DNA of 64,000 nucleotides from Pyrobaculum ferrireducens (GTDB lineage: Archaea; Thermoproteota; Thermoprotei; Thermoproteales; Thermoproteaceae): positions 2,394,391-2,458,390 of the forward strand of contig NC_016645.1 in the NCBI RefSeq assembly GCF_000234805.1, given 5' to 3'. The notes under the pieces are model-generated. The model was given only the letters and a program-made list of their open reading frames with translations, was not told the origin of the DNA and made no database searches. The position numbers were made by a program, and so were the translations under genes. Each line of letters starts with the position of its first letter. The first letter of the stretch is position 1. Below are positions 1 through 64,000 of the stretch, in pieces.

Positions 1-272
1 CTAGTCTGCTCAAGTCTTCTATTAGCCTCGTCTAGCTGTTGTTGTGTAGTCTGTAGCTTGCCCTGGACGTCAAGTAGCTGAGCCGTAGTCTTCTGCAACT
101 CCTCACTCCTCGCAGTGAGCTGACGCTGAAGATCCTGAATCTGGCCCCTAGCCGCGTCCAGCTCCCTCTTCAAGGCTCCATTTTCTACAGAGGCCCCGTA
201 CCAAAGTACAGCAAAAGTCCCAGCAATTACGGTTATTATGGCAACAGCAATTATTTGTGGCTTTAAATTCAT
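1..272 (-). CDS. membrane-anchored coiled-coil protein, 3' end outside window
   Basis: The frame opens at an ATG at 272 and runs off the left edge, giving about 90 visible residues. Residues 6-27 form one hydrophobic segment (QIIAVAIITVIAGTFAVLWY), and from about residue 33 the sequence is charged and Q/E/L/R-rich with a heptad look (LQRQLTAR, LQTTQQQLDEANRRLEQ), typical of a coiled coil held to the membrane by its N-terminus. A TATA-like box lies 19-28 nt upstream, which supports the start. The function is unknown. An S-layer or stalk component, a secretion accessory protein or a chemoreceptor-like protein are all possible. Confidence 0.7.
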   Translation of the reverse strand, partial: MNLKPQIIAVAIITVIAGTFAVLWYGASVENGALKRELDAARGQIQDLQRQLTARSEELQKTTAQLLDVQGKLQTTQQQLDEANRRLEQT

Positions 273-780
273 AACAGTCTGGATAGATCGTTTTTATATA
301 TTTTGTTGTCGTAACTAAGTACAACTACTGTTCTACGCCCTTTACTAAAAATAGTGATTTTAGATCTCGCTTCATGCCTGTGGAGGTGCTTAGTAGCTAC
401 CTTAACCCCACCCACACCGAGAAAGCACGATGTCGCCAGCACTACCCCTATACATACTCGTAACTATGCTCACAAGGCACAACAGTTAATACATTATATA
501 ACACGCTACCCGTAATTAAAGACTATTCCGAGATAGGCTAAGATGACTAAATAAGTACATACTCTAAATTGTGTAACAGCAAACTCTTAAAAAGCGAGAT
601 ATATCCAAGCACCGGAACTGGGATAAGGTAGCCTTTGCATGGACTCTGTACGCTTTCTCGCCGCATCGCTAAAGCTCATAGAATAATAGAGCTCAGTATA
701 TGTAGTGAGGTAACCGTTGTCATGAAATATGTAGATTTTGTAGCTCAGAAAAAGTTAAATAGTTAAATTAGCAAGGAGAT
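273..780. other. 508-base intergenic stretch without a recognisable gene
   Basis: The stretch separates two divergent genes. It is AT-rich at both ends, and I see no reading frame with coding character, no tRNA and no C/D boxes. The only signals are the minus-strand TATA box at 291-300 and A/T-rich DNA at about 748-770 that probably holds the promoter of the plus-strand surface-protein gene. AGGAGAT at 774-780 directly abuts the ATG at 781, too close for a normal ribosome-binding spacing. Confidence 0.4.
291..300 (-). promoter_or_regulatory. TATA box for the coiled-coil membrane gene
   Basis: Read on the minus strand the sequence is TATATAAAAA, centred about 24 nt before the ATG at 272. This is the spacing of a leaderless archaeal promoter. 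Confidence 0.6.
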
Positions 781-3282
781 ATGGGAAGGGTTGCCGTGCT
801 ATTGCTACTACTGGTTGTGCTAGCTTTTTCACAACAAGCGTCTCCGCAGAATCAGCTTGGACCCTCACTAAATTGGGTCGTCGAGTCAAATCCATCGGAT
901 AAAGATGATGGCGCATTGGGCATCTGCCACGGAGATGAATATCTGTATATTGTTGGATACGACGAGGCGCCAGGCGACGCAGAGTGGCGAATTGAGATGA
1001 GGGATAAGAAGAGCGGGAGATTAGTAAAGATGTGGATATACAACCCCAGCAAGGGGGAAGATAAACTGAGTGATTGTGTAGTCATCGGCGATAGGTTGTA
1101 CGTCGTGGGCTCTGACGTAACACCGGGCAACGCCGAGTGGGCTATTCTGATCTTTGACCTTAACTTGACCCTTCTTAGGTTAGAGAGATCAAATCCGTCA
1201 AGGGGGTGGGACAGGGCAGAGAGGGTGACTACAGACGGCAAGCATCTCTACATAGCAGGGGAAGAGGATGGCGTTTGGTGGCGCGTAGAGAAAAGAACCC
1301 TAAACCTCTCGTTAGTCAAGACGTATACGTCTAGACGCGCAGAAGGCTCTATGACGGGCATCGGAATAAACCCGGTTACTGGGCGTATATGGGCTGTGGG
1401 CTTTGTAATTACTGATAAGGGACTTGTAGGTAGAATCGAAATCCTTACAAGTGACTTAAATCTTAGTAACTGGTTTGGAGTGCTGGAGTACATACCGGAG
1501 GGTGTAGTTTTTGATAGTGAGGGTAATAGCTATGTGTATGGCGCGTTTGCCATTTTGAAATTCAGCTCAAAGAGCGAGTTGCTCGCGTACAGACCGGATG
1601 AGCCGGCTTTTGCAAGTGTGGTAGTAGGCAAGCGACTATATTCACTAGACTTTGATGTGTTGAATATGAGGGAGTTGAACTATTTGCTTCCCTTAGGCAA
1701 GAACGTTACTATTTTTGCTAATGTCTCTAATATAAGTCCTATGTGGAAGGCTGTCTTTGATGGCTATAGCATCTATCTGGCTGGCACTATAAATAGGACC
1801 AATGACCATAGATGGTTAATTGCCTCGGTTTCTGTGCCAGTCGTTGTGAATATAATTGAGATTGATGGGTTTGGGCGACTTCGCGACTGGGGGATCGAGG
1901 TGGTAAACTCGACTGGGGGCGTGGTGGCGCGTGGCCGTGGGAACGTCACCGTTGAGCTTCTCAGCGGGAGGACGTATGTCGCAAAGGTGGAAGGCCTCGG
2001 GACGCAGATTACTAAGAGTTTTGTAGCTAGCGATGGGCTGAGGGTGTCACTGGCGATACCTACGGCGTTGATCACAGCCAGGGCTGTGGACGGGTTTGGG
2101 CGGGTTAGGGACTGGGCCGTCACTGTGGTGGGGGTTGCCGAGGGGAGGGGAGCCGTCGGACCGGTGGAGGTTTTGGGCAACAAGTCGTATACTGTCGTTG
2201 TGTCGGCGTTTGGTCGGGTATTTAACAAGACTGTATATGTTACGCCCGGCTCTGTTTTAAACGCCACTGTGGCGGTGCCCACGGCGTATATATCTGCCAG
2301 GGTTGTTGACGGTTTTAAGAGGCAGAGGGAGTGGCCAGTGGAGATAGTGGAAGTGGGAGCCGGCGTGGGTGTGGTAGGGCCGGTGGAGGTACTTGCGGAT
2401 CAGTACGTCGTGAAGTCGACGGCGTTTGGCGCTGTGTTTAACAAGACTGTGTCTGTGGTTGGCGGTCAAAACGCCACAGTAGTTGTTGAGATACCTACTG
2501 GGTTAATTACGGCACGGGTGGTAGACGGCTTTGGGGCTCAGAGAGACTGGCCTATCGCCGTTGTGGGGATAGCGGAGGGGCGTGGCTCTGTAGGCCCGGT
2601 GGAGGTGTTGGGTGGCAGGCGGTATGTCGTGACAGCTGTGGCGTTTGGGAAGAACTTCACCGAATACGTAGATGTTGCCGCTGGGGCTAACAAGTCCGTT
2701 GTGGTTAAGGTGCCAACTGGGAGAATTGCGGTGAATGTAGTTGATGGATTTGGGAGGATTAGGGAGTGGCCAGTGGAGATAGTGGGGCTGACCGCAGGTA
2801 AGGGGACGGTGGGGCCTGTGGAGGTTATCTCTGGCTCGTATACCGTTAAGGCCAGGGCTTTTAATAGGGAGTTTAGCGAAACGATTAATGTGCAAGCTGG
2901 TCAAGAGATTGTGGGGGTTGTTAAGGTTCCTACTGCCGTTATTAACGTGACGGTGCTTGATGATGAGAGAAAGCCTCTAGATAAGTATGTGGAGTTGGTC
3001 TTCGTAAATGGAGAAACCTATACCAAGCCGCCAATTAATCTGGAGTTGTTAGCAGACAAGTACCAAGTTAGAGTACGTGCTCTGGGTAAAGAGGTGGTTC
3101 AAGAGGTGGTGTTGGGCTCCGGAGAGGCTAAGAATGTGGAGATAGTTGTGCCGGGTACGGCTGGTGTCGACATAGGAGGAACCCGCCTTACATACACAAC
3201 GCTAGGCGCCATTGCCGCTGGCATCGCCACGTCAGTGGTGGCAGTTGGCATCTACGCAATGAAGCGAAGAAAAAAGACTTGA
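781..3282 (+). CDS. secreted, membrane-anchored surface protein with six tandem repeats
   Basis: The 833-residue protein has an N-terminal signal-like segment (residues 4-17, VAVLLLLLVVLAFS). The N-terminal half, about 25-350, has recurring GDxLYVVG-type strands that suggest a beta-propeller. Six tandem modules follow with a period near 73 residues, marked by the Asp of a VDGFGRxRDW-like motif at about 362, 437, 510, 582, 655 and 727. Each module continues with VVGxAEGRGxVGPVEVL and a short beta strand, so an Ig/carboxypeptidase-regulatory-like fold is plausible. Residues 803-826 form a transmembrane helix followed by KRRKK, so the protein is probably anchored by its C-terminus and exposed outside. 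Many N-x-S/T sites suggest N-glycosylation. Role unknown; adhesion or cell-envelope function is inference. Confidence 0.75.
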   Translation: MGRVAVLLLLLVVLAFSQQASPQNQLGPSLNWVVESNPSDKDDGALGICHGDEYLYIVGYDEAPGDAEWRIEMRDKKSGRLVKMWIYNPSKGEDKLSDCVVIGDRLYVVGSDVTPGNAEWAILIFDLNLTLLRLERSNPSRGWDRAERVTTDGKHLYIAGEEDGVWWRVEKRTLNLSLVKTYTSRRAEGSMTGIGINPVTGRIWAVGFVITDKGLVGRIEILTSDLNLSNWFGVLEYIPEGVVFDSEGNSYVYGAFAILKFSSKSELLAYRPDEPAFASVVVGKRLYSLDFDVLNMRELNYLLPLGKNVTIFANVSNISPMWKAVFDGYSIYLAGTINRTNDHRWLIASVSVPVVVNIIEIDGFGRLRDWGIEVVNSTGGVVARGRGNVTVELLSGRTYVAKVEGLGTQITKSFVASDGLRVSLAIPTALITARAVDGFGRVRDWAVTVVGVAEGRGAVGPVEVLGNKSYTVVVSAFGRVFNKTVYVTPGSVLNATVAVPTAYISARVVDGFKRQREWPVEIVEVGAGVGVVGPVEVLADQYVVKSTAFGAVFNKTVSVVGGQNATVVVEIPTGLITARVVDGFGAQRDWPIAVVGIAEGRGSVGPVEVLGGRRYVVTAVAFGKNFTEYVDVAAGANKSVVVKVPTGRIAVNVVDGFGRIREWPVEIVGLTAGKGTVGPVEVISGSYTVKARAFNREFSETINVQAGQEIVGVVKVPTAVINVTVLDDERKPLDKYVELVFVNGETYTKPPINLELLADKYQVRVRALGKEVVQEVVLGSGEAKNVEIVVPGTAGVDIGGTRLTYTTLGAIAAGIATSVVAVGIYAMKRRKKT

Positions 3283-3368
3283 TACAATCAAAACTAACTC
3301 ATTTTTAATATAGTATTAAGTAGTTAATTTAAAAAACTAACAAAAAACTAACAATGTAAAACCTAGCT

Positions 3369-3539
3369 ATGGGTACCCTATTGGGGAACTTGGTGATAAA
3401 TTCAAAACAGTGGAGTTTACTAGATGCGATGTACTTATATCTATATCGGAGGTACGTTTCAGATGTGTATGCTTTCTATGACTGTGATGAGCCAACCCCG
3501 GCATTGACCGGTGACGTAGTTGCTCGAGTGCTGATATGA
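3369..3539 (+). CDS. possible small protein, translationally coupled to the MFS gene
   Basis: A 56-codon frame starts at ATG 3369. Its TGA overlaps the ATG of the next gene as ATGA, a common coupling arrangement in this window. The product (MGTLLGNLVINSKQWSLL, then a Tyr-rich YLYLYRRYVSDVYAFYD) resembles no family I know. A TATA-like tract (TTTAAAAAA, about 3328-3336) lies upstream. Against it, the last 55 bases have the exact layout of a C/D box guide RNA, so the frame may be fortuitous. Confidence 0.3.
   Translation: MGTLLGNLVINSKQWSLLDAMYLYLYRRYVSDVYAFYDCDEPTPALTGDVVARVLI
3484..3534 (+). ncRNA. candidate C/D box guide sRNA
   Basis: The core shows C box GTGATGA (3484-3490), a 13-nt guide, D' box TTGA (3504-3507), a 3-nt gap, a degenerate C' box GTGACGT (3511-3517), a second 13-nt guide and D box CTGA (3531-3534). 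The symmetric spacing and roughly 51-nt core match archaeal box C/D methylation guides, which in Pyrobaculum often overlap the ends of protein genes. Weak points are the C' and D' boxes. A TATA-like CTTATATCTA at about 3434-3443 could drive it. By the D+5 rule the two guides would direct methylation within targets CACUCGAGCAACU and UGCCGGGGUUGGC; I could not assign these to an RNA. Confidence 0.45.
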
Positions 3540-4627
3540 ACCTCTTCGCATTGGTCCTCTTGTCGAGGGCCGTGTATTCACTTATGTGGTTCTTTATAGC
3601 CCCTGTCCTGCCGGCGGTTCTGCGGGATTTCGAGGTGGACCCAGCCCAGGCCGGCCTGCTACCTGCCGTCTTTATAATTGGGGCGGCGGCTACGCAGATT
3701 CCGGCCAGCTACCTAGGTGCCTTATATGGCCACGATAAGGTGGCGGGGCTCGGCATGATTATCTTCGGCGCGTCGTCTATACTGCTGGGCCTCTCCCCGG
3801 GGTGGATCTGGCTCCTGCTGTTCAGAGCCCTGGGGGGCGTAGGCGCTGGGCTTTTCTTCTCCACCGCGGGGGGCGTCCTCGTGGCTCTCAGACCCAACGC
3901 CGTGGGGTCCGCCCTTGGTTGGTACAACGCCTCTTTCAACATAGGGGCCTTTGCGGGGTACTACTGGGGCTTCGTGGCGGCTGTGCTGGGCTGGAGGGCG
4001 GCGCTCGCCGCGCCGGGGGCGCTCTCCATCGCGCTTGGCATCCTGTTGCTAAGGGGCAGGGGTTTGAGAAGCCCCGCCTCCATCAGCCGCGGCGCCGTCG
4101 CCTATGGACTGGCCTCCTTCCCCTTCTGGGGCGCCGTCTACGCGGCTAATAACCTAACGGCCACGTGGCTCCACCTGTTTAGAAACTTGAGTGAGGGCGT
4201 CGCCGGGGCAATATCCTCCGCCGCCATGGTGTCCGGCTTCTTCGGCGGCCTTTTGGGAAGGCTGTACGACAGGTTGAGGAGAAAGTACGTACTACTCCTA
4301 GGGGCCCCTCTTGTCTCTACGCTGGTGTACCTAGCCATTCCCGGCGCGCCGCTGTGGACCGCGCCGTTGCTCGTCTTCCTATACGGCATGTCTTTCAACG
4401 CCTATATCACCTCTGTCTACGCCGCGGCTTCTAGGAGGGCGGAGAACCCAGCCTCAGCCCTCGCCATAATCAACATAGTCAACATGGCGCTTGGCCTCCA
4501 CTTCAGCTACGCCTTTTCGTGGCTCATGACGCAGTCGCCAGAGTACCCGTGGCACATGCTGTCACTCCTCACGTTTATATCAGCCCTCTCCACATATATA
4601 GTGGCAAATAGACTAAAGATTTATTAA
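3536..4627 (+). CDS. major facilitator superfamily transporter
   Basis: The product is 363 residues, almost entirely hydrophobic, with about 11-12 membrane segments. The loop after TM2 carries a relaxed form of the MFS motif A (LGALYGHDKVAGLG, about residues 61-74), and a second copy lies near residues 240-252 (GGLLGRLYDRLRRK), marking the two pseudosymmetric halves. The substrate cannot be read from sequence. At 363 residues it is shorter than typical 400-residue members. The next gene, a carbamate kinase, starts 3 bases after the stop, so co-transcription is likely. Confidence 0.8.
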   Translation: MNLFALVLLSRAVYSLMWFFIAPVLPAVLRDFEVDPAQAGLLPAVFIIGAAATQIPASYLGALYGHDKVAGLGMIIFGASSILLGLSPGWIWLLLFRALGGVGAGLFFSTAGGVLVALRPNAVGSALGWYNASFNIGAFAGYYWGFVAAVLGWRAALAAPGALSIALGILLLRGRGLRSPASISRGAVAYGLASFPFWGAVYAANNLTATWLHLFRNLSEGVAGAISSAAMVSGFFGGLLGRLYDRLRRKYVLLLGAPLVSTLVYLAIPGAPLWTAPLLVFLYGMSFNAYITSVYAAASRRAENPASALAIINIVNMALGLHFSYAFSWLMTQSPEYPWHMLSLLTFISALSTYIVANRLKIY

Positions 4628-4630
4628 TAA

Positions 4631-5545
4631 ATGTATTTGGACAAGGGGGTGAAGGCGGTTGTGGCCCTGGGGGGAAACGCCTTTAACAAACCCGGCGAGC
4701 CGATAAACCAAGACACCCACTTAAAAAACGTAGACACGGCGGCCAGGATCATAAGCAGAATGGTAGACGAGGGGTACAGAGTGGTGGTGACCCACGGCAA
4801 CGGCCCACAGGTGGGCTTCCTCGCGGAGCTCCAGAGAGACAAGCCGGCTTTTATGCTAGACGCCCTCAACGCCGCGACCCAGGGCCTCCTAGGCTACCTC
4901 CTGGTCTCGGCCATAGACCGGTACCTGGGCACAGGGCGCTCAGTCGCCGTGGTGACGAGGGTAGAGGTAGACTGCGGCGACCCCGCCTTCAAGAACCCCA
5001 CGAAGTACATCGGACCTCTCTACCACGAAAGGGAGGCGGAGGAGCTGTCTAAGCGGTATGGGTGGCACTTTAGGCAGGACCCCAGAGGCGGCTGGCGCCG
5101 GGTCGTGCCGTCCCCCACGCCTAGGAGAATTATAGAGCTGGAGGCGGTGAGGCGGCTGTCAGACGCGGGCTACGTAGTGGTGGCCGCGGGGGGCGGCGGC
5201 GTGCCCACATGCAATGGACAGGGCGTAGAGGGCGTGGTGGATAAAGACCTCGCCGCGGCGCTCCTAGCAACCGAGCTGGGGGCAGATCTCCTCCTCATCC
5301 TCACCGACGTAGACGGAGTCTATATAAACTACAGGAAGCCTAACCAGCGGAGGCTGGGGATCGTACACGTCGACGAGCTTGAGAGGTATTATGCAGAGGG
5401 CCACTTCCCGCCGGGGTCAATGGGGCCGAAGGTCCTCGCAGCGATCGAATTCATTAAGCGAGGCGGCAGGAGGGCAGCCATCGGGGCGCTGGAGGAGGGG
5501 TACGAAGTTTTTAGAGGCCTGAGGGGCACACAGGTGGTGCTCTAA
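4631..5545 (+). CDS. arcC: carbamate kinase
   Basis: The product is 304 residues, the normal length for carbamate kinases, which transfer phosphate between carbamoyl phosphate and ADP. Family signatures are clear: ALGGNAF near residue 13, THGNGPQVG near 55-63, AAGGGGVP near 193, VDKDLAAALLA near 212 and PGSMGPKVLAA near 257-267. The gene lies 3 nt behind the MFS transporter, so the pair may link uptake of a nitrogen compound to carbamoyl-phosphate metabolism (inference). A GTG codon seven codons downstream is an alternative start. Confidence 0.88.
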   Translation: MYLDKGVKAVVALGGNAFNKPGEPINQDTHLKNVDTAARIISRMVDEGYRVVVTHGNGPQVGFLAELQRDKPAFMLDALNAATQGLLGYLLVSAIDRYLGTGRSVAVVTRVEVDCGDPAFKNPTKYIGPLYHEREAEELSKRYGWHFRQDPRGGWRRVVPSPTPRRIIELEAVRRLSDAGYVVVAAGGGGVPTCNGQGVEGVVDKDLAAALLATELGADLLLILTDVDGVYINYRKPNQRRLGIVHVDELERYYAEGHFPPGSMGPKVLAAIEFIKRGGRRAAIGALEEGYEVFRGLRGTQVVL

Positions 5546-5704
5546 GGGGGAGTTAGCTAGTAGGGTGGTGGAGTGAACGCCCAGGCAGATACGCCTTATC
5601 TGAGGCGCCTTGGAGGCGTTGATGCGCCTAGAGCCCGTGTGCACCGACGTGGGAATATGCCAGGGAAAACACACGTTTAGAACTGTGGAGAGATGGAGCT
5701 TGTT
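5546..5704. other. spacer between convergent genes
   Basis: This 159-nt spacer separates the carbamate kinase from hisS. A 28-codon frame (ATG 5622 to TAG 5706-5708, MRLEPVCTDVGICQGKH...) has a protein-like look but is too short and has no promoter, so it is not called. Confidence 0.3.
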
Positions 5705-6964
5705 CTAGGCCAGGAAGTCGGATAGGGGCCTCTCCACCTCCTCCCTCTTCTCCAAGTCTCTTATCTTCACTACGCCTTTTTCCAACTCCCTGCGGCCTAT
5801 GATTATCAGGTGTCTAGCGCCTATCTTCAGCGCGTATTCAAAAGCGTCTTTTAGACTCTTCTCTCCAAGCTCTATCACTACGCTGTGGCCTCCGGCCCGT
5901 AGCTTTCTGGCCACGGCTACGGCGTATTTATACGCGTCGTCGTCAAAGATGTAGATGTAGTAGTCGAGGGGTTTCTCAACCGCTTGGAGGCCCACCGCCT
6001 CCATTAACCTCTCCACGCCGACGGCGAAGCCCAGGGCGGGCGTCGGGACGCCGCTGTAGAGCCCCAGCAGGTCGTCGTACCGCCCGCCGCCGCCCACCGC
6101 CAGTCTGTAATCCCCCACGAAGGCCTCGAAGACGATCCCCGTGTAGTAGTCGAGCCCCCTCACTATAGACATGTCAAACCTCATCTTCTCCAGCGGCACG
6201 GACGCCTCTAGGTATTTTACAAACTTGCCGTAGGTGGCGCCCAGCTTGGGGTCGAGCTTCGACAGCACGTCCACCGCCTCCTCCAGAGAGAGCTCGCCCG
6301 CGGCGTCGTATATCTTCTCAGCCACCTCTCTAGAAAGCCCGCCCTCCGTCATTATGCCCACCACCTCCTCCCTCGGGAGCTTGAGCTTTTTGTCCAATGC
6401 TTTGTACACTACGTCTCTGTACTGGGCGGCTCCGAGGCTCTCCAGAAGCTTATCCACAGCTCTGCGGTCGTTTATCTTCACGAGGTAGTTAGAGGCGCCG
6501 GCCGCCTCCAGCGACGCCGCCAGCACCTGTACCACCTCGGCGTCGGCCCGGGGGCTGGAGGAGCCTATCAGCTCCACCCCAAACTGGTAAAACTCCCGGT
6601 ACCTCCCGTGCTGAGGCTCGTCGTATCTAAAAACCTTGGTGAAGTAGTACCACCGGACGGGCCTCGGGAGGTCTAGGTTGTAGGAGAGCACCCGCGCCAC
6701 GGGGACGGTCATGTCGAACCTCAGCCCCAGCTCCCTCCCCGCCTTGTCCCTGAAGTAGTAGATCTCCTTGACCACCTCCTCCCCAGCCTTCTTTGCCAGC
6801 ACCTCGAAGTGCTCCACCACCGGCGTCTCCACCCTCCTGTAGCCGAAGGACTCGGCAACCGCCCCCAGAACCTCCTCCATGCGCCTCAGCGCGTAGAACT
6901 GCGGGGGGAGCCAGTCCCGCATCCCCCTGACGGGCCTCCTCAGGTGGTCTGGGACGCCGCTCAT
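5705..6964 (-). CDS. hisS: histidyl-tRNA synthetase
   Basis: The product is 419 residues, a normal HisRS length, and charges tRNA-His. Class II motif 2 appears as FRYDEPQHGRYREFYQFG (about residues 112-129), the histidine-A motif as GLDYYTGIVFEA (about 264-275) and motif 3 as ALGFAVGVERL (about 310-320). The C-terminal 90 residues form the anticodon-binding domain (YIYIFDDDAYKYAVAVA...). The start is the ATG at 6964, which overlaps the stop of the upstream saccharopine-dehydrogenase-like gene as ATGA, so the two are translationally coupled and share a promoter. Confidence 0.95.
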   Translation of the reverse strand: MSGVPDHLRRPVRGMRDWLPPQFYALRRMEEVLGAVAESFGYRRVETPVVEHFEVLAKKAGEEVVKEIYYFRDKAGRELGLRFDMTVPVARVLSYNLDLPRPVRWYYFTKVFRYDEPQHGRYREFYQFGVELIGSSSPRADAEVVQVLAASLEAAGASNYLVKINDRRAVDKLLESLGAAQYRDVVYKALDKKLKLPREEVVGIMTEGGLSREVAEKIYDAAGELSLEEAVDVLSKLDPKLGATYGKFVKYLEASVPLEKMRFDMSIVRGLDYYTGIVFEAFVGDYRLAVGGGGRYDDLLGLYSGVPTPALGFAVGVERLMEAVGLQAVEKPLDYYIYIFDDDAYKYAVAVARKLRAGGHSVVIELGEKSLKDAFEYALKIGARHLIIIGRRELEKGVVKIRDLEKREEVERPLSDFLA

Positions 6965-8001
6965 AACGCCCTCCTCTCCACCACCTCCTGGACGATCTCC
7001 ACGCCCTGTTGCTTCAGCGTGGCGATGAGCCTCGGGAATAGCCTATTAGACATCCCGATGTACTCGGGCGGCGTGACGCCGGGCTCGAGATCCTTCACGA
7101 CGTATATCATCCCGACGGCGACGCTACCCGCGGCGATCTGCATCGCCGTCCACCTCTCCCGCGGCCTCGCCAACACCTCGTACTGGATCTTCCTCTCACC
7201 ACCAGCCCCCACGACCCTCATATACACCACGTCCCTCACGTCGAACTTCAGCCTGGCGAGAAGCCTGGCCGTCACGAGGCGGGGCTGGGGGTCCCCCTCC
7301 TCAGACATAAAGCCCAGGTCCCTGAGGAGCTTGATCTTCTCCAAGTGGCCAGGCCACCTAAGCGTCTTCTCGTACATATTCGGCACGTCCAGAGTCTTGA
7401 GGAGCGTCCGGAGGCCGTCTGTGTAGAAAGCCTCCAGCAACCCCAGCGGCGAGTGCACCAACTCAACGTCGCTCAGAGGGTCAACAGCCGCCACCTGGCC
7501 CCCCCTCTTGACCCTAGCCGGCCTTGTGTACTCCTCGATGAGATCGGTGGGGCTCCACGTAATTGAGTAGCCCAGGGGCCCCACGGGCCGCTCCGGAATC
7601 CCCCCCACGTATATCCCCAGCTCGTCCACGCGGCCCAGATCAGCCACAATCCTCCCAGCCAACACGTTGCTCAGCCCCGGGGCGACGCCGGCGTCTGGAA
7701 TGTAGCGAGCCCCCGCCCTCCTAGCAACCTCGTCCAGACTGAAGGGATCCTCGGCGTAGAAAGAGACGTCGACAACGTCGACCCCAGCCTCCAGCGCCCT
7801 CCTCGACGCTTTGTAAGCCACGCTACCCGGCAAGGCGTTGATAACCAGGTCATATCCCCCAACCGCCACCTCCAAGGCGTCTTGGGCAGGCGCCTCTGGA
7901 CACGCGCCGCCCTTGTCCACCGCCACCACCTCGTGTCTAGGCGAGAGCGCCTCGTAGATATACCTCCCAATGTGTCCACAGCCCATTAGCAGAACTTTCA
8001 C
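6961..8001 (-). CDS. saccharopine dehydrogenase-like NAD(P)-binding oxidoreductase
   Basis: The N-terminus is a Rossmann fold (VKVLLMGCGHIGRYIYEAL), followed by INALPGS and DAGVAPGLSNVLAG, which typify the saccharopine dehydrogenase/lysine dehydrogenase family (Lys9-like). Related archaeal proteins are annotated as L-lysine 6-dehydrogenase or saccharopine dehydrogenase; I cannot choose a substrate by eye. The GTG at 8001 gives 346 residues and is preferred over the GTG at 8013 because a TATA-like ATTTATATT (8022-8030) is centred 25 nt upstream. The gene is coupled to hisS downstream. Confidence 0.8.
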   Translation of the reverse strand: MKVLLMGCGHIGRYIYEALSPRHEVVAVDKGGACPEAPAQDALEVAVGGYDLVINALPGSVAYKASRRALEAGVDVVDVSFYAEDPFSLDEVARRAGARYIPDAGVAPGLSNVLAGRIVADLGRVDELGIYVGGIPERPVGPLGYSITWSPTDLIEEYTRPARVKRGGQVAAVDPLSDVELVHSPLGLLEAFYTDGLRTLLKTLDVPNMYEKTLRWPGHLEKIKLLRDLGFMSEEGDPQPRLVTARLLARLKFDVRDVVYMRVVGAGGERKIQYEVLARPRERWTAMQIAAGSVAVGMIYVVKDLEPGVTPPEYIGMSNRLFPRLIATLKQQGVEIVQEVVERRAL

Positions 8002-8028
8002 AAACCGCCCCACACCTGCGTATTTATA

Positions 8029-9054
8029 TTATTTGAACACCTCAAGCTCGGAAAATATGTAATTAGCAACGTATCCGCTCACCACACCTGCCAGATAGGC
8101 CGCATACACCAGGACGCCCAGGAGGCTTAAGACGTTTGTCACTAGGTAGTTAGTCAAGTTGCCGACCGCCGTGGCGGCGTGGTACCTAATCCATCCGCCT
8201 AAAAGGGGGGTGCCGCGGTCGGCAAAGGTCCACATGCGGTTTAGTAGGTAGTTGGTAGTCAAGCTGACCTCAATTGCCGCGGCTGTGGAGAACACGGTGG
8301 GCAACCAGCCTAATAGATACAAGACAGCCCAGGCGACTCCCACGCCTGTGGCCCCCACTGCGGCGAATTTCAAAGGCCTCCACCTCGACAGCACGAGGAC
8401 CTGCCTCACGAAGTCGACTATGTGCCGCCTCCCCAGCTTAGAACGGCCCCGCGTCCTCTGGCCGAAGACAAAAGGGATCTCCTCGACGCAGACAGGCTTG
8501 CACTGCACCAGGACGTCTAGCAGAATTTTGTAGAGGCCCGTCGGCTTGACCCCAGCCACGCAGTCCCTCCTATAGGCGAAGAATCCCGAGACGGGGTCCT
8601 TGACCCCCCTCGCCTCCCGCAACAGAAGCCTCGCCAGGAGGACGGCCCCCCTCGACGTCACCCTCCTCGCGAGAGGCCAGCCGGCCACCCGGCCCCCCTG
8701 GACGTATCTAGAAGCCACAGCCAGACAGCCCCGCCTAGCCGCCTCCACGAGCCGGGGGACTAGCTCCGGGGGGTGCTGGAGATCCGCGTCCATGACGACA
8801 ACCACCTCGCCGGAGGCGGCCCGGGCCCCCTCGACTACCGCGCTGGACAGCCCCCTCCTCCCCTCCCTCACGACTACGCGGACCGGGAAGCGCTCCGCCA
8901 GCCGCCTTGCCACCTCCGCCGTGCCGTCGGGGCTGTTGTCGTCCACCACCACCACCTCGTAGCCGCCGCCCAGCGCCTTGTCCAGCCTCTCGACAAGCTC
9001 TGGGAGGTTCTCCGCCTCGTTGTAGGTAGGCAAGATCACCGACACGCTGGACAC
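8029..9054 (-). CDS. dolichyl-phosphate mannosyltransferase-like GT2 with GtrA-like membrane domain
   Basis: Residues 1-215 are a family 2 glycosyltransferase of the DPM1 type: SVILPTYNEAENLPEL, VVDDNSPDGTAEVA, the metal-binding VVMDADLQHPPEL and VSGFFAYRR. Residues 225-341 hold four hydrophobic segments ending in TNYLLNRMWTF and GYVANYIFSELEVF, which identify a GtrA-like flippase domain. The fusion should transfer a sugar from a nucleotide sugar to dolichyl phosphate and perhaps help move it across the membrane for glycosylation of surface proteins. It is monocistronic, divergent from the next gene, with its own TATA box at about 9076-9082. Confidence 0.88.
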   Translation of the reverse strand: MSSVSVILPTYNEAENLPELVERLDKALGGGYEVVVVDDNSPDGTAEVARRLAERFPVRVVVREGRRGLSSAVVEGARAASGEVVVVMDADLQHPPELVPRLVEAARRGCLAVASRYVQGGRVAGWPLARRVTSRGAVLLARLLLREARGVKDPVSGFFAYRRDCVAGVKPTGLYKILLDVLVQCKPVCVEEIPFVFGQRTRGRSKLGRRHIVDFVRQVLVLSRWRPLKFAAVGATGVGVAWAVLYLLGWLPTVFSTAAAIEVSLTTNYLLNRMWTFADRGTPLLGGWIRYHAATAVGNLTNYLVTNVLSLLGVLVYAAYLAGVVSGYVANYIFSELEVFK

Positions 9055-9072
9055 CGCCGCGTACTACTCATC

Positions 9073-9117
9073 CACTTTTAAACATGCAATACTTCTGAAA
9101 ACGCAAAGCATAAATAG
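9073..9117. promoter_or_regulatory. divergent promoter pair
   Basis: CTTTTAAAC at about 9075-9083 (minus strand TTTAAAAG) sits about 25 nt before the ATG at 9054 of the glycosyltransferase. CATAAATAGT at about 9109-9118 sits about 23-25 nt before the GTG at 9136 of the ATPase. Both fit leaderless transcription. Confidence 0.5.
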
Positions 9118-9135
9118 TAGTTTTAAGTGTGAGAC

Positions 9136-10152
9136 GTGGAGCTGAAGCGGCTGTTCGACGAGAGGGTTTCTTTCGTCTACGGACCCAGCGGCGCAGGAAA
9201 GACGGTGCTGGTCTCCAGAGCCGCCTTTGAGCTGGCGAAGGAGGGGCTGAGGGTGGTCTGGGTCTCCTTTAACGAGGGGAAGGAGTCTCTCCACAACACG
9301 TGGACTAGCTTCGGGTGGGACCCCAGACAGATCTCTGTTTTCGACTATCCCTACGTCCCCCAGTACAAGGAGACTCTCTTCAACCAGGTAATCGACTTAG
9401 CCTATAGAGAAAAAGCCGACGTCTTTGTAGTCGACGGGGTGGAGGCCATAGTATTCGACCGGGCGACTGCAGACGCCTTTGTGAAGATGGGCATACGTAC
9501 AATAGTCGGCATAGAAGCTAGGTACAACCCAATGGCGGACATTGCAGACGTCATTGTAAGGCTTAGTGCTAGATACACAAGCCACGCCACGATTAGAAGA
9601 GTTGAGATAAGAAAGGCCCGCGGCGTCGGCATAACGACGCCGGTTTACTACATGGCCATACTCCCCAGCGGCCCCGTCTTGCTAACAGACGAGCAGACGC
9701 CCACCCTAGAGGAGAGGAGGATCCCGCCGCCCGGCCTACTTGCTAATATAATAAGAGAGGTGCCTCTCGGCACGCAGATAGCCCTCTACGGCCCCTACCA
9801 GAGAATCTCGGCTGCGGTGGTAGACGCCCCCAACTCCATCGCCTACGTCCACAGACCATACCAGTGGACCTACTTCAAAAAAGCCAAGCCAAAGCTGGTC
9901 TCCATATACGAACACAGGAGGCTGGAGCACTACGCCGAGAAGCTACTGTCTAGATACGTCATCACGCTAGACGCCGAGCTGGTACCCCGCGCCTACAGAA
10001 GATTTAGGAGTCAAAACGCCGTTTGGGTGGACATATACACAGCGCCGCCAAACCCCTCCGAATACGACTACGTGCTGTATGTAGACGGCAGAAGGATAAA
10101 GATAGAGCACTCCCCAGAGCCTGTAGAGACGCCGGAGCTACCCCTTCAATAG
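9136..10152 (+). CDS. RadA/KaiC-like P-loop ATPase
   Basis: The 338-residue protein has a Walker A loop GPSGAGKT (residues 16-23), VVWVSFNEGKESLHN in the style of KaiC proteins and a Walker B strand VFVVDG near 100-105. Residues 1-200 are thus a RecA-fold domain like archaeal KaiC/RadB relatives, but there is no second KaiC domain, no HhH domain and no DNA-binding loop that I can identify. The C-terminal 120 residues are unrecognised. It starts with GTG, supported by the TATA box upstream. Its 3' end overlaps the convergent oxidoreductase gene by 15 nt. Role unknown; signalling or DNA-related functions are both open. Confidence 0.7.
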   Translation: MELKRLFDERVSFVYGPSGAGKTVLVSRAAFELAKEGLRVVWVSFNEGKESLHNTWTSFGWDPRQISVFDYPYVPQYKETLFNQVIDLAYREKADVFVVDGVEAIVFDRATADAFVKMGIRTIVGIEARYNPMADIADVIVRLSARYTSHATIRRVEIRKARGVGITTPVYYMAILPSGPVLLTDEQTPTLEERRIPPPGLLANIIREVPLGTQIALYGPYQRISAAVVDAPNSIAYVHRPYQWTYFKKAKPKLVSIYEHRRLEHYAEKLLSRYVITLDAELVPRAYRRFRSQNAVWVDIYTAPPNPSEYDYVLYVDGRRIKIEHSPEPVETPELPLQ

Positions 10153-11031
10153 CGCGGCGACGGCCTCGGCGCTGGGCTGGAGATCCGCCTCAATAGGCGC
10201 CTTCCCGCCCAGCAACTTCACCACCTCCTCCTCGTAGGCCGGCTTGTCCTCATTCCTGTAAAACAGGCCGATGGGTATCCTGCCCACGGGATCCAGCGTC
10301 GGCCACTCCAGCGCCTTTCTATAAGCCTGGAAGTAGTCCCCAGGATCGTGGCCGGCCTCCTCCAGCTTGTAAACCCTTGCCCTAAACCAGTCGTATGTAT
10401 TCACTCTGTTAAACGTGACGCATGGACTCAACACGTCCACAAGCGCGAAGCCCCGGTGCATGAGCGCGTCCTTAATGAGTTTGGCCAGGTGCGCCACGTC
10501 GCCGCTGAACCCCCTAGCCACGTAGGTAGCCCCAGCCGCCAGCGCAAGCGCCAGCGGGTTCACCGGCTCGTCCAAAGAGCCAAACGGCGTCGTCTTTGTC
10601 TTAACTCCCTTCAGCGTCGTGGGGGACATCTGGCCCGTGGTCAGGCCATATACTTGGTTATTAGAGACGAGGTATGTAAGCCCCACGTTGCGCCTAGCCG
10701 CGTGGATCATGTGGTTTAGGCCAATGCCGTAGCCGTCCCCGTCGCCGCCGACAACCACCACCTTCAGCCTCGGATTCGCTATCTTCACCCCGGTGGCTAT
10801 CGCCACAGCCCTCCCGTGTATGCCGTGAATGCCGTAGGTCTTCATGAAGTGGGGGAGCTGGGAGCTACAGCCGATTCCAGACACCACGACAACCTCTTCG
10901 TTGGGCACCCCCAGCTCGGCCAAGGCCCTCCTCAAAGCCTCCAAAATGCCGTAGTCGCCACAGCCGGGGCACCAAATGGGAGGCCTATTCACGGCGTAGT
11001 CAAGAGGCTTCCTAGACACCTCCACCTTCAT
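10138..11031 (-). CDS. 2-oxoacid:ferredoxin oxidoreductase beta subunit
   Basis: The 297-residue protein begins with WCPGCGDYGILEAL, the [4Fe-4S]/TPP entry motif of beta subunits, and has the thiamine-diphosphate motif GGDGDGYGIGLNHMIHAARRN followed by NNQVYGLTTGQ(M)SPTT. With the alpha-gamma subunit it oxidatively decarboxylates 2-oxoacids (pyruvate, 2-oxoglutarate) to acyl-CoA with reduction of ferredoxin in the cytoplasm. ATG 11031 overlaps the upstream stop as ATGA and is preferred over the GTG two codons earlier. The two-subunit layout is the crenarchaeal one. Confidence 0.93.
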   Translation of the reverse strand: MKVEVSRKPLDYAVNRPPIWCPGCGDYGILEALRRALAELGVPNEEVVVVSGIGCSSQLPHFMKTYGIHGIHGRAVAIATGVKIANPRLKVVVVGGDGDGYGIGLNHMIHAARRNVGLTYLVSNNQVYGLTTGQMSPTTLKGVKTKTTPFGSLDEPVNPLALALAAGATYVARGFSGDVAHLAKLIKDALMHRGFALVDVLSPCVTFNRVNTYDWFRARVYKLEEAGHDPGDYFQAYRKALEWPTLDPVGRIPIGLFYRNEDKPAYEEEVVKLLGGKAPIEADLQPSAEAVAALLKG

Positions 11032-12656
11032 AACCACTCCCTAAGCTCGTCGACGCTGAACGGCTCGCCCCACCACTTCAAAACCCGCCTAGACACCTTG
11101 ACCCCCCTCGCCGAGAGGTAATCTGCGAACTGCCCCCTGTAGTTAACCTCCACAACCACCACCTCCTTGGCGGAGTTTAGACGCTCCACCCACGAGTCCC
11201 GCGGCAGGGGGTACAGATCTCTAAACAACGCCAGCCCAATCCCAGCCTCCTCTGCGTAGTCCAGCAGAGGCATGGAGGTGGAGCCCCACGCTACCGCCGC
11301 GACCCCGCCGTCGCCCTGGATAAGCGGCGGCTCCATCTCCTCCGCAATCTTCACAAGCTTCCTCATACGCTTCTCGTGCATCGCCTTTCTAACCTCCGGC
11401 ACGTGTCTCTCCGTAATCACGTCCCCCCTCTCGTCGTGCTCGTCGCTGGTTGCTATATGCATGCCCCCGGGCGTGCCGGGTAGCGCCCTCGGAGAGACGC
11501 CGCTGGCCGTGATCTTGTACCTCTTATACTCCTCCCACACCACCGGCGCCTTGACCAGCTCCCCCCTCTCAATCCTAAACCTAGCCGGGTCAAACTCCAC
11601 AGTGCTCAGCGACTCCGTGAAGTAGAGATCCACAAGGACGATGACCGGCACCTGGTACTTCTCCGCAATGTTAAAAGCCTTCGCGGGGGCGTAGAGCCCC
11701 TCCTCAATCCACCTAGGGGCGATGACGGCGTGGGGGTACTCCCCATGCGCCGGCGACAGCGCCATGAAGAAGTCGGACTGCTCAGTCTCCGTAGGGAGGC
11801 CCGTGCTGGGGCCGCCGCGCTGCGCCAGAAACACCACGACAGGCGTCTCAATCATAGCCGCCAAGCCAAAGGCCTCGTGCATGAGGTCGAAGCCGCCTCC
11901 CGAGGTCCCCGTGGCCGCCCTAACCCCGGCGTAGGCCGCCCCGATGGCCATGTTAATCGCCGCGATCTCGTCCTCCGGCTGGACAACCGCCACGCCGAAT
12001 TTCGGACCCCACTCGGCCAGCCAGTGGAGGATGGGGCTGGCCGGCGTCATTGGGTAAGCCGCGTAGAACTTCATACCAGACATCACAGACCCCAGCGCCA
12101 GGGCCTCAGCCCCAGACATCAAAACCCTCGGCTCCCCCAGCTTCCCGACAGACGCCGCCGGCGAAAACCTCCCAGAGGCGGCGGCGTAGGCGTCCTCCAG
12201 CACCGCGATGTTCGCCTCCGCAATCTTCTCCCCACGCTCCCCAAACTCCCTCCTAATCTGCTCCTCCAAATACCTCGGATCGAGGCCTATAAGCACGGCC
12301 AGCGCCGCCAGCGCCGCCGTGTTCCGCATAATCCTGTTGCCGTGCTTCGCCGCGATTTCGGACATCGGCACCTCCCTCTCGGAAATTACAAAACGCGCAG
12401 ACCCCCTATACGCGGCCAGCGCCGCGTCGTTCAGCGCAACCAACACGTCGAAACTCCGCCACCTCCCGTGGCTGTAGATCTTCCTGTCGGAGACCCTAAT
12501 CTGGTAGAACATCGTCGGGTTGCCCTTTATGATAGAGCCGTACTGCCTATACCCAAACACGTGGTACCCCAGCCGCGCAAACACAGACGCCAGAGACCTG
12601 CCAGTCGTCTCCACACCCTCGCCCTGGGCCCCGCTGATTCTAATCGTTAAATCCAT
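11028..12656 (-). CDS. 2-oxoacid:ferredoxin oxidoreductase alpha subunit (gamma-alpha fusion)
   Basis: The first 190 residues are the gamma domain (IRISGAQGEGVETTGR, YGSIIKGNPTMFYQIRVS). The rest is the alpha domain, with the YPMTPASPIL motif (normally YPITPSSP) near residue 220 and GTSGGGFDLMHEAFGLA. This fused architecture marks the crenarchaeal 2-oxoacid:ferredoxin oxidoreductase with broad substrate range. ATG 12656 gives 542 residues and is favoured over a GTG nine bases upstream because an A/T-rich TATA-like element (12677-12684) is about 25 nt away. It is first in a two-gene operon with the beta subunit. Confidence 0.92.
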   Translation of the reverse strand: MDLTIRISGAQGEGVETTGRSLASVFARLGYHVFGYRQYGSIIKGNPTMFYQIRVSDRKIYSHGRWRSFDVLVALNDAALAAYRGSARFVISEREVPMSEIAAKHGNRIMRNTAALAALAVLIGLDPRYLEEQIRREFGERGEKIAEANIAVLEDAYAAASGRFSPAASVGKLGEPRVLMSGAEALALGSVMSGMKFYAAYPMTPASPILHWLAEWGPKFGVAVVQPEDEIAAINMAIGAAYAGVRAATGTSGGGFDLMHEAFGLAAMIETPVVVFLAQRGGPSTGLPTETEQSDFFMALSPAHGEYPHAVIAPRWIEEGLYAPAKAFNIAEKYQVPVIVLVDLYFTESLSTVEFDPARFRIERGELVKAPVVWEEYKRYKITASGVSPRALPGTPGGMHIATSDEHDERGDVITERHVPEVRKAMHEKRMRKLVKIAEEMEPPLIQGDGGVAAVAWGSTSMPLLDYAEEAGIGLALFRDLYPLPRDSWVERLNSAKEVVVVEVNYRGQFADYLSARGVKVSRRVLKWWGEPFSVDELREWL

Positions 12657-12755
12657 GAAACCCACTTCGATTTCTACATAAAAACCTTAATGATATATCA
12701 TGTAAGGGGTGCGCGAACCATTTAAAAAATTTACACCCCGCCCAGGTTCCACGCA

Positions 12756-12792
12756 GTGAACCAACGTTCACCACGTAAAAAACGTCGTGAAC
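12756..12792. promoter_or_regulatory. cluster of GTGAAC/GTTCAC half-sites, possible operator
   Basis: GTGAAC at 12756-12761, its inverse GTTCAC at 12766-12771 and another GTGAAC at 12787-12792 lie between the divergent oxidoreductase operon and the 134-residue gene, close to the latter's TATA-like CCTTAAAAAA (12803-12812). Regularly repeated half-sites here could bind a repressor. This is inference from pattern only. Confidence 0.3.
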
Positions 12793-12831
12793 CACGCTTA
12801 TCCCTTAAAAAAGCCCAGAAACAAGAATCCA

Positions 12832-13236
12832 ATGGAAGTAATCGCCATCGCCAGAGGCCCAGCCCCAGGCCTCTACTACATAGCCACAGCCCCACCCCGC
12901 TGCGGGCTCCTAGGGATAAAGCTCGCCGAGCTCCCCATAGACGCAGAGCCCCCCTTCAAAGCCACCTACATAAAAACCAGACACGGAACAGCCCTCCTCA
13001 ACATCTCCAAAATTAACATAGACAAATACCTACTAGACCACATAGATCAAGTCATAGAGGGCGAGGTGATGGACGGCGTATTGGAGGGGGTGGCCTGCAA
13101 CAAAAAAATAACTATAAGAGTACTGGATAGGTCATTAAGCGGGCCGGTAATCGCCGTGGTGCCCGTCTATTACAGACGTAGAAAAATTCCACAAGCCGTG
13201 TTTACCCTCCTAGCCTACAAACTGCAACTAGTCTAA
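12832..13236 (+). CDS. conserved-looking hypothetical protein
   Basis: I do not recognise the family. From ATG 12832 the product is 134 residues, beginning MEVIAIARGPAPGLYYIATA. It is a mixed alpha/beta protein with no membrane segment, one Cys in PPRCGLLG and one in GVACNKK, and a basic C-terminus (YYRRRKIPQAVF). The start is set by a TATA-like box centred about 25 nt upstream; an in-frame ATG at 12787 would lie ahead of that promoter. The 3' end overlaps convergent ndk by 9 nt. Confidence 0.6.
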   Translation: MEVIAIARGPAPGLYYIATAPPRCGLLGIKLAELPIDAEPPFKATYIKTRHGTALLNISKINIDKYLLDHIDQVIEGEVMDGVLEGVACNKKITIRVLDRSLSGPVIAVVPVYYRRRKIPQAVFTLLAYKLQLV

Positions 13237-13779
13237 AACCTCACCCTCCCTAAACCAAAATCTTATCTCCCTCTCAGCCTCCTCCCGGCTGTCGGAGGCG
13301 TGCACCAGGTTGTACACAACCCTGCCCTCCTCAGCCGCTAAGTCGGGCGAGTCAATCGAGAAGTCGCCCCTTATGGTCCCCGGGGGCGCCGAGTGCGGCG
13401 CCGTCGGCCCCACGAGCTTCCTCACCACCTCCACAGCCCTATTCCCCTTCAAAACCATCACCACAATAGGACCCGAAGTCATGTACCTAACCAAGCTACG
13501 CTTAATCATACGCCCAACCTCAACCGGGTCACCGGTGCCCAGCCGAGAGACCGGGTCAATCCCCAGCTCCTGATAAGCCTTCAAAAGCTTGGAGCCAGCC
13601 GACTTAAGCCACTCCTCCGACGAGGGGTAAAACCTCTCCACCTCCTCTGGAGAGGCCTTCACCATCTTCATAGCCACGATCCTAAGACCAGCCCTCTCAA
13701 ACCTCGAGATGATCTCCCCCACCAGCCCGCGCGCCACGGCGTCTGGCTTGAGTATAACAAGTGTGCGCTCAACTGGCAC
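13228..13779 (-). CDS. ndk: nucleoside diphosphate kinase
   Basis: The enzyme balances NTP and dNTP pools through a phosphohistidine. TLVILKPDAVARGLVGEI near the N-terminus, GPIVVMVLKG, RGDF and the active-site NLVHASDS (family pattern NxxHgSDS) are all present. At about 183 residues it is longer than the usual 150, with an extra stretch between residues about 60 and 100, as in other crenarchaeal enzymes I recall. GTG 13779 is preferred to TTG 13788 because the TATA box TATAAAAA (plus-strand reading, 13799-13806) is then about 25 nt away. Confidence 0.93.
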   Translation of the reverse strand: MPVERTLVILKPDAVARGLVGEIISRFERAGLRIVAMKMVKASPEEVERFYPSSEEWLKSAGSKLLKAYQELGIDPVSRLGTGDPVEVGRMIKRSLVRYMTSGPIVVMVLKGNRAVEVVRKLVGPTAPHSAPPGTIRGDFSIDSPDLAAEEGRVVYNLVHASDSREEAEREIRFWFREGEVLD

Positions 13780-13823
13780 GCCCCACAAGACAGCCCCCTA
13801 TAAAAACCTAACAAGTAAAGATG

Positions 13824-15068
13824 CTATAGGAGTAGGTAAGCCACTAGTGGCAGAGCCACCCCCAGCGCGACCGCCGCAAACGCCGTATAGGAAGACGTCA
13901 CGTTGTCCCCCACTGGCCCCGGCGCCTCCATAAGCCACCTAACTGCCCTGAGGTAGTAGGGCGTCGCCAACGCGCTGTTGAAAACAACCCACGCAACTAG
14001 AAGCACAGCCAGCTGGACATTTGGATACGACAGAATTAGAAGCGCCAGGAGGAGCTTTGGCCAGAAGCCCAGAAGAGGCGGCAACCCCAGTAGAGAAAGC
14101 ACGTTCAGCACATTCAACACGCTCCTCCTCGGCGGGAGTAGGTCGGAAAAAGCGGCCCGCAAGTAGCCGAAAACCCCTGCCTTAGCCAGCCCCGACGCAA
14201 GCCCCTCAAGCACCACCACGAGTATCGCCAAATCGGCGGCCGACACCGGCGCGCCGAATAGGCTAGGCCGCTTTTCGGGCTCCCCGAGCCACCACACCAA
14301 GGCCACGGCCGCGAGGGCGTACGACATGTGGGCAATGGAGGAGTAGGCCATAACCCTGCCCAGCGTCTTCGCCGTGAGCCCAGCCACGTTGGCGACGAGC
14401 ATGGAGACAAGCGCCACCACCAGCGCCACAAGCCCCACCTCGCCAGGCGCCTTCAAGCTCAAACTCTTGAAGATCGCCAAGAGGACGAAGAGGGCGGTCA
14501 CTTTGCTAAACGCCGCGAGAGACGCCGCGCCGCCCGGCGACCCCAAGGCGTAGGCGTCTACAACCCACGCGTGAAAAGGCGCCACACCCAACTCAAACAT
14601 AAAGCCTAGTACCGCCAGGTAGAGCCCCCACGGCCACCCAGCCACCGCCGCAAAGTAGCCCACGACGATGAGCACCTTCCCCACCCCGGAAAAGACAAGG
14701 TACTTCACGGCCCCCTCCACGTTCTCTCTCCCTCTACCCATGGCCAAGAGGCCGTATACCGCCGCAGTAGCCAGAGCCAACGCTATGAGTCCATACACCA
14801 CCGGCTGGGCGGCGTAGTAGACGTACACTGCGATAGCCGCCGCCACCGCCGCAAATGAAAGGGCGAGGCCGAAGGACCCCACCCTCCAGTCGAGAGCAAG
14901 CGCCAGCGCCACCAACGCCACTAAAACCCCCACCGGTACGCCGGCCGCCGCGGTGAGGGCCACAAGCGCCAGAGACGTGGCCACCGCCACGTACCGCCCG
15001 TCCACCCTCACCAACAGCGGCGCCGCCAGAGACAGAGCCAGGATCAGATAGGCGAAGTAGGCGATCAT
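13824..15068 (-). CDS. nuoN: complex I proton-pump subunit NuoN-like
   Basis: The product is 414 residues with about 12 membrane segments and belongs to the Mrp-antiporter-like family shared by NuoL, NuoM and NuoN. The conserved segment (GVAPFHAWVVDAYALG, then AALAAFSKVTALFVLL) contains the lysine on the broken helix thought to carry protons. It is the last gene of nuoJKMLN, and its ATG overlaps the nuoL stop as ATGA. The NuoN assignment rests on position and on its being the shortest of the three paralogues. Confidence 0.85.
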   Translation of the reverse strand: MIAYFAYLILALSLAAPLLVRVDGRYVAVATSLALVALTAAAGVPVGVLVALVALALALDWRVGSFGLALSFAAVAAAIAVYVYYAAQPVVYGLIALALATAAVYGLLAMGRGRENVEGAVKYLVFSGVGKVLIVVGYFAAVAGWPWGLYLAVLGFMFELGVAPFHAWVVDAYALGSPGGAASLAAFSKVTALFVLLAIFKSLSLKAPGEVGLVALVVALVSMLVANVAGLTAKTLGRVMAYSSIAHMSYALAAVALVWWLGEPEKRPSLFGAPVSAADLAILVVVLEGLASGLAKAGVFGYLRAAFSDLLPPRRSVLNVLNVLSLLGLPPLLGFWPKLLLALLILSYPNVQLAVLLVAWVVFNSALATPYYLRAVRWLMEAPGPVGDNVTSSYTAFAAVALGVALPLVAYLLL

Positions 15069-16936
15069 AGCAACACCAGCAGGAGGAGAATTACAAACAC
15101 CCCCACAACCGCATAGAACACGTACATGCTGATATAGCCGGTGGCCAGCCTCCTAGCCCAGTTCGACGCGGCCCCGAACACCCCCGGCAAGACGCTGTGG
15201 TAAAGCCCGTCGAAAAGCCCCCTGTCAAACACCAGGTAGATAAACTTGGCGAGCCATGTGTACAGCAGTGGAAGCACCCCGTCGTATAGGATAGGCAAAT
15301 AGAACCTGCGGTACAGCGCCTCCCACAGAGGCTTTAGAGTCTCCGAGCGGAAGCCGGGGAGCCATATATACAGGATAAACCCCGTTAAGAAGCCGGCCAG
15401 CACCGCCACAAGCGCCTCGGTTAAGGGAAACTTCACAGCGGCGGCGAAGTACACGCCCAGCGCCACAGTGGCCACGGCCAGCGCAGTATAGGGAAGCCAC
15501 ATCAACACAGGCGCCTCGTGCACCTCCTCCGGCTCCCTCCCGTGGGCAAACGTCAAGCCGATGAGCCGCAGGCCGTAAATCGGCGTTATGAACAACAACA
15601 CGTACAGCACAGGCGCCAGCCACTCCACGTGGTACACATGCCCAGCCTCGAACACGTTCTCCAACGCAAGGTCCTTGGTGACGTAGCCGACAAAGGGCGG
15701 GATGCCCACGAGGCTAAGCATAGACAGAGCCATGGCCGCCGCGGTGATCTTCATATGCCTCGCCAGTCCTCCCACCTCCCCAATGAATCTCGTACCCGCC
15801 TCGTGAATCACGGCGCCGAAGCCCATGAAGAGGCTGGCCTTAGACACCGCGTGGCCCACGATGTGGAGAAAAGCAAAGAATAGCAACGTGCTGAGCAAGC
15901 GCTCCTCGTGCAGACCGAGCAGCCCAGCCGCCCCGGCCGCCGCCGCGATGATGCCGAGGTTAGCCGCCGTGGAGCCGGCGAGTACAAGCTTAAACTCCAT
16001 AGCGGTCAATGCGATGAGTGTCGCCGCCAGAGCCGTCACGACGCCAACGACGGTAACCACCCAGAAATACAGCTCGGCGCCCTTCACCAGGAGGAAAATC
16101 GGCGTTGTCACGATCAGCACGTAAACCCCCGCCTTCACCATTGTGGCGGCGTGGATAAGCGCACTGACGCTCGTGGGGCCGGTCATCGCTGTGAGGAGCC
16201 ATTCGTGGAACGGGAACTGGGCGCTCTTGGTGAACGGCCCCATGGCGAAGAACAGAAGCGGCACCACGCCCAGAGTCCTCAACGCCTCGGAGCCGCTCAG
16301 CTTTGAGAGTGACACCGTCCCCACCAGCGCGTAGAACAGGGCGATGGCGACTAGGAAGAAGGCGTCGCCGAAGCGCACCGTGAGGATGGCGCGCAGTCCG
16401 GCTTTGCTGGGTGTCCACCAGTAGGGCACCCCCGCCACCCTCTCCTCTCTGCCGACCCACTTGTCGTATTCGTCGCGGTACCAGTGGCCAATGAGAGCCC
16501 ACGAGGCGAGGCCGACGCCCTCCCACCCCACGAGGAGGAGCCACAGGTTTTCCGCGTAGACGATTATGAGCATGGAGGTGGCGAAGAAGCCGAAGAAGAA
16601 CCAGTACCAGCCGGGTCTGTAGTCTCCCTCCATGTACTTGACGGAGTACAGCGAGATGGCGGCGATTAGCCACGCCACGAGGACTCCCATCGGTAGGCTG
16701 AAGTTGCTCAGCCTCACCTCGACGCCGGCGCCGACGGCTTGGATCCACGGGAAGCCGTAGATAATTGGCTTGTCGGGCGGCGGCGTGGGCACTGTGAGGT
16801 ATATGTAGGTGGCTAGCAACGCCGATAGAAACGTCCCCAGAGTGACGACCCACGCCTTGAACTTCTCCGAGGCGCTGAACAGCGAGGCGATTGACGTAAT
16901 AAACGGCAGGAAAATAGTGAGGAGTACTACTTCCAT
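15065..16936 (-). CDS. nuoL: complex I proton-pump subunit NuoL
   Basis: The product is 623 residues, the longest of the three antiporter-like subunits. It carries NuoL landmarks: GWEGVGLASWALIGHWYRDE near residue 136, GPFTKSAQFPFHEWLLTAMTGPTSVSALIHAATMVKAG-type sequence (in parts) near 230-270 and a C-terminal extension with a further membrane helix, as expected for the lateral-helix region. It sits in the inner membrane arm and contributes to proton translocation. It overlaps nuoM by 10 nt and nuoN by 4 nt. Confidence 0.93.
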   Translation of the reverse strand: MEVVLLTIFLPFITSIASLFSASEKFKAWVVTLGTFLSALLATYIYLTVPTPPPDKPIIYGFPWIQAVGAGVEVRLSNFSLPMGVLVAWLIAAISLYSVKYMEGDYRPGWYWFFFGFFATSMLIIVYAENLWLLLVGWEGVGLASWALIGHWYRDEYDKWVGREERVAGVPYWWTPSKAGLRAILTVRFGDAFFLVAIALFYALVGTVSLSKLSGSEALRTLGVVPLLFFAMGPFTKSAQFPFHEWLLTAMTGPTSVSALIHAATMVKAGVYVLIVTTPIFLLVKGAELYFWVVTVVGVVTALAATLIALTAMEFKLVLAGSTAANLGIIAAAAGAAGLLGLHEERLLSTLLFFAFLHIVGHAVSKASLFMGFGAVIHEAGTRFIGEVGGLARHMKITAAAMALSMLSLVGIPPFVGYVTKDLALENVFEAGHVYHVEWLAPVLYVLLFITPIYGLRLIGLTFAHGREPEEVHEAPVLMWLPYTALAVATVALGVYFAAAVKFPLTEALVAVLAGFLTGFILYIWLPGFRSETLKPLWEALYRRFYLPILYDGVLPLLYTWLAKFIYLVFDRGLFDGLYHSVLPGVFGAASNWARRLATGYISMYVFYAVVGVFVILLLLVLL

Positions 16937-18372
16937 AGCTTCGCCACCTCTATAGTTTTATATACATTGTCTGCAAGTGCGCTGGAGAAGGGCGGTAGGA
17001 AGAGCAGAAGCGATATGAAGGCCGCCGCGACTATGGCCAGCAGGGCCAAGTCGACGGGGCCCTTGTCCTCTCTCTTGTGGGGGCCGAAGAACACCACGCG
17101 GATGGTGTTGAAGGCGTAGATGCCGGTCACCAGGAGGATAGCTGCGTAGGGTATGTAGAAGAGGTACTCCTTTCCGAAGTACTTCGCGTAGGCCACCGTG
17201 AGCACTATCTCCGACACCATACCCACGCTCAGGATGCCCGCCAGGTTGAGGAACCCCACCACGGCGGCTCCCGCCAGCTCGGGGCGCCAGCCGTAGAGCC
17301 CGCCCATTTTCTCAATGTCGCGGGTGTGGAGGTGCATTATGAAGTACCCGGCGGTCATGAATAGGACGGCCTTGCCTAGGCCGTGGCTTAGGTAGAACAG
17401 CGCCGCCGCGGTGTAGCCGTGGGGGTTGAAGAGGGCCACGCCGAGGAGTAGATAGCCCATCTGCGATACCGTCGAGTAGGCGAATAGCCTCTTCACGTCT
17501 TTCTGCAAATACGCCATTAGGCCGCCGTATATGGCTGTGGCTACGGCGTAGTAGACGAGCCACCGGGCCCACTCGGAGTCTGCTGGCAGGACGTACATCG
17601 CCGTGGCCGCTATTAAGTACCCCCCTACGCCGACTAGGACGGGGGACAGGAGGGCGGACAGCGGCGTGGGGGCCTCTGCGTGGACGTAGGGGAGCCACAT
17701 GTGGACGCCGAGGGCGGCCATCTTGATTAGGGAGCCGACTAGAATTAGGAGGAAGGCAACGGCATTGGGCCCAGGGAACTTGGCGTTTTCGACGCCCTCT
17801 AGGAGGAGGGGTACGTAGTAGGTCCCATCTAGATAGAGGAGGAGGAAGCCGGCTAAGACGAGGAAGGCCCCTACGTGGGACCAGACGAGGTACATGACTG
17901 TAATCCTTACGCGGTCTCCGTATCCGTAGTACAGTACCTGGAAGAGGGAGGCTACGAGGGCTATTTCTATGAATACGTACACCATGATTAGGTTGGCGGC
18001 GACGAAGGCGCCGGCGAGTCCGCCTAGGAAGAAGCCGTATGTGAGGTAGAATAGGGATGTGTCTCTGCCCACCTCTTGGCTCCTGTGTTCCATGTACGGC
18101 GGTGAGTATATGGCGACGAGGATGCCGACGAGGGCTACTGTGAAGGCGAAGAGCCCGTTGAAGGGGGTTATGCGGAACGCCAGTATATCAAAGCCTTGGA
18201 ACGCCGCCTCCGTGATGTCGACGCCGCCGAATACCGAGTAGGCGGAGACGACTAGTAGGGGTATCAGCGCCAGCGCCGATATGTAGCCCGCCGTGTATGG
18301 CGACTTCTTTGCGGCGGCGTAGGCGGCTAGGGAGAGGGCCATTGGTATTAGGACTGTGGCTAGGATGATCAT
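16927..18372 (-). CDS. nuoM: complex I proton-pump subunit NuoM
   Basis: The product is 481 residues with about 14 membrane helices. IEIALVASLFQVLYYGYGDR near 135, KMAALGVHMWLPYVHAEAPTPLSALLS near 217 (read in parts) and LFAYSTVSQMGYLLLG near 300 match NuoM and include the conserved Glu and Lys of the proton channel. Its ATG overlaps the nuoK stop (ATGA) and its end overlaps nuoL, so J-K-M-L-N is one tightly coupled unit. Confidence 0.93.
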   Translation of the reverse strand: MIILATVLIPMALSLAAYAAAKKSPYTAGYISALALIPLLVVSAYSVFGGVDITEAAFQGFDILAFRITPFNGLFAFTVALVGILVAIYSPPYMEHRSQEVGRDTSLFYLTYGFFLGGLAGAFVAANLIMVYVFIEIALVASLFQVLYYGYGDRVRITVMYLVWSHVGAFLVLAGFLLLYLDGTYYVPLLLEGVENAKFPGPNAVAFLLILVGSLIKMAALGVHMWLPYVHAEAPTPLSALLSPVLVGVGGYLIAATAMYVLPADSEWARWLVYYAVATAIYGGLMAYLQKDVKRLFAYSTVSQMGYLLLGVALFNPHGYTAAALFYLSHGLGKAVLFMTAGYFIMHLHTRDIEKMGGLYGWRPELAGAAVVGFLNLAGILSVGMVSEIVLTVAYAKYFGKEYLFYIPYAAILLVTGIYAFNTIRVVFFGPHKREDKGPVDLALLAIVAAAFISLLLFLPPFSSALADNVYKTIEVAKLWK

Positions 18373-18662
18373 GTCTCCCTCCCCCTGGTCATGGTGGACA
18401 TGTCTGTTTCCTTGGTCATGGTGTAGTTGCGGTATATCAAGGCGGCTAGTATAGAGGCCTCGGAGACGGAGATCATTACCAGTATCAAGACGCCGTAGAA
18501 GGCTAGGGTTGGGTCCACCGCCGAGGCCGGCGCCAGGGCGGCGAAGGCGCCCACAGTCACCAGTTCGAGTGAGATGAGTAGCCTCACCAAGTTTCGGGTC
18601 ACGGCTATGCTGTAGAGTCCGAGGAGTATCAGCACCACGCCTACCGCCACCGCGGGGGTCAT
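18369..18662 (-). CDS. nuoK: complex I subunit NuoK
   Basis: The 97-residue protein has three membrane helices, the normal NuoK size and topology. The second helix carries the conserved acidic residue (RLLISLELVTVGAFAAL) and the third another (VMISVSEASILAALI), both expected in the E-channel. The start overlaps the nuoJ stop as ATGA. The C-terminal tail (TKETDMSTMTRGRET) is polar. Confidence 0.92.
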   Translation of the reverse strand: MTPAVAVGVVLILLGLYSIAVTRNLVRLLISLELVTVGAFAALAPASAVDPTLAFYGVLILVMISVSEASILAALIYRNYTMTKETDMSTMTRGRET

Positions 18663-19084
18663 GTCCTCCTCCCCGTCTCGATGGCCACTACGAGAGAGGC
18701 GACGGCGACGCCTATCAGCATAACCACGGCGTTTAGAAGGTCAGGAGGCTGGGCGGGGGACGGCGCCCTCTGCGGCGCGGCGATGGCCAGCACGCCGAGG
18801 GCGGCGGCGGCGAGGGTGAAGAGGGTGGCTACGAGGAGGTAGCGGCCGGCCCACCTCTGGGTTCCTCCGTACATGGCGGCGGTGACTATGACGAGGAGCA
18901 TGACGGCGCCTATGTATATGACGAAGATTAGGAAGGCGGGGGCGAACTGGGCTAGGTAGGCGTAGTAGGCGCCTACGGCGCCCGCCGAGGCGGCGAGGCT
19001 CGTGGCTGAGTAGACGTTGTCGCGGGAGTAAACCGTTAGGATTCCGAAAAAGAGGGCGGCTGAGAGGATTATTATATCTATCAT
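18659..19084 (-). CDS. nuoJ: complex I subunit NuoJ
   Basis: The 141-residue protein has about five membrane helices. NVYSATSLAASAGAVGAYYAYLAQFAPAFLIFVIYIGAVMLLVIVTAAM-type sequence (quoted here in parts as YLAQFAPAFLIF and VIYIGAVMLLVI) is the NuoJ hallmark around TM3. It is the first gene of nuoJKMLN and has its own TATA box 20-28 nt before the ATG at 19084, although nuoI ends 256 nt upstream on the same strand. Confidence 0.9.
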   Translation of the reverse strand: MIDIIILSAALFFGILTVYSRDNVYSATSLAASAGAVGAYYAYLAQFAPAFLIFVIYIGAVMLLVIVTAAMYGGTQRWAGRYLLVATLFTLAAAALGVLAIAAPQRAPSPAQPPDLLNAVVMLIGVAVASLVVAIETGRRT

Positions 19085-19103
19085 GACGATTAGTAAAGAC
19101 GCG

Positions 19104-19112
19104 TTTTTAAAA
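19104..19112 (-). promoter_or_regulatory. TATA box for nuoJKMLN
   Basis: The minus strand reads ATTTTAAAA, about 20-28 nt before the nuoJ ATG. It indicates a second transcription start inside the complex I cluster. The rest of the 256-nt nuoI-nuoJ spacer is a very AT-rich block (about 19105-19245) followed by a GC-rich block (about 19246-19340) with no reading frame I would call. Confidence 0.55.
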
Positions 19113-19340
19113 TATTACCTCCATCGCCTTGCAGTGTATATTTACTGCCTTTTATATGTAAATTTATTTTATATTTATATATTCACATAAATAAGCTACA
19201 TAGATATTAAAATGAACATATTCCTAAAAACAAAAACATAAGAAAGCACGCCGCACCTAGGGGCTTAGATAACGCGGTACGTATTGCCGGGAGCGCCTCC
19301 CGCGGCTGGTGTGTGGACGGGGGTACGCGGGGGGTGGCGG

Positions 19341-19814
19341 TTACTCTAGTCTTACTTTTTTGGGTATGCCGCCTTCGTATTTTATTGCCACCTTGACGGA
19401 TTTGTAGGGTTCTTGGATTTTTGGGGGTTCGCGTTCCATGTCGGGGGTGTAGATCATCTCTTTGTAGTCGTAAAAGGCTAGTTCCTTTATGGGGGTTGGG
19501 TAGAGGGCGTCTGTGGGGCATATGTCGATGCAGAAGTGGCACATGATGCACCTGCCGTAGTCTATGCCGGGGTATCTCTTGGTGTTGGGGGCTGGGTACA
19601 TCTTGATGGCGTTGGTGGGGCATATCCTGGCGCAGAGCATGCACGAGGTGCACTTCTCTGTCCACAGGCCTATCCAGCCTCTCATCCTGGCGTATTCCAG
19701 CTTTTCGTATGGGTAGTATACGGTGATGCGCTCCGGCTTTATGAAGTTCCTGGCGGCTACCGCGAGGGCGTCTACAGTCGCCTTGACTATCGTGCTTAGC
19801 TTGGGGGTGCTCAT
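19341..19814 (-). CDS. nuoI: complex I iron-sulfur subunit NuoI
   Basis: The 157-residue protein has two ferredoxin-type cluster motifs, CTSCMLCARICP and CIMCHFCIDICP, each followed by Pro, for two [4Fe-4S] clusters (N6a/N6b). These pass electrons from the input side to NuoB. ATG 19814 overlaps the nuoH stop as ATGA and gives the standard NuoI length. The C-terminus is a charged extension (EPPKIQEPYKSVKVAIKYEG). With no NuoEFG here, reduced ferredoxin or another small carrier is the likely electron donor, as proposed for archaeal complex I. Confidence 0.95.
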   Translation of the reverse strand: MSTPKLSTIVKATVDALAVAARNFIKPERITVYYPYEKLEYARMRGWIGLWTEKCTSCMLCARICPTNAIKMYPAPNTKRYPGIDYGRCIMCHFCIDICPTDALYPTPIKELAFYDYKEMIYTPDMEREPPKIQEPYKSVKVAIKYEGGIPKKVRLE

Positions 19815-20842
19815 GGCGCCAGCCCGAGGACTCTTAGGGCGGCTGACCACGCCACTGCGGCTACTCCCAGCGCCAGGAGCCCGCGCCAGCCGAGGACGAG
19901 GGTGTGGTCCAGCCGGAGGACGGGCATGGCGGCTCTCAGGAAGGCGTAGAACAGCATGAGGGCCGTGGTTTTTGCCAGCACCCACGCGGCGAGTATGAGG
20001 TGGCCGATTATGTCGCGTGGCCAGGGCCCCGGCGTATAGCCCGGCAGGGCCCACCCGCCGAGGAAGAGCACCGTGGCGAGGAGGGAGTAGGAGAAGGTGG
20101 CGTAGTAGGTGCCGCCGGCGAAGGAGAGAACCAGAAACACGCCTCCGTAGTCGCTGTAGGGGCCCGTGGCTACGTCGCCTTCGTAGTCGGCTATTTCGAA
20201 GGGGAATCTGGCGGTGGCCATTGCGGCAGCTATTATGAAGACTAGGAAGGCCAGGGGGTTGAGCAACGCGCCTGTGAGGGCTGTCTGCTTGTTCACAATT
20301 TCCAGGGGGTTTAGGGTGCCGTATAGGAGGGCCATGGCGAGGAAGGAGAGGATGAGGGGTAGCTCGTAGGCGGCGACGAGCAGGGCTTCGCGGGCGGCGC
20401 CTATGTAGGCGAATTTGTTGTTGACGGACCACCCGATGATGACGATTGATATGGAGACTAGGAGGAGTATGACTAGGGAGAAGACAAGGCCGTATGGGAG
20501 GAGGGCGGGGTCTTTTATGAGTCTGAGATCTGGGGTTAGGGGCAGGAGTAGCGATGCGCCGAAGGCGAGGGTCACGAATATCGGGGGGCCCCATACGAAT
20601 AGTATTCTGTGGGCGCCGCGGGGGACTATCGGCTCGCTTATGATGAATTTGAAGGCGTCAGCCAGTAGCTGGAGGTAGCCGCCGAGCTGGGGGGAGACGT
20701 GGAGGGGACCCACCCGCATCTGGACCCTCGCGGCGGCTTTCCTCTCGAACCACACCACTGTCAGCAGTACGCCGCCCGACGCCGCGAAGAGTATTATAAA
20801 AAACCAGAGGCGGGGAGAGAGGATTAGGGACGAGAGATCCAT
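19811..20842 (-). CDS. nuoH: complex I membrane subunit NuoH
   Basis: The 343-residue protein has about eight membrane helices. ERKAAARVQMRVGPLHVSP (the ERK..GR.Q.R.GP motif, residues 33-51) and the loop RFPFEIADYEGDVATGPYSDYGG (in parts: FPFEIADYEGD, TGPYSDYGG) are the quinone-site signatures of NuoH. It is separated from nuoD by 79 nt and overlaps nuoI. An A/T-rich tract at about 20860-20870 may supply a promoter. Confidence 0.94.
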   Translation of the reverse strand: MDLSSLILSPRLWFFIILFAASGGVLLTVVWFERKAAARVQMRVGPLHVSPQLGGYLQLLADAFKFIISEPIVPRGAHRILFVWGPPIFVTLAFGASLLLPLTPDLRLIKDPALLPYGLVFSLVILLLVSISIVIIGWSVNNKFAYIGAAREALLVAAYELPLILSFLAMALLYGTLNPLEIVNKQTALTGALLNPLAFLVFIIAAAMATARFPFEIADYEGDVATGPYSDYGGVFLVLSFAGGTYYATFSYSLLATVLFLGGWALPGYTPGPWPRDIIGHLILAAWVLAKTTALMLFYAFLRAAMPVLRLDHTLVLGWRGLLALGVAAVAWSAALRVLGLAP

Positions 20843-20921
20843 AGCTCTACGAATTTGTCATTATTAATTTGTTGCCTCTCTCAGTTGCCGGCGTGGCGCC
20901 GCGGATCTCCATGCCGCGCCG

Positions 20922-22130
20922 TCACCGGTCCTGCTCTGGTGGGAAGTAGCCGAAGGATCCGTATATCGCTGGGAGGTCCATGAGGCGGGAGCCTATGAAT
21001 GCCTTGATCATGGCTCTGAGGTTTTGCCAAGAGGGTGTGGATATCCTCACCCTGTAGGGCTTCTCGGTGCCGTCGCCGAGTACGTGGAAGTAGTACCTCC
21101 CCCTGCCCCCCTCCGTGACGCCGGTGCCCTCTGCCTGTGGTAGCATTGTGGTGAAAAGGGCGCCTAGTCTAATGTACTCGTTGGCCTTCTCCCTCTGCTT
21201 GGGGGGCAGTCTGTGCAGTACCGCCTCACCGACTAGGGGGCCGTCTCTGGGGACTCTGTCCAGGGCCTGCCTTATGAGCCTGGCGCTTTGCCTAATTTCG
21301 CAGAGCCTCACCATCGTCCTGGCGAGGGAGTCCCCCCCGTCTTCTACGCAGACTTCCCACTCCAGCTCGTGGTACACGCCGTATTTATAGGCGCGGCGGG
21401 CGTCCCAGTCTATGCCGGAGCCCCTGGCGCCGGGGCCCGTGGCCATGAGCCTGGCGGCGTCCTCCTTGCTGAGGTAGCCGACGTCTCTGAGGCGGTAGTA
21501 ACCCACGGGGTTCTTGACGACAATTCTGACAAATTCATCCATCTTCTTTTCGAGGTAGTCGAGGAAGCCCCTGGTCTGTTCGTAGAAGGCGTCGGGGGGC
21601 GCGGTGCGGACTCCGCCGGGGAGGACCCAGGTGGGGGTGGTTCGGGAGCCCGAAACCATGGCCCACAGCTGTACTAAAAGCTCGCGCAGACCGAAGCCCC
21701 ACATGAAGCCTGTAGACGAACCTATCATAATGGCGTGGAGGCCGAGGTCGTATAGGTGGGTGGAGATGCGGCTGAGCTCCCCCATGATTACCCTTAGATA
21801 CTCGGCGCGGGGAGAGACGTCTAATTTGGAGAGCCTCTCTATGGCCATGGAGTAGGCCCAGGTGACGTTTATGGCGTCTGGAAGTGAGAGCCTCTCGAAG
21901 AGAGGTATGTTCTGAATCCAGTGCCGGGTCTCGCCGAGCTTTTCCATCGTCCTGTGCACATAGCCAGGGTCAGGCGTGACGTTTACCACGACGTCGCCGT
22001 CTACCTCGACGATGAGGCGGGTGTGGCCGCTGGTGGGGTGCTGAGGCCCCCAGAAAATGTCGAGAACACGGCGGCCCCCCTCGAGGCGCTCCTCTTTTAA
22101 CACAAGTCCGTACTCCTCGACCCTTATCAT
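20922..22130 (-). CDS. nuoD: complex I 49-kDa-type subunit NuoD
   Basis: From ATG 22130 the product is 402 residues, normal for NuoD. GPQHPTSGHTRLIVEVDGDVV near the N-terminus (read as GPQHPTSGHTRL), GYVHRTMEKL and SGFMWGFGLRELL-like helices mark the peripheral-arm quinone-site subunit. The N-terminal motif reads HPTSGH rather than the bacterial HPAAHG, a form I recall from other crenarchaea. ATG 22160 is an alternative, but the TATA-like GATAAATA lies 25 nt before 22130. No nuoC fusion is present; nuoA, nuoB and nuoC are absent from the window. Confidence 0.94.
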   Translation of the reverse strand: MIRVEEYGLVLKEERLEGGRRVLDIFWGPQHPTSGHTRLIVEVDGDVVVNVTPDPGYVHRTMEKLGETRHWIQNIPLFERLSLPDAINVTWAYSMAIERLSKLDVSPRAEYLRVIMGELSRISTHLYDLGLHAIMIGSSTGFMWGFGLRELLVQLWAMVSGSRTTPTWVLPGGVRTAPPDAFYEQTRGFLDYLEKKMDEFVRIVVKNPVGYYRLRDVGYLSKEDAARLMATGPGARGSGIDWDARRAYKYGVYHELEWEVCVEDGGDSLARTMVRLCEIRQSARLIRQALDRVPRDGPLVGEAVLHRLPPKQREKANEYIRLGALFTTMLPQAEGTGVTEGGRGRYYFHVLGDGTEKPYRVRISTPSWQNLRAMIKAFIGSRLMDLPAIYGSFGYFPPEQDR

Positions 22131-22149
22131 ATATGTAATGACAGTATGC

Positions 22150-22191
22150 CTATTTATCATATACGTTCCCGTAGGCGCCGCATGGCTTAAA
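22150..22191. promoter_or_regulatory. divergent promoters for nuoD and the GT2 gene
   Basis: The minus-strand element GATAAATA (about 22150-22158) is centred about 25 nt before the nuoD ATG at 22130. The plus-strand element CTTAAATC (22184-22191) is about 25-30 nt before ATG 22216. Because of this pair, the GT2 gene is called from 22216 rather than from earlier in-frame ATGs. Confidence 0.45.
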
Positions 22192-22215
22192 TCCCCCTGG
22201 GGCCGGCATCTGTTA

Positions 22216-23127
22216 ATGTGGATTTTTTGGATCTTTGTCGCCGCTGTCGTGGCATACGAGGTGGCGCATTTGGCGGCTGAGCTGAGAATTGGGGCGCCAA
22301 CCCGGGGCTCGTGCAGGGCGGTGGTGGTGGTGCCTACCCGCGGCGGTGGGAATCTGGCTAGGTTCGCCGGCCATGTCGACTACGTGGTTGTCGACGGGGC
22401 GGAGGCGGCGAGGGCGGCTGAGGCGGCGGGGCTGAGGTGGGTTGCTAATCGCTATGTGGAGCTCGGCAAGTCGGGGGCTTTGGCCACAGCGCTTGAGGTA
22501 ATCGACGCAGATCTCTATGTTTTTGTCGACGACGACGCGCATCCAGGGCCTTGGCTAGAGGCTCTTAGGGGTATGTGCGGGAGGTTCGCCACGGCATACC
22601 GCTGGGTTTTGGGGAGGCTTCAAAACGCCTTTTCGCTTGGAGGCCTCGACTGGATGGTATGGAGGCGCACGAGGTTTCTCTACGGCGGCGCCATGACGGT
22701 GCCCGGGGAGCGGAGGCGCGAAGCCGTGGTGGCACTCAAGAGGTGCCCCGTCGACGACATGGCTCTGACTAAAATAGCCGGCGACATCGCGGTGCTCCCC
22801 CTGCTGGTGCCTATGGACCCGGCGCCTCGGACGTGGGAGTTTTTCACAAGGCAGGCGGTGGCGGCGAGGCTGGGCAACCCCCTTCTCTGGGGGGTGGAGC
22901 TGGTTTACTACTGGGCGTGGGTGGCGGCGGCCCTCCTCTTCCCGCCCCTCTTCCTCCTGCACGCGGCGAGGACCGCGTTGCGGTCGCGGCGGGCGCTGGG
23001 GAGGGTGGACTGGGCGCAGGTACTTCTCTCGCCTCTGGAGAGGCCTCTGGAGGCTTTTGTATTCCTAGCCTCGGCGTTTAGGCGGTGTTTCAAGTGGGGA
23101 GCGAGGGAGTTCTGCGGCGGGTGCTAG
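22216..23127 (+). CDS. membrane-associated family 2 glycosyltransferase
   Basis: From ATG 22216 the product is 303 residues. An N-terminal membrane helix (MWIFWIFVAAVVAYEVAHLA) leads into a GT-A domain with VVVVPTRGGG, VDYVVVDGAE and the DxD motif VFVDDDAHPG near residue 105. A later VDDMALTK (catalytic-region Asp) and two C-terminal membrane helices resemble ceramide glucosyltransferase-like synthases. It probably builds a lipid-linked or extracellular polysaccharide at the membrane; donor and acceptor are unknown. It diverges from nuoD and is followed after 30 nt by folE. Confidence 0.75.
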   Translation: MWIFWIFVAAVVAYEVAHLAAELRIGAPTRGSCRAVVVVPTRGGGNLARFAGHVDYVVVDGAEAARAAEAAGLRWVANRYVELGKSGALATALEVIDADLYVFVDDDAHPGPWLEALRGMCGRFATAYRWVLGRLQNAFSLGGLDWMVWRRTRFLYGGAMTVPGERRREAVVALKRCPVDDMALTKIAGDIAVLPLLVPMDPAPRTWEFFTRQAVAARLGNPLLWGVELVYYWAWVAAALLFPPLFLLHAARTALRSRRALGRVDWAQVLLSPLERPLEAFVFLASAFRRCFKWGAREFCGGC

Positions 23128-23157
23128 TTTTAAATATGGCTAACGGGGGTGTGTGGC

Positions 23158-23721
23158 GTGATTACCGAGAAGAGGGCCAAGGCGAGGCCTGAGAAGGGCG
23201 TCGAGGACCTCCTTCTCCACCTCGGCGAGGACCTCTCCCGGCCGGGGGTGGCCAATACGCCTAGGCGCTTTGTGAAGGCTATGGAGGAGCTGACGCGGGG
23301 GCTTAGGGAGCCTCCCCCCGAGGTGGTCTTCTTCCCACTGGAATACGAGGCGCAGGTGGGGCCTGTGGTTATTGAGAATATAGGCGCCGTGTCTGTCTGC
23401 GAGCACCACCTACTCCCCATCCTCCTCCGGGTGTCGGTGGCGTACATCCCGGGGGACGGGGTGCCGGGGCTGAGCAAGGTTATTAAGCTTGTTAAGTGGG
23501 CCGCGGCGAGGCCAATTATGCAGGAGCGCTTCACCGAGTGGCTGGCCGATCTCTTAATGGAGAGGCTGAGGGCGCGGGCCGTCAAAGTTAGGGTGTGTGG
23601 AGTGCATATGTGCTCCTTCATCCGGGGTGCGAGGGACGAACACCACAACATGGTCACCGAGGCGAGGAGAGGCGACATCGACGTGAGGCTGAGCTGCCGC
23701 AGGCCCCTGTCTTGCAGATGA
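23158..23721 (+). CDS. folE: GTP cyclohydrolase I (FolE type IA)
   Basis: The enzyme converts GTP to 7,8-dihydroneopterin triphosphate. VANTPRRFVKAMEEL, the zinc-site VCEHHLLPI, GLSKVIKLVKWAAARPIMQERFT (in parts: GLSKVIKLV, QERFTEWLAD) and VCGVHMCSFIRG give all expected zinc ligands (Cys, His, Cys). GTG 23158 gives 187 residues; the TATA-like TTTTAAATA (23128-23136) is about 25 nt upstream, so the GTG at 23149 is less likely. The stop overlaps the ATG of the next gene (ATGA), coupling it to a reductase. Confidence 0.92.
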   Translation: MITEKRAKARPEKGVEDLLLHLGEDLSRPGVANTPRRFVKAMEELTRGLREPPPEVVFFPLEYEAQVGPVVIENIGAVSVCEHHLLPILLRVSVAYIPGDGVPGLSKVIKLVKWAAARPIMQERFTEWLADLLMERLRARAVKVRVCGVHMCSFIRGARDEHHNMVTEARRGDIDVRLSCRRPLSCR

Positions 23722-24392
23722 GGCTAGTCGTCACGGGGGCCAGCGGCGGCATAGGGGCGGCGCTGGTACGTATCGCCAAGTCCAGGGGGGACTTCACCGT
23801 CGGCATCTCGAGGCGGCCCTCCGAGGCAGACGTCCACCACAACTGCGACGTCCTCGACCTGGACTGCCTCAGAAAGGCGGCGGCTGAGGTGGGGCGGGTG
23901 GACGGCTTAGCTCTGATCCACGGCCACGGAGACCCGGGGCTGTGGGTCAAGCCGATTTCCGAGCTAGACGGAGACGACTTCCTCGACGTCTTCAGAGTTG
24001 ACGTGGTGGGCTCGTTTAACGTAGTGAAGGCCTTTCTCCCGGCCTTGTCGAGAGACGCCTCCGTGGTGTTTGTCTCCTCTACGCCGGGCCTCGTCGGCGA
24101 CAGCTACGGCATCCCCTACGCCGCGGCTAAGGGAGCCCTGATAGCGCTGGCTAGGAGCTTGGCTAAGGCGCTGGCCCCGGTGAGGGTAAACGCCGTGGCC
24201 TTCGGCCCAATCGCCACTAGGTGGACCACGTGGATTAGCAAGGAGGAGCTGGAGGGGTTCAGGGGGAGGACTTTGTTAAAGAGGCTGGGATCCCCCGAGG
24301 AGGCAGCTGAAGCTGTGTACTGGCTCCTCTCACCTGCCTCTAGCTACGTGACCGGCCATGTGCTAATCGTCGACGGCGGGGAGTCCCTTTGA
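23718..24392 (+). CDS. short-chain dehydrogenase/reductase, predicted pterin reductase
   Basis: The 224-residue protein is a classical SDR: TGASGGIG cofactor loop (residues 7-14), a Ser in VFVSSTPG, the catalytic YAAAK (Tyr near residue 136), and VNAVAFGPIATRW. It ends with the usual TGHVLIVDGG. ATG 23718 overlaps the folE stop as ATGA. This coupling suggests it acts on a pterin made from the FolE product, for instance as a dihydropterin or side-chain reductase (inference). Its last 53 nt overlap the convergent surface-protein gene, a long 3' overlap. Confidence 0.8.
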   Translation: MRLVVTGASGGIGAALVRIAKSRGDFTVGISRRPSEADVHHNCDVLDLDCLRKAAAEVGRVDGLALIHGHGDPGLWVKPISELDGDDFLDVFRVDVVGSFNVVKAFLPALSRDASVVFVSSTPGLVGDSYGIPYAAAKGALIALARSLAKALAPVRVNAVAFGPIATRWTTWISKEELEGFRGRTLLKRLGSPEEAAEAVYWLLSPASSYVTGHVLIVDGGESL

Positions 24393-25644
24393 CCACTATG
24401 TAGAGCGCCGCCGCGGCCATGACCGCCGCCACAGCCAGGAAGGCGTAGAGAGCGGGCCCCCCACCACCCGAAGCCGGGGTTTGTGTTACGGCTCCAGCGG
24501 CGGGGGGCTGGCCTATGACGAGCTGGGCAGTTAGCCCGGGGGTCAGCGTGATGGTGTACGTCAGGTTTCTATCTCCCATGTCTGCCACCACTGTGTAGGT
24601 GCCTGGGGGTAGCTCGACGCGTCTCGGCATGGTTGCGCTGGTGGTGTAGTTGCCCATAATATACACCCTCCTGGCTGGCTGTAGATATGTTATGACTAGA
24701 TACGCGTTTTCCACCGTGACTATCAGAGCCTCTGAGGGGTGGCTCGCGGCCACTGTAAAGGTCTTCTTCGCGAAGCCGGCGTCCACCGTGACGGTGTACG
24801 GGACGCCGGGTAGCACCCACAGCTCGGCTTGTCCTTTGTATACCTGCCCCGCGACCACCACAGCCCAGTCGTTTCTAACAGCTCCAAAGGAGTCCACCGC
24901 CCGGATTACTAACCTCGTGGCGTTTACCACGAGGGTGCTGTTGCAGAGGCTCCATGGGTTGAAGATGTATCTATACGGCTCGCCAGTGGGGGTGCGCACC
25001 TCGGTCGCGGCGGCCCCGGTGTAGTTAACCATTGGGAGCATGTATGTAACGACCTCCTCCGCGCCCGCGGCCACCGGAGTCCGCCCGCTGTATATCGCCA
25101 CCTCGGTGACGGGGGGTCTTGCCCTGAAGACACATGTCTTTACCAGCCCGAGTTTAACAAGGTCGACCTGGGGTTGCCATATTGTGGTTTTTACATGTAG
25201 TGGCTTGTCCAGTATATATTTCTCCACTTTTGTTATGTATATCTCCAACTGGTAGTTTATATTCCCCACCGGTATCGACAGCGCCAGCGTGTTGTTTGTG
25301 AAAGGTATCTCGAGGTCTGTGTAGGTGCCGTTTGCCAGCTTGGCCATCTTCACGACGAGGACTCCGCTCGCCGGCAACGGCCCTATGTCCAACGCGTCGA
25401 TATACCTCACGGTGGCGACGTCGTGTCCCGTGGCGTAGGTTTTCCAGACCAGTAGGTTGCGGAGGTATATCTCCACCTGGCTACCCGCGGGCACCTCCGC
25501 CACCCCCGTGGTGTTTGTGGCGGCACAACGCCCCGCGGCGCAGACGGTGGCGTTGGGGATGGGGTAGCCAAGGTCGTTCCTAACCTCTATGAGGGCTGCC
25601 AGCGCCATGGTTGCGAGGAGTATTATGTATACTGCCTGTCTCAC
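24340..25644 (-). CDS. secreted, C-terminally anchored surface protein
   Basis: The 434-residue protein has an N-terminal hydrophobic signal segment (AVYIILLATMALAAL), many N-x-S/T sites, a Gly-rich linker (TPASGGGG) and a C-terminal helix (YAFLAVAAVMAAAALYIVV) followed by RRRR. Around residues 247-305 it carries IRAVDSFGAVRNDWAVVV...GVPYTVTVDAGFAKKTF, the same module as the six repeats of the protein at 781-3282. The two are therefore related surface proteins. A TATA-like AATTAAAGG on the plus-strand reading (25667-25675) lies about 25 nt before its start. Function unknown. Confidence 0.75.
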   Translation of the reverse strand: MRQAVYIILLATMALAALIEVRNDLGYPIPNATVCAAGRCAATNTTGVAEVPAGSQVEIYLRNLLVWKTYATGHDVATVRYIDALDIGPLPASGVLVVKMAKLANGTYTDLEIPFTNNTLALSIPVGNINYQLEIYITKVEKYILDKPLHVKTTIWQPQVDLVKLGLVKTCVFRARPPVTEVAIYSGRTPVAAGAEEVVTYMLPMVNYTGAAATEVRTPTGEPYRYIFNPWSLCNSTLVVNATRLVIRAVDSFGAVRNDWAVVVAGQVYKGQAELWVLPGVPYTVTVDAGFAKKTFTVAASHPSEALIVTVENAYLVITYLQPARRVYIMGNYTTSATMPRRVELPPGTYTVVADMGDRNLTYTITLTPGLTAQLVIGQPPAAGAVTQTPASGGGGPALYAFLAVAAVMAAAALYIVVKGTPRRRRLAHGRSRS

Positions 25645-25810
25645 GGCTGGGGGGTTTGGCTGGTAATTAAAGGTTGGCCAGCTTTACATTAGGAATGAAA
25701 GATTTATATATAGACCCTCTAGGGGCTGTGGGTTTTGTATACGCCGTATTCCTCGCCGTTGCTCTTAACTAAATAAATACAGTTGATTAATGCTTTGAAT
25801 TTAGCGATAC

Positions 25811-25820
25811 ATTTATATAT
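25811..25820 (+). promoter_or_regulatory. TATA box for the Lrp-like regulator
   Basis: TTTATATATC is centred about 25 nt before the ATG at 25841, a strong leaderless promoter. Confidence 0.6.
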
Positions 25821-25840
25821 CTCAAATTCTCTGGATTACT

Positions 25841-26311
25841 ATGACAGAGGAAGTAAAGCTTACAGACAGGCAGTACCAATTGCTAAACCACCTGCTCCAG
25901 AGGGCACAGCCAATGAGGGTTTACACCGTGTATGGAGACCAGGACGAGATTGCCAGAGAGCTGGGAATGACCAGGCAGGCCCTTGCGATACATCTGAAGA
26001 GGCTTAAGGAGCTTGGGCTTGTAAGGACGGGGAGGGAGTTTGTGGACATCACAGAGAAGGCTGTGAAGCTCCTGAAGGGGCAGTCCAGCGACGTGATTAT
26101 CCTGGTGAAGATTGAGCCTAAGTACCGAGACAAGGTGTACGACGCCACCAAGAAGCTACCTATTGAGAAGGCTCTGAGGCTCGCGGGGGACTACGACCTC
26201 GCCGTGATTACCCAGGAGACTGTGTTAGACAAGGTGCTAGACTCCATAAACAACATGGAGGGCGTTAAGGAGACTAAGACGTTTATATCAATCGGCGCTG
26301 TAAAAGAGTAA
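25841..26311 (+). CDS. Lrp/AsnC-like transcription regulator
   Basis: The 156-residue protein has an N-terminal winged helix-turn-helix (EIARELGMTRQALAIHLKRLKELGLV, in parts; residues about 35-62) and a C-terminal alpha/beta domain (IILVKIEPKYRDKVYD, YDLAVITQE, MEGVKETKTFISIGAV) that fits the RAM/ACT-type ligand-binding domain of Lrp family proteins. It is likely a DNA-binding dimer or octamer responding to a small molecule. No effector can be named. It is monocistronic and convergent with the next gene at 11 nt. Confidence 0.82.
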   Translation: MTEEVKLTDRQYQLLNHLLQRAQPMRVYTVYGDQDEIARELGMTRQALAIHLKRLKELGLVRTGREFVDITEKAVKLLKGQSSDVIILVKIEPKYRDKVYDATKKLPIEKALRLAGDYDLAVITQETVLDKVLDSINNMEGVKETKTFISIGAVKE

Positions 26312-26321
26312 ATTTTTTACA

Positions 26322-27020
26322 CTAAGTTTCAATTCCCGCGTTTAGGAGTGCGTAGAAGTGGGGAGTTACGTATTTCATCTCCTTTAGCCTCACCACCTCC
26401 GGCGGTATCTTAATCTCCAGAGCCAGCGCCTCGCCCCCCTCCGTAAGCATATAGCGGGGCCCCTCTCTCTTTACGTACCCCCTCTTCTCCATCTCAACCA
26501 ACAGCGCCTGGAGTACTACGTTTTCTCTGACTTTTTCGATGACGGGCACGGTTTTTAGTCGGCGGGCGGTTACCTGCCAGGCCACCGCTATGAGGTCGGG
26601 GGTTGCCTCGCCCAGCGTCTTTAGAAGGCCGGCAACTATTTGGAACATATGCTCCATCTTCTCGACGCCTGAGAGGAGGGCGAACTCGGCAGGCAAGGCG
26701 CCTCTCTCGACGTATTCCTTCAAGGCTGTGAGGTTGTGGTCCCCGCGCTCGACGTCGTAGAGGGCTAGGGACAGCAACAACACGGGGTCTCTGTGGGGGA
26801 GGTATTTGGCTATGTCGTAGCTGTACAGCCTGTAGAAGGCCTCCTCGCAGAACCTCCTGTCTTTTCGACTGCACCACTTGGCGGCCATCGCCTTTGCGAA
26901 GAGTTTCTTCAGGTCTGGGAGCCTCGCGAGGCCCCTCACTCCTAGTGTGTACAGCATCCAAGCTACTTTATACTCCACCCTGCTCCTCATCTCCATTAGC
27001 AATTCGCCGAGCGTCGTCAC
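26322..27020 (-). CDS. hypothetical protein, mostly helical
   Basis: I do not recognise the family. The product from GTG 27020 is 232 residues and predicted all-helical, with a Cys pair (KWCSRKDRRFCEEA) and a C-terminal winged-helix-like stretch (MEKRGYVKREGPRYMLTEGGEALALEI). The start is uncertain: the frame stays open to 27110 but would then overlap the divergent aminopeptidase gene, while the TATA-like CTTTTAAAC (27046-27054) points to a start near 27020. Confidence 0.6.
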   Translation of the reverse strand: MTTLGELLMEMRSRVEYKVAWMLYTLGVRGLARLPDLKKLFAKAMAAKWCSRKDRRFCEEAFYRLYSYDIAKYLPHRDPVLLLSLALYDVERGDHNLTALKEYVERGALPAEFALLSGVEKMEHMFQIVAGLLKTLGEATPDLIAVAWQVTARRLKTVPVIEKVRENVVLQALLVEMEKRGYVKREGPRYMLTEGGEALALEIKIPPEVVRLKEMKYVTPHFYALLNAGIET

Positions 27021-27096
27021 AGCACGGCGTCTTGCCAACGCCTCTCTTTTAAACTTTGCGGTTTGACTACTTAAATAGATGGGGGTTTGCCCACCT

Positions 27097-29568
27097 ATGA
27101 AATACCTCACCGGTAGGGATTTCGCCTTTCCCGAATATCTACCCCGCTACCCCCGCGAATTCGACTTCGAGATCCTCCATATGCGTCTGGATGTGAGTAT
27201 AGACCCGCAGGGGGGCGTGGTGGAGGGGGCCGTACGATATAGGGCCAGGGCGAGGAGGGACGGCGCGGCCGTTGTCCTCGACGCAGTGGAGATGGAGGTT
27301 CTGGGAGCCAGCCACGACTACTACTACGACGGCGAGAGGATTGAGATTAGGCCTGGCTGGAGGAGGGGAGAGGAGGCCGAGGTTTACGTGGCGTACAGGG
27401 CGAGGCCGAGGGCGGGTATGTACTTCATAAAGCCGCACGGGCAGAGGAAGGGGTTTTACGTGTGGACGCAGGGGGAGAGCGAGTACAACAGGTACTGGGT
27501 CCCCCTGCCCGACTCGCCTAATGTGAAGTTCCCCTGGACCGTGGCGGTGACCGTGCCCAAGCCCTACGTGGCTGGTAGCAACGGGCTTCTAGTGGAGGTG
27601 AGGGACCTCGGCGACAGGCAGACTTTTGTGTGGGAGCTGAGGCATCCAATGTCGCCGTATCTCCTGGCTATCGCCGTGGGTGATTTCGAAATCCACAGAG
27701 AGAGGTGCGGCGGCGTCGAGCTTGAGTACTACGTGCCGAGGTACGTGGGGGGCGGCTGGCGCCACTCATTCTACAACACATGTAGAATTATGCAGTTCTT
27801 CTCGGAGTACCTCGGGGTGCCGTATCCCTACGAGCGCTACGCGCAGGTGGTGGTGCCGGAGTTTATCTACGGAGGGATGGAGAACACCACCTTCACGATC
27901 CTGACGGACTGGACCATCCACGACAGGCACGCACACTGCCCCTACACCGGCTTCCCCTGCCCTGAGCAGGAGGACTTCTCCTCCGACCCGCTTGTGGCGC
28001 ACGAAATGGCCCACATGTGGTTCGGCGACTTGGTGACAGCTAAGGACTGGGGACACATAGCCATTAACGAGTCCTTCGCCACGTTTGTAGAGGCTTTGTG
28101 GACCGAGGCGTCTAGGGGCCGGGATGAATATCTCTACGAGATCTACACGAACTTCAAGACGTATCTGGGGGAGTACTCCAGGCGGTACTCCCGGCCGATT
28201 GTCACTAATCTGTACAAGATCCCCGATGAGGTTTTTGATAGGCATGCATATGAGAAGGGCTCCGCCGTGTTGCACACCCTGCGTAGCCTCCTCGGCGACG
28301 GTGTGTTCCGCAGGGCGCTTAGGCTGTTCCTGGAGCGGTATAGGTACAGGGCGGTGGATATAGAGGATTTGCGGAAGGCGTTTGAGGAGGCGGCTGGGAG
28401 GGATTTGGAGTGGTTCTGGAGGCAGTTTTGGTACTCTGCGGGGCACCCCGTGTTGAAGGTCTCGTGGAGCTACTCCGAGGGCTCTCTGAGGCTTCAGGTT
28501 AAGCAGGCCCAGGGCGACGACAGCTACCCGGTGTACACCTTCCCTCTTGAGGTGAAGGTGGTTTATGAAGACGGGAGGAGGGAGGTTAGGGAGGTGGCGC
28601 TTGGCGACAGGGAGGTTACTCTCCACTTGGGGGCCGCCAAGCCGAGGTATATATGCGTCGATCCGGCTTTTAAAGTCATGAAGGCGCTGGACCTCCAGTA
28701 CCCCCTGGAGTCCGCGGTGGCTATGGTGGAGGACGAGGACGTGTACTGCCGGTTGCAGGCCGTCGAGGTGTTGAAGAGGAACGGTAGCGCCAGGGCTGTG
28801 GAGGCGCTGGGCAAGGCGCTGGGGGATAGGTTCTGGGGGGTGGCGGCGGAGGCGGCGAGGGCTCTGGGGGAGGTTGGGACGGAGCTTGCAGTTGCCAAGT
28901 TGATGGAGGCGTATCCGAAGGTCTTACACCCGAGGGTGAGGCGGGCCATTGTGGAGGCGCTTGGGGCCTCTAGGCGTAGGGAGGTGGGGGAGTTTCTAGA
29001 TAGGGTGCTTCACGACCTGGGGGAGAGCTACTACGTCAGGGCGGAGGCCGCCAGGGCGCTGGGTAAGGTGAAGTGGGAGTTCGCCGAGCATAGTCTAAAG
29101 AAGGCGCTTGAGTACCCCAGCCATGTCGACGTGATTAAGAGGGGGGCTCTGGAGGGGCTCGCCGAGCTGGGCACCGAAGATGCGTTGAAGATTGTCTTGC
29201 GCCACGCGGAGCCGGATATGCCGACGCCGGTGAGGGCGTCAGCGGTGCAGGCCCTGGCGAAGTTTGGCCCGCGGAGGGAGGTGGTCGAGGCGCTTAGGAG
29301 GTATATGCGGGATGAGAACTTTAGAGTGAGGTACGCCGCCGTGACCGCCGCTCTGGAGTTGCTGGACCCAAAGCTGATGCCGGACCTCCACGAGAGGGCT
29401 GAGCAAGACGTAGACGGGCGGATTAGGCGGGTGGCTAGGGAGATTGTGGAGAAGCTGAGGAAGTTTATGGAGCGGGGGGCTGAGTACCAGAAGCTGAGGG
29501 AGGAGGTGGAGAAGCTTAGGGAGGAGTACAGGAGGCTCGCCGACCGCGTGGCTAGGCTGGAGAGGTGA
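27097..29568 (+). CDS. M1 family zinc aminopeptidase with C-terminal HEAT repeats
   Basis: The 823-residue protein has the M1 exopeptidase motif GGMENTTF (the GAMEN loop) and the zinc site [12 protein letters not shown]...NESFATFVE (HExxH with the Glu ligand 18 residues on). Residues to about 530 match the tricorn-interacting-factor/aminopeptidase N core. The last 290 residues contain about six HEAT-like helical repeats ([27 protein letters not shown] in parts; [26 protein letters not shown]) and end in a coiled coil ([20 protein letters not shown]). ATG 27097 is chosen because TTAAATA (27070-27076) is about 25 nt upstream. It trims peptides in the cytoplasm; the HEAT array may bind partners. 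upp follows after one base. Confidence 0.88.
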
Positions 29569-29569
29569 G

Positions 29570-30205
29570 ATGCCGGTCAAGATTATAGACCACGTATACG
29601 CCCAGTACCTCCTGACAAAGCTGAGAGATCGCCGCACAGGTAGTATCGAGTTCCGGAAGGGCCTTGTGAGGCTTGGGAGGATTATTGGGTATGAGCTGGC
29701 TAAGACCTTCCCTACTCGCTATGTGGAGGTTGAGACGCCGCTGGGGAGGGCCACGGGGATTGACATAATTGGGCTGGACAGGGTGGTGATTGTCCAGGTG
29801 CTACGCGCCGCGATGCCCCTAGTGGAGGGTCTTATAAAGGCCTTCCCCCAGGCGCGGCTGGGGGTGGTGGCGGCGAGGAGGAGGGAGGAGGGGGGCGTGG
29901 TGGGTGTTGAGGTGTTTTACTCCAAGATACCGGCCGTAGAGGCAGACGACACGGTAATTGTGGCTGATCCCATGCTGGCGACGGGGGTCACCATGAGTAG
30001 GGTGATTGAGGAGGTGTATAAGGCGGGGGCGCCGGGGAGGCTTGTGGCGGTTTCCGTCATAGCGACGCCTGTGGGCATCGAGAGAGTGCTGTCTCGATGG
30101 CCCCAGGCCGAGATATACACAGTGGCGGTGGACCCCGAGCTTAACGACAGGGCGTTTATAGTCCCCGGTCTCGGCGACGCGGGGGACAGGGCGTTTGCTA
30201 CTTAG
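29570..30205 (+). CDS. upp: uracil phosphoribosyltransferase
   Basis: The 211-residue enzyme salvages uracil with PRPP to make UMP. The PRPP-binding loop is [18 protein letters not shown], and the uracil-site region reads [17 protein letters not shown], both standard for [21 protein letters not shown] is another family block. It starts one base after the aminopeptidase stop (TGAGATG), so the two are co-transcribed. Its 3' end overlaps the convergent peptidase gene by 8 nt. Confidence 0.93.
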
Positions 30206-30791
30206 GCAGAAGCCAGATGGCTACGTATACCCAGTACCCCGCCGCTAGGTACACCACGTAGGGGAGGCCGTACTTCGCCTTGATCCACCTATCTCTAAGC
30301 TCGAGTGTGGAGGGGTCGTATCTCTCCATGTCTCTTACGTCGCCGACTACATATTTGAGGGGGTTCTTTCTAAACTCCTCTACGGATACGCAGATGTGGG
30401 TGAGCCTCTCTGCGAGCGTCATCTCGCAGGGCCTCTTCCTGTTTTTTAGGTAGAGGTAGGCGACGTGCGCCGGGAGGAGGGCGGAGCCTGCCATCACAGC
30501 AATGAAGGGCGTCGGGAGGAAGGGGAGTGGGGGCGGCGCGGCTCCGATCAGCGCCATTGATATCGAGTCTGCGTATCCCGACCCCAGAAGCCGCATGAGG
30601 AGGGCCAGGGCCGCGGCGACGCCGAGGGAGAAGAGGTAGAGGAGCGAGCCCCAGTTCAGCGCTATCAGCAGAGCCGCGGGCAGGGCTCCTGCGGCGAATA
30701 TACGAGCGTCTATCTCCCTGCTCTTAAGGTCCTGCACCGCCGCGGCTGTCAGGACCGCGCCGATGGCGGCTACTCCCAGCGTCTCTATCAT
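30198..30791 (-). CDS. class A24 prepilin/pre-archaellin peptidase
   Basis: The 197-residue protein has about five membrane helices. The two catalytic aspartates are visible in QDLKSREID (residues about 21-29) and in GSGYADS (the GxhhD site, about 71-77). It should cut class III signal peptides of type IV pilins or archaellins at the membrane (PibD/FlaK role). The C-terminal 60 residues contain a cytoplasmic charged loop and a last helix. Its ATG overlaps the PGI/PMI stop (ATGA), so it is translated from the same message; the functional link is not obvious. Confidence 0.8.
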
Positions 30792-31699
30792 TGGAGTCTT
30801 CTCTTGAGGGCGTCTATCCGCGGGGTTGCCAGCGGGTTTACGCCCCTGGCCTCTGCCAGCTTTATAGAGGCTATCCCCACGTCTCTTAGGAAGGATAGTA
30901 CGCCTCTGAGGTGCATCTCTACTGCGTACAGAGTCCCGCCTATAATCTCGACGGTGGCCTTTACTCTGTCTTGGTGTTCCTTGGGTATGTGGGGGCTTGT
31001 AAGCGCCACCACCGGCCTCTCTGAGCCCTCTATCCAGTTGTGGTGGGCCTCTGGGAGTATCTCGACGGAGGGCTCGATTTTACTGTTCTCATTAAACTCA
31101 TTCTTCACCCGGTAGGCGACGCCCCTCATGCTTTCCGGCGCCACGATGGTGGGCCTTTTCTGGAACGTCTCGACGAGGCTGTGGATGAGGGGGTCGCTGG
31201 GGGGTTCGAGAGACTCCGGCATCTCCACTCCTACCCCGTAGATCTTTTTAACTATGTGAAGAGCCGCCGTGAGGAGCTGGGGGAGGGCGGCGCGGGGGGC
31301 GCTTGCCTTTGGGACGATTACCGTGGGGATCCCCATCTGGGCTAGCCTCCCGCCTGTGGTCACAGCTATGGTGGGTATCCTCTTCTTTTTGGCCTGCTCT
31401 ACCGTGTATAGGGTTTCTATGGTGTTTCCTGAGTAGGAGACGGCTATTAGCAACCCGTCGCGTGTCTTGAGGAAGTAGTCCTTCACGGGGATTACCTCTA
31501 TGTCCCAGTTCCAGACGGTGGAGAGGTCTCTCACCAAGTCCGCTACCACGCCGGAGCCTCCCATGCCGCTTATATAGAGCCTGGGGGACGGCTCTATCTT
31601 CACCACCTCGCCGTCTATCGAGTAGGTGGTTGGTATGTCGACGCTCCGCAGTATGTAGCGTTCCCAGTTTGTGTAGTCCTCAAGCATCTTGGTCACCAC
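30788..31699 (-). CDS. bifunctional phosphoglucose/phosphomannose isomerase
   Basis: The product is about 300 residues and isomerises glucose-6-P or mannose-6-P to fructose-6-P. SIS-domain motifs are clear: YISGMGGSGVVADLVRDL, AVSYSGNTIETLYTVE, VPKASAPRAALPQLLTAA, and the catalytic region EILPEAHHNWIEGSERPVV. It closely resembles the P. aerophilum enzyme of about 302 residues. Possible starts are GTG 31699, GTG 31696 and ATG 31687; the TATA-like element at about 31717-31725 favours 31696. Confidence 0.93.
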   Translation of the reverse strand: MVTKMLEDYTNWERYILRSVDIPTTYSIDGEVVKIEPSPRLYISGMGGSGVVADLVRDLSTVWNWDIEVIPVKDYFLKTRDGLLIAVSYSGNTIETLYTVEQAKKKRIPTIAVTTGGRLAQMGIPTVIVPKASAPRAALPQLLTAALHIVKKIYGVGVEMPESLEPPSDPLIHSLVETFQKRPTIVAPESMRGVAYRVKNEFNENSKIEPSVEILPEAHHNWIEGSERPVVALTSPHIPKEHQDRVKATVEIIGGTLYAVEMHLRGVLSFLRDVGIASIKLAEARGVNPLATPRIDALKRRLQ

Positions 31700-31748
31700 G
31701 GGTTGTTGAGTGCTGTTTCTTAAATAGCTTTTATTGTGTATAATCTAC

Positions 31749-33707
31749 GTGCCGCGTTTTGTCGTGGTTGTCAACGGCGTGGAGGTGGCCAGGGAGTGGC
31801 CGTGGGAGCGTATATACACAACTAAGGAGGAGTTGAAGAGGCTGGGTTTCCGCTGGGACGGCGCCGGGTGGCGTATAAAGACTAGGGATGTCTCCATCTT
31901 GACGAGGCTGAGGCAACTATTGGAGCTCAGCCACGAGGAGTACCTCTCCCTCCTCTCCTCCATTAGCCACGACTCGTCGGGGGGCTCCATAGTCGTGGTG
32001 GGCCGGCTTCCAGAGGAGCTGAGGCCCCACGTGGTGGCTGGGGAGGGGGGTGTCCACGTCGTGTCTCTCAGCGGCTTCTTGAGGCGGTTTGTGGCTGAGG
32101 ACAAGTCAGTGGCTTCTGCGGCGACGTTTGAGGAGTTTGTCGAAATGGGGGTGGAGAGGCTGAGGAAGTTGCTCGCGGGTGTGGAGGTTTGGGGAGACTT
32201 GGAGGGGGCGTTGAGGAGTGCGCGTGAGTTTGTGCTGGCTTCTGAGAGGCTGAGGGCTGTGTTTGAGAGGAGGCGTAGCTGGCGGGCGGCGGCTGTGGGG
32301 CCCGGCTGGGCGAGGCTTAACTTCCTGGCGTCGGGTCTCTTGAAGAGGCTGTCGGAGTTTAGGCTCGCCTACAACGTGGTTAATAGAGAGGGGGAGCTGG
32401 TGGAGCGGAGCATCAAGCTTGTAAAAGTGGAGCAGAGCGGCGGGGCTTACCTAGTTAAGTTCCCCGTCTTTGTACGGGATAGAGTTGTGAAGGTTCTGAA
32501 AGAGCTGGGTTACGTCGTTGAGCTGGAGGAGGCGGCGTACCCCCGTGTTGAATACAGGGGCGGCTTCTCTCTTTTTCCGTTTCAGAGGGAGGCTGTGGAT
32601 AACTGGGCTTCCCACGGGATGAGGGGGACTGTGATTATCCCTACTGGAGGCGGCAAGACTTTTGTAGGTCTCGAGGCTATGCGTAGGGCTGGGACGTCGG
32701 CGCTGGTTCTCGTCGTGACTAAGGAGCTGGCGGCTCAGTGGGTTGAACGCATTAGGAAGTATCTGGGGGTCTCACCGGGGGTGCTCGGCGGGGGATCTAG
32801 AGAGGTGAGAGACGTGACTGTGGCTATTTACAACTCTGCGGTGAAGTACATAGACGAGCTGGTGGGGAGGTTTGGCCTCGTGGTTTTTGACGAGGCGCAC
32901 CACGTGCCTGCGGAGACTTTTAAAGAGGTGGCTCTGAGCCTCGACTCGCCGTTCCGCCTCGCGCTGTCGGCGACTCCCGAGAGGGAGGATAAAAACGAGC
33001 ATTTGATATACGAGGCGGTGGGGCCCCCCGTGTACAGAGCCTCCTATAGATCTATGATGGAGGCGGGGCTCGTAGTGCCGGTGGAGCACTACCGGGTGTA
33101 TGTACGCATGTCTAGGGAGGAGGAGAGGAGCTACGCCTCGTTGCCCAGCGACAACGCCATTGTGTTGAGGAACGCGGCGGCTAAGGCCGGGGCGAAGATC
33201 CCCGTCGCCGTGCGCATAGTGGCTCGGGAGGTGGCGCTGGGCTCTAAGGTGCTGGTATTTACGCAGTTCATCGACCAGGCGGAGGAGCTGTACAGGGGGC
33301 TGAGGGAGGGCGGCGTCGCCGCCGAGCTAATCACCTCGGAGGAGGGCAACAGAGAGGCCGCCTTCAGGCGTTTTAGCGCCGGCGTGAGTAGGGTGGTGGT
33401 TACTACGACGGTTTTAGACGAGGGGGTAGACGTCCCGGATGCCGAGGTGGCGGTGGTGGTGAGCGGCACCGGCTCTAGGAGGCAGATGATTCAGCGGGTG
33501 GGGCGGGTGGTGAGGGCCACGTCTGGGAAGAGGGCGGCGAGGGTCTACGAACTGGTGGCCAGGGGCACTATCGAGGAGGCTCTCTCCGAGGCGAGGCACT
33601 TCGACGAGGTGGTGGAGGAGGTGGTGTGCAAGAGGGTTACCGAGGCGGATCTGGAGTCTCTGCTGGGGAGGGCGGCGCCGTTGACCAGCTGGATGAAGAG
33701 GGGCTAG
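31749..33707 (+). CDS. XPB/Rad25-like DNA helicase
   Basis: The 652-residue SF2 helicase has FPFQREAVDNW (Q-like motif), IIPTGGGKTFVGLEA (motif I), VVFDEAHHVP (motif II, DEAH), LALSATPERED (motif III), VLVFTQF (IV), TTTVLDEGVDVPDAEVAVV (V) and RRQMIQRVGRVVRAT (VI). Spacing is that of archaeal XPB homologues, which act in repair or transcription-coupled DNA opening. The N-terminal 240 residues include a region that may be the damage-recognition domain. GTG 31749 is preferred to TTG 31734 because CTTAAATAG (31719-31727) lies about 25 nt upstream. Confidence 0.88.
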   Translation: MPRFVVVVNGVEVAREWPWERIYTTKEELKRLGFRWDGAGWRIKTRDVSILTRLRQLLELSHEEYLSLLSSISHDSSGGSIVVVGRLPEELRPHVVAGEGGVHVVSLSGFLRRFVAEDKSVASAATFEEFVEMGVERLRKLLAGVEVWGDLEGALRSAREFVLASERLRAVFERRRSWRAAAVGPGWARLNFLASGLLKRLSEFRLAYNVVNREGELVERSIKLVKVEQSGGAYLVKFPVFVRDRVVKVLKELGYVVELEEAAYPRVEYRGGFSLFPFQREAVDNWASHGMRGTVIIPTGGGKTFVGLEAMRRAGTSALVLVVTKELAAQWVERIRKYLGVSPGVLGGGSREVRDVTVAIYNSAVKYIDELVGRFGLVVFDEAHHVPAETFKEVALSLDSPFRLALSATPEREDKNEHLIYEAVGPPVYRASYRSMMEAGLVVPVEHYRVYVRMSREEERSYASLPSDNAIVLRNAAAKAGAKIPVAVRIVAREVALGSKVLVFTQFIDQAEELYRGLREGGVAAELITSEEGNREAAFRRFSAGVSRVVVTTTVLDEGVDVPDAEVAVVVSGTGSRRQMIQRVGRVVRATSGKRAARVYELVARGTIEEALSEARHFDEVVEEVVCKRVTEADLESLLGRAAPLTSWMKRG

Positions 33708-34282
33708 TGGATAAGTCCCTTGGCGTACGTCTCGTACTTCCTCCGCAACTCTTCGGAATCCTGCTCCTCTGGGAGTAGGAGGACGAACTCGGCGTCCCCC
33801 TCCGCGTATCTGTAGCTCTTCCAGTACCTAAACCTCAGCTCTTTGGGTAGGTAGATCATGGCTAGTTTTCTGTCGCCAAAGGCGTGCCTCAGCTTACAGT
33901 TACAGCCGTCCACCGGCTGGTCTGTGAGTATGTAGTAGCCGGAGTCGCAGTCGCAGAGCCAGTACTCCTTGTTCTTGACGTGGGTAAATATGAAGGCGTC
34001 CACTCTGTCCTGGACCCTCCTGTATATGGGCTCTATCACCCCCTCTATGTAGAGGACGGGCTCTGCGGTGAAGTGAATTGGCGCTACGGCTACGTAGCCT
34101 GAGGCGAGGCGCCAGTAGTACCTCCTGTTTTTCTTATAAGGCTCCACTACCCCCTCGAAGTACAGCTTGTTCAGCGCCTTCAACACCCTGTGCCGCGGCT
34201 GTTTCAGGTACTGCACAAGCTCCGACGTGGAGAGCTCGCCGCGCTCTCTCAGCAACTTCAAAATCTCTTCTCTAATGTCCAT
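33704..34282 (-). CDS. winged-helix protein with Cys cluster
   Basis: The start is ATG 34282, with a TATA-like TATTTAAAC (34304-34312) about 25 nt upstream; the frame stays open further but lies ahead of that promoter. The 192-residue product begins MDIREEILKLLRERGELSTS and LVQYLKQPRHRVLKALNKLYFEGV, a clear winged helix-turn-helix. The rest contains WLCDCDSGYYIL and VDGCNCKL, four Cys in two CxC pairs that could bind zinc or a cluster. A sequence-specific regulator is likely; target unknown. It is convergent with the XPB helicase (4-nt overlap). Confidence 0.65.
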   Translation of the reverse strand: MDIREEILKLLRERGELSTSELVQYLKQPRHRVLKALNKLYFEGVVEPYKKNRRYYWRLASGYVAVAPIHFTAEPVLYIEGVIEPIYRRVQDRVDAFIFTHVKNKEYWLCDCDSGYYILTDQPVDGCNCKLRHAFGDRKLAMIYLPKELRFRYWKSYRYAEGDAEFVLLLPEEQDSEELRRKYETYAKGLIH

Positions 34283-34398
34283 ATACACTACATGTATCTT
34301 ACTATTTAAACTTTTAGCGTTTTTATCCGCCAGGTATATTACCACGGTCCTACCTTGTAGAGGGCTACCACCATTTAAGCCCCGGGTTTCAAAACTAC

Positions 34399-35073
34399 GT
34401 GGTAATAACAATGCAGCGTTCCATCACCTTCCCACCTATTAGACTCCGGAGGATAGACGAGTATATAGCCTACGTCGCTAAACACACGCCGACGCTGGAC
34501 GAGCTGAGGGAGGCTGGCCTCGAAATTGGGAGGGGGAGGGGGGACATCACCCGCTTCCTTGAGCGTATTAAGGTGGTGGAGGTGTCAAACGGCAGGGCGG
34601 CGTTGACGGCGCTAGGCCGGCAGTTGGTTTCTCTGAGAGAGATTTTGGGCGTGGCCGTCTACCACGCCCTCTTTTTCCAACGCGTCCCCCAGTACCGACT
34701 GCTGGTGGAGATCCTGGCGGATTTGAACGAGGGCGATTTTGACGGGCTTCATAAGGCTGTTAACGATAGGCTCTCCGGCATCTCCCCCAGCGCGTGGCTC
34801 AACAAGGTGGCGTTCAAGACAATTCTACAAATCGCGGAGGATGTAGGCGCCGTGGAGAGGATCAACGGCGTCTACCGCCGCCGGGGCGACCCCGTAGAGG
34901 TGGCTGTCGTGGATTACCACAAGAGGCACGGAGTTAGGATAGGCGAGTCCTACTACGTCTCCGCCGATAGGGCGATCTATAGGGAGTGCGGAAGGCAGAT
35001 AGAACCCCACGGCCTCTACGGCGTCGACGTGGCTTGCGTAGTGGCTAAAATATATAACACGTTTTCACCATAG
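34399..35073 (+). CDS. hypothetical protein with winged-helix-like N-terminus
   Basis: The family is not recognised. The 224-residue product has a helical N-terminal part (YIAYVAKHTPTLDELREAGLE, ITRFLERIKVVEVSNGRAALTALGRQLVSL) that looks like a winged-helix domain, then a helical core and a short C-terminal beta region (YYVSADRAIYRECG). The GTG at 34399 fits the TATA-like ATTTAAGC (34373-34380); ATG 34411 is the alternative. It is divergent from the Cys-rich winged-helix gene and is followed after 5 nt by another small gene. Confidence 0.6.
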   Translation: MVITMQRSITFPPIRLRRIDEYIAYVAKHTPTLDELREAGLEIGRGRGDITRFLERIKVVEVSNGRAALTALGRQLVSLREILGVAVYHALFFQRVPQYRLLVEILADLNEGDFDGLHKAVNDRLSGISPSAWLNKVAFKTILQIAEDVGAVERINGVYRRRGDPVEVAVVDYHKRHGVRIGESYYVSADRAIYRECGRQIEPHGLYGVDVACVVAKIYNTFSP

Positions 35074-35078
35074 ATTCG

Positions 35079-35363
35079 ATGGCTAGGAAAAGGGGGGAGG
35101 CGCGGGGGCCCACGTTGTTTGACTTCGTAGAGGTGAAGAAACAAGAGGAGAAGAGGCGGGAGGCGCGAGACGCGTCGGAGGAGCTGTACCAGTTCATAAA
35201 GAGCGCCGGGAGGGTAAGTAAGGAGGAGGCCGCTAAGTGGGCTAAAAACAGGGGGCTGTCCACGGCGGAGTTTTTCAAAGCCTTGGAAAACCTCCTATCC
35301 CAGCGGAAAATTAGAAAGAGGCTGGACGACGAGGGCAACCTAATCTACGAGGCGGTGGGGTAG
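35079..35363 (+). CDS. small hypothetical protein, winged-helix-like
   Basis: The 94-residue product has a basic N-terminus (MARKRGEARG), a charged helical stretch (EVKKQEEKRREARDASEEL) and a C-terminal half (GRVSKEEAAKWAKNRGLSTAEFFKALENLLSQRKI in parts) with the pattern of a winged helix. It starts 5 nt after the previous stop and probably shares its transcript. Nucleic-acid binding is inference. The 3' end overlaps the convergent membrane gene by 19 nt. Confidence 0.6.
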   Translation: MARKRGEARGPTLFDFVEVKKQEEKRREARDASEELYQFIKSAGRVSKEEAAKWAKNRGLSTAEFFKALENLLSQRKIRKRLDDEGNLIYEAVG

Positions 35364-35602
35364 CGCACAGAAATATTGTAGAGCTGGACGCCGGGCGTGC
35401 CGTTGAAGGTAAGCCTTATACACATAGCCACGACCACCCCCCCGGCGCTGGCGTTGGCGGGCCCCGCGCAGGAGGCGTGCCTCGTCGCCTCAAATACCCA
35501 CTTCGCCTCGAGGAGATCCACCGCCAAGCGTCCCAAGTAGAGCACCAGCAAGACGCTCAAGATGAAGAGCGCCGCCACGTACACCCCCTCCAGTATATTC
35601 AT
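35345..35602 (-). CDS. small membrane protein, third of a coupled trio
   Basis: The 85-residue product has one N-terminal membrane helix (GVYVAALFILSVLLVLYLGRLA) followed by a polar region with one Cys pair (ASCAGP...AMCIRL) and N-x-S/T sites, so the tail is probably outside the cell. This pilin-like shape (short N-terminus, long helix, beta-rich tail) lacks an obvious prepilin cleavage site. Its ATG at 35602 overlaps the stop of the 36-residue gene as ATGA. Confidence 0.6.
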   Translation of the reverse strand: MNILEGVYVAALFILSVLLVLYLGRLAVDLLEAKWVFEATRHASCAGPANASAGGVVVAMCIRLTFNGTPGVQLYNISVRYPTAS

Positions 35603-35709
35603 GGGGTGAAGACCGCGCGGAGGATCTTTATGTAGTGTGCCCCCACGGCCACGATGTACAACAACAGCAGGGCCATCACCAGCATTATGAGGTGGTACAG
35701 CAGCCTCAC
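35599..35709 (-). CDS. 36-residue membrane microprotein
   Basis: The frame starts at GTG 35709 and ends at 35599. The product is one hydrophobic helix (LIMLVMALLLYIVAVGAHYI) between short charged ends (VRLLYH, KILRAVFTP). It is coupled on both sides: its GTG overlaps the upstream stop as GTGA and its TGA overlaps the next ATG as ATGA. That double coupling is the main evidence that so short a frame is real. No function can be assigned. Confidence 0.5.
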   Translation of the reverse strand: MRLLYHLIMLVMALLLLYIVAVGAHYIKILRAVFTP

Positions 35710-35870
35710 AGCCCCTTCACAAACCCCGCCATGTACTCGATATCCCTCAGCACGCCTTCGACTACGGCCTTGGCGTCCCGCCAGGGGAACACCGCCGCCA
35801 GGATAATGAGCAGTACGGCCACGGCAACCGCCGTAATGAGTATATAGAGGCTGTCCTCCACTACCTTCAC
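35706..35870 (-). CDS. small membrane protein, first of a coupled trio
   Basis: From GTG 35870 the product is 54 residues: a short charged start (VKVVEDS), a membrane helix (LYILITAVAVAVLLIILAAV) and an amphipathic tail (DAKAVVEGVLRDIEYMAGFV). The frame is open to GTG 35954, but the TATA-like TCTTAAAAG (35885-35893, active on the minus strand) points to a start at 35870 or 35861. Together with the 36- and 85-residue genes it could form a small membrane complex (inference). Confidence 0.5.
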   Translation of the reverse strand: MKVVEDSLYILITAVAVAVLLIILAAVFPWRDAKAVVEGVLRDIEYMAGFVKGL

Positions 35871-35928
35871 GCTACTATTGTCCCTCTTAAAAGCCAGCTT
35901 AAGGGTGGCCGCGCGATCGCTCACCCGC

Positions 35929-36041
35929 CTTGTGAAAACCAGATACGCCCTCACGGTCCCCCGTTGCGCTTGGCATGTGGGAAACAGCTAATCCACATCT
36001 CACACGTAATCTTTGCCCAACATACCCGGCTTGTGAAAACC
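35929..36041 (+). repeat. direct repeat of CTTGTGAAAACC
   Basis: The 12-mer CTTGTGAAAACC occurs at 35929-35940 and 36030-36041, preceded by similar bases (CACCCGC and TACCCGG). The intervening and following DNA up to 36167 has no gene. The spacing of 101 bp and lack of other copies argue against a CRISPR; it may be a pair of protein-binding sites. Confidence 0.4.
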
Positions 36042-36167
36042 GCCACAGACCTCGGTGTGAAGTTCTCACCCGCCAACAAGGCGCCGTACTCCTCGCGCGC
36101 GAGAAGTGGCGCTCGGCCAATCGCCCCCGCCCGCCGCCTCTCAGCCGCTTCTCGGCGCTACATATCT

Positions 36168-36545
36168 TTATATGGGGGGTTTGACCCCCCTTTCCCTTCT
36201 CTTCTTGACTCCCAGCTTCCCCCCTCCCTCAACCACCGCCTTGTACATCAAGACCGCGGCTTTTAGAGAGGGGAGCTGGCTTGTTGGCACAAGCCAGCCG
36301 CTGGCCAGCTTAACCACACCCACCACAAGGCCCCTCTCCACGGCCCACTTCACAGCGCCGTGTATAGTTTCTATACATGAGCTACTACCTCCGCATATGT
36401 CGTACGCCACTCTAAACGCAGAACCCCTTGGCGCAATAGAGGAGAGCCACTCCAGAAAGGCCTCTAGGTAGAGGCCGTAGCGCTGAGGCTTGGGAAGACC
36501 CCGAGCCTTGTTTATTTTAGCCACCGCCTTTATAAACCCAGCCAT
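36168..36545 (-). CDS. hypothetical protein with winged-helix-like core
   Basis: The family is not recognised. The 125-residue product is basic (C-terminus KLGVKKRRERGVKPPI) and has a central region (SSCIETIHGAVKWAVERGLVVGVVK in parts) that resembles a winged helix; two Cys (DICGGSSSC) flank it. The ATG at 36545 has a TATA-like ATTTATAAAC (36565-36574) about 25 nt upstream, and an AATATCA/TGATATT palindrome lies further upstream, so it may be regulated. Confidence 0.55.
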   Translation of the reverse strand: MAGFIKAVAKINKARGLPKPQRYGLYLEAFLEWLSSIAPRGSAFRVAYDICGGSSSCIETIHGAVKWAVERGLVVGVVKLASGWLVPTSQLPSLKAAVLMYKAVVEGGGKLGVKKRRERGVKPPI

Positions 36546-36594
36546 GACCTGAAGAAACTCTGGAATTTATAAACTTTTTCTCAAAAGCGCTGAA

Positions 36595-36610
36595 AATATC
36601 AGTTGATATT
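36595..36610. promoter_or_regulatory. perfect inverted repeat, possible operator
   Basis: AATATCA-GT-TGATATT is a perfect 7-bp inverted repeat with a 2-bp centre. It lies about 25-40 bp upstream of the TATA box of the 36168-36545 gene, a position used by archaeal regulators. Confidence 0.4.
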
Positions 36611-36799
36611 ATGTACAGTTTGACAAATATCTAAAGGTTTTGGAAAAATAAACGGCAAAAGCCGGTTGTCGCAATTCTGCCTCCGGCAACACGGCCTTTT
36701 GATACGCCTCTTCTACCTAGCGAACGGCCACCCGCCGCGCCCCGCAACGCGGGTCCAACTAATCCCGAATAAGCCACCTCGGTGGAGGCGCCGTGTTTC

Positions 36800-37063
36800 T
36801 CAGCTCTCCTCCGCAGAGCCCCAACCCAGCGCGTCCCTTACGGCCACGCCGCCGGCCCTCTCCTCCACAGTCAGCACAATGTAACACCTCTCTGAGATTA
36901 GGTGGATGTCCCTCCCATTTACGTAGGCCTCTCCCCCCAGCGCCTTCTTCAACACAAGCGCCAGCTCAGCCGCGCCCCCCACGTCGGCGACGATTACGCC
37001 GCCGCAGACCCACCTACACCCCTCCACACACCTCTTCAACTCAGCAACAGACAGCACCCTCAT
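36800..37063 (-). CDS. small Cys-containing hypothetical protein
   Basis: The 87-residue product has three Cys near the N-terminus (LKRCVEGCRWVCGG) and one later (SERCYIVLTVEER), with alternating helices and strands (VIVADVGGAAELALVLKKALGGEAYV in parts). I do not recognise it. Downstream its C-terminus (GWGSAEES) is polar. No promoter is evident, and GC content is typical of the neighbourhood. Confidence 0.45.
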   Translation of the reverse strand: MRVLSVAELKRCVEGCRWVCGGVIVADVGGAAELALVLKKALGGEAYVNGRDIHLISERCYIVLTVEERAGGVAVRDALGWGSAEES

Positions 37064-37591
37064 ACCCCACCCCTACACAACACCCACAGCGCACCCCAAG
37101 CCTCCATACGCGCCGCGGCCCCGCCTTGCGGGGCACCCGCCGTGGAAAAAACATTGGTTTTACCCACCCCCCTGTTTTTTGCCCAGCTCATGCCCCCCTA
37201 TGCAGAGGGCTTTAAAAACCTGTTGCAAAACCTACAAATATATACGGCGTACATATGTACAAATTCTATAGACAACCGTGATTTATTGAAAAACAGAAAG
37301 TCGGCAGAGGCCAGCCAAAGCCCCTTCATGTAGCAGAACTTGACGCGGCGGCTTGGTTATTCCAGCGCCGCGCCGACCGCTAAAACAGCTCGGGAAATCC
37401 CAACAGTACATAGGGCCCCAGGTCAAATCAAACACCTCCTTCACCGGCCGAAGAGTTGGAGTTGACTAGGTATGTTAGGTATGCGGTGGAGTCATGGCCC
37501 CACCCCTCAGTCTTCTAGCTACGGATCCTCCTCTCGGCGCCGGGGCGGCTTTACGTGTTTGTCTCTTCAGCTCTCGGCGTGACGCCGGCTG
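37064..37591. other. 528-base stretch without a recognisable gene
   Basis: The only plus-strand frames here are low-complexity Pro/Arg/Ser shadows. Signals seen are a TATA-like CTTTAAAAACC (37210-37220), a perfect 12-bp palindrome GTACATATGTAC (37249-37260) about 35 bp after it and a short direct repeat AGGTATG near 37469-37482. A small untranslated transcript is possible, but I see no C/D boxes, tRNA fold or strong hairpin. Confidence 0.35.
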
Positions 37592-37819
37592 TCAGTTCAG
37601 CCCTTCTAGACAGCGCGCCTCGTCTTGGTGTTGGTAGTATTGGTAAAGCGCCTGGGGGGTTGGCAACAGCTTGGCGGCGCCTCCCCCGGCGCAGAAGATC
37701 TCAACTACGCCGTCCCAGAGGCAGGCTCTGGAGGCGCGGCAACCGGCCTCCCCGGCCTTAGCCAAGGCGCATTCCAGTAGAGAAAGGCCGCCGCAGTCCA
37801 CCTCTACAAACTCATCCAT
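37592..37819 (-). CDS. small Cys-rich hypothetical protein
   Basis: From ATG 37819 the product is 75 residues with six Cys (VDCGG, LECAL, AGCRASRACLW, EIFCAGG, EARCLEG). This suggests a metal site or disulfides. ATG 37846 is in frame but sits on top of the TATA-like CTTTAAGTAT (37847-37856), so the later start is chosen. Family unknown. Confidence 0.45.
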   Translation of the reverse strand: MDEFVEVDCGGLSLLECALAKAGEAGCRASRACLWDGVVEIFCAGGGAAKLLPTPQALYQYYQHQDEARCLEGLN

Positions 37820-37872
37820 GTAGTAGAGCCACACACCCCCAAACATCTTTAAGTATTAAATATTGAGGGGGT

Positions 37873-38100
37873 GTGGTGGAGAGAATAGGCCCCTCCGCCT
37901 ACCGCGTCAAAATAGGCGACAAAACCGCGGAGGTGCACCTCTTCGAGGTAGGCGCCTTCATCGTGCTGGAAGACAAGACAGTGATTGAGTACGACGGGGA
38001 GAGGATATACGTCGACGGGAAGCCGACAGAAGACCAGCAGATAAAAGCCCTGGTAGAGGCGGCGCTGGCGGCGGTAAGGCAGTACCCCCACGGCAACTGA
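37873..38100 (+). CDS. small hypothetical beta-rich protein
   Basis: The 75-residue product (GTG start, VERIGPSAYRVKIGDKTAEV) reads as a small beta barrel with repeated short strands (FIVLEDKTVIEYDGERIYVDGK in parts) and a C-terminal helix (QQIKALVEAALAAVRQY). It has no Cys or membrane segment. It diverges from the small Cys-rich gene and shares the A/T-rich 37847-37863 region with it. It ends 6 nt from the convergent SF1 helicase gene. Confidence 0.55.
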   Translation: MVERIGPSAYRVKIGDKTAEVHLFEVGAFIVLEDKTVIEYDGERIYVDGKPTEDQQIKALVEAALAAVRQYPHGN

Positions 38101-38106
38101 CACCCC

Positions 38107-40194
38107 TCAGCCAGAAGCCTCTTGCAACGCCGCGGCGGCCCTCTCCACGACGTCTCTAGCCCACCCCGGCGCCTCGATGGCGGCTTTTCTAGCCCTCCTC
38201 CTAAGCAGGTCGACCCAGGGGAGGACTTCAAGGCCGTGTTTTAAAGACGATATGACCAGGGCCTTCCTCTTAGCTCTGCTGATGGCTACGTTCAGCCGCG
38301 CGTAGTTAATCAAGGCGTCGTGTAACCTGTCGGCCACCATGGAGTATATCACCACGTCCTTCTCCCTCCCCTGGAAGCTGTCCACGGTGGAGGCTCTGAG
38401 GTCCATGAGCTCCTCTAGATGCTCTAGACGCTCCACCTCTAACGACGCCACAGGGGGCCGCCTCAAGCCAGCCACGTCCAGAGCCTTGGTAATAAGCAGG
38501 CCCTGCGCTCTATACGTGGCTATAATCGCCACCTGCTCCGGTTGCAGGCCCAGGTCTAGAAGCCTGCGGTATAGAGCCACCGCCAAGGCCGCCTCAGCCT
38601 TATTATAGGCGGAGTACCGCACGTAGGGGCCTCTCACCACCTCCATCCACTCCATACGCCCCTCCACGTCTATCCACGACAGAGCGCTTTCCAAAACCTC
38701 GTCTAGGGGATCCCCGCCTCTGGCCAAGACAAGCGGCTGGCCGGAGTAGGCCATCTCAAGCTCGCCTTGGTAAAAAGCCTCGTTTATATAGCTAAAGATC
38801 TCAGGTAGGCCGCGGCGCTGTCTCTTAAGTAGAATCACCTCGCCTACAGAATACGCGGCTTCTATCAACGGAGCCGACGCCTCTTGGGGCGCCCCCTCTA
38901 GATCTATGGGGGGCGGGAGCTGGCGGGAGTCCCCCAGAATCACCCTCCTAGAGCTGAAATAAATAGGCACAGCCGCCGTGGCGGTGGGTATCATAGAAGC
39001 CTCGTCAATAAAGACGTAGTCAAAAGGAGGCCATACACCCAACCTCTTCGAAAGCCTCTCGAAATCGTAGAACACGTCTAGAGAGGCTAGTTTAGTCAAA
39101 GTCATGCCGAAAACCCTAGCCTCTCTCAACAACTTCTCCAGCCCCTCCCTCCTCTGCCTCTGCAAGTCTAGGTTGATATAACGCTTTACCGTAGGGCTAA
39201 CCTTCACGGGGTGGCCTATACGCGTAACATATCTACCCACTTCATTGCCGCAGAATTCCAACAGCCGCTCAATTGCGTTATCCACAGCGACATTTGTATG
39301 AGAAGTTATGAGCACCCTCCTCCCCGCGGCAGCCAGCTCACAAGCCGCGGCCGCTATCACCGTAGTCTTGCCAGTGCCGGGAGGCCCCTCCACCACTAAA
39401 TACCCGTGGGGAGGCATGGAGAGAATCCTCCTAACTGCGTCGGCCTTTTCGTGATCTAAGCCGGGCCATTTAAATCGAAATTGGGGAGGGACGCCTTTTT
39501 GCAAATTGGGACAACTCCCCGCCTCTTTTAAATACCCACAAAGCCGGGCATAGTCTCCGCTTTCCAGTATTCTAATGGCCGAGTCGTAGAGCATAGTGGG
39601 CTCCGCCAGCTTGAGCTCGCCTTCACGCGGGAAGTCCCCCTCCCTGGCTAAGAGAACTAAATTCGCCCTACAGTAATCACCTTGGCAATCCACAGATCTT
39701 ACATCAGCCAAAATGCAGAGCTCTCCGTCGTAAAACAACGCGTCTTGAGGTTTGAGAGATCTGGCGTATATTGCCGGCAGCCTCCCCTCGATGGTCAACA
39801 TCGCCACGTCGCCAGATTTCGAAATCTTTTGTAGACGCCCAGTCCCTATGACAGTCTTGTTCCTCGCCGCCTCCCGCCTCGCCGCATGTAGCCATTGTAA
39901 CAAAGGCTCCCGAGATACGGGGAACCTTACGCCTGAAGCCAGCCGGCGCGACTTTAAGTAGCCACAACTCCTACAGTACTCAAACTCTAGGTTGTAAGAA
40001 GAGGTTACAAGAAGGGGGCCGCCGCACCTAGGACACCTCTCCGACCTCGTGCCGACAATAGATGGCGTCTTCCCAAGCGACACCAAGGTCGAAATAACCT
40101 CCCTATAGCCACACCTAGAGCATACAAGAACCCTAAAGGGCCCCTCCACAGCTGGCTTAAGGACATTCCTACACCTAGGACAAAAAGGCAACAC
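38107..40194 (-). CDS. SF1 (UPF1/DNA2-like) helicase with N-terminal TFS/RPB9-like zinc ribbons
   Basis: The 695-residue protein opens with FCPRCRNVLKPAVEGPFRVL...CSRCGY, which looks like the N-terminal ribbon of TFS/RPB9. A second ribbon, RCPRCGGPLL...YCRSCGY, follows. The helicase core has VVEGPPGTGKTTVIAAAA (motif I), SHTNVAVDNAIERLL (Ia), YVFIDEASMIP (II), VILGDSRQLPPPI (III), STVDSFQGREKDVVIYS (V) and NVAISRAKRKALVI (VI), as in UPF1/IGHMBP2/DNA2-type SF1B enzymes. GTG 40194 fits the TATA-like element at 40211-40220; GTG 40230 is also possible. It may act on RNA or DNA, perhaps in defence or repair given its neighbours. Confidence 0.82.
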   Translation of the reverse strand: MLPFCPRCRNVLKPAVEGPFRVLVCSRCGYREVISTLVSLGKTPSIVGTRSERCPRCGGPLLVTSSYNLEFEYCRSCGYLKSRRLASGVRFPVSREPLLQWLHAARREAARNKTVIGTGRLQKISKSGDVAMLTIEGRLPAIYARSLKPQDALFYDGELCILADVRSVDCQGDYCRANLVLLAREGDFPREGELKLAEPTMLYDSAIRILESGDYARLCGYLKEAGSCPNLQKGVPPQFRFKWPGLDHEKADAVRRILSMPPHGYLVVEGPPGTGKTTVIAAAACELAAAGRRVLITSHTNVAVDNAIERLLEFCGNEVGRYVTRIGHPVKVSPTVKRYINLDLQRQRREGLEKLLREARVFGMTLTKLASLDVFYDFERLSKRLGVWPPFDYVFIDEASMIPTATAAVPIYFSSRRVILGDSRQLPPPIDLEGAPQEASAPLIEAAYSVGEVILLKRQRRGLPEIFSYINEAFYQGELEMAYSGQPLVLARGGDPLDEVLESALSWIDVEGRMEWMEVVRGPYVRYSAYNKAEAALAVALYRRLLDLGLQPEQVAIIATYRAQGLLITKALDVAGLRRPPVASLEVERLEHLEELMDLRASTVDSFQGREKDVVIYSMVADRLHDALINYARLNVAISRAKRKALVISSLKHGLEVLPWVDLLRRRARKAAIEAPGWARDVVERAAAALQEASG

Positions 40195-40386
40195 AAAACC
40201 ATCATAGACAATCAATATAAGTATTACCACTTATTAACAGCAATTAACTAACTAAATACAAAGAAGTTGGAAACCTCTAAGTCATCTGTCATTATTTCTC
40301 AGAGACCTCTGGCACAGGATTAAGAAAAGAGCTAAGGCATCTTGGTTATGTTCGATAGAGTTAAAAGTTTATGTGTTAAGAAGCTC

Positions 40387-40575
40387 ATGCCCATAAAATG
40401 TCCTTACTGCGGATCCGCCGTGATAGAGGCTGTTAAGAGCTGGGATATGCCGAAGATGGGCTACCACGTCACCCACTACCGGTGCAAAACATGCGGCGGC
40501 CTCTTCAACCACTACGTAGGCAGGGGGAGGGAGTTCGTCCTCCGGGTAGGCCTTAGGAAGAAGACCTCCGCCTAG
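40387..40575 (+). CDS. small zinc-ribbon protein
   Basis: From ATG 40387 the product is 62 residues with one four-Cys ribbon (IKCPYCGSAVIEAV...YRCKTCGGLFNHYVG) and a basic tail (RVGLRKKTSA). A TATA-like GTTAAAAGTT (40357-40366) is about 25 nt upstream; the frame is open to 40342 but lies before that box. Nucleic-acid or protein binding is likely. The 3' end overlaps the convergent helicase-nuclease gene by 23 nt. Confidence 0.6.
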   Translation: MPIKCPYCGSAVIEAVKSWDMPKMGYHVTHYRCKTCGGLFNHYVGRGREFVLRVGLRKKTSA

Positions 40576-42973
40576 CGTTGTACTTGTATTCAATCCCCCT
40601 AACGGTCTCCAGCACCCACTCCCTCTGGAACTGCGCAAAGGGAATGCACGAAAGCTCCACACACCTATCCCCCTCTACGTAGGCCGTACAGATTATGTAG
40701 CGGTCGGGATACCTCGAAGCAAAATCAATTTCATTTGCAGTAAAGGAAAAGGGCTCCTCCCTCTTGCCTATCCACTTCCCCTTAATCTCAACAACGTACA
40801 TCACTCCGTTTTTCAACACAACCATGTCGAAAGGCCGAGGCCCGCTGAAGTAGTCATGCTTAACAACATAGCCGTTCCTCCTCAACCACTCCCTTACACA
40901 GTTGACAGCCGCCTTCTCAGTCCGCTCGATATTCCTGCTCCGCCTCACCTCCGCCTCAACCCTCTCCTCAAACTCCTCCACAGCCACAGTACCCACCCCC
41001 TCCACCCTAGCCCTCCTAATCCTCACCAACTTGTACTCAATATCGCCAAGGTGGAGCAAATCTCTCACATTGTCTAGATACTTCTTCAAATCCATCCACA
41101 CATTCATGTGGACAAGCCTAGCCACCTCCTCCCGCTCGTCCTCTCTCACTTCGCCAGACTCCACCTCAACAAAATCCCAATCCACGGCGCCCTCTCTAAA
41201 AACCCCCTTCTTGATCTCGCGGCTCCGGCTAAGCGGAGTCTCCAGACGTACCAACACAGACTCTCTATACACAGGCTGTTTTGCGGAGTAGTACTCCACC
41301 TCGGCGAGGTAGTAACCGCCCCCAGGCTCCGGCCGTAGATCGTATGGATACCCCAGCTTGGCCTTGAGCCCGCTCTCCACCAAAGCCTTTGACTTCCACC
41401 TCACCTCCTCCTTAGCCTTTAGTATAGCCTCAATCCTCCGCCTAAGCTCCTTCATCCTCTCCCCGTCTGACAAGGCGGTGAAGACGTCGGCATCCTTCAA
41501 GTAGGCCGAGGAGCCTATTTCAATAATCTTCCGGAGCTGGTCCTCAGACAGCTCGTAGATCTCAAACTCGCCGTAGCTCTGAGGCGGAAGTGCCCTAAGC
41601 GAGATGTTGTAAAGCTTCTCCAAGAGGTCTAGATACATGGTGTACTCGTCCCGCTCCCCTCCCGCCCTCAGCACCATATCCACCACCAGCACTGAGTCGG
41701 CCTTCTGGCCGAAGCGCCATATCCTCCCAACCCGTTGCACATGCTTCGTGGGGCTCCACACCACCTCGTAGTTAACAACCACGTCGTACATCTGGAGGTT
41801 AACCCCCTCCGACATGATGTCGGTAGAGATAAACACCGCCGTGTCGAAGGAAGAAGCCAGGAGAGACGCCTCCACGTTTACATCTATCTTCTCCCTGGCC
41901 TTCGCCGTGGCGTACATAACCCCCATCCCCCCGCAGTCGGCCTTGGCGAAGCCATCCCCGGAGTCAACAACCCTGCAGCCCTGCGTCAGTTGCTGAAATA
42001 GATACTCAGCCGTCGCGGCGTACTCGGTGAAGACCAGCACCTTCCTCCCCCTCCACAGCCCCAGCAACTTCCTCAAAGCGTCGAGCTTCCTATCCGGCGC
42101 CGAGGCGAATCTCCCAGCGAGCTCCACGAGATCCCTCCACCCCGCGAGGTTCCCAATACAGGCATCCAGCTCCCCCTCTTCAAGAGCCGCCGCGTCGCAG
42201 ACGCCCCCCACCACCCGTCCCAGCGTTTTGAAAAACGACGCGGGGCTAGACATAGCCCTCTTCTCAACCACAACTCTCACAATAGGCTCAACATCGGCGC
42301 TCCTCAGCTTTGCCAGCAGATTAAACAGCGCTTGCCCCTCCTCCCTAGAGGCCCTCACCTGAACCACCCAGTAGCTGAGGCGGGGAAATATCCTACGCCC
42401 CTCGTACTCCTCCACATCCCTCTTCTCCCTCCTAACCACCAGCCCGCCCACCAGCGACGTCAAGAACCGGTAGTCCTCCTCATTGCCGGTGTGAGGCGTC
42501 GCGGTGAGGAGGAGACAGCCCCCCGCCTTTCTGCAGAGATGCGCCAGATTCGCCCTCTGGGTGTCAAGCCTAATCTTGTGGGCCTCGTCGACGACGACGA
42601 GATCCCACGCTATGCGGCTAAGAGCCTCGAGGTAGTCCGGCACCTTCGCCCTATCCATAGTGACTAGGTACACCCTATGCCCCAGAGGAAATTCAGAACT
42701 CTCCACTAGGAAATACGGAATCTCGAACTTCTCCAACTCCCCAGCCCACTGCGACAACACCGCCCTCGGCACCACAACCAAGACGTGGTTCACCCGCCCC
42801 AGCTCCATCAACGCCTTCACCAAGAGCAACGCCTCGATAGTCTTCCCAAGCCCCACGTCGTCGGCAAGAAGAAGCCTAGGCCTAGGGAGCCACAAGGCAT
42901 CCGACACAAAATCAAGCTGGTGCCTATACAACTCCTTACCAGCCTGCCTAAGAATCTCCACTAGAGAGACCAT
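40553..42973 (-). CDS. SNF2-like helicase fused to a DUF3883-like nuclease domain
   Basis: The 806-residue protein has HQLDFVSDALWLPRPRLLLAD (parts) followed by DDVGLGKTIEALLLV (motif I), LVVVDEAHKIR (II, DEAH), LLTATPHTGNEEDYRFL (III), VLVFTEYAATAEYL (IV) and KHVQRVGRIWRFGQKADSV (VI), the SNF2/RapA-like SF2 set. The C-terminal 130 residues (TEKAAVNCVREWLRRNGY, GPRPFDMVVL, MYVVEIKGKW, FTANEIDFASRY) match the PD-(D/E)XK-like DUF3883 pattern with Asp and Glu-x-Lys. This architecture is typical of restriction or anti-phage systems. It lies next to a DUF499/DUF1156 pair and has its own promoter. Confidence 0.85.
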   Translation of the reverse strand: MVSLVEILRQAGKELYRHQLDFVSDALWLPRPRLLLADDVGLGKTIEALLLVKALMELGRVNHVLVVVPRAVLSQWAGELEKFEIPYFLVESSEFPLGHRVYLVTMDRAKVPDYLEALSRIAWDLVVVDEAHKIRLDTQRANLAHLCRKAGGCLLLTATPHTGNEEDYRFLTSLVGGLVVRREKRDVEEYEGRRIFPRLSYWVVQVRASREEGQALFNLLAKLRSADVEPIVRVVVEKRAMSSPASFFKTLGRVVGGVCDAAALEEGELDACIGNLAGWRDLVELAGRFASAPDRKLDALRKLLGLWRGRKVLVFTEYAATAEYLFQQLTQGCRVVDSGDGFAKADCGGMGVMYATAKAREKIDVNVEASLLASSFDTAVFISTDIMSEGVNLQMYDVVVNYEVVWSPTKHVQRVGRIWRFGQKADSVLVVDMVLRAGGERDEYTMYLDLLEKLYNISLRALPPQSYGEFEIYELSEDQLRKIIEIGSSAYLKDADVFTALSDGERMKELRRRIEAILKAKEEVRWKSKALVESGLKAKLGYPYDLRPEPGGGYYLAEVEYYSAKQPVYRESVLVRLETPLSRSREIKKGVFREGAVDWDFVEVESGEVREDEREEVARLVHMNVWMDLKKYLDNVRDLLHLGDIEYKLVRIRRARVEGVGTVAVEEFEERVEAEVRRSRNIERTEKAAVNCVREWLRRNGYVVKHDYFSGPRPFDMVVLKNGVMYVVEIKGKWIGKREEPFSFTANEIDFASRYPDRYIICTAYVEGDRCVELSCIPFAQFQREWVLETVRGIEYKYNARRRSSS

Positions 42974-42990
42974 AGCCTGAAAAGAGGGTA

Positions 42991-43006
42991 AAAAATAAAT
43001 TTAAAA
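42991..43006. promoter_or_regulatory. shared A/T-rich promoter between divergent genes
   Basis: AAAAATAAATTTAAAA lies about 25 nt from both the ATG at 42973 (minus) and the ATG at 43021 (plus). The near-palindromic AAATTT core could serve TBP in either direction. Confidence 0.5.
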
Positions 43007-43020
43007 CAAACAAGCCACCT

Positions 43021-43257
43021 ATGGAAGAAGTCATAAACACAACACGACAAGTCGTGTCGCTAGTCGTGGCCATCATCATATTAATGATAATCTACAATGT
43101 ATCTATTAACATATTTGACACACTTAAAAACACCCTCCATCCATATGTTGATGATATGATCCAATATAGCAAAAATTTATTAACCTTAGTTACGTTTACA
43201 CTCATCGTAGTTCTACCAATCTTGAGTTATTACCAGTCTAGATTAACCGCAGACTAG
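43021..43257 (+). CDS. small two-helix membrane protein
   Basis: The 78-residue product has two hydrophobic helices (VVSLVVAIIILMIIYNVSI and LLTLVTFTLIVVLPILSYY) joined by a polar loop with Asp-Asp (HPYVDDMIQYSKN). Its DNA is clearly more AT-rich than the flanking helicase and ATPase genes, pointing to a different origin. It lies inside the methyltransferase/ATPase/helicase cluster but on the opposite strand, with its 3' end overlapping the next gene by 4 nt. A membrane effector or holin-like toxin is conceivable; nothing in the sequence proves it. Confidence 0.6.
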   Translation: MEEVINTTRQVVSLVVAIIILMIIYNVSINIFDTLKNTLHPYVDDMIQYSKNLLTLVTFTLIVVLPILSYYQSRLTAD

Positions 43258-43649
43258 GGTAGTGCCTCCCGGTAGGTCTTGGCGATTTTCGCAAAGGCGT
43301 CGACAATGCGGCGGCAGTTGCCGCCCTCAGCTCTGCATAGCCAGAGCCTGTAGAGAAAGGCGTCGGCTATGAGGGACACCTCGTGAAGTCTGAGAGATGC
43401 GGCGAGTACCTCGGCCTCCCCCCGCGGCAGGCGGCTCCTGCGCGCCAGGAGGTACACCAAAGCCCTCTCGAAGGGAACTCTATCCCGGAAAACCAGCTCC
43501 CCGTCGCTAAGCTCCACATGCCTCCCCACCTCCCAAGGCCACAGCCTCTTTAAAAAATCAGCCACCTCCTCCAGCGGCACCCCCACCTCAAACCTCCCCT
43601 CCGGCGCCACCACAGCCACCCGACGCGCCCCCCGCCTCCTAATCAACAT
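43254..43649 (-). CDS. hypothetical protein of the DUF499/DUF1156 cluster
   Basis: The family is not recognised. The 131-residue product has a basic N-terminus (MLIRRRGARRVAVVAPEGRF), a small beta region and a helical C-terminal half (VPFERALVYLLARRSRLPRGEAEVLAASLRLHEV in parts) with two Cys (LWLCRAEGGNCRR). Its start overlaps the DUF499 stop by 7 nt, so it is the third gene of the methyltransferase operon and probably a subunit or adaptor of that system. Confidence 0.6.
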   Translation of the reverse strand: MLIRRRGARRVAVVAPEGRFEVGVPLEEVADFLKRLWPWEVGRHVELSDGELVFRDRVPFERALVYLLARRSRLPRGEAEVLAASLRLHEVSLIADAFLYRLWLCRAEGGNCRRIVDAFAKIAKTYREALP

Positions 43650-46600
43650 ATCTCCTCCACCTCCACGTCAAAGGCGTAGTCCGCCCCCTTAAACTTCTGC
43701 GCCATATCACTGTCTATCTGGACAGCAGGCGAAAACTCAAACCTCACGTCAGCCCCCGGCGACAGGTACTCCAGAGCCGCCAGGAGTCTGACCGCCCGCT
43801 CCCTCACCTCTGGAGATGTGACGTTAAACACGGCGTCTACGCTCAGCGACACGTCGCCCCCCACCTGCGCCGCCCTCACGGCGAGCCTATGCGGCACACC
43901 CCTCTTCACAAAGTAGTCAAGCAACCCCCTGGCGTCCTTCACAGCCTTTACAGAAATCCCCCTAACCGCTTCTCCCACATTTACAGAGTACTTAGTCCTC
44001 ACCTTCCTACACCGCCCCTTGACGTTTACAGCCACCCTCCTCCTATCTCTACCTCCATCTCTAAAGACGGCCTCTACCTCCAGGCTGTAGACACCCGGCT
44101 CCCACGGCAGATCCACCTCAAACACGTGGACTCTGCCGGAGGCGCTCTCCTCCCTCTCCACATCACCCACGCGGTAGATAACAGCCGCTAGGTCGTCGGA
44201 ACCCACCACCTCCACCCTCAGCCTGGAGCCGGGGTTCCGCTCCACCACAGGAGTAGCCACCCCATCAATCCTCACTTCCACAGCCCTCTCCCTAACCTCC
44301 ACCTCCAGGCGGCCCTCCGAGAGGAAGGGCCAGTCGCCCCTAGCCGTGAGAAGCTCATCCACAGCCCTCTTCACCTCCTCGCCGCTGGGCCTCTTATACA
44401 CCACGTAATACCGCGTCGCGCTTGTAGAAAGAGATGCCAGTTGCTTCAAAAACGCCTCCACAGCCCAATCCACAAGCTGATCCCTCCACCTCAGCGGGGC
44501 GACCCCAACGTCTTTGTCGAGGGGTGGGATCTCACAACCCGTCTTGGAAAGCCACCTCACCTCTCCATCCACCTCGAACAGACAGCTACACCCGGCGCAG
44601 TAGCTCTTCACAGCCTCCAAGAACTCCTCAAAGGAGATCGGCGCAGGCGGGAATTTCTCGTTGTTTAGATACAGACTCCAGAGATCTCCCAGCTTCTTAA
44701 AGCCGTCCCACTGAAGCTCTGCGAAAATCTTCTCCACAAGCCCCCTCAACACGTCAGACCTCTGCTTAGCCACCTCGCTGAGGTATTCGTCAAGCCGCTT
44801 CACATCCACATCCCTAAACCCAGCCGCCACCCTCCTAAGCCAGGCAAAAGCCGCAGCCCTCAGAGCATACGCGGCGCGCTCCTTCCACCGCTCCACCCTA
44901 CTCCTTAACAACTGCTCCATCTCCCGCTTAATTCTCTCGTCCTCTATGGACAGAAGATCTGGGAAGTAGTGGTACAGGTTGAGGAGGACCTCGTCAACCG
45001 CCTTGTAGAGCTGGCCCAACGCCACGGCGGCCTCCTTCACGTTCTTAACAGCCGTAAACCTCTCCAAAAGCCGCTCCGCGTCGGCAGGCACAGGCCCCGA
45101 GTCGTCCCGCCTAACGAAAAAGAGGTTGTTCCTCCGCCTACCCACCCCAAACTCCATCAGGTCAACCGCCAGCGTGGACTTATCCGCGTCGTCCAGCGCC
45201 CTGGCCCACTCATCCCTATTGGTCAGAATCACCACCTTGCCGAAGGCCTTCCTCTGGCTACTTACGCCCGAGACATAGACAGCCGAGAAGAAGCGCGCGT
45301 TCTCCCTCAGAAGGGCGGCCAGCTGATCCGCGACTACGTCCATGCCGTCCTCGTAGGAGAATTTAAACATAGCCTCCCTAATGGCGTGGACCTCGTCGCC
45401 GATAAACCAATAGACGTACCTATCGCCCAGCCTCGCCACGTGGAGCCCCACGTCGGTGGCCCTGGCGAGCACGTCCTTCACGTCCACAGGCCTAATGTCG
45501 AGGGCGTTGTAGCTACCCGCCACGATCTCATCCTCAGTAGGGTAGAGGGACTCGGCCGGCATAAGCCTAGCCAGAAACGTCGCCAGGAGGATGTGCCTCA
45601 GGACAGAAACCGCGGCCTTACCGCCAAGCCGGCCGACATCCTCCTTGTACAGCCTCACCAAGGTGGACCACTCGCCAGCCAAAGGCCCGCCCACGACGAG
45701 GATATCCTCGGGTTCCGGCAAGTGGGCGAAGGTCACGAGCTCATCGGCTGAGGCATTGACGTAGGCTCTAGCTAAAGTGCGGAGCAACTCCCTAGTCATC
45801 TGGATCCTTGTCCGCTCGGCCAGCGACTCGTCGGCGAGCCTCAACACGACGTCGAGAAAAACGGGGTTGAAGGGGTAGGCCTTCTCTAGCTTCCCCTCGA
45901 AATCCCTCAAGACCTCCTCCCTCACCACGCCCTTCAGCGGCGCTATGTCGGCTCTCCGGGGCCTGAGGCCGGCCCAGCGCCTGAAGACAGCCGCTATGTT
46001 CTTAGCCGTATCCAGGCCGACCCTAATAACATTCATCCTCTCCACGGCGCTCAGCGACCTGGAAGCCTCGAGAGCAGGCCCCCGGCCGCCCTCCGGGAAG
46101 AGGGAGTAGGACACGAAGAGGTAGACGCCCTTGACCTCCCCGGCGACCTCAGCCAGCGTCTGGATCCACTGGACAAAGCCAGGCTCCTCCTCCAGGTACT
46201 GCGTCTCGTCGAAGAGCAACACGATAGGCGACGCGTCCCTCAACACGCCCCGGAGCTCCTCCTTAGTGGCAAGAGACCTCAGCCTCCTCTCGAACTCTCC
46301 CAAGACGCGCCCAGCCCTGAAAACCGCCACGTTCGGCACCTTCGCCAAAGTGGGCGTATAGAGCTCGATCCCGTACTCGGCCAAATGGCGCGATACGCAC
46401 TCGCCTGAGCCCTTACACCGCCTATACAGGGCGATGATGTGGAGCACCAGGGCGAGGAAGTGAGACTTGCCGGCCCCCAGCAGGGCTGGGAGGGTGTATA
46501 TCTGCGACTCCCCCGCCGCCAGCTTCTTCAAGAAATCCTCAATGTGCTGTCTAAACCCCGGCGTGATGTACGTAATCTTGAAAAAAGAGTCGGGATCGCA

Positions 46601-46714
46601 GTACACCCTGTGGGCCTCTTCCGGATTCCTCCCTAGAAACAACGCCCCGTAGACCTCGTATATGTCGATGGCCGGACTTATCTTACCCTCAGCCAACAAC
46701 TTTACAAAAGACAC
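43643..46714 (-). CDS. DUF499-type AAA+ ATPase
   Basis: The 1023-residue protein has a Walker A loop LLGAGKSHFLALVLHI (residues about 79-94), a Walker B strand VLLFDETQYLEEE (about 165-177) and an early YEVYGALFLGRNPEEAHRVY stretch (parts) typical of COG1483/DUF499 ATPases. Large middle and C-terminal parts include beta-sandwich-like regions near residues 830-920. DUF499 proteins are regularly encoded with DUF1156 methyltransferases and helicases in predicted defence systems, in the PglY/BrxC sphere. It lies 30 nt behind the methyltransferase and overlaps the next gene by 7 nt. Confidence 0.85.
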   Translation of the reverse strand: MSFVKLLAEGKISPAIDIYEVYGALFLGRNPEEAHRVYCDPDSFFKITYITPGFRQHIEDFLKKLAAGESQIYTLPALLGAGKSHFLALVLHIIALYRRCKGSGECVSRHLAEYGIELYTPTLAKVPNVAVFRAGRVLGEFERRLRSLATKEELRGVLRDASPIVLLFDETQYLEEEPGFVQWIQTLAEVAGEVKGVYLFVSYSLFPEGGRGPALEASRSLSAVERMNVIRVGLDTAKNIAAVFRRWAGLRPRRADIAPLKGVVREEVLRDFEGKLEKAYPFNPVFLDVVLRLADESLAERTRIQMTRELLRTLARAYVNASADELVTFAHLPEPEDILVVGGPLAGEWSTLVRLYKEDVGRLGGKAAVSVLRHILLATFLARLMPAESLYPTEDEIVAGSYNALDIRPVDVKDVLARATDVGLHVARLGDRYVYWFIGDEVHAIREAMFKFSYEDGMDVVADQLAALLRENARFFSAVYVSGVSSQRKAFGKVVILTNRDEWARALDDADKSTLAVDLMEFGVGRRRNNLFFVRRDDSGPVPADAERLLERFTAVKNVKEAAVALGQLYKAVDEVLLNLYHYFPDLLSIEDERIKREMEQLLRSRVERWKERAAYALRAAAFAWLRRVAAGFRDVDVKRLDEYLSEVAKQRSDVLRGLVEKIFAELQWDGFKKLGDLWSLYLNNEKFPPAPISFEEFLEAVKSYCAGCSCLFEVDGEVRWLSKTGCEIPPLDKDVGVAPLRWRDQLVDWAVEAFLKQLASLSTSATRYYVVYKRPSGEEVKRAVDELLTARGDWPFLSEGRLEVEVRERAVEVRIDGVATPVVERNPGSRLRVEVVGSDDLAAVIYRVGDVEREESASGRVHVFEVDLPWEPGVYSLEVEAVFRDGGRDRRRVAVNVKGRCRKVRTKYSVNVGEAVRGISVKAVKDARGLLDYFVKRGVPHRLAVRAAQVGGDVSLSVDAVFNVTSPEVRERAVRLLAALEYLSPGADVRFEFSPAVQIDSDMAQKFKGADYAFDVEVEEIC

Positions 46715-46744
46715 ACATGGAATTCTCCAGATACTTAAAAGTAC

Positions 46745-49729
46745 CTACCCCCACCACTCGGCGCCCAGAATAACCTTCGCGGTCTTCACATCGACGTCGT
46801 CCTCGTCGAGAACACCTGCCCTTGCCAGCTCCACAAGCGCCCTGGCCAGCGCCAAGGCCTCCTCCCTAACCTCAGGCGCACAGGTGACGGAGGTCTTAGC
46901 CAGGAGGTTGAGCTGAAGCTGGCGGAAGCAGTCAAGCACCGGCCGCCCCCGCTGAGCCGAGTACACCCGCCGGATCTCATCCACCGTGTCCCCCCGCGGC
47001 GCCAGGACCTCGAAGGCCTTGCGCTTAGCCACCCTCGGCCCGCCCACGTCGGCCTCCCTAATCAGTCCCAGCTTTATGAGGTCTACGTGCGGCAGGCCGG
47101 TGGCCCGCTCCACGTGGGACAGAGTGTCGCTGTCCACATACCCCCGCTCGTTCTCCATAATGCGGAGGGCGAGGTAGGCGTGCGCCGCCGGGTCGGACAG
47201 CCTCACCCCGGCCTTCCTGAGGAGGGCCTCGAAGGCGATCGCCACCGCCTGCCTCATCAACCCCTCGGAGTCCAGCTCCAAGCCGCCGAGCGTAACCGGG
47301 CTGTGGGCCGTGAGGTACTCCAAAGCCGCCAAATAGGCGTAGACCCACGCCGTCGTCCCGTTTTTCTTCTTCGCGCCGCTGGACACGGCCCTCAACCTGC
47401 GGTCGACCCTCTCGGCCACCTCCTCCACTACCCTATCCCTCTCGGCCGAGAGGTCCAATGGCTTAGGCCCGGACCTGCGCCTCCACGCAGAGACGTAGCC
47501 GCCTAGCACAGACGCCTTGCCCCTAGCCACGACGTTCTCCTCGCTCTCGGTGGCCACCGGGTACGCCGCCACCATCTCCAGCCCGTTCACGCGCCAGAGG
47601 GCGTCCACAAGAGCCGCCCACGACTCCGGCTTCTTAGCCACGTAGTAGGTCACAAGGAGGCCGTCCTCCTTCAAAAACCTAAGCACGTTGGCAAAGGCCT
47701 TGGCCAGCATGTCGCGGAAAGTGGCACTGATCTTGAAGTACTCCCAGCGCCCCACGCTCTCCGACACCTCCCTCACGGCGAACCGCTCCCATTGAGTCCT
47801 CACCTCCAGCCCAAGCTCGTCGAAAAACGCCTCGGGCACAAACCTAGGCCGAAGCGCCGCGCCGTCGCTGTCGCTGAGCGCCCTCTTAAGCCACACAAAG
47901 TAGAAGTCGCTCAGCTCGGAATAAGCCACATCGTCAGCATAAGGTGGATCAGTAATAATAACATCAAACTTCCCTCCCTCTAACTTAGACAATTCAGAAG
48001 CATCATCAAGCACAACCCAAAACCTGCTAGGACTACCAGAAGTAGCAAAGACAAGATAAGACAAACTACTGATAATATTTTCTATGGCATTATTCCACGA
48101 ACCTGTTCCTTTTGAGTATGGTTTTACATCTCCGTAATTCCACTGCATTGATATACCTCGCATTGCGAAAGCCCTCTTCACTGGTTGCCATGCAGTTGCT
48201 TGCCACTGCGACGAAATAGAGTTAAAGTCTGACATATTTGTAAGCGCTATTGCTAAATATGTCGTTACTGCTTCTGCGTATTTAAGCGCCTCTTCTTTGT
48301 TCAATCCTTCCTTTAATTTATCTTCCTCAATTTTCTTACCTGCCTCACGTATTAGTTTAACGAGTTTGACTAGGGTTAGGAGCTGGCGTGGGTTGAAGAG
48401 CTTGAAGAATTTATTAAAACCCCATGTCCATATGCTCAATTGACCTGCCGTCCCCATATGATATTTCCAAAGTTCTTCTGTGGGAATATCTGGATCTCCC
48501 CACATCCGTCTGAGTCTCTCGGCGGCTTGCCACAGCTTGTCCATGTCTTGTTGAGTCGCTGGCTGGAACTGCAGGTCGCCGTCTTTGACGTACACCTTGG
48601 CCAGAAGTGTGGGCCTCACAGATGCATTTTTGAGCTCCTCCAGGGTGACCTCGCCTCGTAGGTACTTTTCGTATAGCTCGTTCCACTGGCGGAGGGCCCA
48701 CTTGACGTACCAGTCGCCGTCTCTCCTCCCGCCTTTTGTGATTTTTCCGTTGACCACCCGGTGGTTGATCTCGGCGCGGCAGTGTAGGCACTGGGCGGTC
48801 TCCCTCCTGGCGTCTATGTTTTTGGCCGGCACGGCGTAGCGCTGTCCCCGCCACTCCACCGAGCCGCCGCCTTCCTCCTCCCTGGTCTGCACCTTGGCGT
48901 TGAGCTCGCCGCAGCTGCCCCCGCCTTGTCTTCTGCACTCCTCGTTTAGATCCACCACGGAGATGCGGCCGTCTTCCCACTTCATCCATGCCAGCCTCTC
49001 GTAGTAGGTCTTTCCCTTGACTCTGGCGAGCCACCAGTTGCCCACCAGCGGGGTGTAGCGGCCGCAGACGGGGCACTTGACTTCCCAGGTGCCTATGTAG
49101 ACGTCGGCGTCGTAGAGCCCCGCCACGTCCGAGTCGTTGCGCAGTTGCTCCAGGACCCACCTGCCCCACTTCGCCACGTCGTATATGAGCGCCGGCACCT
49201 TGTACCTGGCGGAGTCCGCCACCGCCTTCACGCCGTTGAATTTCTTCACGACGTCCTCTAGGCCGAGCTCCTTTGCCTCTCTGCCGGTGATCTCCGTTGT
49301 GAGGTGGCTGAATTTCTTTGGGTACTCCAGCACCGCCTTGAGGAAGACGTAGGCTGTGGGGAGGAGCTCCACGGCCGCGGCGTCGGCGCCGAGCCTGGCC
49401 GCCTCCAGCGGAATGGAGCCGAAGCCCGCGAAGGGGTCGAGCACCTTCTTGCCCCTCAGCCTCTCCACGAGACGCGGCGAGGGGTTGCACTGGTACACCG
49501 TCTTCCTCTCGCGGCGGCATGGGAAGAGGTCGTTTAGGAACTGCTCTGGGTTGCTGTAGGCGTCGGCGGGTAGCAGAGCCGCGGCGATTACCGCCCTAGC
49601 CCCAGCCAGCGGCTTCCGGGTCCACCAAAACACCATCTCCCAATGCGGAGGCCTCCCAGGACCCTTCTCAACCTCACTATATTCGTTAATAGCCTCAATC
49701 GGTATGCCAGACTCGAGTAAAGACGTCAT
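46745..49729 (-). CDS. DUF1156-type adenine-specific DNA methyltransferase
   Basis: The 994-residue protein begins IPIEAINEYSEVEKGPGRPP and HWEMVFWWTRKPLAGARAVI, the DUF1156 opening. The AdoMet motif LDPFAGFGSIPLEAARLG is near residue 95 and the catalytic TDPPYADDVAYSELSDFYFVWLK (motif IV) near 592, which is the DPPY of amino-methyltransferases. Two Zn-binding stretches (KCPVCGRYTPL, QCLHCRAEI) fit the COG1743 description. It should modify adenine (or possibly cytosine N4) in host DNA. It is the first gene of the MTase-ATPase-small protein operon, with a TATA box at 49749-49757. Confidence 0.9.
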   Translation of the reverse strand: MTSLLESGIPIEAINEYSEVEKGPGRPPHWEMVFWWTRKPLAGARAVIAAALLPADAYSNPEQFLNDLFPCRRERKTVYQCNPSPRLVERLRGKKVLDPFAGFGSIPLEAARLGADAAAVELLPTAYVFLKAVLEYPKKFSHLTTEITGREAKELGLEDVVKKFNGVKAVADSARYKVPALIYDVAKWGRWVLEQLRNDSDVAGLYDADVYIGTWEVKCPVCGRYTPLVGNWWLARVKGKTYYERLAWMKWEDGRISVVDLNEECRRQGGGSCGELNAKVQTREEEGGGSVEWRGQRYAVPAKNIDARRETAQCLHCRAEINHRVVNGKITKGGRRDGDWYVKWALRQWNELYEKYLRGEVTLEELKNASVRPTLLAKVYVKDGDLQFQPATQQDMDKLWQAAERLRRMWGDPDIPTEELWKYHMGTAGQLSIWTWGFNKFFKLFNPRQLLTLVKLVKLIREAGKKIEEDKLKEGLNKEEALKYAEAVTTYLAIALTNMSDFNSISSQWQATAWQPVKRAFAMRGISMQWNYGDVKPYSKGTGSWNNAIENIISSLSYLVFATSGSPSRFWVVLDDASELSKLEGGKFDVIITDPPYADDVAYSELSDFYFVWLKRALSDSDGAALRPRFVPEAFFDELGLEVRTQWERFAVREVSESVGRWEYFKISATFRDMLAKAFANVLRFLKEDGLLVTYYVAKKPESWAALVDALWRVNGLEMVAAYPVATESEENVVARGKASVLGGYVSAWRRRSGPKPLDLSAERDRVVEEVAERVDRRLRAVSSGAKKKNGTTAWVYAYLAALEYLTAHSPVTLGGLELDSEGLMRQAVAIAFEALLRKAGVRLSDPAAHAYLALRIMENERGYVDSDTLSHVERATGLPHVDLIKLGLIREADVGGPRVAKRKAFEVLAPRGDTVDEIRRVYSAQRGRPVLDCFRQLQLNLLAKTSVTCAPEVREEALALARALVELARAGVLDEDDVDVKTAKVILGAEWWG

Positions 49730-49748
49730 ACCCCAATATAATCACGCT

Positions 49749-49757
49749 ATTTAAAAG
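49749..49757 (-). promoter_or_regulatory. TATA box of the methyltransferase operon
   Basis: The element ATTTAAAAG (plus-strand reading; CTTTTAAAT on the minus strand) is centred about 24 nt before the ATG at 49729. It is too near the ATG at 49769 (about 16 nt) to serve the PIWI gene in a leaderless manner. Confidence 0.5.
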
Positions 49758-49768
49758 TAGCGTATTGT

Positions 49769-51337
49769 ATGGATTATCTGAGTACTAACTCAATACTAAA
49801 TGGACCTTTTATATTCACGTATACTTCTCATCATATGGTCAGGTCCCCCGGGAAGTCTCTCCCCCCATACATAGATACCTATAGTAATAAAAACTGGCGC
49901 TGCGATATAAGAAGAATACTTATTCCTCATGAATTGTTGGAAACGGAGATAGATGGTTTGAGCTGTCAGGATTATCCGTATGAATGTGCGAAAAAAGTGG
50001 TCTCAGAGCTGAGGAGGTCCGGAGGTAAGGCATACTACTTGAAGGAGAATCCAAAAATAATTCTTACCACAGACAGCGGTAGTGGCACGTATAATCTACA
50101 ACCCTTACCTGCAAAATCCTTAGATGAAGTACTGGGATTTGAATTTAAACCAAGGTTCCTATTTGGAAATAATGTAGTGACAGAGACTCCATACGGTATT
50201 CTTAAAAACCCGCCTTACGAGTGCCAGGATGAACAGGATGAATTACCCCGATTGGTTATTTTATATGAAGATAAAAGGGCGGCTGTAGCCGTCAAGAAAC
50301 TCCTATATGAAGTTAAGCCGTTTACTGAGTTATTTAGACGACCTGATATGACTAGACTGAGTGATGTAGAAAAGAAGGGAAGTTTAGAAGATGTGCTTAA
50401 AGGTGGGACTGTTACGTTATTAATTGCAAGTGAAAATTATTTGAAAAGTCATTTAGATGTGATTACTCAGCTTAAGTTAGAAAGCTTTAAGCTGGGAAGG
50501 GGACGTTCTTCATTACAGATTATCAATTCAACTAGATTTGCAAATTTAACTTATGAACAGCGGCGGTTTTATTTCCCAGCGAATCTTGTAGCAGCTCTGT
50601 ATTTTAAGGCCGGGTGCATTCCATATGGGGTAGTAGTGCCGAATTGTGCGTTATGTTATGAGTTGCAGGCGAGTCTATACGTGGGGGTTGCATTAGCGAG
50701 GGGGCCTAATGGTTATTACAAAGGTGTCGCTATTTTGATGGAAGGGCTTGGCTCAGTGGTGAACTATGTTGATACTGATGAGGTTCTAAAAGGTGGCAGT
50801 ATGGAATTCGGAGAAGACGAAGCGGAGAAATTCAGTAGTAAAATAGTGGAGATGATTATGGAATACAAAGAGAAGTTTGGGGAAACTCCGGAAAATTTGT
50901 ATGTTGTGAGGAGTAGAGCGTTTGCCAGTATAGAGGCTGATGAAATTAGGAAGAAAGTTGAACGGGGAATTGAAAAGAAGTTGAGTTTAATTGAACGCTT
51001 CATGTGGAAGAAGTTAAAAAGGAAGACTATTGTCTTTATGTCGCCTTATAAAACAAAGTATAATATCGGGGGCAATAGAGCAATACATGTAAAAAGTCTT
51101 TCTGATTACTCGAATCTTTGGTTAATTCAGCCGCCTAGTTTTAATCATGCTATAAGAATTTCATACAATAGCGGAAATATAGACAGGAGACTTCCGGTAT
51201 TAGCATATTTGTATTTAAGATGGCTTGATTTTACCAGCCTTATAATGAAGGGGCGTTCAACTATTGCGCCAGTTACATACGCTAAAAGATATCTAAAGTG
51301 GTTAACTTTACAAGACAAAATAAAGTTATGGAATTAA
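49769..51337 (+). CDS. MID-PIWI prokaryotic Argonaute homologue, predicted catalytically inactive
   Basis: The frame encodes 522 residues, or 500 if translation starts at ATG 49835 as the TATA box at 49804-49813 suggests. Residues 124-170 (FEFKPRFLFG, PYGILKNPPYEC, LVILYEDKR) match the entry to a MID domain. NLVAALYFKAGCIPYGVVV (272-290), LYVGVALAR (303-311), GVAILMEGLG (319-328), PENLYVVRSRAF (374-385) and STIAPVTYAKRYLKW (497-511) follow the PIWI order of strands. The expected catalytic Asp of VGxD is Ala308 and that of RDG is Ser382, so slicing is unlikely. No PAZ domain fits in the 120-residue N-terminus. Inactive short Argonautes guide DNA or RNA recognition and signal to a partner. The gene is far more AT-rich than its neighbours, suggesting transfer. 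Confidence 0.72.
   Translation: MDYLSTNSILNGPFIFTYTSHHMVRSPGKSLPPYIDTYSNKNWRCDIRRILIPHELLETEIDGLSCQDYPYECAKKVVSELRRSGGKAYYLKENPKIILTTDSGSGTYNLQPLPAKSLDEVLGFEFKPRFLFGNNVVTETPYGILKNPPYECQDEQDELPRLVILYEDKRAAVAVKKLLYEVKPFTELFRRPDMTRLSDVEKKGSLEDVLKGGTVTLLIASENYLKSHLDVITQLKLESFKLGRGRSSLQIINSTRFANLTYEQRRFYFPANLVAALYFKAGCIPYGVVVPNCALCYELQASLYVGVALARGPNGYYKGVAILMEGLGSVVNYVDTDEVLKGGSMEFGEDEAEKFSSKIVEMIMEYKEKFGETPENLYVVRSRAFASIEADEIRKKVERGIEKKLSLIERFMWKKLKRKTIVFMSPYKTKYNIGGNRAIHVKSLSDYSNLWLIQPPSFNHAIRISYNSGNIDRRLPVLAYLYLRWLDFTSLIMKGRSTIAPVTYAKRYLKWLTLQDKIKLWN
49804..49813 (+). promoter_or_regulatory. TATA-like box inside the 5' end of the PIWI frame
   Basis: CTTTTATATT is centred about 26 nt before ATG 49835, the first Met after it in the PIWI frame. 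It indicates that the true protein starts at MVRSPGKSLPPY. Confidence 0.45.
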
Positions 51338-51921
51338 ATTTAGCAAATATTTTTTCATGGTTAAAGTTAATTTCAGAATTAGTTAATAATTATCTTAAAT
51401 CTATAGTTGATAGTTACTTAAAATCTATAGAGGTCGAGTGTTGCATTGATGCTCTGAAGTACCTACGCCGCGGTCGTCGTGTTAAAAGGACACCGAAGCT
51501 ACAAGATGAGTGTTACAATTTTTATAAGGAACTAAAGAGACACTTTCGACAGAATGCATTAAATGTTTATTTTAGCTATGTGATTCTAAATGAGTTAAAG
51601 TTATTAGCTAAATTTTTAAGTAAAGATATTGAGATTGATTTTAGAAATTTACTCAAAAACTTTGTTAATAAGTATAAAATAAAATGTGGGCTCTGTCAGA
51701 GGTGTATATCTCCACAGGACTGCTTTCTAAAGTATATAGCATGTGAAGATCGGTGTACGAGGTGGAGAATTAAGAGGAAACTTATGCGTATTGCCGCGAG
51801 GAGTAACCCTATGTCGGACTACGCTCGTTATTTCCTTAGAGGTTATGTTACGGATGATATCGAATCAAAACTACGTCAGCTTTACTCTAAGTCCAGTTTC
51901 TCATGTACTGCACCACGATAA
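51328..51921 (+). CDS. Cys-rich helical partner of the PIWI protein, unknown family
   Basis: ATG 51328 overlaps the PIWI stop by 10 nt, so the two genes are translationally coupled. The 197-residue product is Leu/Lys/Ile-rich and mostly helical, beginning MELNLANIFSWLKLISELVN, an amphipathic rather than clear transmembrane stretch. A possible metal-binding knot lies at about residues 118-141 (KCGLCQRC, PQDCFLKYIACEDRC), followed by a basic patch (TRWRIKRKLMRIAARS). I do not recognise it, and I see no APAZ, TIR, SIR2 or nuclease motif. By position it should be the effector or the missing N-terminal half of the Argonaute. AT-rich like its partner. Confidence 0.6.
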   Translation: MELNLANIFSWLKLISELVNNYLKSIVDSYLKSIEVECCIDALKYLRRGRRVKRTPKLQDECYNFYKELKRHFRQNALNVYFSYVILNELKLLAKFLSKDIEIDFRNLLKNFVNKYKIKCGLCQRCISPQDCFLKYIACEDRCTRWRIKRKLMRIAARSNPMSDYARYFLRGYVTDDIESKLRQLYSKSSFSCTAPR

Positions 51922-51927
51922 TTTAAG

Positions 51928-52120
51928 TTAATTATGAACTATATGCGTCCCGGCTCTGTTTAGGGCTGTGTCTATGGGGCTGTCGGCGAGTCCGCTTGCG
52001 ATGATTACATCTGCGCCGGTTTTTGCGGCCATAGGTCTAGGCCTAGGCGCTGGGGAGGTTTTGTATCATCTTGGTGGGGTCTTTGCAGACTACTGACCCG
52101 CCTATTTTTACGACTATCAT
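51928..52120 (-). pseudogene. lysZ: lysZ remnant with internal deletion
   Basis: The start survives: ATG 52120 reads [20 protein letters not shown], the N-terminus of LysZ ([LysW]-aminoadipate/glutamate kinase), and then hits TAG at 52043. In another frame, 52032-51928 reads [20 protein letters not shown] and continues [10 protein letters not shown] to a TAA, which is the end of the same kinase. About 200 codons between are missing, with the junction around the palindromic CTAGGCCTAG (52035-52044). The gene cannot make an active kinase. The last base of the frame is only 6 nt from the stop of the PIWI partner gene. Confidence 0.75.
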
Positions 52121-52266
52121 ATGGGGGCGATGGGGATTGTCCTCAGCACCTCGTCCTCTGGGAAGCCCATAGCGATGTTGATTGCCTGGCTGGCGGCGCC
52201 TCCCACTAGGTTGTCTATGGCGGCGAAGGCGACTGCCCAGCCGAGGCGGGGCAGTTCGATTTCTGA
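52117..52266 (-). pseudogene. lysY: lysY remnant (3' end only)
   Basis: In one minus frame the DNA reads IELPRLGWAVAFAAIDNLVG and then GAASQAINIAMGFPEDEVLR to TIPIAPI and TGA, the conserved C-terminus of LysY/ArgC ([LysW]-aminoadipyl/glutamyl phosphate reductase). Upstream the frame is closed by TGA at 52267-52269. The TGA at 52117-52119 overlaps the lysZ ATG, which preserves the original operon coupling. Only about 48 codons remain of some 350. DNA further upstream (52270-52440) shows no reading frame I can connect. Confidence 0.75.
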
Positions 52267-52426
52267 TCACGTCGTCGGCGTGAGCTCGGTGCCTGTATGT
52301 GTTTCAGCTATCTTTAGTTTCCGGCGGCCCCCCTTTCAACAGAGCTACATAGGGCCTACTTTCAACTGCTAGACGGCAGGCAGTATGAAGATGTGGGCAT
52401 GGAGGGTGTAGATGTAGTAGTTCACT

Positions 52427-52437
52427 GTTAATAATTT
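52427..52437 (+). promoter_or_regulatory. TATA box for the Cys-rich nuclease-like gene
   Basis: GTTAATAATTT is centred about 23-25 nt before the ATG at 52455. Confidence 0.5.
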
Positions 52438-52454
52438 GTTAAACTCTACGCCTC

Positions 52455-53285
52455 ATGTCTAGAGGCAGGTATGTATACGAAGACCCCTCGATTGGAGCCA
52501 TTATTTCAGCCCTCTCTGTCGTTGACTTTGTCCTAGGGGAGAGGCACTATGATAGTTATTTAAAACAGACCGTTAAGGGTCCTGGGGATTTATCCCTAGT
52601 TTACAAAAACGCCAAGGTGGTACTAATCGAATTTAAAGCACCAGAGCTAGCCACATTCAGCTGGAGGTACGAGATTGGACAAGTAAAGAGCGGCCTCTTT
52701 AACGCATATTTAGAACTAGCCAAAAAGGAACTACTATTCCTAGGTCTAATACACGGCTTAGTCGATCCATACAATGCTCCGCCTGGCGGCATGGCGACGT
52801 TTCGCCACGCACCTCTAACCACGGCCTTTGTGCTTCCAAACGACGCCGAACGTTGTCTGACAATGCTAAGTCGAATGAACACTACGACGTTACATGTAAT
52901 ACATGTGCATGGGAACTGTTTATGGAACTGTTTCCCGTTTCCAAATCTTAAACGTAAGACATATCGGCGGGATTTTGTAAGGTGCTATTCGGCCATTTGT
53001 AAGCTAAGCAGGTATTGTAATAGCTACTGCGTCAGCGAATTACACACTGGAGAGTGCAGATTTATGCACGTTGTAGATTTGGCAACTCTGCTTTGTTGTC
53101 TAGAAGAGTGTAAATTTGGCATAAGGGGTGAGGAAGCTATGCCGTTGTTAAAAAAAGTTATACCTGATTTGCAAAAAGCTCTACACGAGATCACCCACTT
53201 ATATGTCCTGACATCTACCCTAGAGCTTATTCCACTACGCGACTTCTTAAATCTGTTAGAGGGGGGTACACCCCCCGAGACCTAG
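52455..53285 (+). CDS. PD-(D/E)XK-like, Cys-rich protein
   Basis: The 276-residue product has GPGDLSLVYKNAKVVLIEFKAPE at residues 43-63 (given as GDLSLV and VVLIEFKAPE), in which Asp45, Glu59 and Lys61 fit a D-x13-ExK nuclease core, with an upstream Glu in the first helix. Residues about 155-215 are rich in Cys (GNCLWNCF, RCYSAICKLSRYCNSYC, GECRFM, LCCLEECKF), which may hold a metal or Fe-S cluster, a feature also seen in Cas4/AddB nucleases, though the order here differs. It sits between the lys remnants and the large ATPase, close to the PIWI cassette, and could be part of the same defence module. Nuclease activity is inference. Confidence 0.55.
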   Translation: MSRGRYVYEDPSIGAIISALSVVDFVLGERHYDSYLKQTVKGPGDLSLVYKNAKVVLIEFKAPELATFSWRYEIGQVKSGLFNAYLELAKKELLFLGLIHGLVDPYNAPPGGMATFRHAPLTTAFVLPNDAERCLTMLSRMNTTTLHVIHVHGNCLWNCFPFPNLKRKTYRRDFVRCYSAICKLSRYCNSYCVSELHTGECRFMHVVDLATLLCCLEECKFGIRGEEAMPLLKKVIPDLQKALHEITHLYVLTSTLELIPLRDFLNLLEGGTPPET

Positions 53286-53321
53286 GCCCCAGGTCGCCGG
53301 CTTAGAGATGTGCAGATACCT

Positions 53322-53408
53322 CCTTTTTGCCTTATAGAAAAGGCAGAGGTTTCGAGAATGTGTAAGTAAACTAACTCCACTTAAAAGGGGCTTCTAAACA
53401 CTTACACG
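53322..53408 (+). repeat. hairpin and inverted repeat after the nuclease-like gene
   Basis: TGCCTT (53328-53333) pairs with AAGGCA (53341-53346) across a 7-nt loop, extended by wobble pairs, and could act as a transcript end. A separate perfect 8-bp inverted repeat, GTGTAAGT (53361-53368) and ACTTACAC (53401-53408), lies upstream of the large ATPase gene and could be an operator or a scar of integration. Confidence 0.35.
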
Positions 53409-53484
53409 ACACATATACAGAGCTGGAGGTGATCTCTATAACCTTGTTGAGACGAGAGATAAATATAAACCCGCCCACTTCACC

Positions 53485-56400
53485 GTGGCTGTTTCCGGCG
53501 ACTTATTCGCGCCGTATAACAAGAAGAGGGCTGAGCGGTACCCCTTCCCCGCCGTGGTGGTTGGGCCGCCTCGTAGCGGCAAGACGTTCTTCATAAAAAA
53601 CTACGGGGTGGAGGCCGGGGAGAAGATCGCCGTTGAGAAGGGCGAACTCGCCGAGGAGGTGGGTGGGGGGCTGTATAGGCTTGTCTACTACATCCCGTGG
53701 GACGACGCGGAGAGGTACGCCAGCGGCGACGCAAAGAGGGCCGTCGAGCTCATCCAACAGCATTTTACGCCGGTGGAGTACCTCGGCGTTGGGTACATGC
53801 CGCCTGGCTTCGTGGCTGAGGTGTTGAAGAGGCTGGGGGAGGGCGGCGAGGAGGCCGCCGTGAAGTACCTAGAAGAGCAAAGAGAGGCCTATGAAGAGCT
53901 TTCCTCGTTGCTGGCGCCAGATGTCTGGGATAGGGTGCGTGAAGTGTTTAAGAGAATTGGCTACGTCGCCTTGAGGGAGGCGGTGTTGTTTTTGACGGAG
54001 GTATTGCATATCGCCGACGCCTTCCTCGTTTCTAAATTTCTAGATCTGGTGGCGGCTGTCATAAAGGTCTTCGGCAAAAACTGGATTACGCAGTGGATAG
54101 AACAGAGGGAGAGGTGGAGAGGCCTACACGAGGACCTGCGGAAGGTGCTGGCGTGGAGAGCCGCCGCGAAGCTGGGAAGAAGCGGAGAGGAGGTGGAGGG
54201 GGCGCTGGACGCGCTCTACAGAATTGACGCCGCGAGGCTGGAGGAGGTGGTGGAGAAAATCGAGGAGAAGCTGGCCGAGCTGGAGGCCAGAGTCTCAGTG
54301 CTTGAGGATAAGCTCATGCCTGACAGCGCCGTCTACACTGAGGCGGAGGAGCTGGGCGTGGAGCGCAGAGGCGGAGTCTTGTACGTAATGGGCGCGCCGT
54401 ATGTAGACCCGGCGCGGTACGGCCTAACACAGGCAGTGGAGGAGGTTAAGCAGAAGGTGTGGGAGGTTGTGGAGAGGGGCGGCGTCTTGGCCATAGTCGG
54501 CCCAAGAGGAGTCGGCAAGTCCACGCTGGCCAGAGCCGTGCTGGCGGAGGTTCTGAGGAGGGCGGCGGTTAGAGGCGTGATAAACGTGAATAGGCTGAAG
54601 CTTGACGATCTGCCAGAGGTGGTGGAGAGGGGAGGCCGTAGCTACCTCTTGTTCTACGACCCCACGACCCCTAGGTTCTACGAGTTGGGTGGTCTTGAAA
54701 AACCTCTGGAAAGGCCAAAGCCCGAGGTCGTCGGCGTAGTGGCTGACCTCGTCAACTTGACGCACCGCGGGAAGCAACCCAGAGCATCCGTTGTTTTGGT
54801 ACTGCCGACGGACGTCTACAACGCGCTGGGCGAGGAGGTGAAGAGGCGCATAACCCCCGTCGCTCCTGATTTGAAGAGCGTTGAGTTCCTCGCCGAGGTA
54901 ATAAGGCGGTACTCCGGCTGTCGGCTAGAGGGAGAGAGGTTGAAGATCCTGGCCGGGGAGATTGCGAAATTCGACGAGGGCTACACCCTAATCGCCAGGC
55001 TTGTCGGCGAGGAGTTGAGAGAGCGGGGTTGCCAGCTAGAAAAAGTAGAGGAGATGGTGAGGGCGGCCGGGGGGAAGGCCCTTAGGTTTATGCTCATCTA
55101 CGTCAACGAGGTGTTGGGGGTTGAGCGGGGTGGCGGCGAGGTGAGGTGTCCCGACTTGGCTTGGGTGTTCTCCGCCGTGCTGGCGGCTAGGGCGGATTTC
55201 GCCGAGGCCGCGAGGCCAGGCGACGTCCTCATCCCGCCCACTCTGCTGGAGAAGTGGGTTGAGTGGAGATGGGCCAGGTACAACGGCGTCCGCTGCGGCA
55301 GAGAGGCCCTGCCTCAGAGAGTATTCAGCTGGCTCTCGATAAGACACCACTACCTTGTGGAATCCGCGTTAAAACTAGCCGCCCAAGCCAAGTCAAGCCG
55401 CGCCTCAGAAGAGTTGCAGATGTTGAAAGAGTTAGACGTATGGGCCAAATACGGCGTCGAGAGTTACAACATCCAAGACTTCTTGATGGAACACGGCCCT
55501 GATTTAGAACGGGAGTGGGAGGGGGCGGTCTGTCTAGAGAAATTTGCGTTAATGCTCGGCGCCGCCATCGCTGACCAACCATACAAGCCATTTGCCGAGG
55601 CGGCAAAAGAGGCTGGAGAGGACCTAGGCAACACCGTCGAGAGGATAGGGAGGGGGTGTGTGATAGACGAATACCTGCTGGCCGACGGCGAGCTAACGCC
55701 ATTCACCCGCGTACTTTTACAAGAGATGGCTTTGAGGGGCGTGATGCCTAAGTCCTTCGCAAGCCAACACGGCAGAGCGCTAGAGGAGGCGGAAAAACTG
55801 GTAAAGACATGGAAAGAGAGAAGCTACACCAAGGTATGGGAGTTTCTCTACTGCCTTGGCCTGGCCGTAGTGGTGGCGAGGGCGGAGGCGCTGGATAGAG
55901 AGGTAGCCGTAAAGGCGCTATATGCGGCTCTGCCAGCTGTGCGACACACGGTGTTTCCAGTCGCTGTCGGTGATATTTTCGATGTGCTTTCGCCGCTGAG
56001 GGAATACGCGCCGGATTGGTGGGCCGCCGTGCTTGACGTCGCGGCTACGCCGGCGGTGATTGAGCGGCCGGAACTGGCCAGGCGTATTTTTGAAGAGATT
56101 GAGTGGGTCAAGGAGCGGGTGGTGGAGGACTGGGCCAAGGCGCTACTCGCTAGCGCCTACGCTGCAGTGCCTACAAAATATGCCGATGCCGAGAAGTTGC
56201 GTAGAGATGTCTGTCGACTCTTGGGAGGTATTCAAGACCAGGATTTGAGAACTATAGCGGAGATCTACACGCTCTGGCGGCTCGCCGAGAAAGGGCTCCC
56301 GCCTTGCGGTGTCGATCTGTGCACGGAAGGGGGAAGAGAGGGCTGTGTAGAGTCTCTGGAGAAGGCGTTTGAAAAGAAGGTAGGCGAGCTGTTGTCAAAA

Positions 56401-57570
56401 CTGGCGGAGCTGAGGAAAAGAGCTGAGGAAGGCGAACTAAGCCCAGAACTGGAGAAGTACCTAGCCGCTAAATCCCCAGTAAGGCAGCAGGTGGTGCTTC
56501 AGATGATGCTCTCTGAAGCTAAGGCTAAGCTGTACTCCAGCCTCGCGGTGGCCAAGCTGGACGCCGGCAAGCCAGAGGAGGCGGCGGAATATTTCGCCAA
56601 AGCCGCTGAGCTCAACAAAGAGCTGGGGATTTGGGAAAACTACCTAACCGACTCTTCTCGAGCCGCTAGAGCCCGCGTGTTGAGGGTCGGCGACCTCAGC
56701 GAGGCTGTTGAAGCTGGCGAGGTTTTTGAAAAACTGTGGAAAGAGGCAGAGGAGCACATAAAGCCGACGGCCGTCATGTTGTATATTGCCTCTTTCAAGC
56801 TGGCTGAGTATCTTGTCTACCTGACGGCTTCCGGCAGAATGGAGAAGGCGGCTGAGGTGTTGAGAGAACGCGGCTGGTTGTTGAGATATGAAAACTACGT
56901 ACACGTCGCCACCCTATACATATTGAGGTTACTCGGCGCGGAGGTGGAGGCGCCAGACGCCGAGGAGCTGTTAAAGGCGCTAGGGGGCCGCATAGATCCG
57001 CTTCTCAAGCCAGCTCTGGCGGCTTCGCTGGGCGTTCCGCCAGAGTCCCTAGATATAGCGTTGCTGTGTGCTGAAGCCGCCGAAGTGCAACCCGAATTAT
57101 TCAAACGCGTAATTGAAGAGAGGAACTCATCTCAACTGGGGGAATACGCTTGGCCTTTCGCATTTTGTCTCGGCGTCTACAAAGCCGTTATGGGCGACAT
57201 GGAGGCGTCTGACCTATTACGTATACATGTAAAAAAGTTGTATGGGGAAGAGTCAGAGCTCCTTTCTGTGCTGGACCGTCTTGACGCCGGGGGGCTGGTG
57301 CAGGTTTTGGCGCCTATAGACTCACATGGCCAGCTAATTCTTCTGCTTAGGGCCCTCGACGAGGCTAGAGGCGCCAGGGGCCCAGAGCGGGAGAGGTATC
57401 TCGAGCTGGCGCGGGCGCATGCTCTGGTAGGCAAATACGTCTATAAGGGGACTATATTCAAAACGCTTTTTGGCGAGGCGGCCAAGGCGGTTGAGAAGTG
57501 CGGCGGCCAAGTGGAAAACTGCGAGGACTTAAAGCTGGCGCTACTCAAACTCTATTACCTCCACATCTAG
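53485..57570 (+). CDS. very large two-P-loop ATPase, STAND-like
   Basis: The 1361-residue protein has one P-loop near the N-terminus (VVVGPPRSGKTFF, residues 24-36) and a second at 336-348 (AIVGPRGVGKSTLARAVLAE). A coiled-coil stretch (EEVVEKIEEKLAELEARVSVLEDKL in parts) separates them. The second P-loop is followed by YLLFYDPTT and VVLVLPTD, consistent with a STAND/AAA NTPase. The C-terminal 700 residues are all-helical with TPR-like pieces (EEAAEYFAKAAELNKELG, RMEKAAEVLRERGWLLRYENYV in parts). The protein may be a sensor-effector of a defence or mobile-element type. The GTG start lies about 20 nt behind GATAAATATAAA (53456-53467). Specific function unknown. Confidence 0.65.
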   Translation: MAVSGDLFAPYNKKRAERYPFPAVVVGPPRSGKTFFIKNYGVEAGEKIAVEKGELAEEVGGGLYRLVYYIPWDDAERYASGDAKRAVELIQQHFTPVEYLGVGYMPPGFVAEVLKRLGEGGEEAAVKYLEEQREAYEELSSLLAPDVWDRVREVFKRIGYVALREAVLFLTEVLHIADAFLVSKFLDLVAAVIKVFGKNWITQWIEQRERWRGLHEDLRKVLAWRAAAKLGRSGEEVEGALDALYRIDAARLEEVVEKIEEKLAELEARVSVLEDKLMPDSAVYTEAEELGVERRGGVLYVMGAPYVDPARYGLTQAVEEVKQKVWEVVERGGVLAIVGPRGVGKSTLARAVLAEVLRRAAVRGVINVNRLKLDDLPEVVERGGRSYLLFYDPTTPRFYELGGLEKPLERPKPEVVGVVADLVNLTHRGKQPRASVVLVLPTDVYNALGEEVKRRITPVAPDLKSVEFLAEVIRRYSGCRLEGERLKILAGEIAKFDEGYTLIARLVGEELRERGCQLEKVEEMVRAAGGKALRFMLIYVNEVLGVERGGGEVRCPDLAWVFSAVLAARADFAEAARPGDVLIPPTLLEKWVEWRWARYNGVRCGREALPQRVFSWLSIRHHYLVESALKLAAQAKSSRASEELQMLKELDVWAKYGVESYNIQDFLMEHGPDLEREWEGAVCLEKFALMLGAAIADQPYKPFAEAAKEAGEDLGNTVERIGRGCVIDEYLLADGELTPFTRVLLQEMALRGVMPKSFASQHGRALEEAEKLVKTWKERSYTKVWEFLYCLGLAVVVARAEALDREVAVKALYAALPAVRHTVFPVAVGDIFDVLSPLREYAPDWWAAVLDVAATPAVIERPELARRIFEEIEWVKERVVEDWAKALLASAYAAVPTKYADAEKLRRDVCRLLGGIQDQDLRTIAEIYTLWRLAEKGLPPCGVDLCTEGGREGCVESLEKAFEKKVGELLSKLAELRKRAEEGELSPELEKYLAAKSPVRQQVVLQMMLSEAKAKLYSSLAVAKLDAGKPEEAAEYFAKAAELNKELGIWENYLTDSSRAARARVLRVGDLSEAVEAGEVFEKLWKEAEEHIKPTAVMLYIASFKLAEYLVYLTASGRMEKAAEVLRERGWLLRYENYVHVATLYILRLLGAEVEAPDAEELLKALGGRIDPLLKPALAASLGVPPESLDIALLCAEAAEVQPELFKRVIEERNSSQLGEYAWPFAFCLGVYKAVMGDMEASDLLRIHVKKLYGEESELLSVLDRLDAGGLVQVLAPIDSHGQLILLLRALDEARGARGPERERYLELARAHALVGKYVYKGTIFKTLFGEAAKAVEKCGGQVENCEDLKLALLKLYYLHI

Positions 57571-57638
57571 CCAACCGAGGCAGGCGAACATCCGGTAGAG
57601 GCGTCTTTAGACTACGCCGCCGCGGCCAATAAGCCTCG

Positions 57639-58106
57639 TTAGATAGGAGTCCCGACGAGCCACTTCTCCAGCCCTCTGGCCATCCTGATGGCCCTCTCGG
57701 CGGCTCTTTTCAGCTTGTTGTGCATCTCCCTTCTGTCTTCTCTGCAGGCCTCGGCTAGCTTCTCGGCCAGAGACAGCAGAGCCGACGGGCTGTAGCCGGC
57801 GGCGTAGGTGCCGAGTGGGGTTCTGATCAACAGACGGCCCCTCCTCACCTCGGCCTCCACGGGGCACCGGTCCATTGTCAAGTCTATCATCTCGATGGCC
57901 CTCTTCGTGAGGCGGTAGACGACGCGCGTCCTCCCGCCCCTCTCAACCCTCGTCCACTTGAGGAGGCGCAGCTCCTGGGCCTTCTCCAGCACGTAGACGG
58001 CCTCCCCGCCGAATGCTCTGTGCAGATCCCAGTAGGACACCTCGCCGCCAAGCCCAACCGCGATCTTCACCGCACGCCAAACCTTGCCAAGCTCCACAAA
58101 ATCCAC
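57639..58106 (-). CDS. winged-helix DNA-binding protein
   Basis: The 155-residue product has a winged helix-turn-helix at residues about 10-75 (GGEVSYWDLHRAFGGEAVYVL in parts, LLKWTRVERGGRTRVVYRLTKRAIEMI in parts). A short beta segment (EVRRGRLLIRTPLGTYAAGYS) and a basic C-terminal helix pair follow. It is convergent with the large ATPase and could regulate the element. No ligand-binding domain is evident. Confidence 0.65.
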   Translation of the reverse strand: MDFVELGKVWRAVKIAVGLGGEVSYWDLHRAFGGEAVYVLEKAQELRLLKWTRVERGGRTRVVYRLTKRAIEMIDLTMDRCPVEAEVRRGRLLIRTPLGTYAAGYSPSALLSLAEKLAEACREDRREMHNKLKRAAERAIRMARGLEKWLVGTPI

Positions 58107-58427
58107 TCCCTACGTAAAGCACCGCCAAAAATCCACACCATGTATTTTACACAGATGCGGGGGTAGACCGAAACTAAAAAACACGCCTTCCCTTTATAAA
58201 CAACTGAATGCGAGAAGGTAAAGCATGTCGCCGGGGAGAGAGTAGGCTGAAAGTAATTAACTGGCAGATAAGATTAATTTCAGTTTTTAAATAAATCCAA
58301 GACCCGGCTCCGCAGGCGTCTAGAAATAAATCTTTTCTTTAAAGCTTTATACTAAATTGTATTATTCTAATTTAATGATGTTTTAAATTGAAACTTTAAG
58401 TTTATATTTTTCAGATTTTATTGTCTT
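58107..58427. other. 321-base AT-rich intergenic region
   Basis: The stretch separates divergent genes and grows strikingly AT-rich at 58250-58420. Apart from the TATA box at 58399-58409 I see no gene. AATGATG at 58374-58380 resembles a C box but lacks a matching D box. AT-richness of this kind between divergent genes of an element could mark an origin or regulatory region, which is only a possibility. Confidence 0.35.
58399..58409 (+). promoter_or_regulatory. TATA box for the 226-residue gene
   Basis: AGTTTATATTT is centred about 24 nt before GTG 58428 and decides that start. Confidence 0.5.
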
Positions 58428-59108
58428 GTGTTTCCTCCTCACCTGCTGGCTCACCCCCGGGTGGAGGAGTGGCCGGTGTTGCTCGGCCCTATCTACAGAC
58501 GGCTGAAGACTGCGGCTGGTGGGGAGAGGGCGCTGGAGGAGGTGGCCTACGAGAGGCCGTGGGTCCTCGCCGCGTATATAGGCGAAGTCTACAGCCCGCT
58601 CTTCCCCGAGTGGCGCGGGCTTGTGGAGGGCAACCCGCCGCTTACGCCGTTGCTGAAATTCACGCCGAGGGGTGAGGGCAGAGCGCTACCGCTGGTATTT
58701 AGATGCGGCCCAGGCCTCGTGCTGGCGGACCCAGCCCGCCTGCCCAGAATCTTGACGTCCCGCTGCCCCGTCATAGCCAGGGTTCTGAGGGAGGCCGGGC
58801 TGTACATGAGGGGGCGTCCGCTGGCTGTGGAGAGGCCTCTCGAGGTCTTCTGCCGGGTGGTGGAGGCCCTGGCTGGACGCCTAAAAATCCCCGCCGACCC
58901 GTGGGAAGCCGCCTCTCTATACGCAGTGGAGAGCGGCGCCAGGCGGAGGCACCACCACCTAGCGGCTTGGCTCTACCTATGCCAGAGGAAGTCCCTGGCG
59001 GAGGCAGACTACCTACTAGAGAGGATAAGAGACGTGGAGCCAGAAGCCAGGCTAAAAATTGTAAAGACGTGGGTCAAGACGAACTCCACCAGCCCTCTAC
59101 AGATATGA
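58428..59108 (+). CDS. hypothetical protein of the integrated element
   Basis: The family is not recognised. The 226-residue product (VFPPHLLAHPRVEEWPVLLG start) is helical, with three Cys (VFRCGPG, TSRCPVI, LYLCQRK), one FCRVVEALAGRLKI segment and a polybasic GARRRHHHLAAWLY stretch. The GTG start is set by the TATA box. It heads a run of plus-strand genes to the window edge, which are compact and share codon habits. Confidence 0.55.
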   Translation: MFPPHLLAHPRVEEWPVLLGPIYRRLKTAAGGERALEEVAYERPWVLAAYIGEVYSPLFPEWRGLVEGNPPLTPLLKFTPRGEGRALPLVFRCGPGLVLADPARLPRILTSRCPVIARVLREAGLYMRGRPLAVERPLEVFCRVVEALAGRLKIPADPWEAASLYAVESGARRRHHHLAAWLYLCQRKSLAEADYLLERIRDVEPEARLKIVKTWVKTNSTSPLQI

Positions 59109-59213
59109 AAACCTCAGCAGACAGACATACTGCCCCAGCTTTTGTCTATCAAATTTTTGACTTCCAGACGCTGGGCCCGTCTTTATCTAGTTTTCACCTC
59201 CACCGCTTTACCT

Positions 59214-59897
59214 ATGTGTAGAGTGGAGGTTAGGCCGGCGTCTGTCGGGGAGGTGCTCTCGGCGAGGGCTGTGGAGGTTGTGAGGGGCGAGCTGCCGGGG
59301 GCATCCTCTCCCCTCGTGGTGGAGGTTGGGGGCGCGAAGCTCGGCCTAGACTCTGTTCTTCTGGTGGTGGAGGCGGGGGGCTTCCGGAGGGCTAGATTCA
59401 ACCCGGGGGATGGGCTGAGAGCCGCCGCGGTCGTGGAGACTGACTGCTTCGACGCCGTGGTGGCGGAGCTGGTCAAAGCTGTGAAGAGGGCCGGCCTTCT
59501 GGATCACTACCGGGTGGATGTCTTGGCGTTGGAGAGGTTGGGGGTGAGGCTGGCGGCTCGGCTTGACCCTGAGAGGGCTGAGGAGGCGGCGCGGCGTCTT
59601 GTCTACGGAGAAGCCGGCCATCTGTATACAGCTAGAGCGCCTCGGCTTGGGAGGGCGGCGGCTGTGGTTGTGGACGGCGGCGTGTTGGAGAGAGTGGCCT
59701 CGGCTCTCCGAGAGGCCGGCCTCCTCCACCCTAGAGAGGTGGCCTCCATCGCCGTTGCTCTAGACAGCCTACCCTCGGCGAGGCTTGAGAGGCTTGCCTC
59801 CGCCCCCGGCGTAGTTGTCGAGGTTTTGAAAAAATTCGGCGTCGGGGAGCTCTACACCCTAGCTGAAAAAGCCGCGGAGGTTAGGAGATGTCTGTAG
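59214..59897 (+). CDS. hypothetical protein, possible duplicated fold
   Basis: The product from ATG 59214 is 227 residues (MCRVEVRPASVGEVLSARAV). It alternates Val/Leu-rich strands and helices (SPLVVEVGGAKLGLDSVLLVVEAGGF in parts, YRVDVLALERLGVRLAARLD in parts), with no catalytic motif that I know. An upstream in-frame ATG at 59142 lies before the TATA-like TCTTTATCT (59180-59188), so the later start is chosen. Its last codons (AGATGTCTGTAG) resemble the first codons of the gene at 60067. Confidence 0.5.
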   Translation: MCRVEVRPASVGEVLSARAVEVVRGELPGASSPLVVEVGGAKLGLDSVLLVVEAGGFRRARFNPGDGLRAAAVVETDCFDAVVAELVKAVKRAGLLDHYRVDVLALERLGVRLAARLDPERAEEAARRLVYGEAGHLYTARAPRLGRAAAVVVDGGVLERVASALREAGLLHPREVASIAVALDSLPSARLERLASAPGVVVEVLKKFGVGELYTLAEKAAEVRRCL

Positions 59898-60085
59898 GCC
59901 GCCGGGCGGGGAGAGCCGTGGATGCGCGTAGCCGCGGCGGCCGGAGAGCCGCCTCCGGCGGGCGGAGGAGCCTCGAATACGGCGGCCGTCCGCGTGGGGA
60001 GAGATCCGTAGACTGCCGCGGGTTGGGGGGAGTCTCGACGTGTTCACAGCTGTCGGCGGTTGGGAGATGTCTGTAGACTGCCGCC
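59884..60085 (+). repeat. three degenerate copies of a GAGATGTCTGTAGACTGCCGC-like unit
   Basis: Related sequences occur at 59884-59904 (stop-codon region of one gene), 59999-60019 and 60065-60085 (start-codon region of the next). They lie in GC-rich DNA without a reading frame of its own. They may reflect a tandem duplication with decay or repeated binding sites. Confidence 0.4.
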
Positions 60086-60504
60086 CTTCTCAGAGGGCTA
60101 GGGCGCTTCTGGGTGGGCTGGCGGAGGAGATGGCGGCTGCGTGGTGTATATGCGCGGAGGTGTTGAAGAGAGGCGGCGGGGTCTCCGGGGTGTTGGCTGT
60201 TTTCTGTCTCTCTGCCTTCGCCGCTGTGCTTAAGCCCCGGGGTGTGGTGAGGGCGGAGTTCGAGAACTACCTGGGCTACGTGTTGAGGAGGGAGTTGGAT
60301 AGGGAGGTCTTGGGGAGGGCGCGGAGGAGGATAATTCCGAAGAGCGGTGTTGTTAGCTACGACGTTCTTCTAAACTACGCCGCCTTAGCCTACTACGAGG
60401 CCAGAGAGGCGCTGAGAGAGGCGGGGGACGCGCCGCCGCCCTTCAAGAAGTTTATACAGAGGGTTTATCCAAAGATGGGCGGGGAGAGCTATGCGGAAAA
60501 TTAA
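60067..60504 (+). CDS. hypothetical protein upstream of a ParA-like gene
   Basis: From ATG 60067 the product is 145 residues (MSVDCRPSQRARALLGGLAE). It is helical with two Cys near AAAWCICAEVLKRG, a hydrophobic middle (GVLAVFCLSAFAAVL) and a basic C-terminal half (YVLRRELDREVLGRARRRII). Its 3' end overlaps the ParA-like gene by 14 nt, so the two are coupled. A ParB-like partner role would fit the order but no ParB or known HTH motif is seen. Confidence 0.5.
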   Translation: MSVDCRPSQRARALLGGLAEEMAAAWCICAEVLKRGGGVSGVLAVFCLSAFAAVLKPRGVVRAEFENYLGYVLRRELDREVLGRARRRIIPKSGVVSYDVLLNYAALAYYEAREALREAGDAPPPFKKFIQRVYPKMGGESYAEN

Positions 60505-61189
60505 AACCGCCGCCGTCTACTCCCTCGACGGCGGCGTCGGCAAGACCACCCTAGCCACCGTGATGTCAATAGCCAAAGGCTTCACCCTCGTCATAGACGC
60601 AGACTGGGAGAAGGCCGAGTTGAGCCAGCTCTTCAGAGTCCCCAGGAGACCCGGCTGGGTCGCGCCCTTTCTAAGGGGACAGCCGTATCTGCACCAGGTA
60701 AACCCCACCCTATACGTGCTCCCCGGCTACGACGCCGTTGAGCTGTACCAGAAGGACCAGTCGGTGGTGAGGGAGCTGGAGCTGGCGCTTCTTGAGTGGA
60801 TTGAGTACCTCCCCGAATTCGTCGACAGACAGAAGTTACCAGTCGACACCGTCGTCATCGACACCACCCCGGCTCTCAGAGTAGAGCTTCTGCAAGCCAT
60901 GCAGAAGCTTGGGTTGTACACAGTGTTTGTGGGGGACGGCCGTATGCTCAGCAAAGTGTCTGATGTCAAGGCCGAGCAGTACAACAAGTACACCGGCTTC
61001 GCGTCGGCTGTTGTCATCAACCAGATAGACAGGACGGAGGTGTTGCAGGCGAGGCGCATAACCCCATACGTGTTGAGACACGTGGGCCACATACGTCAGT
61101 ACCACGCGGACAGCGTAGCCGCCGCCATTCTGCGGGATAGAGAAAACCGCCGTTCGGTGGAGGAGTTGTTAACTAAAATCAAAAGCTAA
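60491..61189 (+). CDS. ParA/MinD-like ATPase with atypical P-loop
   Basis: The 232-residue protein starts MRKIKTAAVYSLDGGVGKTT. The deviant Walker A of ParA/MinD proteins (KGGxGKT) is kept except that the signature Lys is Asp. LVIDADWEKAELSQLF and VDTVVIDTTPAL match the A' and B regions, and SAVVINQIDRTEVL resembles the base-recognition segment. At 232 residues it is a small member without an HTH extension. It may position or partition an element or a membrane machine. It overlaps the previous gene by 14 nt. Confidence 0.75.
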   Translation: MRKIKTAAVYSLDGGVGKTTLATVMSIAKGFTLVIDADWEKAELSQLFRVPRRPGWVAPFLRGQPYLHQVNPTLYVLPGYDAVELYQKDQSVVRELELALLEWIEYLPEFVDRQKLPVDTVVIDTTPALRVELLQAMQKLGLYTVFVGDGRMLSKVSDVKAEQYNKYTGFASAVVINQIDRTEVLQARRITPYVLRHVGHIRQYHADSVAAAILRDRENRRSVEELLTKIKS

Positions 61190-61192
61190 GAC

Positions 61193-61207
61193 AAGGTTTT
61201 TCCCCCT
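61193..61207 (+). promoter_or_regulatory. AAGGTTTTTCCCCCT element before the 78-residue gene
   Basis: The same 15-mer occurs at 62093-62107 before the second ATPase gene, at nearly equal distance (31 and 33 nt) from the ATG. It may be a shared promoter element or regulator site of the element. Confidence 0.45.
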
Positions 61208-61223
61208 CCTCTCCACGCTATAC

Positions 61224-61460
61224 ATGCTGAACCTTGGTGTCTTAAGGGGACAGCCCCAGGATCAACAAGAGAAGGCTCAATCTCCGCAAACTCCCTCCGA
61301 GGACTGGGTGGACCTGCTGGTCAGAGCAATTGCCTCTATGCCTGAGGATTTGGCAGTGAAGATAGTGAGCTGCATCCCACAGGACTACGCCGTCAAGATC
61401 CTCTCCTCGGTGAGCGACCCATACGTCAAATTCGCTCTGATTCTACTCACAAAGAAGTGA
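61224..61460 (+). CDS. small hypothetical protein
   Basis: The 78-residue product has a Gln/Pro-rich N-terminus (RGQPQDQQEKAQSPQTPSED) and a helical C-terminus with an internal repeat, MPEDLAVKIVSCI and PQDYAVKILSSV. I do not recognise the family. It stops one base before the ATG of the next gene and shares the promoter-like 15-mer with the 62126 gene. Confidence 0.55.
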   Translation: MLNLGVLRGQPQDQQEKAQSPQTPSEDWVDLLVRAIASMPEDLAVKIVSCIPQDYAVKILSSVSDPYVKFALILLTKK

Positions 61461-61461
61461 C

Positions 61462-61854
61462 ATGCGCCGCCGCGGCGGGCGCGCCGGAGACAGGCCGGAC
61501 TGCCGCATTTTGAACACGGCGCTGAGGCGCGGGCTGACTGCGTCGACGGCTCAGTGGATCTGCCGGCAAGCGGAGGCGCTGGGAATCTCTGAGAGGGAGA
61601 TGCTCAAGGCAGTCCTCAAAGCCGCCACACACGGCGTCTGGCTTGGGGAGGAGGAGTGGCGTCTGCTGGCATCAACCGCGAGGGGGAGGCTCGCCAAATA
61701 CGCCGAATACGTCGCTAGAAAAGTCAAACAGGGCTATACAGTAGCCGAGGCGGTAGCCGAGATAGAAAACACCCCACGGCGCGGAGATCTAACCCGCCTA
61801 TTAGACGTTGTTAAAACCCTAGCCTTAAACATCGCCCAGAAAATACGCCCATAA
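61462..61854 (+). CDS. small hypothetical helical protein
   Basis: The 130-residue product is basic at the N-terminus (MRRRGGRAGDRPDCR) and all-helical afterwards (STAQWICRQAEALGISEREM, LAKYAEYVARKVKQGYTVAE). The pattern LGISEREMLKAVLKAA could be an HTH, but this is weak. It begins one base after the 78-residue gene and is probably co-transcribed. Confidence 0.55.
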   Translation: MRRRGGRAGDRPDCRILNTALRRGLTASTAQWICRQAEALGISEREMLKAVLKAATHGVWLGEEEWRLLASTARGRLAKYAEYVARKVKQGYTVAEAVAEIENTPRRGDLTRLLDVVKTLALNIAQKIRP

Positions 61855-61931
61855 CGCCCCAGCTATAGTGAAATACCAAAATATAGTCATTTGCAATAAT
61901 TCACGTTATATAATCCCTATATCTAAAGAAT

Positions 61932-62005
61932 CTTGGGGGATGAAGGGCGTCAGCAACCCCAAGCCAGCTCATCTATCGCCGGGCGCACCCCGACCCCCAC
62001 ATCAC
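61932..62005 (+). ncRNA. candidate structured non-coding RNA
   Basis: A well-formed TATA box, GTTATATAATCC (61905-61916), is followed about 25 nt later by CTTGGGG (61932-61938), which pairs perfectly with CCCCAAG (61957-61963). GC-rich DNA continues to a C-rich run (about 61987-61997) and ACATCA. No reading frame follows the promoter. The GC island in AT-rich surroundings is a usual sign of a stable RNA in hyperthermophiles. The 3' end is a guess. An H/ACA-like guide or an element-specific RNA are options. Confidence 0.35.
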
Positions 62006-62081
62006 TATATACTACACCGCCTTGATTTATATAGCTGAGCCTGAGGTTATACTATTATAATACTACGTAGAGAGATCTCTC

Positions 62082-62116
62082 AGACAGGTGAAAAGGTTTT
62101 TCCCCCTAACCTGTCT
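62082..62116 (+). promoter_or_regulatory. inverted repeat flanking the promoter of the second ATPase gene
   Basis: AGACAGGT (62082-62089) and ACCTGTCT (62109-62116) form a perfect 8-bp inverted repeat that encloses the AAGGTTTTTCCCCCT element (62093-62107). It ends 9 nt before ATG 62126. A dimeric repressor site or RNA hairpin at the translation start are both possible. Confidence 0.5.
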
Positions 62117-62125
62117 AGTGGCCAC

Positions 62126-62629
62126 ATGACTCTCAAAACCGTGGCCGTGATAGGGCCCCTGGGCACGGGAAAGACCTTCCTCGCCACCTCCCTCGCCCTC
62201 TACATGCACTGGGCGGCGCCGGGGAAGGCCGTCTTCATAGACGCGACGCCCGACAAGACGGGTGCCCGCCTTGTAAAGGGGCTCGTCCCCCTCGCCGCGG
62301 AGCCAGCCGAGGCTCTTCAGATGAAGGTTAGGTACGCCGTCATCGACACCTCGGCGATTTACGAAATACCGCCGGCAGACAAATACATCGCCGTGTTGGA
62401 GCCCACAGACCTGCGGCGAATAGACGTGGAGTCGCTGGAGAGGAGGGGCTACTACATCGTCATAAACAAGGCCGGCACCCTCTCCGCCTGGGTGAGAGGC
62501 TGGATACCGCATATACGCGAGATAAGCTGGTACATGCGCGAAGGCGTTCACCCCCTCCTAGCCGCAGAGCTGACGCGGTTCAGGAGGAGGATAGGCCGAG
62601 TGTTGAGACAGATAGTGCAGTGGCTATGA
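62126..62629 (+). CDS. small P-loop ATPase, MinD-like
   Basis: The 167-residue protein starts MTLKTVAVIGPLGTGKTFLA, a P-loop related to MinD/ParA but with GPLGTGKT rather than KGGxGKT. AVFIDATPDKTGARLVKGL and YAVIDTSAIYE follow as switch-like segments, and YYIVINKAGTL near 110 recalls the N-K guanine/adenine-recognition strand. It is much shorter than full ParA proteins. Its stop overlaps the next ATG (ATGA). Confidence 0.65.
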   Translation: MTLKTVAVIGPLGTGKTFLATSLALYMHWAAPGKAVFIDATPDKTGARLVKGLVPLAAEPAEALQMKVRYAVIDTSAIYEIPPADKYIAVLEPTDLRRIDVESLERRGYYIVINKAGTLSAWVRGWIPHIREISWYMREGVHPLLAAELTRFRRRIGRVLRQIVQWL

Positions 62630-63033
62630 TAGGGCGTAAGAAGAAGGCGGAGAAGGCCGAGAGGCCTAGGTCGCCGCGGGAGGAGCTAATGGAGATGTTG
62701 AAGAGGCAGAGGGAGGAGGCTTTGAAATTTAGGCCGGAGGAGAAGGTTAGAATCCCGGAGCCTCCGCCGGAGAGGTGGAGGCCCAAGACCGTGCCGCTGG
62801 AGAGAGTCATGAGGGAGCTGGGGGTGGAGCCCCTCTACCCGGAGCTGTACGACATGGCTGTTAAGACTTGTAGAGACTGGCAGAGGTGCTACGCCATGTT
62901 TATCGACGTCTGGGAGACGCCGCATAAGTGGTTGCTGTTTGAGGCGGCCATGGCGGGGCTGGACACGGAACACGTTGCAAAACTGATACTAGAGGGCAGA
63001 ATAGACGAGGCTAAGAAGCTGGTGGAGCCATGA
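62626..63033 (+). CDS. hypothetical protein, first of a tandem paralogous pair
   Basis: The 135-residue protein has a Lys/Glu-rich N-terminus (MIGRKKKAEKAERPRSPREE), a Pro-rich hinge (RIPEPPPERWRPKTVPL) and a helical domain with RELGVEPLYPELYDMAVKTC. The domain is clearly homologous to that of the next gene. ATG 62626 overlaps the ATPase stop and its own stop overlaps the next ATG, so three genes are coupled. Function unknown; an adaptor of the ATPase is plausible. Confidence 0.65.
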   Translation: MIGRKKKAEKAERPRSPREELMEMLKRQREEALKFRPEEKVRIPEPPPERWRPKTVPLERVMRELGVEPLYPELYDMAVKTCRDWQRCYAMFIDVWETPHKWLLFEAAMAGLDTEHVAKLILEGRIDEAKKLVEP

Positions 63034-63359
63034 CTGAGGAGTTTAAGACTCTGCTAAGCAGAGAGCCGGTGAGGAGGGAGGCGCCGCCTCCGCCTCCGGA
63101 GTGGCGCCCCCGCGTGGTGGATCTCGCCACTCTCTGGAGGGAGCTGGGGGTGGAGCCGATGTTCCCAGAGCTGTACGACCTGGCGACGACGTGCCCCGAG
63201 GTGTTTGACTGCTACCGGAAGCTCGTCGCGCTTTGGGACGACGAGCGTAGCCGCGACATTATATTCAAAGCCGCCTGGACCGGCGCCGACATCGCCAAAG
63301 TTGTCGATCTGCTGTGGCGCGGCCGCTACAAAGAGGCTGAGGAGGCGGCTAGGCCATGA
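63030..63359 (+). CDS. hypothetical protein, second of a tandem paralogous pair
   Basis: The 109-residue product repeats the layout of the preceding one: a short N-terminus, a Pro-rich hinge (REAPPPPPEWRPRVVDL) and RELGVEPMFPELYDLATTC, ending with GADIAKVVDLLWRGRYKEAE. The two C-terminal domains are aligned without gaps over the ELGVEP..PELYD block. It is coupled to both neighbours by ATGA overlaps. Confidence 0.65.
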   Translation: MTEEFKTLLSREPVRREAPPPPPEWRPRVVDLATLWRELGVEPMFPELYDLATTCPEVFDCYRKLVALWDDERSRDIIFKAAWTGADIAKVVDLLWRGRYKEAEEAARP

Positions 63360-64000
63360 ACTACTACGACAAGACCCTTGCGCTGTTCGGCTTGTCGCTC
63401 TTGGCGATAGCCATACTAGCCAAGGCGTATCCGCCTCTGGCCCTTCTAGCCGTACTGCCGGTGCTGGCGTGGGGTGAGGAGGTGCTGGTGTGGATATACA
63501 CGCGGGTTGCCCCTCTGGAGCCTGTGAGAGTGCTCTACGAGGAGCCGGGCGTCAAGGCGGCGTACGACCCCCGCCGCAGGCTGTACCACATATTCTGGGC
63601 GGCTGAGCCGGTGCTGTCGGTGTACGGCATAGAGGCGGCTCCACGCCTCCACGAGCTCTACTCGAAGCTTTCGCTGAAGAGCTGGGAGTGGGTAACCTAC
63701 ATCGTCGTCGGGGAGATGAAGTACATACGGTACACCACTAGGAAATACGCCCCAGACCGCTTGAGACAGGTGGAGCAGGTGCTGGGGGAGTACTTCGTGC
63801 TGAGGAGAGTGAGGCCCTGGATATCCAGCTCCCAGAAGCCTCCGGCGGCGTGGCCCTACGCCACGTCGCTGGCGTTCTTCCTACTGGCCCTCGTGTCCAG
63901 CGGCTGGTTTCTGCTGGTGATACCGCTGTGGCTGTTTGTATACAGACGGGTGAGGAGGTGGCACCGGGAGCCCCTCCTCACAGCCGCCGTGTCTCACATG
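63356..64000 (+). CDS. membrane protein, 3' end outside window
   Basis: The visible 215 residues start with two membrane helices (LALFGLSLLAIAILAKAY, PPLALLAVLPVLAWGEEVLVW), then a cytoplasmic domain (VYGIEAAPRLHELYSKLSL, WVTYIVVGEMKYIRYTTRKY), and later another hydrophobic pair near residues 180-205. The layout of two N-terminal helices followed by a domain that could belong to a VirB4/TraC-like N-terminus is reminiscent of type IV secretion or DNA-transfer components, but no motif proves it. The ATG overlaps the previous stop. The frame stays open at the window edge. Confidence 0.6.
   Translation, partial: MNYYDKTLALFGLSLLAIAILAKAYPPLALLAVLPVLAWGEEVLVWIYTRVAPLEPVRVLYEEPGVKAAYDPRRRLYHIFWAAEPVLSVYGIEAAPRLHELYSKLSLKSWEWVTYIVVGEMKYIRYTTRKYAPDRLRQVEQVLGEYFVLRRVRPWISSSQKPPAAWPYATSLAFFLLALVSSGWFLLVIPLWLFVYRRVRRWHREPLLTAAVSHM

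Follow-up and report, generated by a model that had tools for sequence, protein, structure and literature searches.

Hotspots that recombine at flanking core genes were described in 2017 (PMC5635113), and in Pseudomonas aeruginosa defence systems reportedly recur between the same two core genes of core defence hotspots (PMC10250203). The locus analysed here, from Pyrobaculum ferrireducens, resembles the former in having variable defence content beside a core gene (lysZ/argG), no recognised integrase and putative exchange at the core-gene flank. However, the flank appears here to have been broken off and to travel and decay with the cassette, and its copies at several sites, one of them in a second genus, would show where the cassette used to lie. 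The locus differs from the P. aeruginosa hotspots in being archaeal and in carrying broken-off remains of the flanking gene at other, secondary sites. A search of open papers for lysZ or argG hotspots, or for scars of core genes within archaeal defence islands, found none mentioned; nor did it turn up a description of such detached scars moving together with an archaeal Argonaute cassette.

In Archaeoglobus fulgidus, the split long-B Argonaute is encoded by a pAgo and a small partner gene in one operon (PMC10954474). The pAgo studied here likewise has a small partner gene, but here the partner is the downstream gene of the two and no match to AfAgo-N was made; we use that system as context for the pair. 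The neighbouring methylase and ATPase score with PADLOC as HmaB (E 4e-55) and HmaC (E 1.5e-5) of the Hma system, with an SNF2 helicase adjacent, although the HmaC match is weak and the pAgo and partner are additional, and membership is not claimed.

A decayed lysY–lysZ remnant beside an Argonaute cassette

The window, i.e. the whole 64-kb stretch of DNA analysed, covers positions 2394391–2458390 of the source genome (G000), a single contig of 2,467,972 bp. It was compared with the sister species G009, with G016 (a genome from a second archaeal genus) and with further relatives. The cassette and the remnant comprise the following features (window coordinates).

40553–42973, minus strand: SNF2-type helicase (Pfam; 91% homology to the G009 cassette, from 40392)
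43643–46714, minus strand: DUF499 ATPase, HmaC-like (Pfam PF04465; PADLOC HmaC)
46745–49729, minus strand: DUF1156 DNA methylase, HmaB-like (Pfam and PADLOC; 88% nucleotide identity to the G009 cassette)
49769–51337, plus strand: short prokaryotic Argonaute (pAgo), 522 aa (PADLOC pAgo, E 9e-22)
51331–51921, plus strand: Argonaute partner gene, running towards the lysZ remnant, the two stops 10 bp apart
51932–52251, minus strand: whole lysY–lysZ remnant, all pieces on the same strand
51940–52029, minus strand: lysZ 3′ remnant, LysZ residues 228–257, with altered last codons to the stop at 51932–51934 (tblastn E 9e-10)
52030–52051, minus strand: deleted stretch that retains 10 bp of lysZ codons 46–49, CTAGGCCTAG, at 52037–52046
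52052–52120, minus strand: lysZ 5′ remnant, LysZ residues 1–23 (tblastn E 1e-8)
52117–52120, minus strand: ATGA overlap of lysY and lysZ
52120–52251, minus strand: lysY 3′ remnant, LysY residues 305–351 (the last 47), with a 9-bp deletion (tblastn E 1e-14; alignment)

The pAgo was recognised through PIWI/MID homology by PADLOC; a Pfam search with it gave no hit, and PDB searches with the pAgo and the partner returned nothing usable. The pAgo and partner genes (49769–51921) form the AT-richest part, with a GC fraction of about 0.38 in the 50–52 kb bin against about 0.58 around it, as would be expected of imported DNA.

Using the intact LysY and LysZ proteins as tblastn queries against selected loci, we found significant homology for each piece of the remnant (E 1e-8 to 1e-14), in operon order and with the ATGA overlap retained. 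Genome-wide DNA searches with intact lysYZ also matched the lysY end plus lysZ start (E = 5e-69) and the lysZ end (E = 4e-27), and the lysZ 3′ remnant (51932–52029) is 89–91% identical at the nucleotide level with native lysZ of G000 and G009. Thus the peptides match LysY/LysZ at both the protein and the DNA level, and the reading in the earlier note of a decayed lysY–lysZ segment belonging with the Argonaute cassette was borne out. Its account of the preserved ends (LysY C-terminus, ATGA, LysZ start and LysZ end) also held, but the lengths are LysZ 1–23 and about 30 C-terminal residues rather than 34. As it had stated, about 200 lysZ codons and most of lysY are gone: LysZ residues from about 24 to 227 and LysY residues 1–304 are missing. 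The N- and C-terminal LysZ pieces lie in different frames, no complete LysY or LysZ ORF is left, and the C-terminal tail of LysZ reads HIVHN* against HITP* in the native protein. Sequencing errors hiding intact genes were ruled out, because more than 600 bp of lysZ are absent and three other loci also show decay of lysY/lysZ. The remnant is a neutrally decaying lysY–lysZ pseudogene.

The native lysZ–argG gap and the sister-species cassette

Both genes stand intact elsewhere in the same genome, at 1381369–1383191, lysY with 351 aa and lysZ with 259 aa; the earlier note had proposed a whole-genome check for such copies. Loss of the LysW-pathway locus, one of the note's two interpretations, is therefore ruled out. 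In G000 the intact pair is preceded by a 186-aa gene, probably lysX; between lysZ and argG lie an McrB-like AAA ATPase gene, an unassigned 402-aa gene whose position alone suggests McrC, and a gene of the GP88 family, immediately downstream of lysZ.

In most relatives argG directly follows lysZ, with a gap of about 200–310 bp, whereas in five genomes (G000, G009, P. oguniense, G014 and G016) the gap is enlarged to between 1.3 and over 16 kb and holds differing genes. Thus lysZ/argG is an insertion hotspot with variable content between conserved neighbours. The gap of G000 (1376–1382 kb; L008, L085) holds the McrB-like ATPase plus GP88, that of G009 spans over 16 kb with a pAgo cassette, that of P. 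oguniense has a 1260-aa ORF and that of G016 an archaeal ATPase_2 gene; L063 2850–7450 and L056 8334–9317 are further intervals of this hotspot. Matches in a LysZ search of genome contigs came mainly from P. oguniense, two other Pyrobaculum and Thermoproteus sp. CP80; the contigs searched with the STAND-like ATPase described below gave no match.

The synteny comparison, likewise proposed in the earlier note, showed that the G009 cassette adjoins intact native lysZ. The order there is DUF1156 methylase (minus), pAgo (plus), partner (plus), about 7 bp, intact lysZ (minus) and lysY; further left are DUF499, a 131-aa gene and the helicase, with argG about 5.4 kb past the helicase. The window cassette has the same gene order, and its segment 40392–49730 is 88–91% identical at the nucleotide level. 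Because the G009 cassette in this same order abuts an intact lysZ, and from the comparison of the lysZ–argG gap among relatives, the window remnant is best read as the lysZ-side end of a G009-like arrangement, carried along with a moved cassette as its old neighbour.

Across window 46391–51940 and L029 1–5629 (G009), the methylase is 88% and lysZ 91% identical in nucleotides, with amino acid identities of 37% for pAgo and 29% for the partner (E 1e-24). The G016 homologues, also side by side, are closer to those of the window (pAgo 79%, partner 81%). Since the window and G009 pAgos are only 37% identical, the Argonaute pair appears to be a case of allele replacement between conserved flanks.

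Four lysZ scars, their descent and their decay

Four cassettes, spread over three genomes from two genera, contain a piece of lysZ; in each it lies between a variable defence module and a copy of a STAND-like ATPase gene just to its right. The other three scars and the features framing the window cassette are as follows.

G000, 260 kb: scar with LysZ 1–47 and LysY 306–351, worn at the 3′ end
G009 C4, 189.5 kb: scar with the last 96 LysZ residues, 94% nucleotide identity
G016, 1.476 Mb: scar with about 300 bp of the lysZ 3′ end, frames broken
Window 36122–38454: left frame block, with further copies to the left of the 260-kb, G009 C4 and G009 C1 cassettes, 88–90% nucleotide identity
Window 52455–53285, plus strand: 276-aa ORF, confined to the window and 260-kb scars, the two that retain lysY
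Window 53485–57570, plus strand: STAND-like ATPase with TPR, flanking the scar on the right (Pfam AAA/nSTAND/TPR hits)

The scars are 83–92% identical with native lysYZ of G000 and G009 (77–78% for the worn 260-kb 3′ end), against about 50–74% with other Pyrobaculum species. In maximum-likelihood trees all tested fragments grouped with the native lysYZ of G000 and G009 (support 100/100). The G016 scar is 85% identical with the G000/G009 gene and 77% with the lysZ of its own genome, and its grouping with the latter was rejected (p-AU 0.002). All lysZ pieces thus descend, on these comparisons, from lysZ of the G000/G009 lineage, and since the G016 scar is excluded from its own lysZ, the G016 cassette came, directly or not, from that lineage.

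These results bear on the other interpretation in the earlier note, loss of a second copy, by which a complete second lysY–lysZ operon stood at the window site and was destroyed by insertion of the defence cassette. Such an internally deleted operon would keep both ends and the overlap, as the remnant does. However, none of the order's 45 genomes showed a second full-length lysYZ, there is no sign that the window site ever held a complete second operon, equivalent scars lie at three other places beside the same ATPase, the scars are no older than the G000/G009 lineage, and the intact copy is present. Loss in place is strongly disfavoured, and we consider it very unlikely.

The deletion junction had also been placed at a palindrome. 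The 10-mer concerned, CTAGGCCTAG, proved to be native lysZ coding sequence: the genome holds nine copies, one of which lies within intact lysZ at codons 46–49 (1381995–1382004), and base-level alignment showed that the window kept it as an islet between two deletions. It was thus rejected as a recombination signal and stands as a retained relic. The 260-kb copy has a deletion endpoint at the same codons 46–49, with one base of the 10-mer changed. Since the two copies share this endpoint, the large lysZ deletion was probably inherited from their common ancestor, and later private deletions removed a further 60 bp or so in the window and some 20 bp on the other side in the 260-kb copy. Independent internal deletions in the two copies were rejected on this alignment.

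Many islands use tRNA genes as attachment sites and carry a 3′ copy. By analogy, an integrase element might use the lysZ 3′ end as its attachment site and carry a copy of it, and at the two native loci and the four scars alike, homology does end no more than a few codons from the stop of lysZ. However, two of the scars hold lysZ 5′ and lysY sequence and so exceed an attachment site, no integrase was recognised among the cassette proteins scanned, and the 64-kb window contains no tRNA or Rfam feature as an insertion target. Site-specific integration therefore seems improbable to us.

Changes at second codon positions made up 36/125 in the scars compared with 25/243 between the native functional genes (p = 1e-5, an approximate value as sites within one scar are not fully independent). 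Substitutions spread over the codon positions in this way are the behaviour expected of pseudogenes. The lysZ piece might nevertheless have a function of its own, as a regulatory element, an antisense RNA or a source of Argonaute guides, and four cassettes that differ in their left modules have indeed all retained the 3′ piece. Decay for which both the codon positions and the indels look neutral, the lack of any Rfam match in the window and the two ATPase copies that carry no lysZ piece make such a function extremely unlikely.

Reassortment around the scar and its proposed history

The left block has a common left edge at 36122–36129; this 2.3-kb sequence (also in L057, L087 and L054) precedes four defence cassettes in two genomes. 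The ATPase together with its right flank is likewise repeated on the far side of the cassettes. Between these frames lie the helicase–methylase–pAgo set in the window, another DUF499–methylase–helicase set plus a 373-aa gene in the 260-kb and G009 C4 loci, and an unclassified pair (1238 and 478 aa) without a lysZ scar in G009 C1. The STAND-like ATPase family (1360–1400 aa) has six close copies in three genomes (window, L009, L030, L053, L054 and L055), each beside a different partner set, among them HerA/NurA-like genes at 2315 kb of G000 (by sequence look) and the unclassified 1238/478-aa pair in G009. The 276-aa ORF has two copies in its own genome, none in 18 relatives, and no Pfam family; the copies (52455–53285; L009 10637–11500, 287 aa) are 64% identical as proteins against about 85–87% for the neighbouring lys remnant as DNA, and the gene is possibly fast-evolving.

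Three characters of the four scar-bearing loci were compared. The left module is of the pAgo type in the window and G016, and of the helicase/373-aa type in the 260-kb and G009 C4 loci. The scar consists of lysZ, lysY and the 276-aa ORF in the window and 260-kb loci, whereas in G016 and G009 C4 a lysZ 3′ end runs straight into the upstream region of the ATPase, at what looks like one shared junction. The ATPase, whose central 600 bp fall into two allele classes, groups the window with G009 C4 (and C1) and the 260-kb locus with G016 (and the 2315-kb copy), a 100/100 split for which chiefly the central region of the gene is responsible. The three characters thus give three different splits, and the loci four combinations. 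The simplest account of this incongruence is recombination among the four loci, and the place where their left and right sides part company is the lysZ scar. Four loci are a small basis for such a conclusion, however, the scars have only 65–100 bp in common at the 3′ end, and a small chance remains that parallel deletion produced them.

Taken together, our results suggest that the remnant is quite probably a relocation scar of the defence cassette, relocation as such being well supported. In the native order argG–lysZ–lysY–lysX, the gap between argG and the lysZ 3′ end takes up defence genes in this lineage. The cassette (helicase, 131-aa gene, DUF499 ATPase, DUF1156 methylase, pAgo and partner) would have sat in this gap, about 10 bp from the lysZ stop, and would then have been copied or moved, together with the adjoining lysZ–lysY end, to a place between the left block (36.1–38.5 kb) and the STAND-like ATPase. 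Because the cell kept intact lysYZ, the carried piece would have been redundant, and it decayed through point changes and internal deletions. Scar-bearing cassettes would later have recombined among several loci and into another genus, with exchange points in the lysZ piece or next to it. The breakpoint of the original event is not preserved in any sequence. We infer which way the cassette moved, that homologous recombination moved it and that a retained lysZ homology arm is of benefit; a cassette already carrying a lysZ piece could instead have recombined into the native G009 lysZ.

It is possible, though we hold it doubtful, that lysZ fragments act as portable homology arms through which cassettes recombine into native lysZ or into other lysZ-scar loci. 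If so, the scars would make secondary sites satellite landing pads, where left modules (Argonaute or helicase) and right ATPase types are reshuffled. For P. ferrireducens itself, the result corrects a possible false inference that lysine/arginine synthesis had been lost. Defence islands turn over fast and the path of a given cassette is rarely recorded, whereas a decaying piece of a core gene would record the former address of the cassette, its source lineage and the order of events. This points to a testable route by which archaeal Argonaute cassettes may spread without a recognised integrase.

Follow-up and report, generated by a model that had tools for sequence, protein, structure and literature searches.

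STAND sensors that act through nuclease effectors have been described, and the Fe-S nucleases of the Cas4/AddB type within the PD-(D/E)XK superfamily carry one cysteine before their core and three after it. For short pAgo systems, the associated nucleases combine APAZ with DUF4365, SMEK or HNH (PMC10810196). The DNA-transfer loci of Thermoproteales termed Ted commonly carry HerA and MinD/ParA-type ATPases (PMC9905601).

The locus considered here lies in a window of 64,000 nt (the whole stretch of DNA that was analysed) from Pyrobaculum ferrireducens and comprises an orphan gene, its upstream neighbour pAgo and a large ATPase (Table 1). As in short pAgo systems, a candidate nuclease gene adjoins a pAgo gene; in contrast to them, the linkage between the two is not kept, and neither APAZ nor a nuclease domain was detected at the orphan gene by Pfam, PADLOC or NCBIfam. 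The best reading, to which we assign a probability of roughly 0.5, is that of an accessory gene for a nuclease-like protein, carried as cargo on the margin of a mobile element and defence island.

Table 1. Positions within the window of the orphan gene, its parts and its neighbours
Feature	Position	Strand	Remarks
pAgo (PIWI) gene, upstream neighbour of the orphan gene	49769..51337	+	PADLOC pAgo, E 9.1e-22
207-aa Cys-rich ORF 3' of pAgo, part of the PIWI cassette	51298..51921	+	10 Cys; within the block that G042 retains alongside PIWI
lysZ 3'-end fragment	51941..52030	-	89% to intact lysZ of the same genome
Fragment with lysZ 5' end and lysY/argC 3' end	52051..52251	-	87% to the intact genes
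TATA-like box TTAATAATTT	52428..52437	+	27 nt 5' of the ATG; identical 10-mer in the second copy
Orphan gene, candidate PD-(D/E)XK-like nuclease	52455..53285	+	open frame, 276 aa, ATG start
Codons 1-65, most constrained part	52455..52649	+	dN 0.049, dS 0.460; bootstrap dS<=dN 0/200
D45; E59; K61	52587-52589; 52629-52631; 52635-52637	+	all three identical in both copies
Codons 151-205, fast-evolving, with 7 of the 11 Cys	52905..53069	+	dN 0.555, dS 0.545
Large ATPase, two P-loop-like motifs, TPR-like C-terminus	53485..57570	+	AAA/STAND-type and TPR Pfam matches

The orphan gene and its selection pattern

The open frame is a real, narrowly spread gene. The host genome, a single contig of 2.47 Mb, holds a second, intact copy (G000:C1:260636-261487) that is 68% identical to the one in the window, and in a chance test the frame stayed open in 106 of 20,000 simulations of 198 neutral substitutions. 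Its GC content is 45%, compared to 57% for the window, 58% for the adjoining ATPase gene and 39% for pAgo. Among 45 genomes of the order, the gene occurs in its own genome only, and no relatives beyond it could be confirmed in this set, in profile searches of 398 and 300 genomes of the phylum, or among genome contigs, viral contigs, phages and plasmids. A weak match in G032 was dismissed upon inspection, as was a 273-aa frame in G054, which has only 37 residues in common with the orphan protein and an unrelated N-terminus. The literature covered, including parts of PMC9905601 and PMC4158269, yielded no description of the gene.

Comparison of the two copies gives a dN of 0.223 and a dS of 0.595 for the whole gene, dS exceeding dN in 200 of 200 bootstraps. 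This constraint is distributed unevenly: purifying selection acts on codons 1-65, which include D45, E59 and K61, whereas no constraint could be detected in codons 151-205, and codons 206-276 show a dN of 0.253 and a dS of 0.799. It is the regional contrast in dN/dS that identifies the N-terminal part as constrained and the middle as nearly unconstrained. D45, E59 and K61 had been singled out in the preliminary description as a plausible nuclease core, and such a core remains plausible: they are identical in both copies and lie within the stretch under purifying selection. Because the non-coding stretch 5' of the gene is also about 90% alike between the copies, the bare identity of the three residues proves little, and the dN/dS contrast is the better evidence; the constraint across codons 1-65 extends beyond them, and conservation has little power as only two sequences exist.

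The preliminary description had also counted at least 10 cysteines in the C-terminal half, and a recount agrees: 10 of the 11 cysteines of the protein (134, 155, 159, 177, 182, 188, 192, 201, 214, 215 and 219) are located there. Each copy has 11 cysteines, of which six occupy common columns (134, 182, 201, 214, 215 and 219); within codons 151-205, C182 and C201 are the only ones common to both. The cysteine-rich part is real but mostly unconserved. Upstream of the gene, the TATA-like box suggests a leaderless promoter of its own, a role assigned from sequence.

Relation to PD-(D/E)XK nucleases

Direct searches with the orphan protein returned no family from Pfam, NCBIfam or PADLOC at E values up to 1, 1 and 0.1, respectively. 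The best PHROG match was one 69-position family of unknown function (E 0.21), and the solved structures in the PDB provided no nuclease match, only an SPT5 chain (E 1.1 or 0.088). A significant sequence or profile match to any PD-(D/E)XK member family was not found. AlphaFold modelling from two-row alignments gave no usable structure, with a pLDDT of 36.3 at full length and of 33.5 for residues 1-167. HSDR_N_2 of Pfam, sought as a template, matched at E <= 0.001 in one of 45 genomes of the order, none being above the cut-off. The D...(D/E)-x-K feature of the superfamily is present in the form of D45, E59 and K61 and conserved, albeit in two sequences only.

Remote comparisons led to two nuclease-like families. 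When 300 genomes were searched with an N-terminal profile, the strongest remote match in frame was protein P0001 of G015, with an E value of 0.019 per genome, which across 300 genomes is not significant alone. The segment KGPGDLSLVYKNAKVVLIEFK of the orphan protein aligns with it in register for D, E and K, such that GPGD45...E59FK61 falls on RPD...ECK. Five other long in-frame candidates examined alongside look like chance matches. Over the same region, P0001 matches PDB chain 4ic1_A (E 0.00048; table entry "uncharacterized"), which we take to be a Cas4-family nuclease. P0002, a relative of P0001 in the genome of the orphan gene (C1:1380039-1381247), reaches an E value of 0.96 against the same chain and lies beside an AAA_5 ATPase; the arrangement would be McrBC-like, and the name McrC is taken from this neighbour. 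GPGD...IEFK of the orphan protein aligns with GRPD...IECK and GRPD...VEAK of these McrC-like proteins, a likeness over ~40 residues that is not significant; the orphan protein is shorter, its C-terminal half is different and, unlike P0002, it is not adjoined by an AAA_5 ATPase. The second family is the N-terminal domain of a type IIG enzyme (L037:10990-14706; PADLOC REase_MTase_IIG, 1251.8 bits), where VLIEFKAP of the orphan protein compares with VIVEYKAP and VIIEYKAP. The enzyme is a 1238-aa methyltransferase fusion, whereas the orphan is a single small protein, and a comparison of the type IIG N-terminus with the PDB found no nuclease.

Local hhalign comparison scored 29.3 against the McrC-like profile (maximum of 60 column shuffles, 27.2) and 26.4 against the type IIG N-terminus (maximum of 60 column shuffles, 20.4). 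Of the 26 type IIG hits, 18 were read; eight minus-strand matches, among them L079, were left out, so that the profile comprised 10 rows. The hhalign probabilities are low (11-16%), and both templates were picked for motif likeness. On balance, the probability of a PD-(D/E)XK nuclease is put at roughly one half to two thirds, and the protein is not classed among the tested members of the superfamily. Cas4/AddB Fe-S nucleases resemble it in the ExK motif and in cysteines after the core; their cysteine pattern differs in that the orphan protein has none before residue 134. What stands of the nuclease core in the preliminary description is the conservation of its residues and their alignment with nuclease-like families; a direct family or structure match was not obtained.

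Alternatively, the protein may not be a nuclease but a fast-evolving, cysteine-rich archaeal protein with another fold (e.g., a regulator or inhibitor), in which the D...ExK spacing arose by chance. We regard this as doubtful, if the most plausible of the alternatives. The scarce family or structure support argues for it, as does the constraint on codons 1-65, which is not restricted to the three residues, and a looser motif pattern was matched by 3.1% of shuffles and not by the real protein. On the other hand, the strict D...ExK pattern, written after seeing the sequence, occurred in 0.06% of 20,000 shuffles, and the in-register alignment extends to two distinct nuclease-like families; taken by itself, the motif carries less weight than the selection data. 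In the preferred reading as an accessory nuclease-like protein, the N-terminal half probably forms a PD-(D/E)XK core that would cut DNA by means of D45, E59, K61 and a divalent metal, and the fast-evolving, cysteine-rich C-terminal half could bind a target or a partner.

The large ATPase and its possible mobile context

The orphan gene directly precedes the large ATPase gene in both copies, and the block 52053-58236 is colinear with the second-copy locus at 79%. Together with the AAA/STAND-type and TPR matches of the ATPase, this might point to a functional pair, in which the STAND-like ATPase with its TPR C-terminus would sense an invader and switch on the nuclease-like protein. Such a pair appears unlikely. 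The order holds six copies of the ATPase at 70% identity or above, and the orphan gene is found in front of two of them, rather than being fused to the ATPase or always beside it as expected for a STAND sensor and its effector; the other four lack it. The two genes are 199 nt apart, and each of the five loci compared retains a TATA-like sequence 5' of the ATPase whether or not the orphan gene is present, which suggests that the two genes are separately transcribed. Moreover, joint duplication alone accounts for the linkage.

Other upstream neighbours of the ATPase are a BrxL/type IIG pair (G035 C1) and, in the genome of the orphan gene (C1:2315748), a 323-aa protein preceded by NurA/HerA. The latter protein (L039:10142-11113) was rejected as a relative of the orphan gene (best BLASTP E 0.11) and gave no family match at E below 0.03; by eye, its EIDAYV...LAEFS may be a nuclease-like or decayed core. 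ATPase relatives, some of them weak, occur in 29 of the 45 genomes of the order, and the large two-P-loop ATPase recurs beside different defence systems and conjugation-like genes, which makes it a lead for a mobile-element hub. To the right of the ATPase, ParA-like genes follow, and the right side of the second-copy locus encodes a HerA/VirB4-like ATPase (weak matches). Given the HerA and MinD/ParA-type ATPases of Ted loci, the ATPase block may belong to a mobile element related to Ted.

Cassette exchange at lysZ remnants

Both copies of the orphan gene are found in the same order: defence cassette, lysZ fragment, fragment with the lysZ 5' and lysY 3' ends, orphan gene, ATPase. The lys debris that had been noted between the PIWI cassette and the gene is genuine, as judged from its identity to the intact genes. 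Intact lysZ and the 3' end of lysY reside elsewhere in the genome (G000:C1:1381370-1382279) and match [LysW]-aminoadipate kinase and ArgC/LysY-type reductase; the two loci with the orphan gene are the only ones to contain a composite fragment of the type at 52051-52251. Remnants of lysZ (with or without lysY) were observed in four loci of three genomes (51941-52251, L036:11485-11803, L038:9932-10233 and L003:8556-8926), where they separate exchangeable defence cassettes from the ATPase and may mark a crossover site.

The cassettes themselves differ. In the window, the left cassette comprises pAgo with DUF1156 and DUF499 proteins; the 207-aa ORF overlaps the end of pAgo, and its cysteines mostly form a tight cluster (C-x2-C-x2-C...). 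The cassette of the second copy comprises HmaA/B/C-like proteins and a protein of 376 aa that carries RNYVAH close to its end and is HEPN-like by eye only. This protein (L003:7393-8523) and a 373-aa one (L036:10328-11449) share an N-terminal hydrophobic stretch and the C-terminal RNYVAH, and both are adjoined by an Hma-like cassette; neither gave a convincing family match. The Hma-like methylase of the second copy (L003:1819-4343) is split into ORFs of 304 and 485 aa and may be inactive, and its counterpart at L036:4750-7275 is one 841-aa frame.

Across four loci, every combination of cassette and gene is realized: (i) PIWI with the gene in the window; (ii) the HEPN-like cassette with the gene in the second copy; (iii) PIWI without the gene in G042, where the PIWI cassette (85-88% at the DNA level) is followed by just one lysZ fragment of 314 bp and then the ATPase; and (iv) the HEPN-like cassette without the gene in G035 C4, where the cassette (88% identity across 8.6 kb with that of the second copy) is followed by a 320-bp lysZ fragment and the ATPase. 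Sites empty of the gene were searched for its remains: for 52251-53390, blastn found no trace in four gene-less loci, and tblastn with the gene yielded nothing at E < 0.1 in three of them and, in the fourth (L037), one 29-residue match (E 0.087) far from the ATPase. In (iii) and (iv), the junctions from lysZ to the ATPase almost coincide (lysZ positions 2684 and 2673, respectively). The four combinations and the near-identical junction indicate that cassette and gene have been reassorted by recombination, the lysZ fragment lying between the two; either the gene entered one lineage by insertion, or the other lineage lost it along with part of lysZ.

A more far-reaching scenario is improbable: a new, very narrowly spread nuclease family, the cysteine-rich half of which evolves fast against changing targets, would act as an exchangeable effector beside a STAND-like ATPase of an archaeal mobile element, and the lysZ remnant would be the homology site for swapping whole cassettes (PIWI/Hma-like or Hma/HEPN-like). 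Least credible of all is membership of the orphan gene in a PIWI (pAgo) defence unit, which the preliminary description had considered from the adjacency in the window, where nothing but lys debris intervenes over some 530 bp: the second copy adjoins the Hma-like and HEPN-like cassette and has no PIWI, G042 retains both pAgo (80%) and the ATPase but no remains of the gene, the other pAgo relative, that of G035, is at a different site in a genome devoid of the gene, all four cassette/gene combinations occur, and in the order the gene (1 of 45 genomes) and pAgo (3 of 45) are not kept together. In the preferred reading as accessory cargo, the gene would have its own promoter, would travel between the lysZ remnant and the ATPase gene on the left margin of an integrated element, and recombines independently of the PIWI cassette; a role in defence is conceivable.

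The exchange of cassettes at a pseudogene remnant is a more interesting result than the gene itself. If the protein cuts DNA, it would represent a family of nucleases absent from present libraries. The four loci, with every combination of cassette and gene split at a pseudogene fragment, are evidence that defence islands in these archaea reshuffle at such remnants, and they serve as a warning that being neighbours within a defence island is no evidence of working together.
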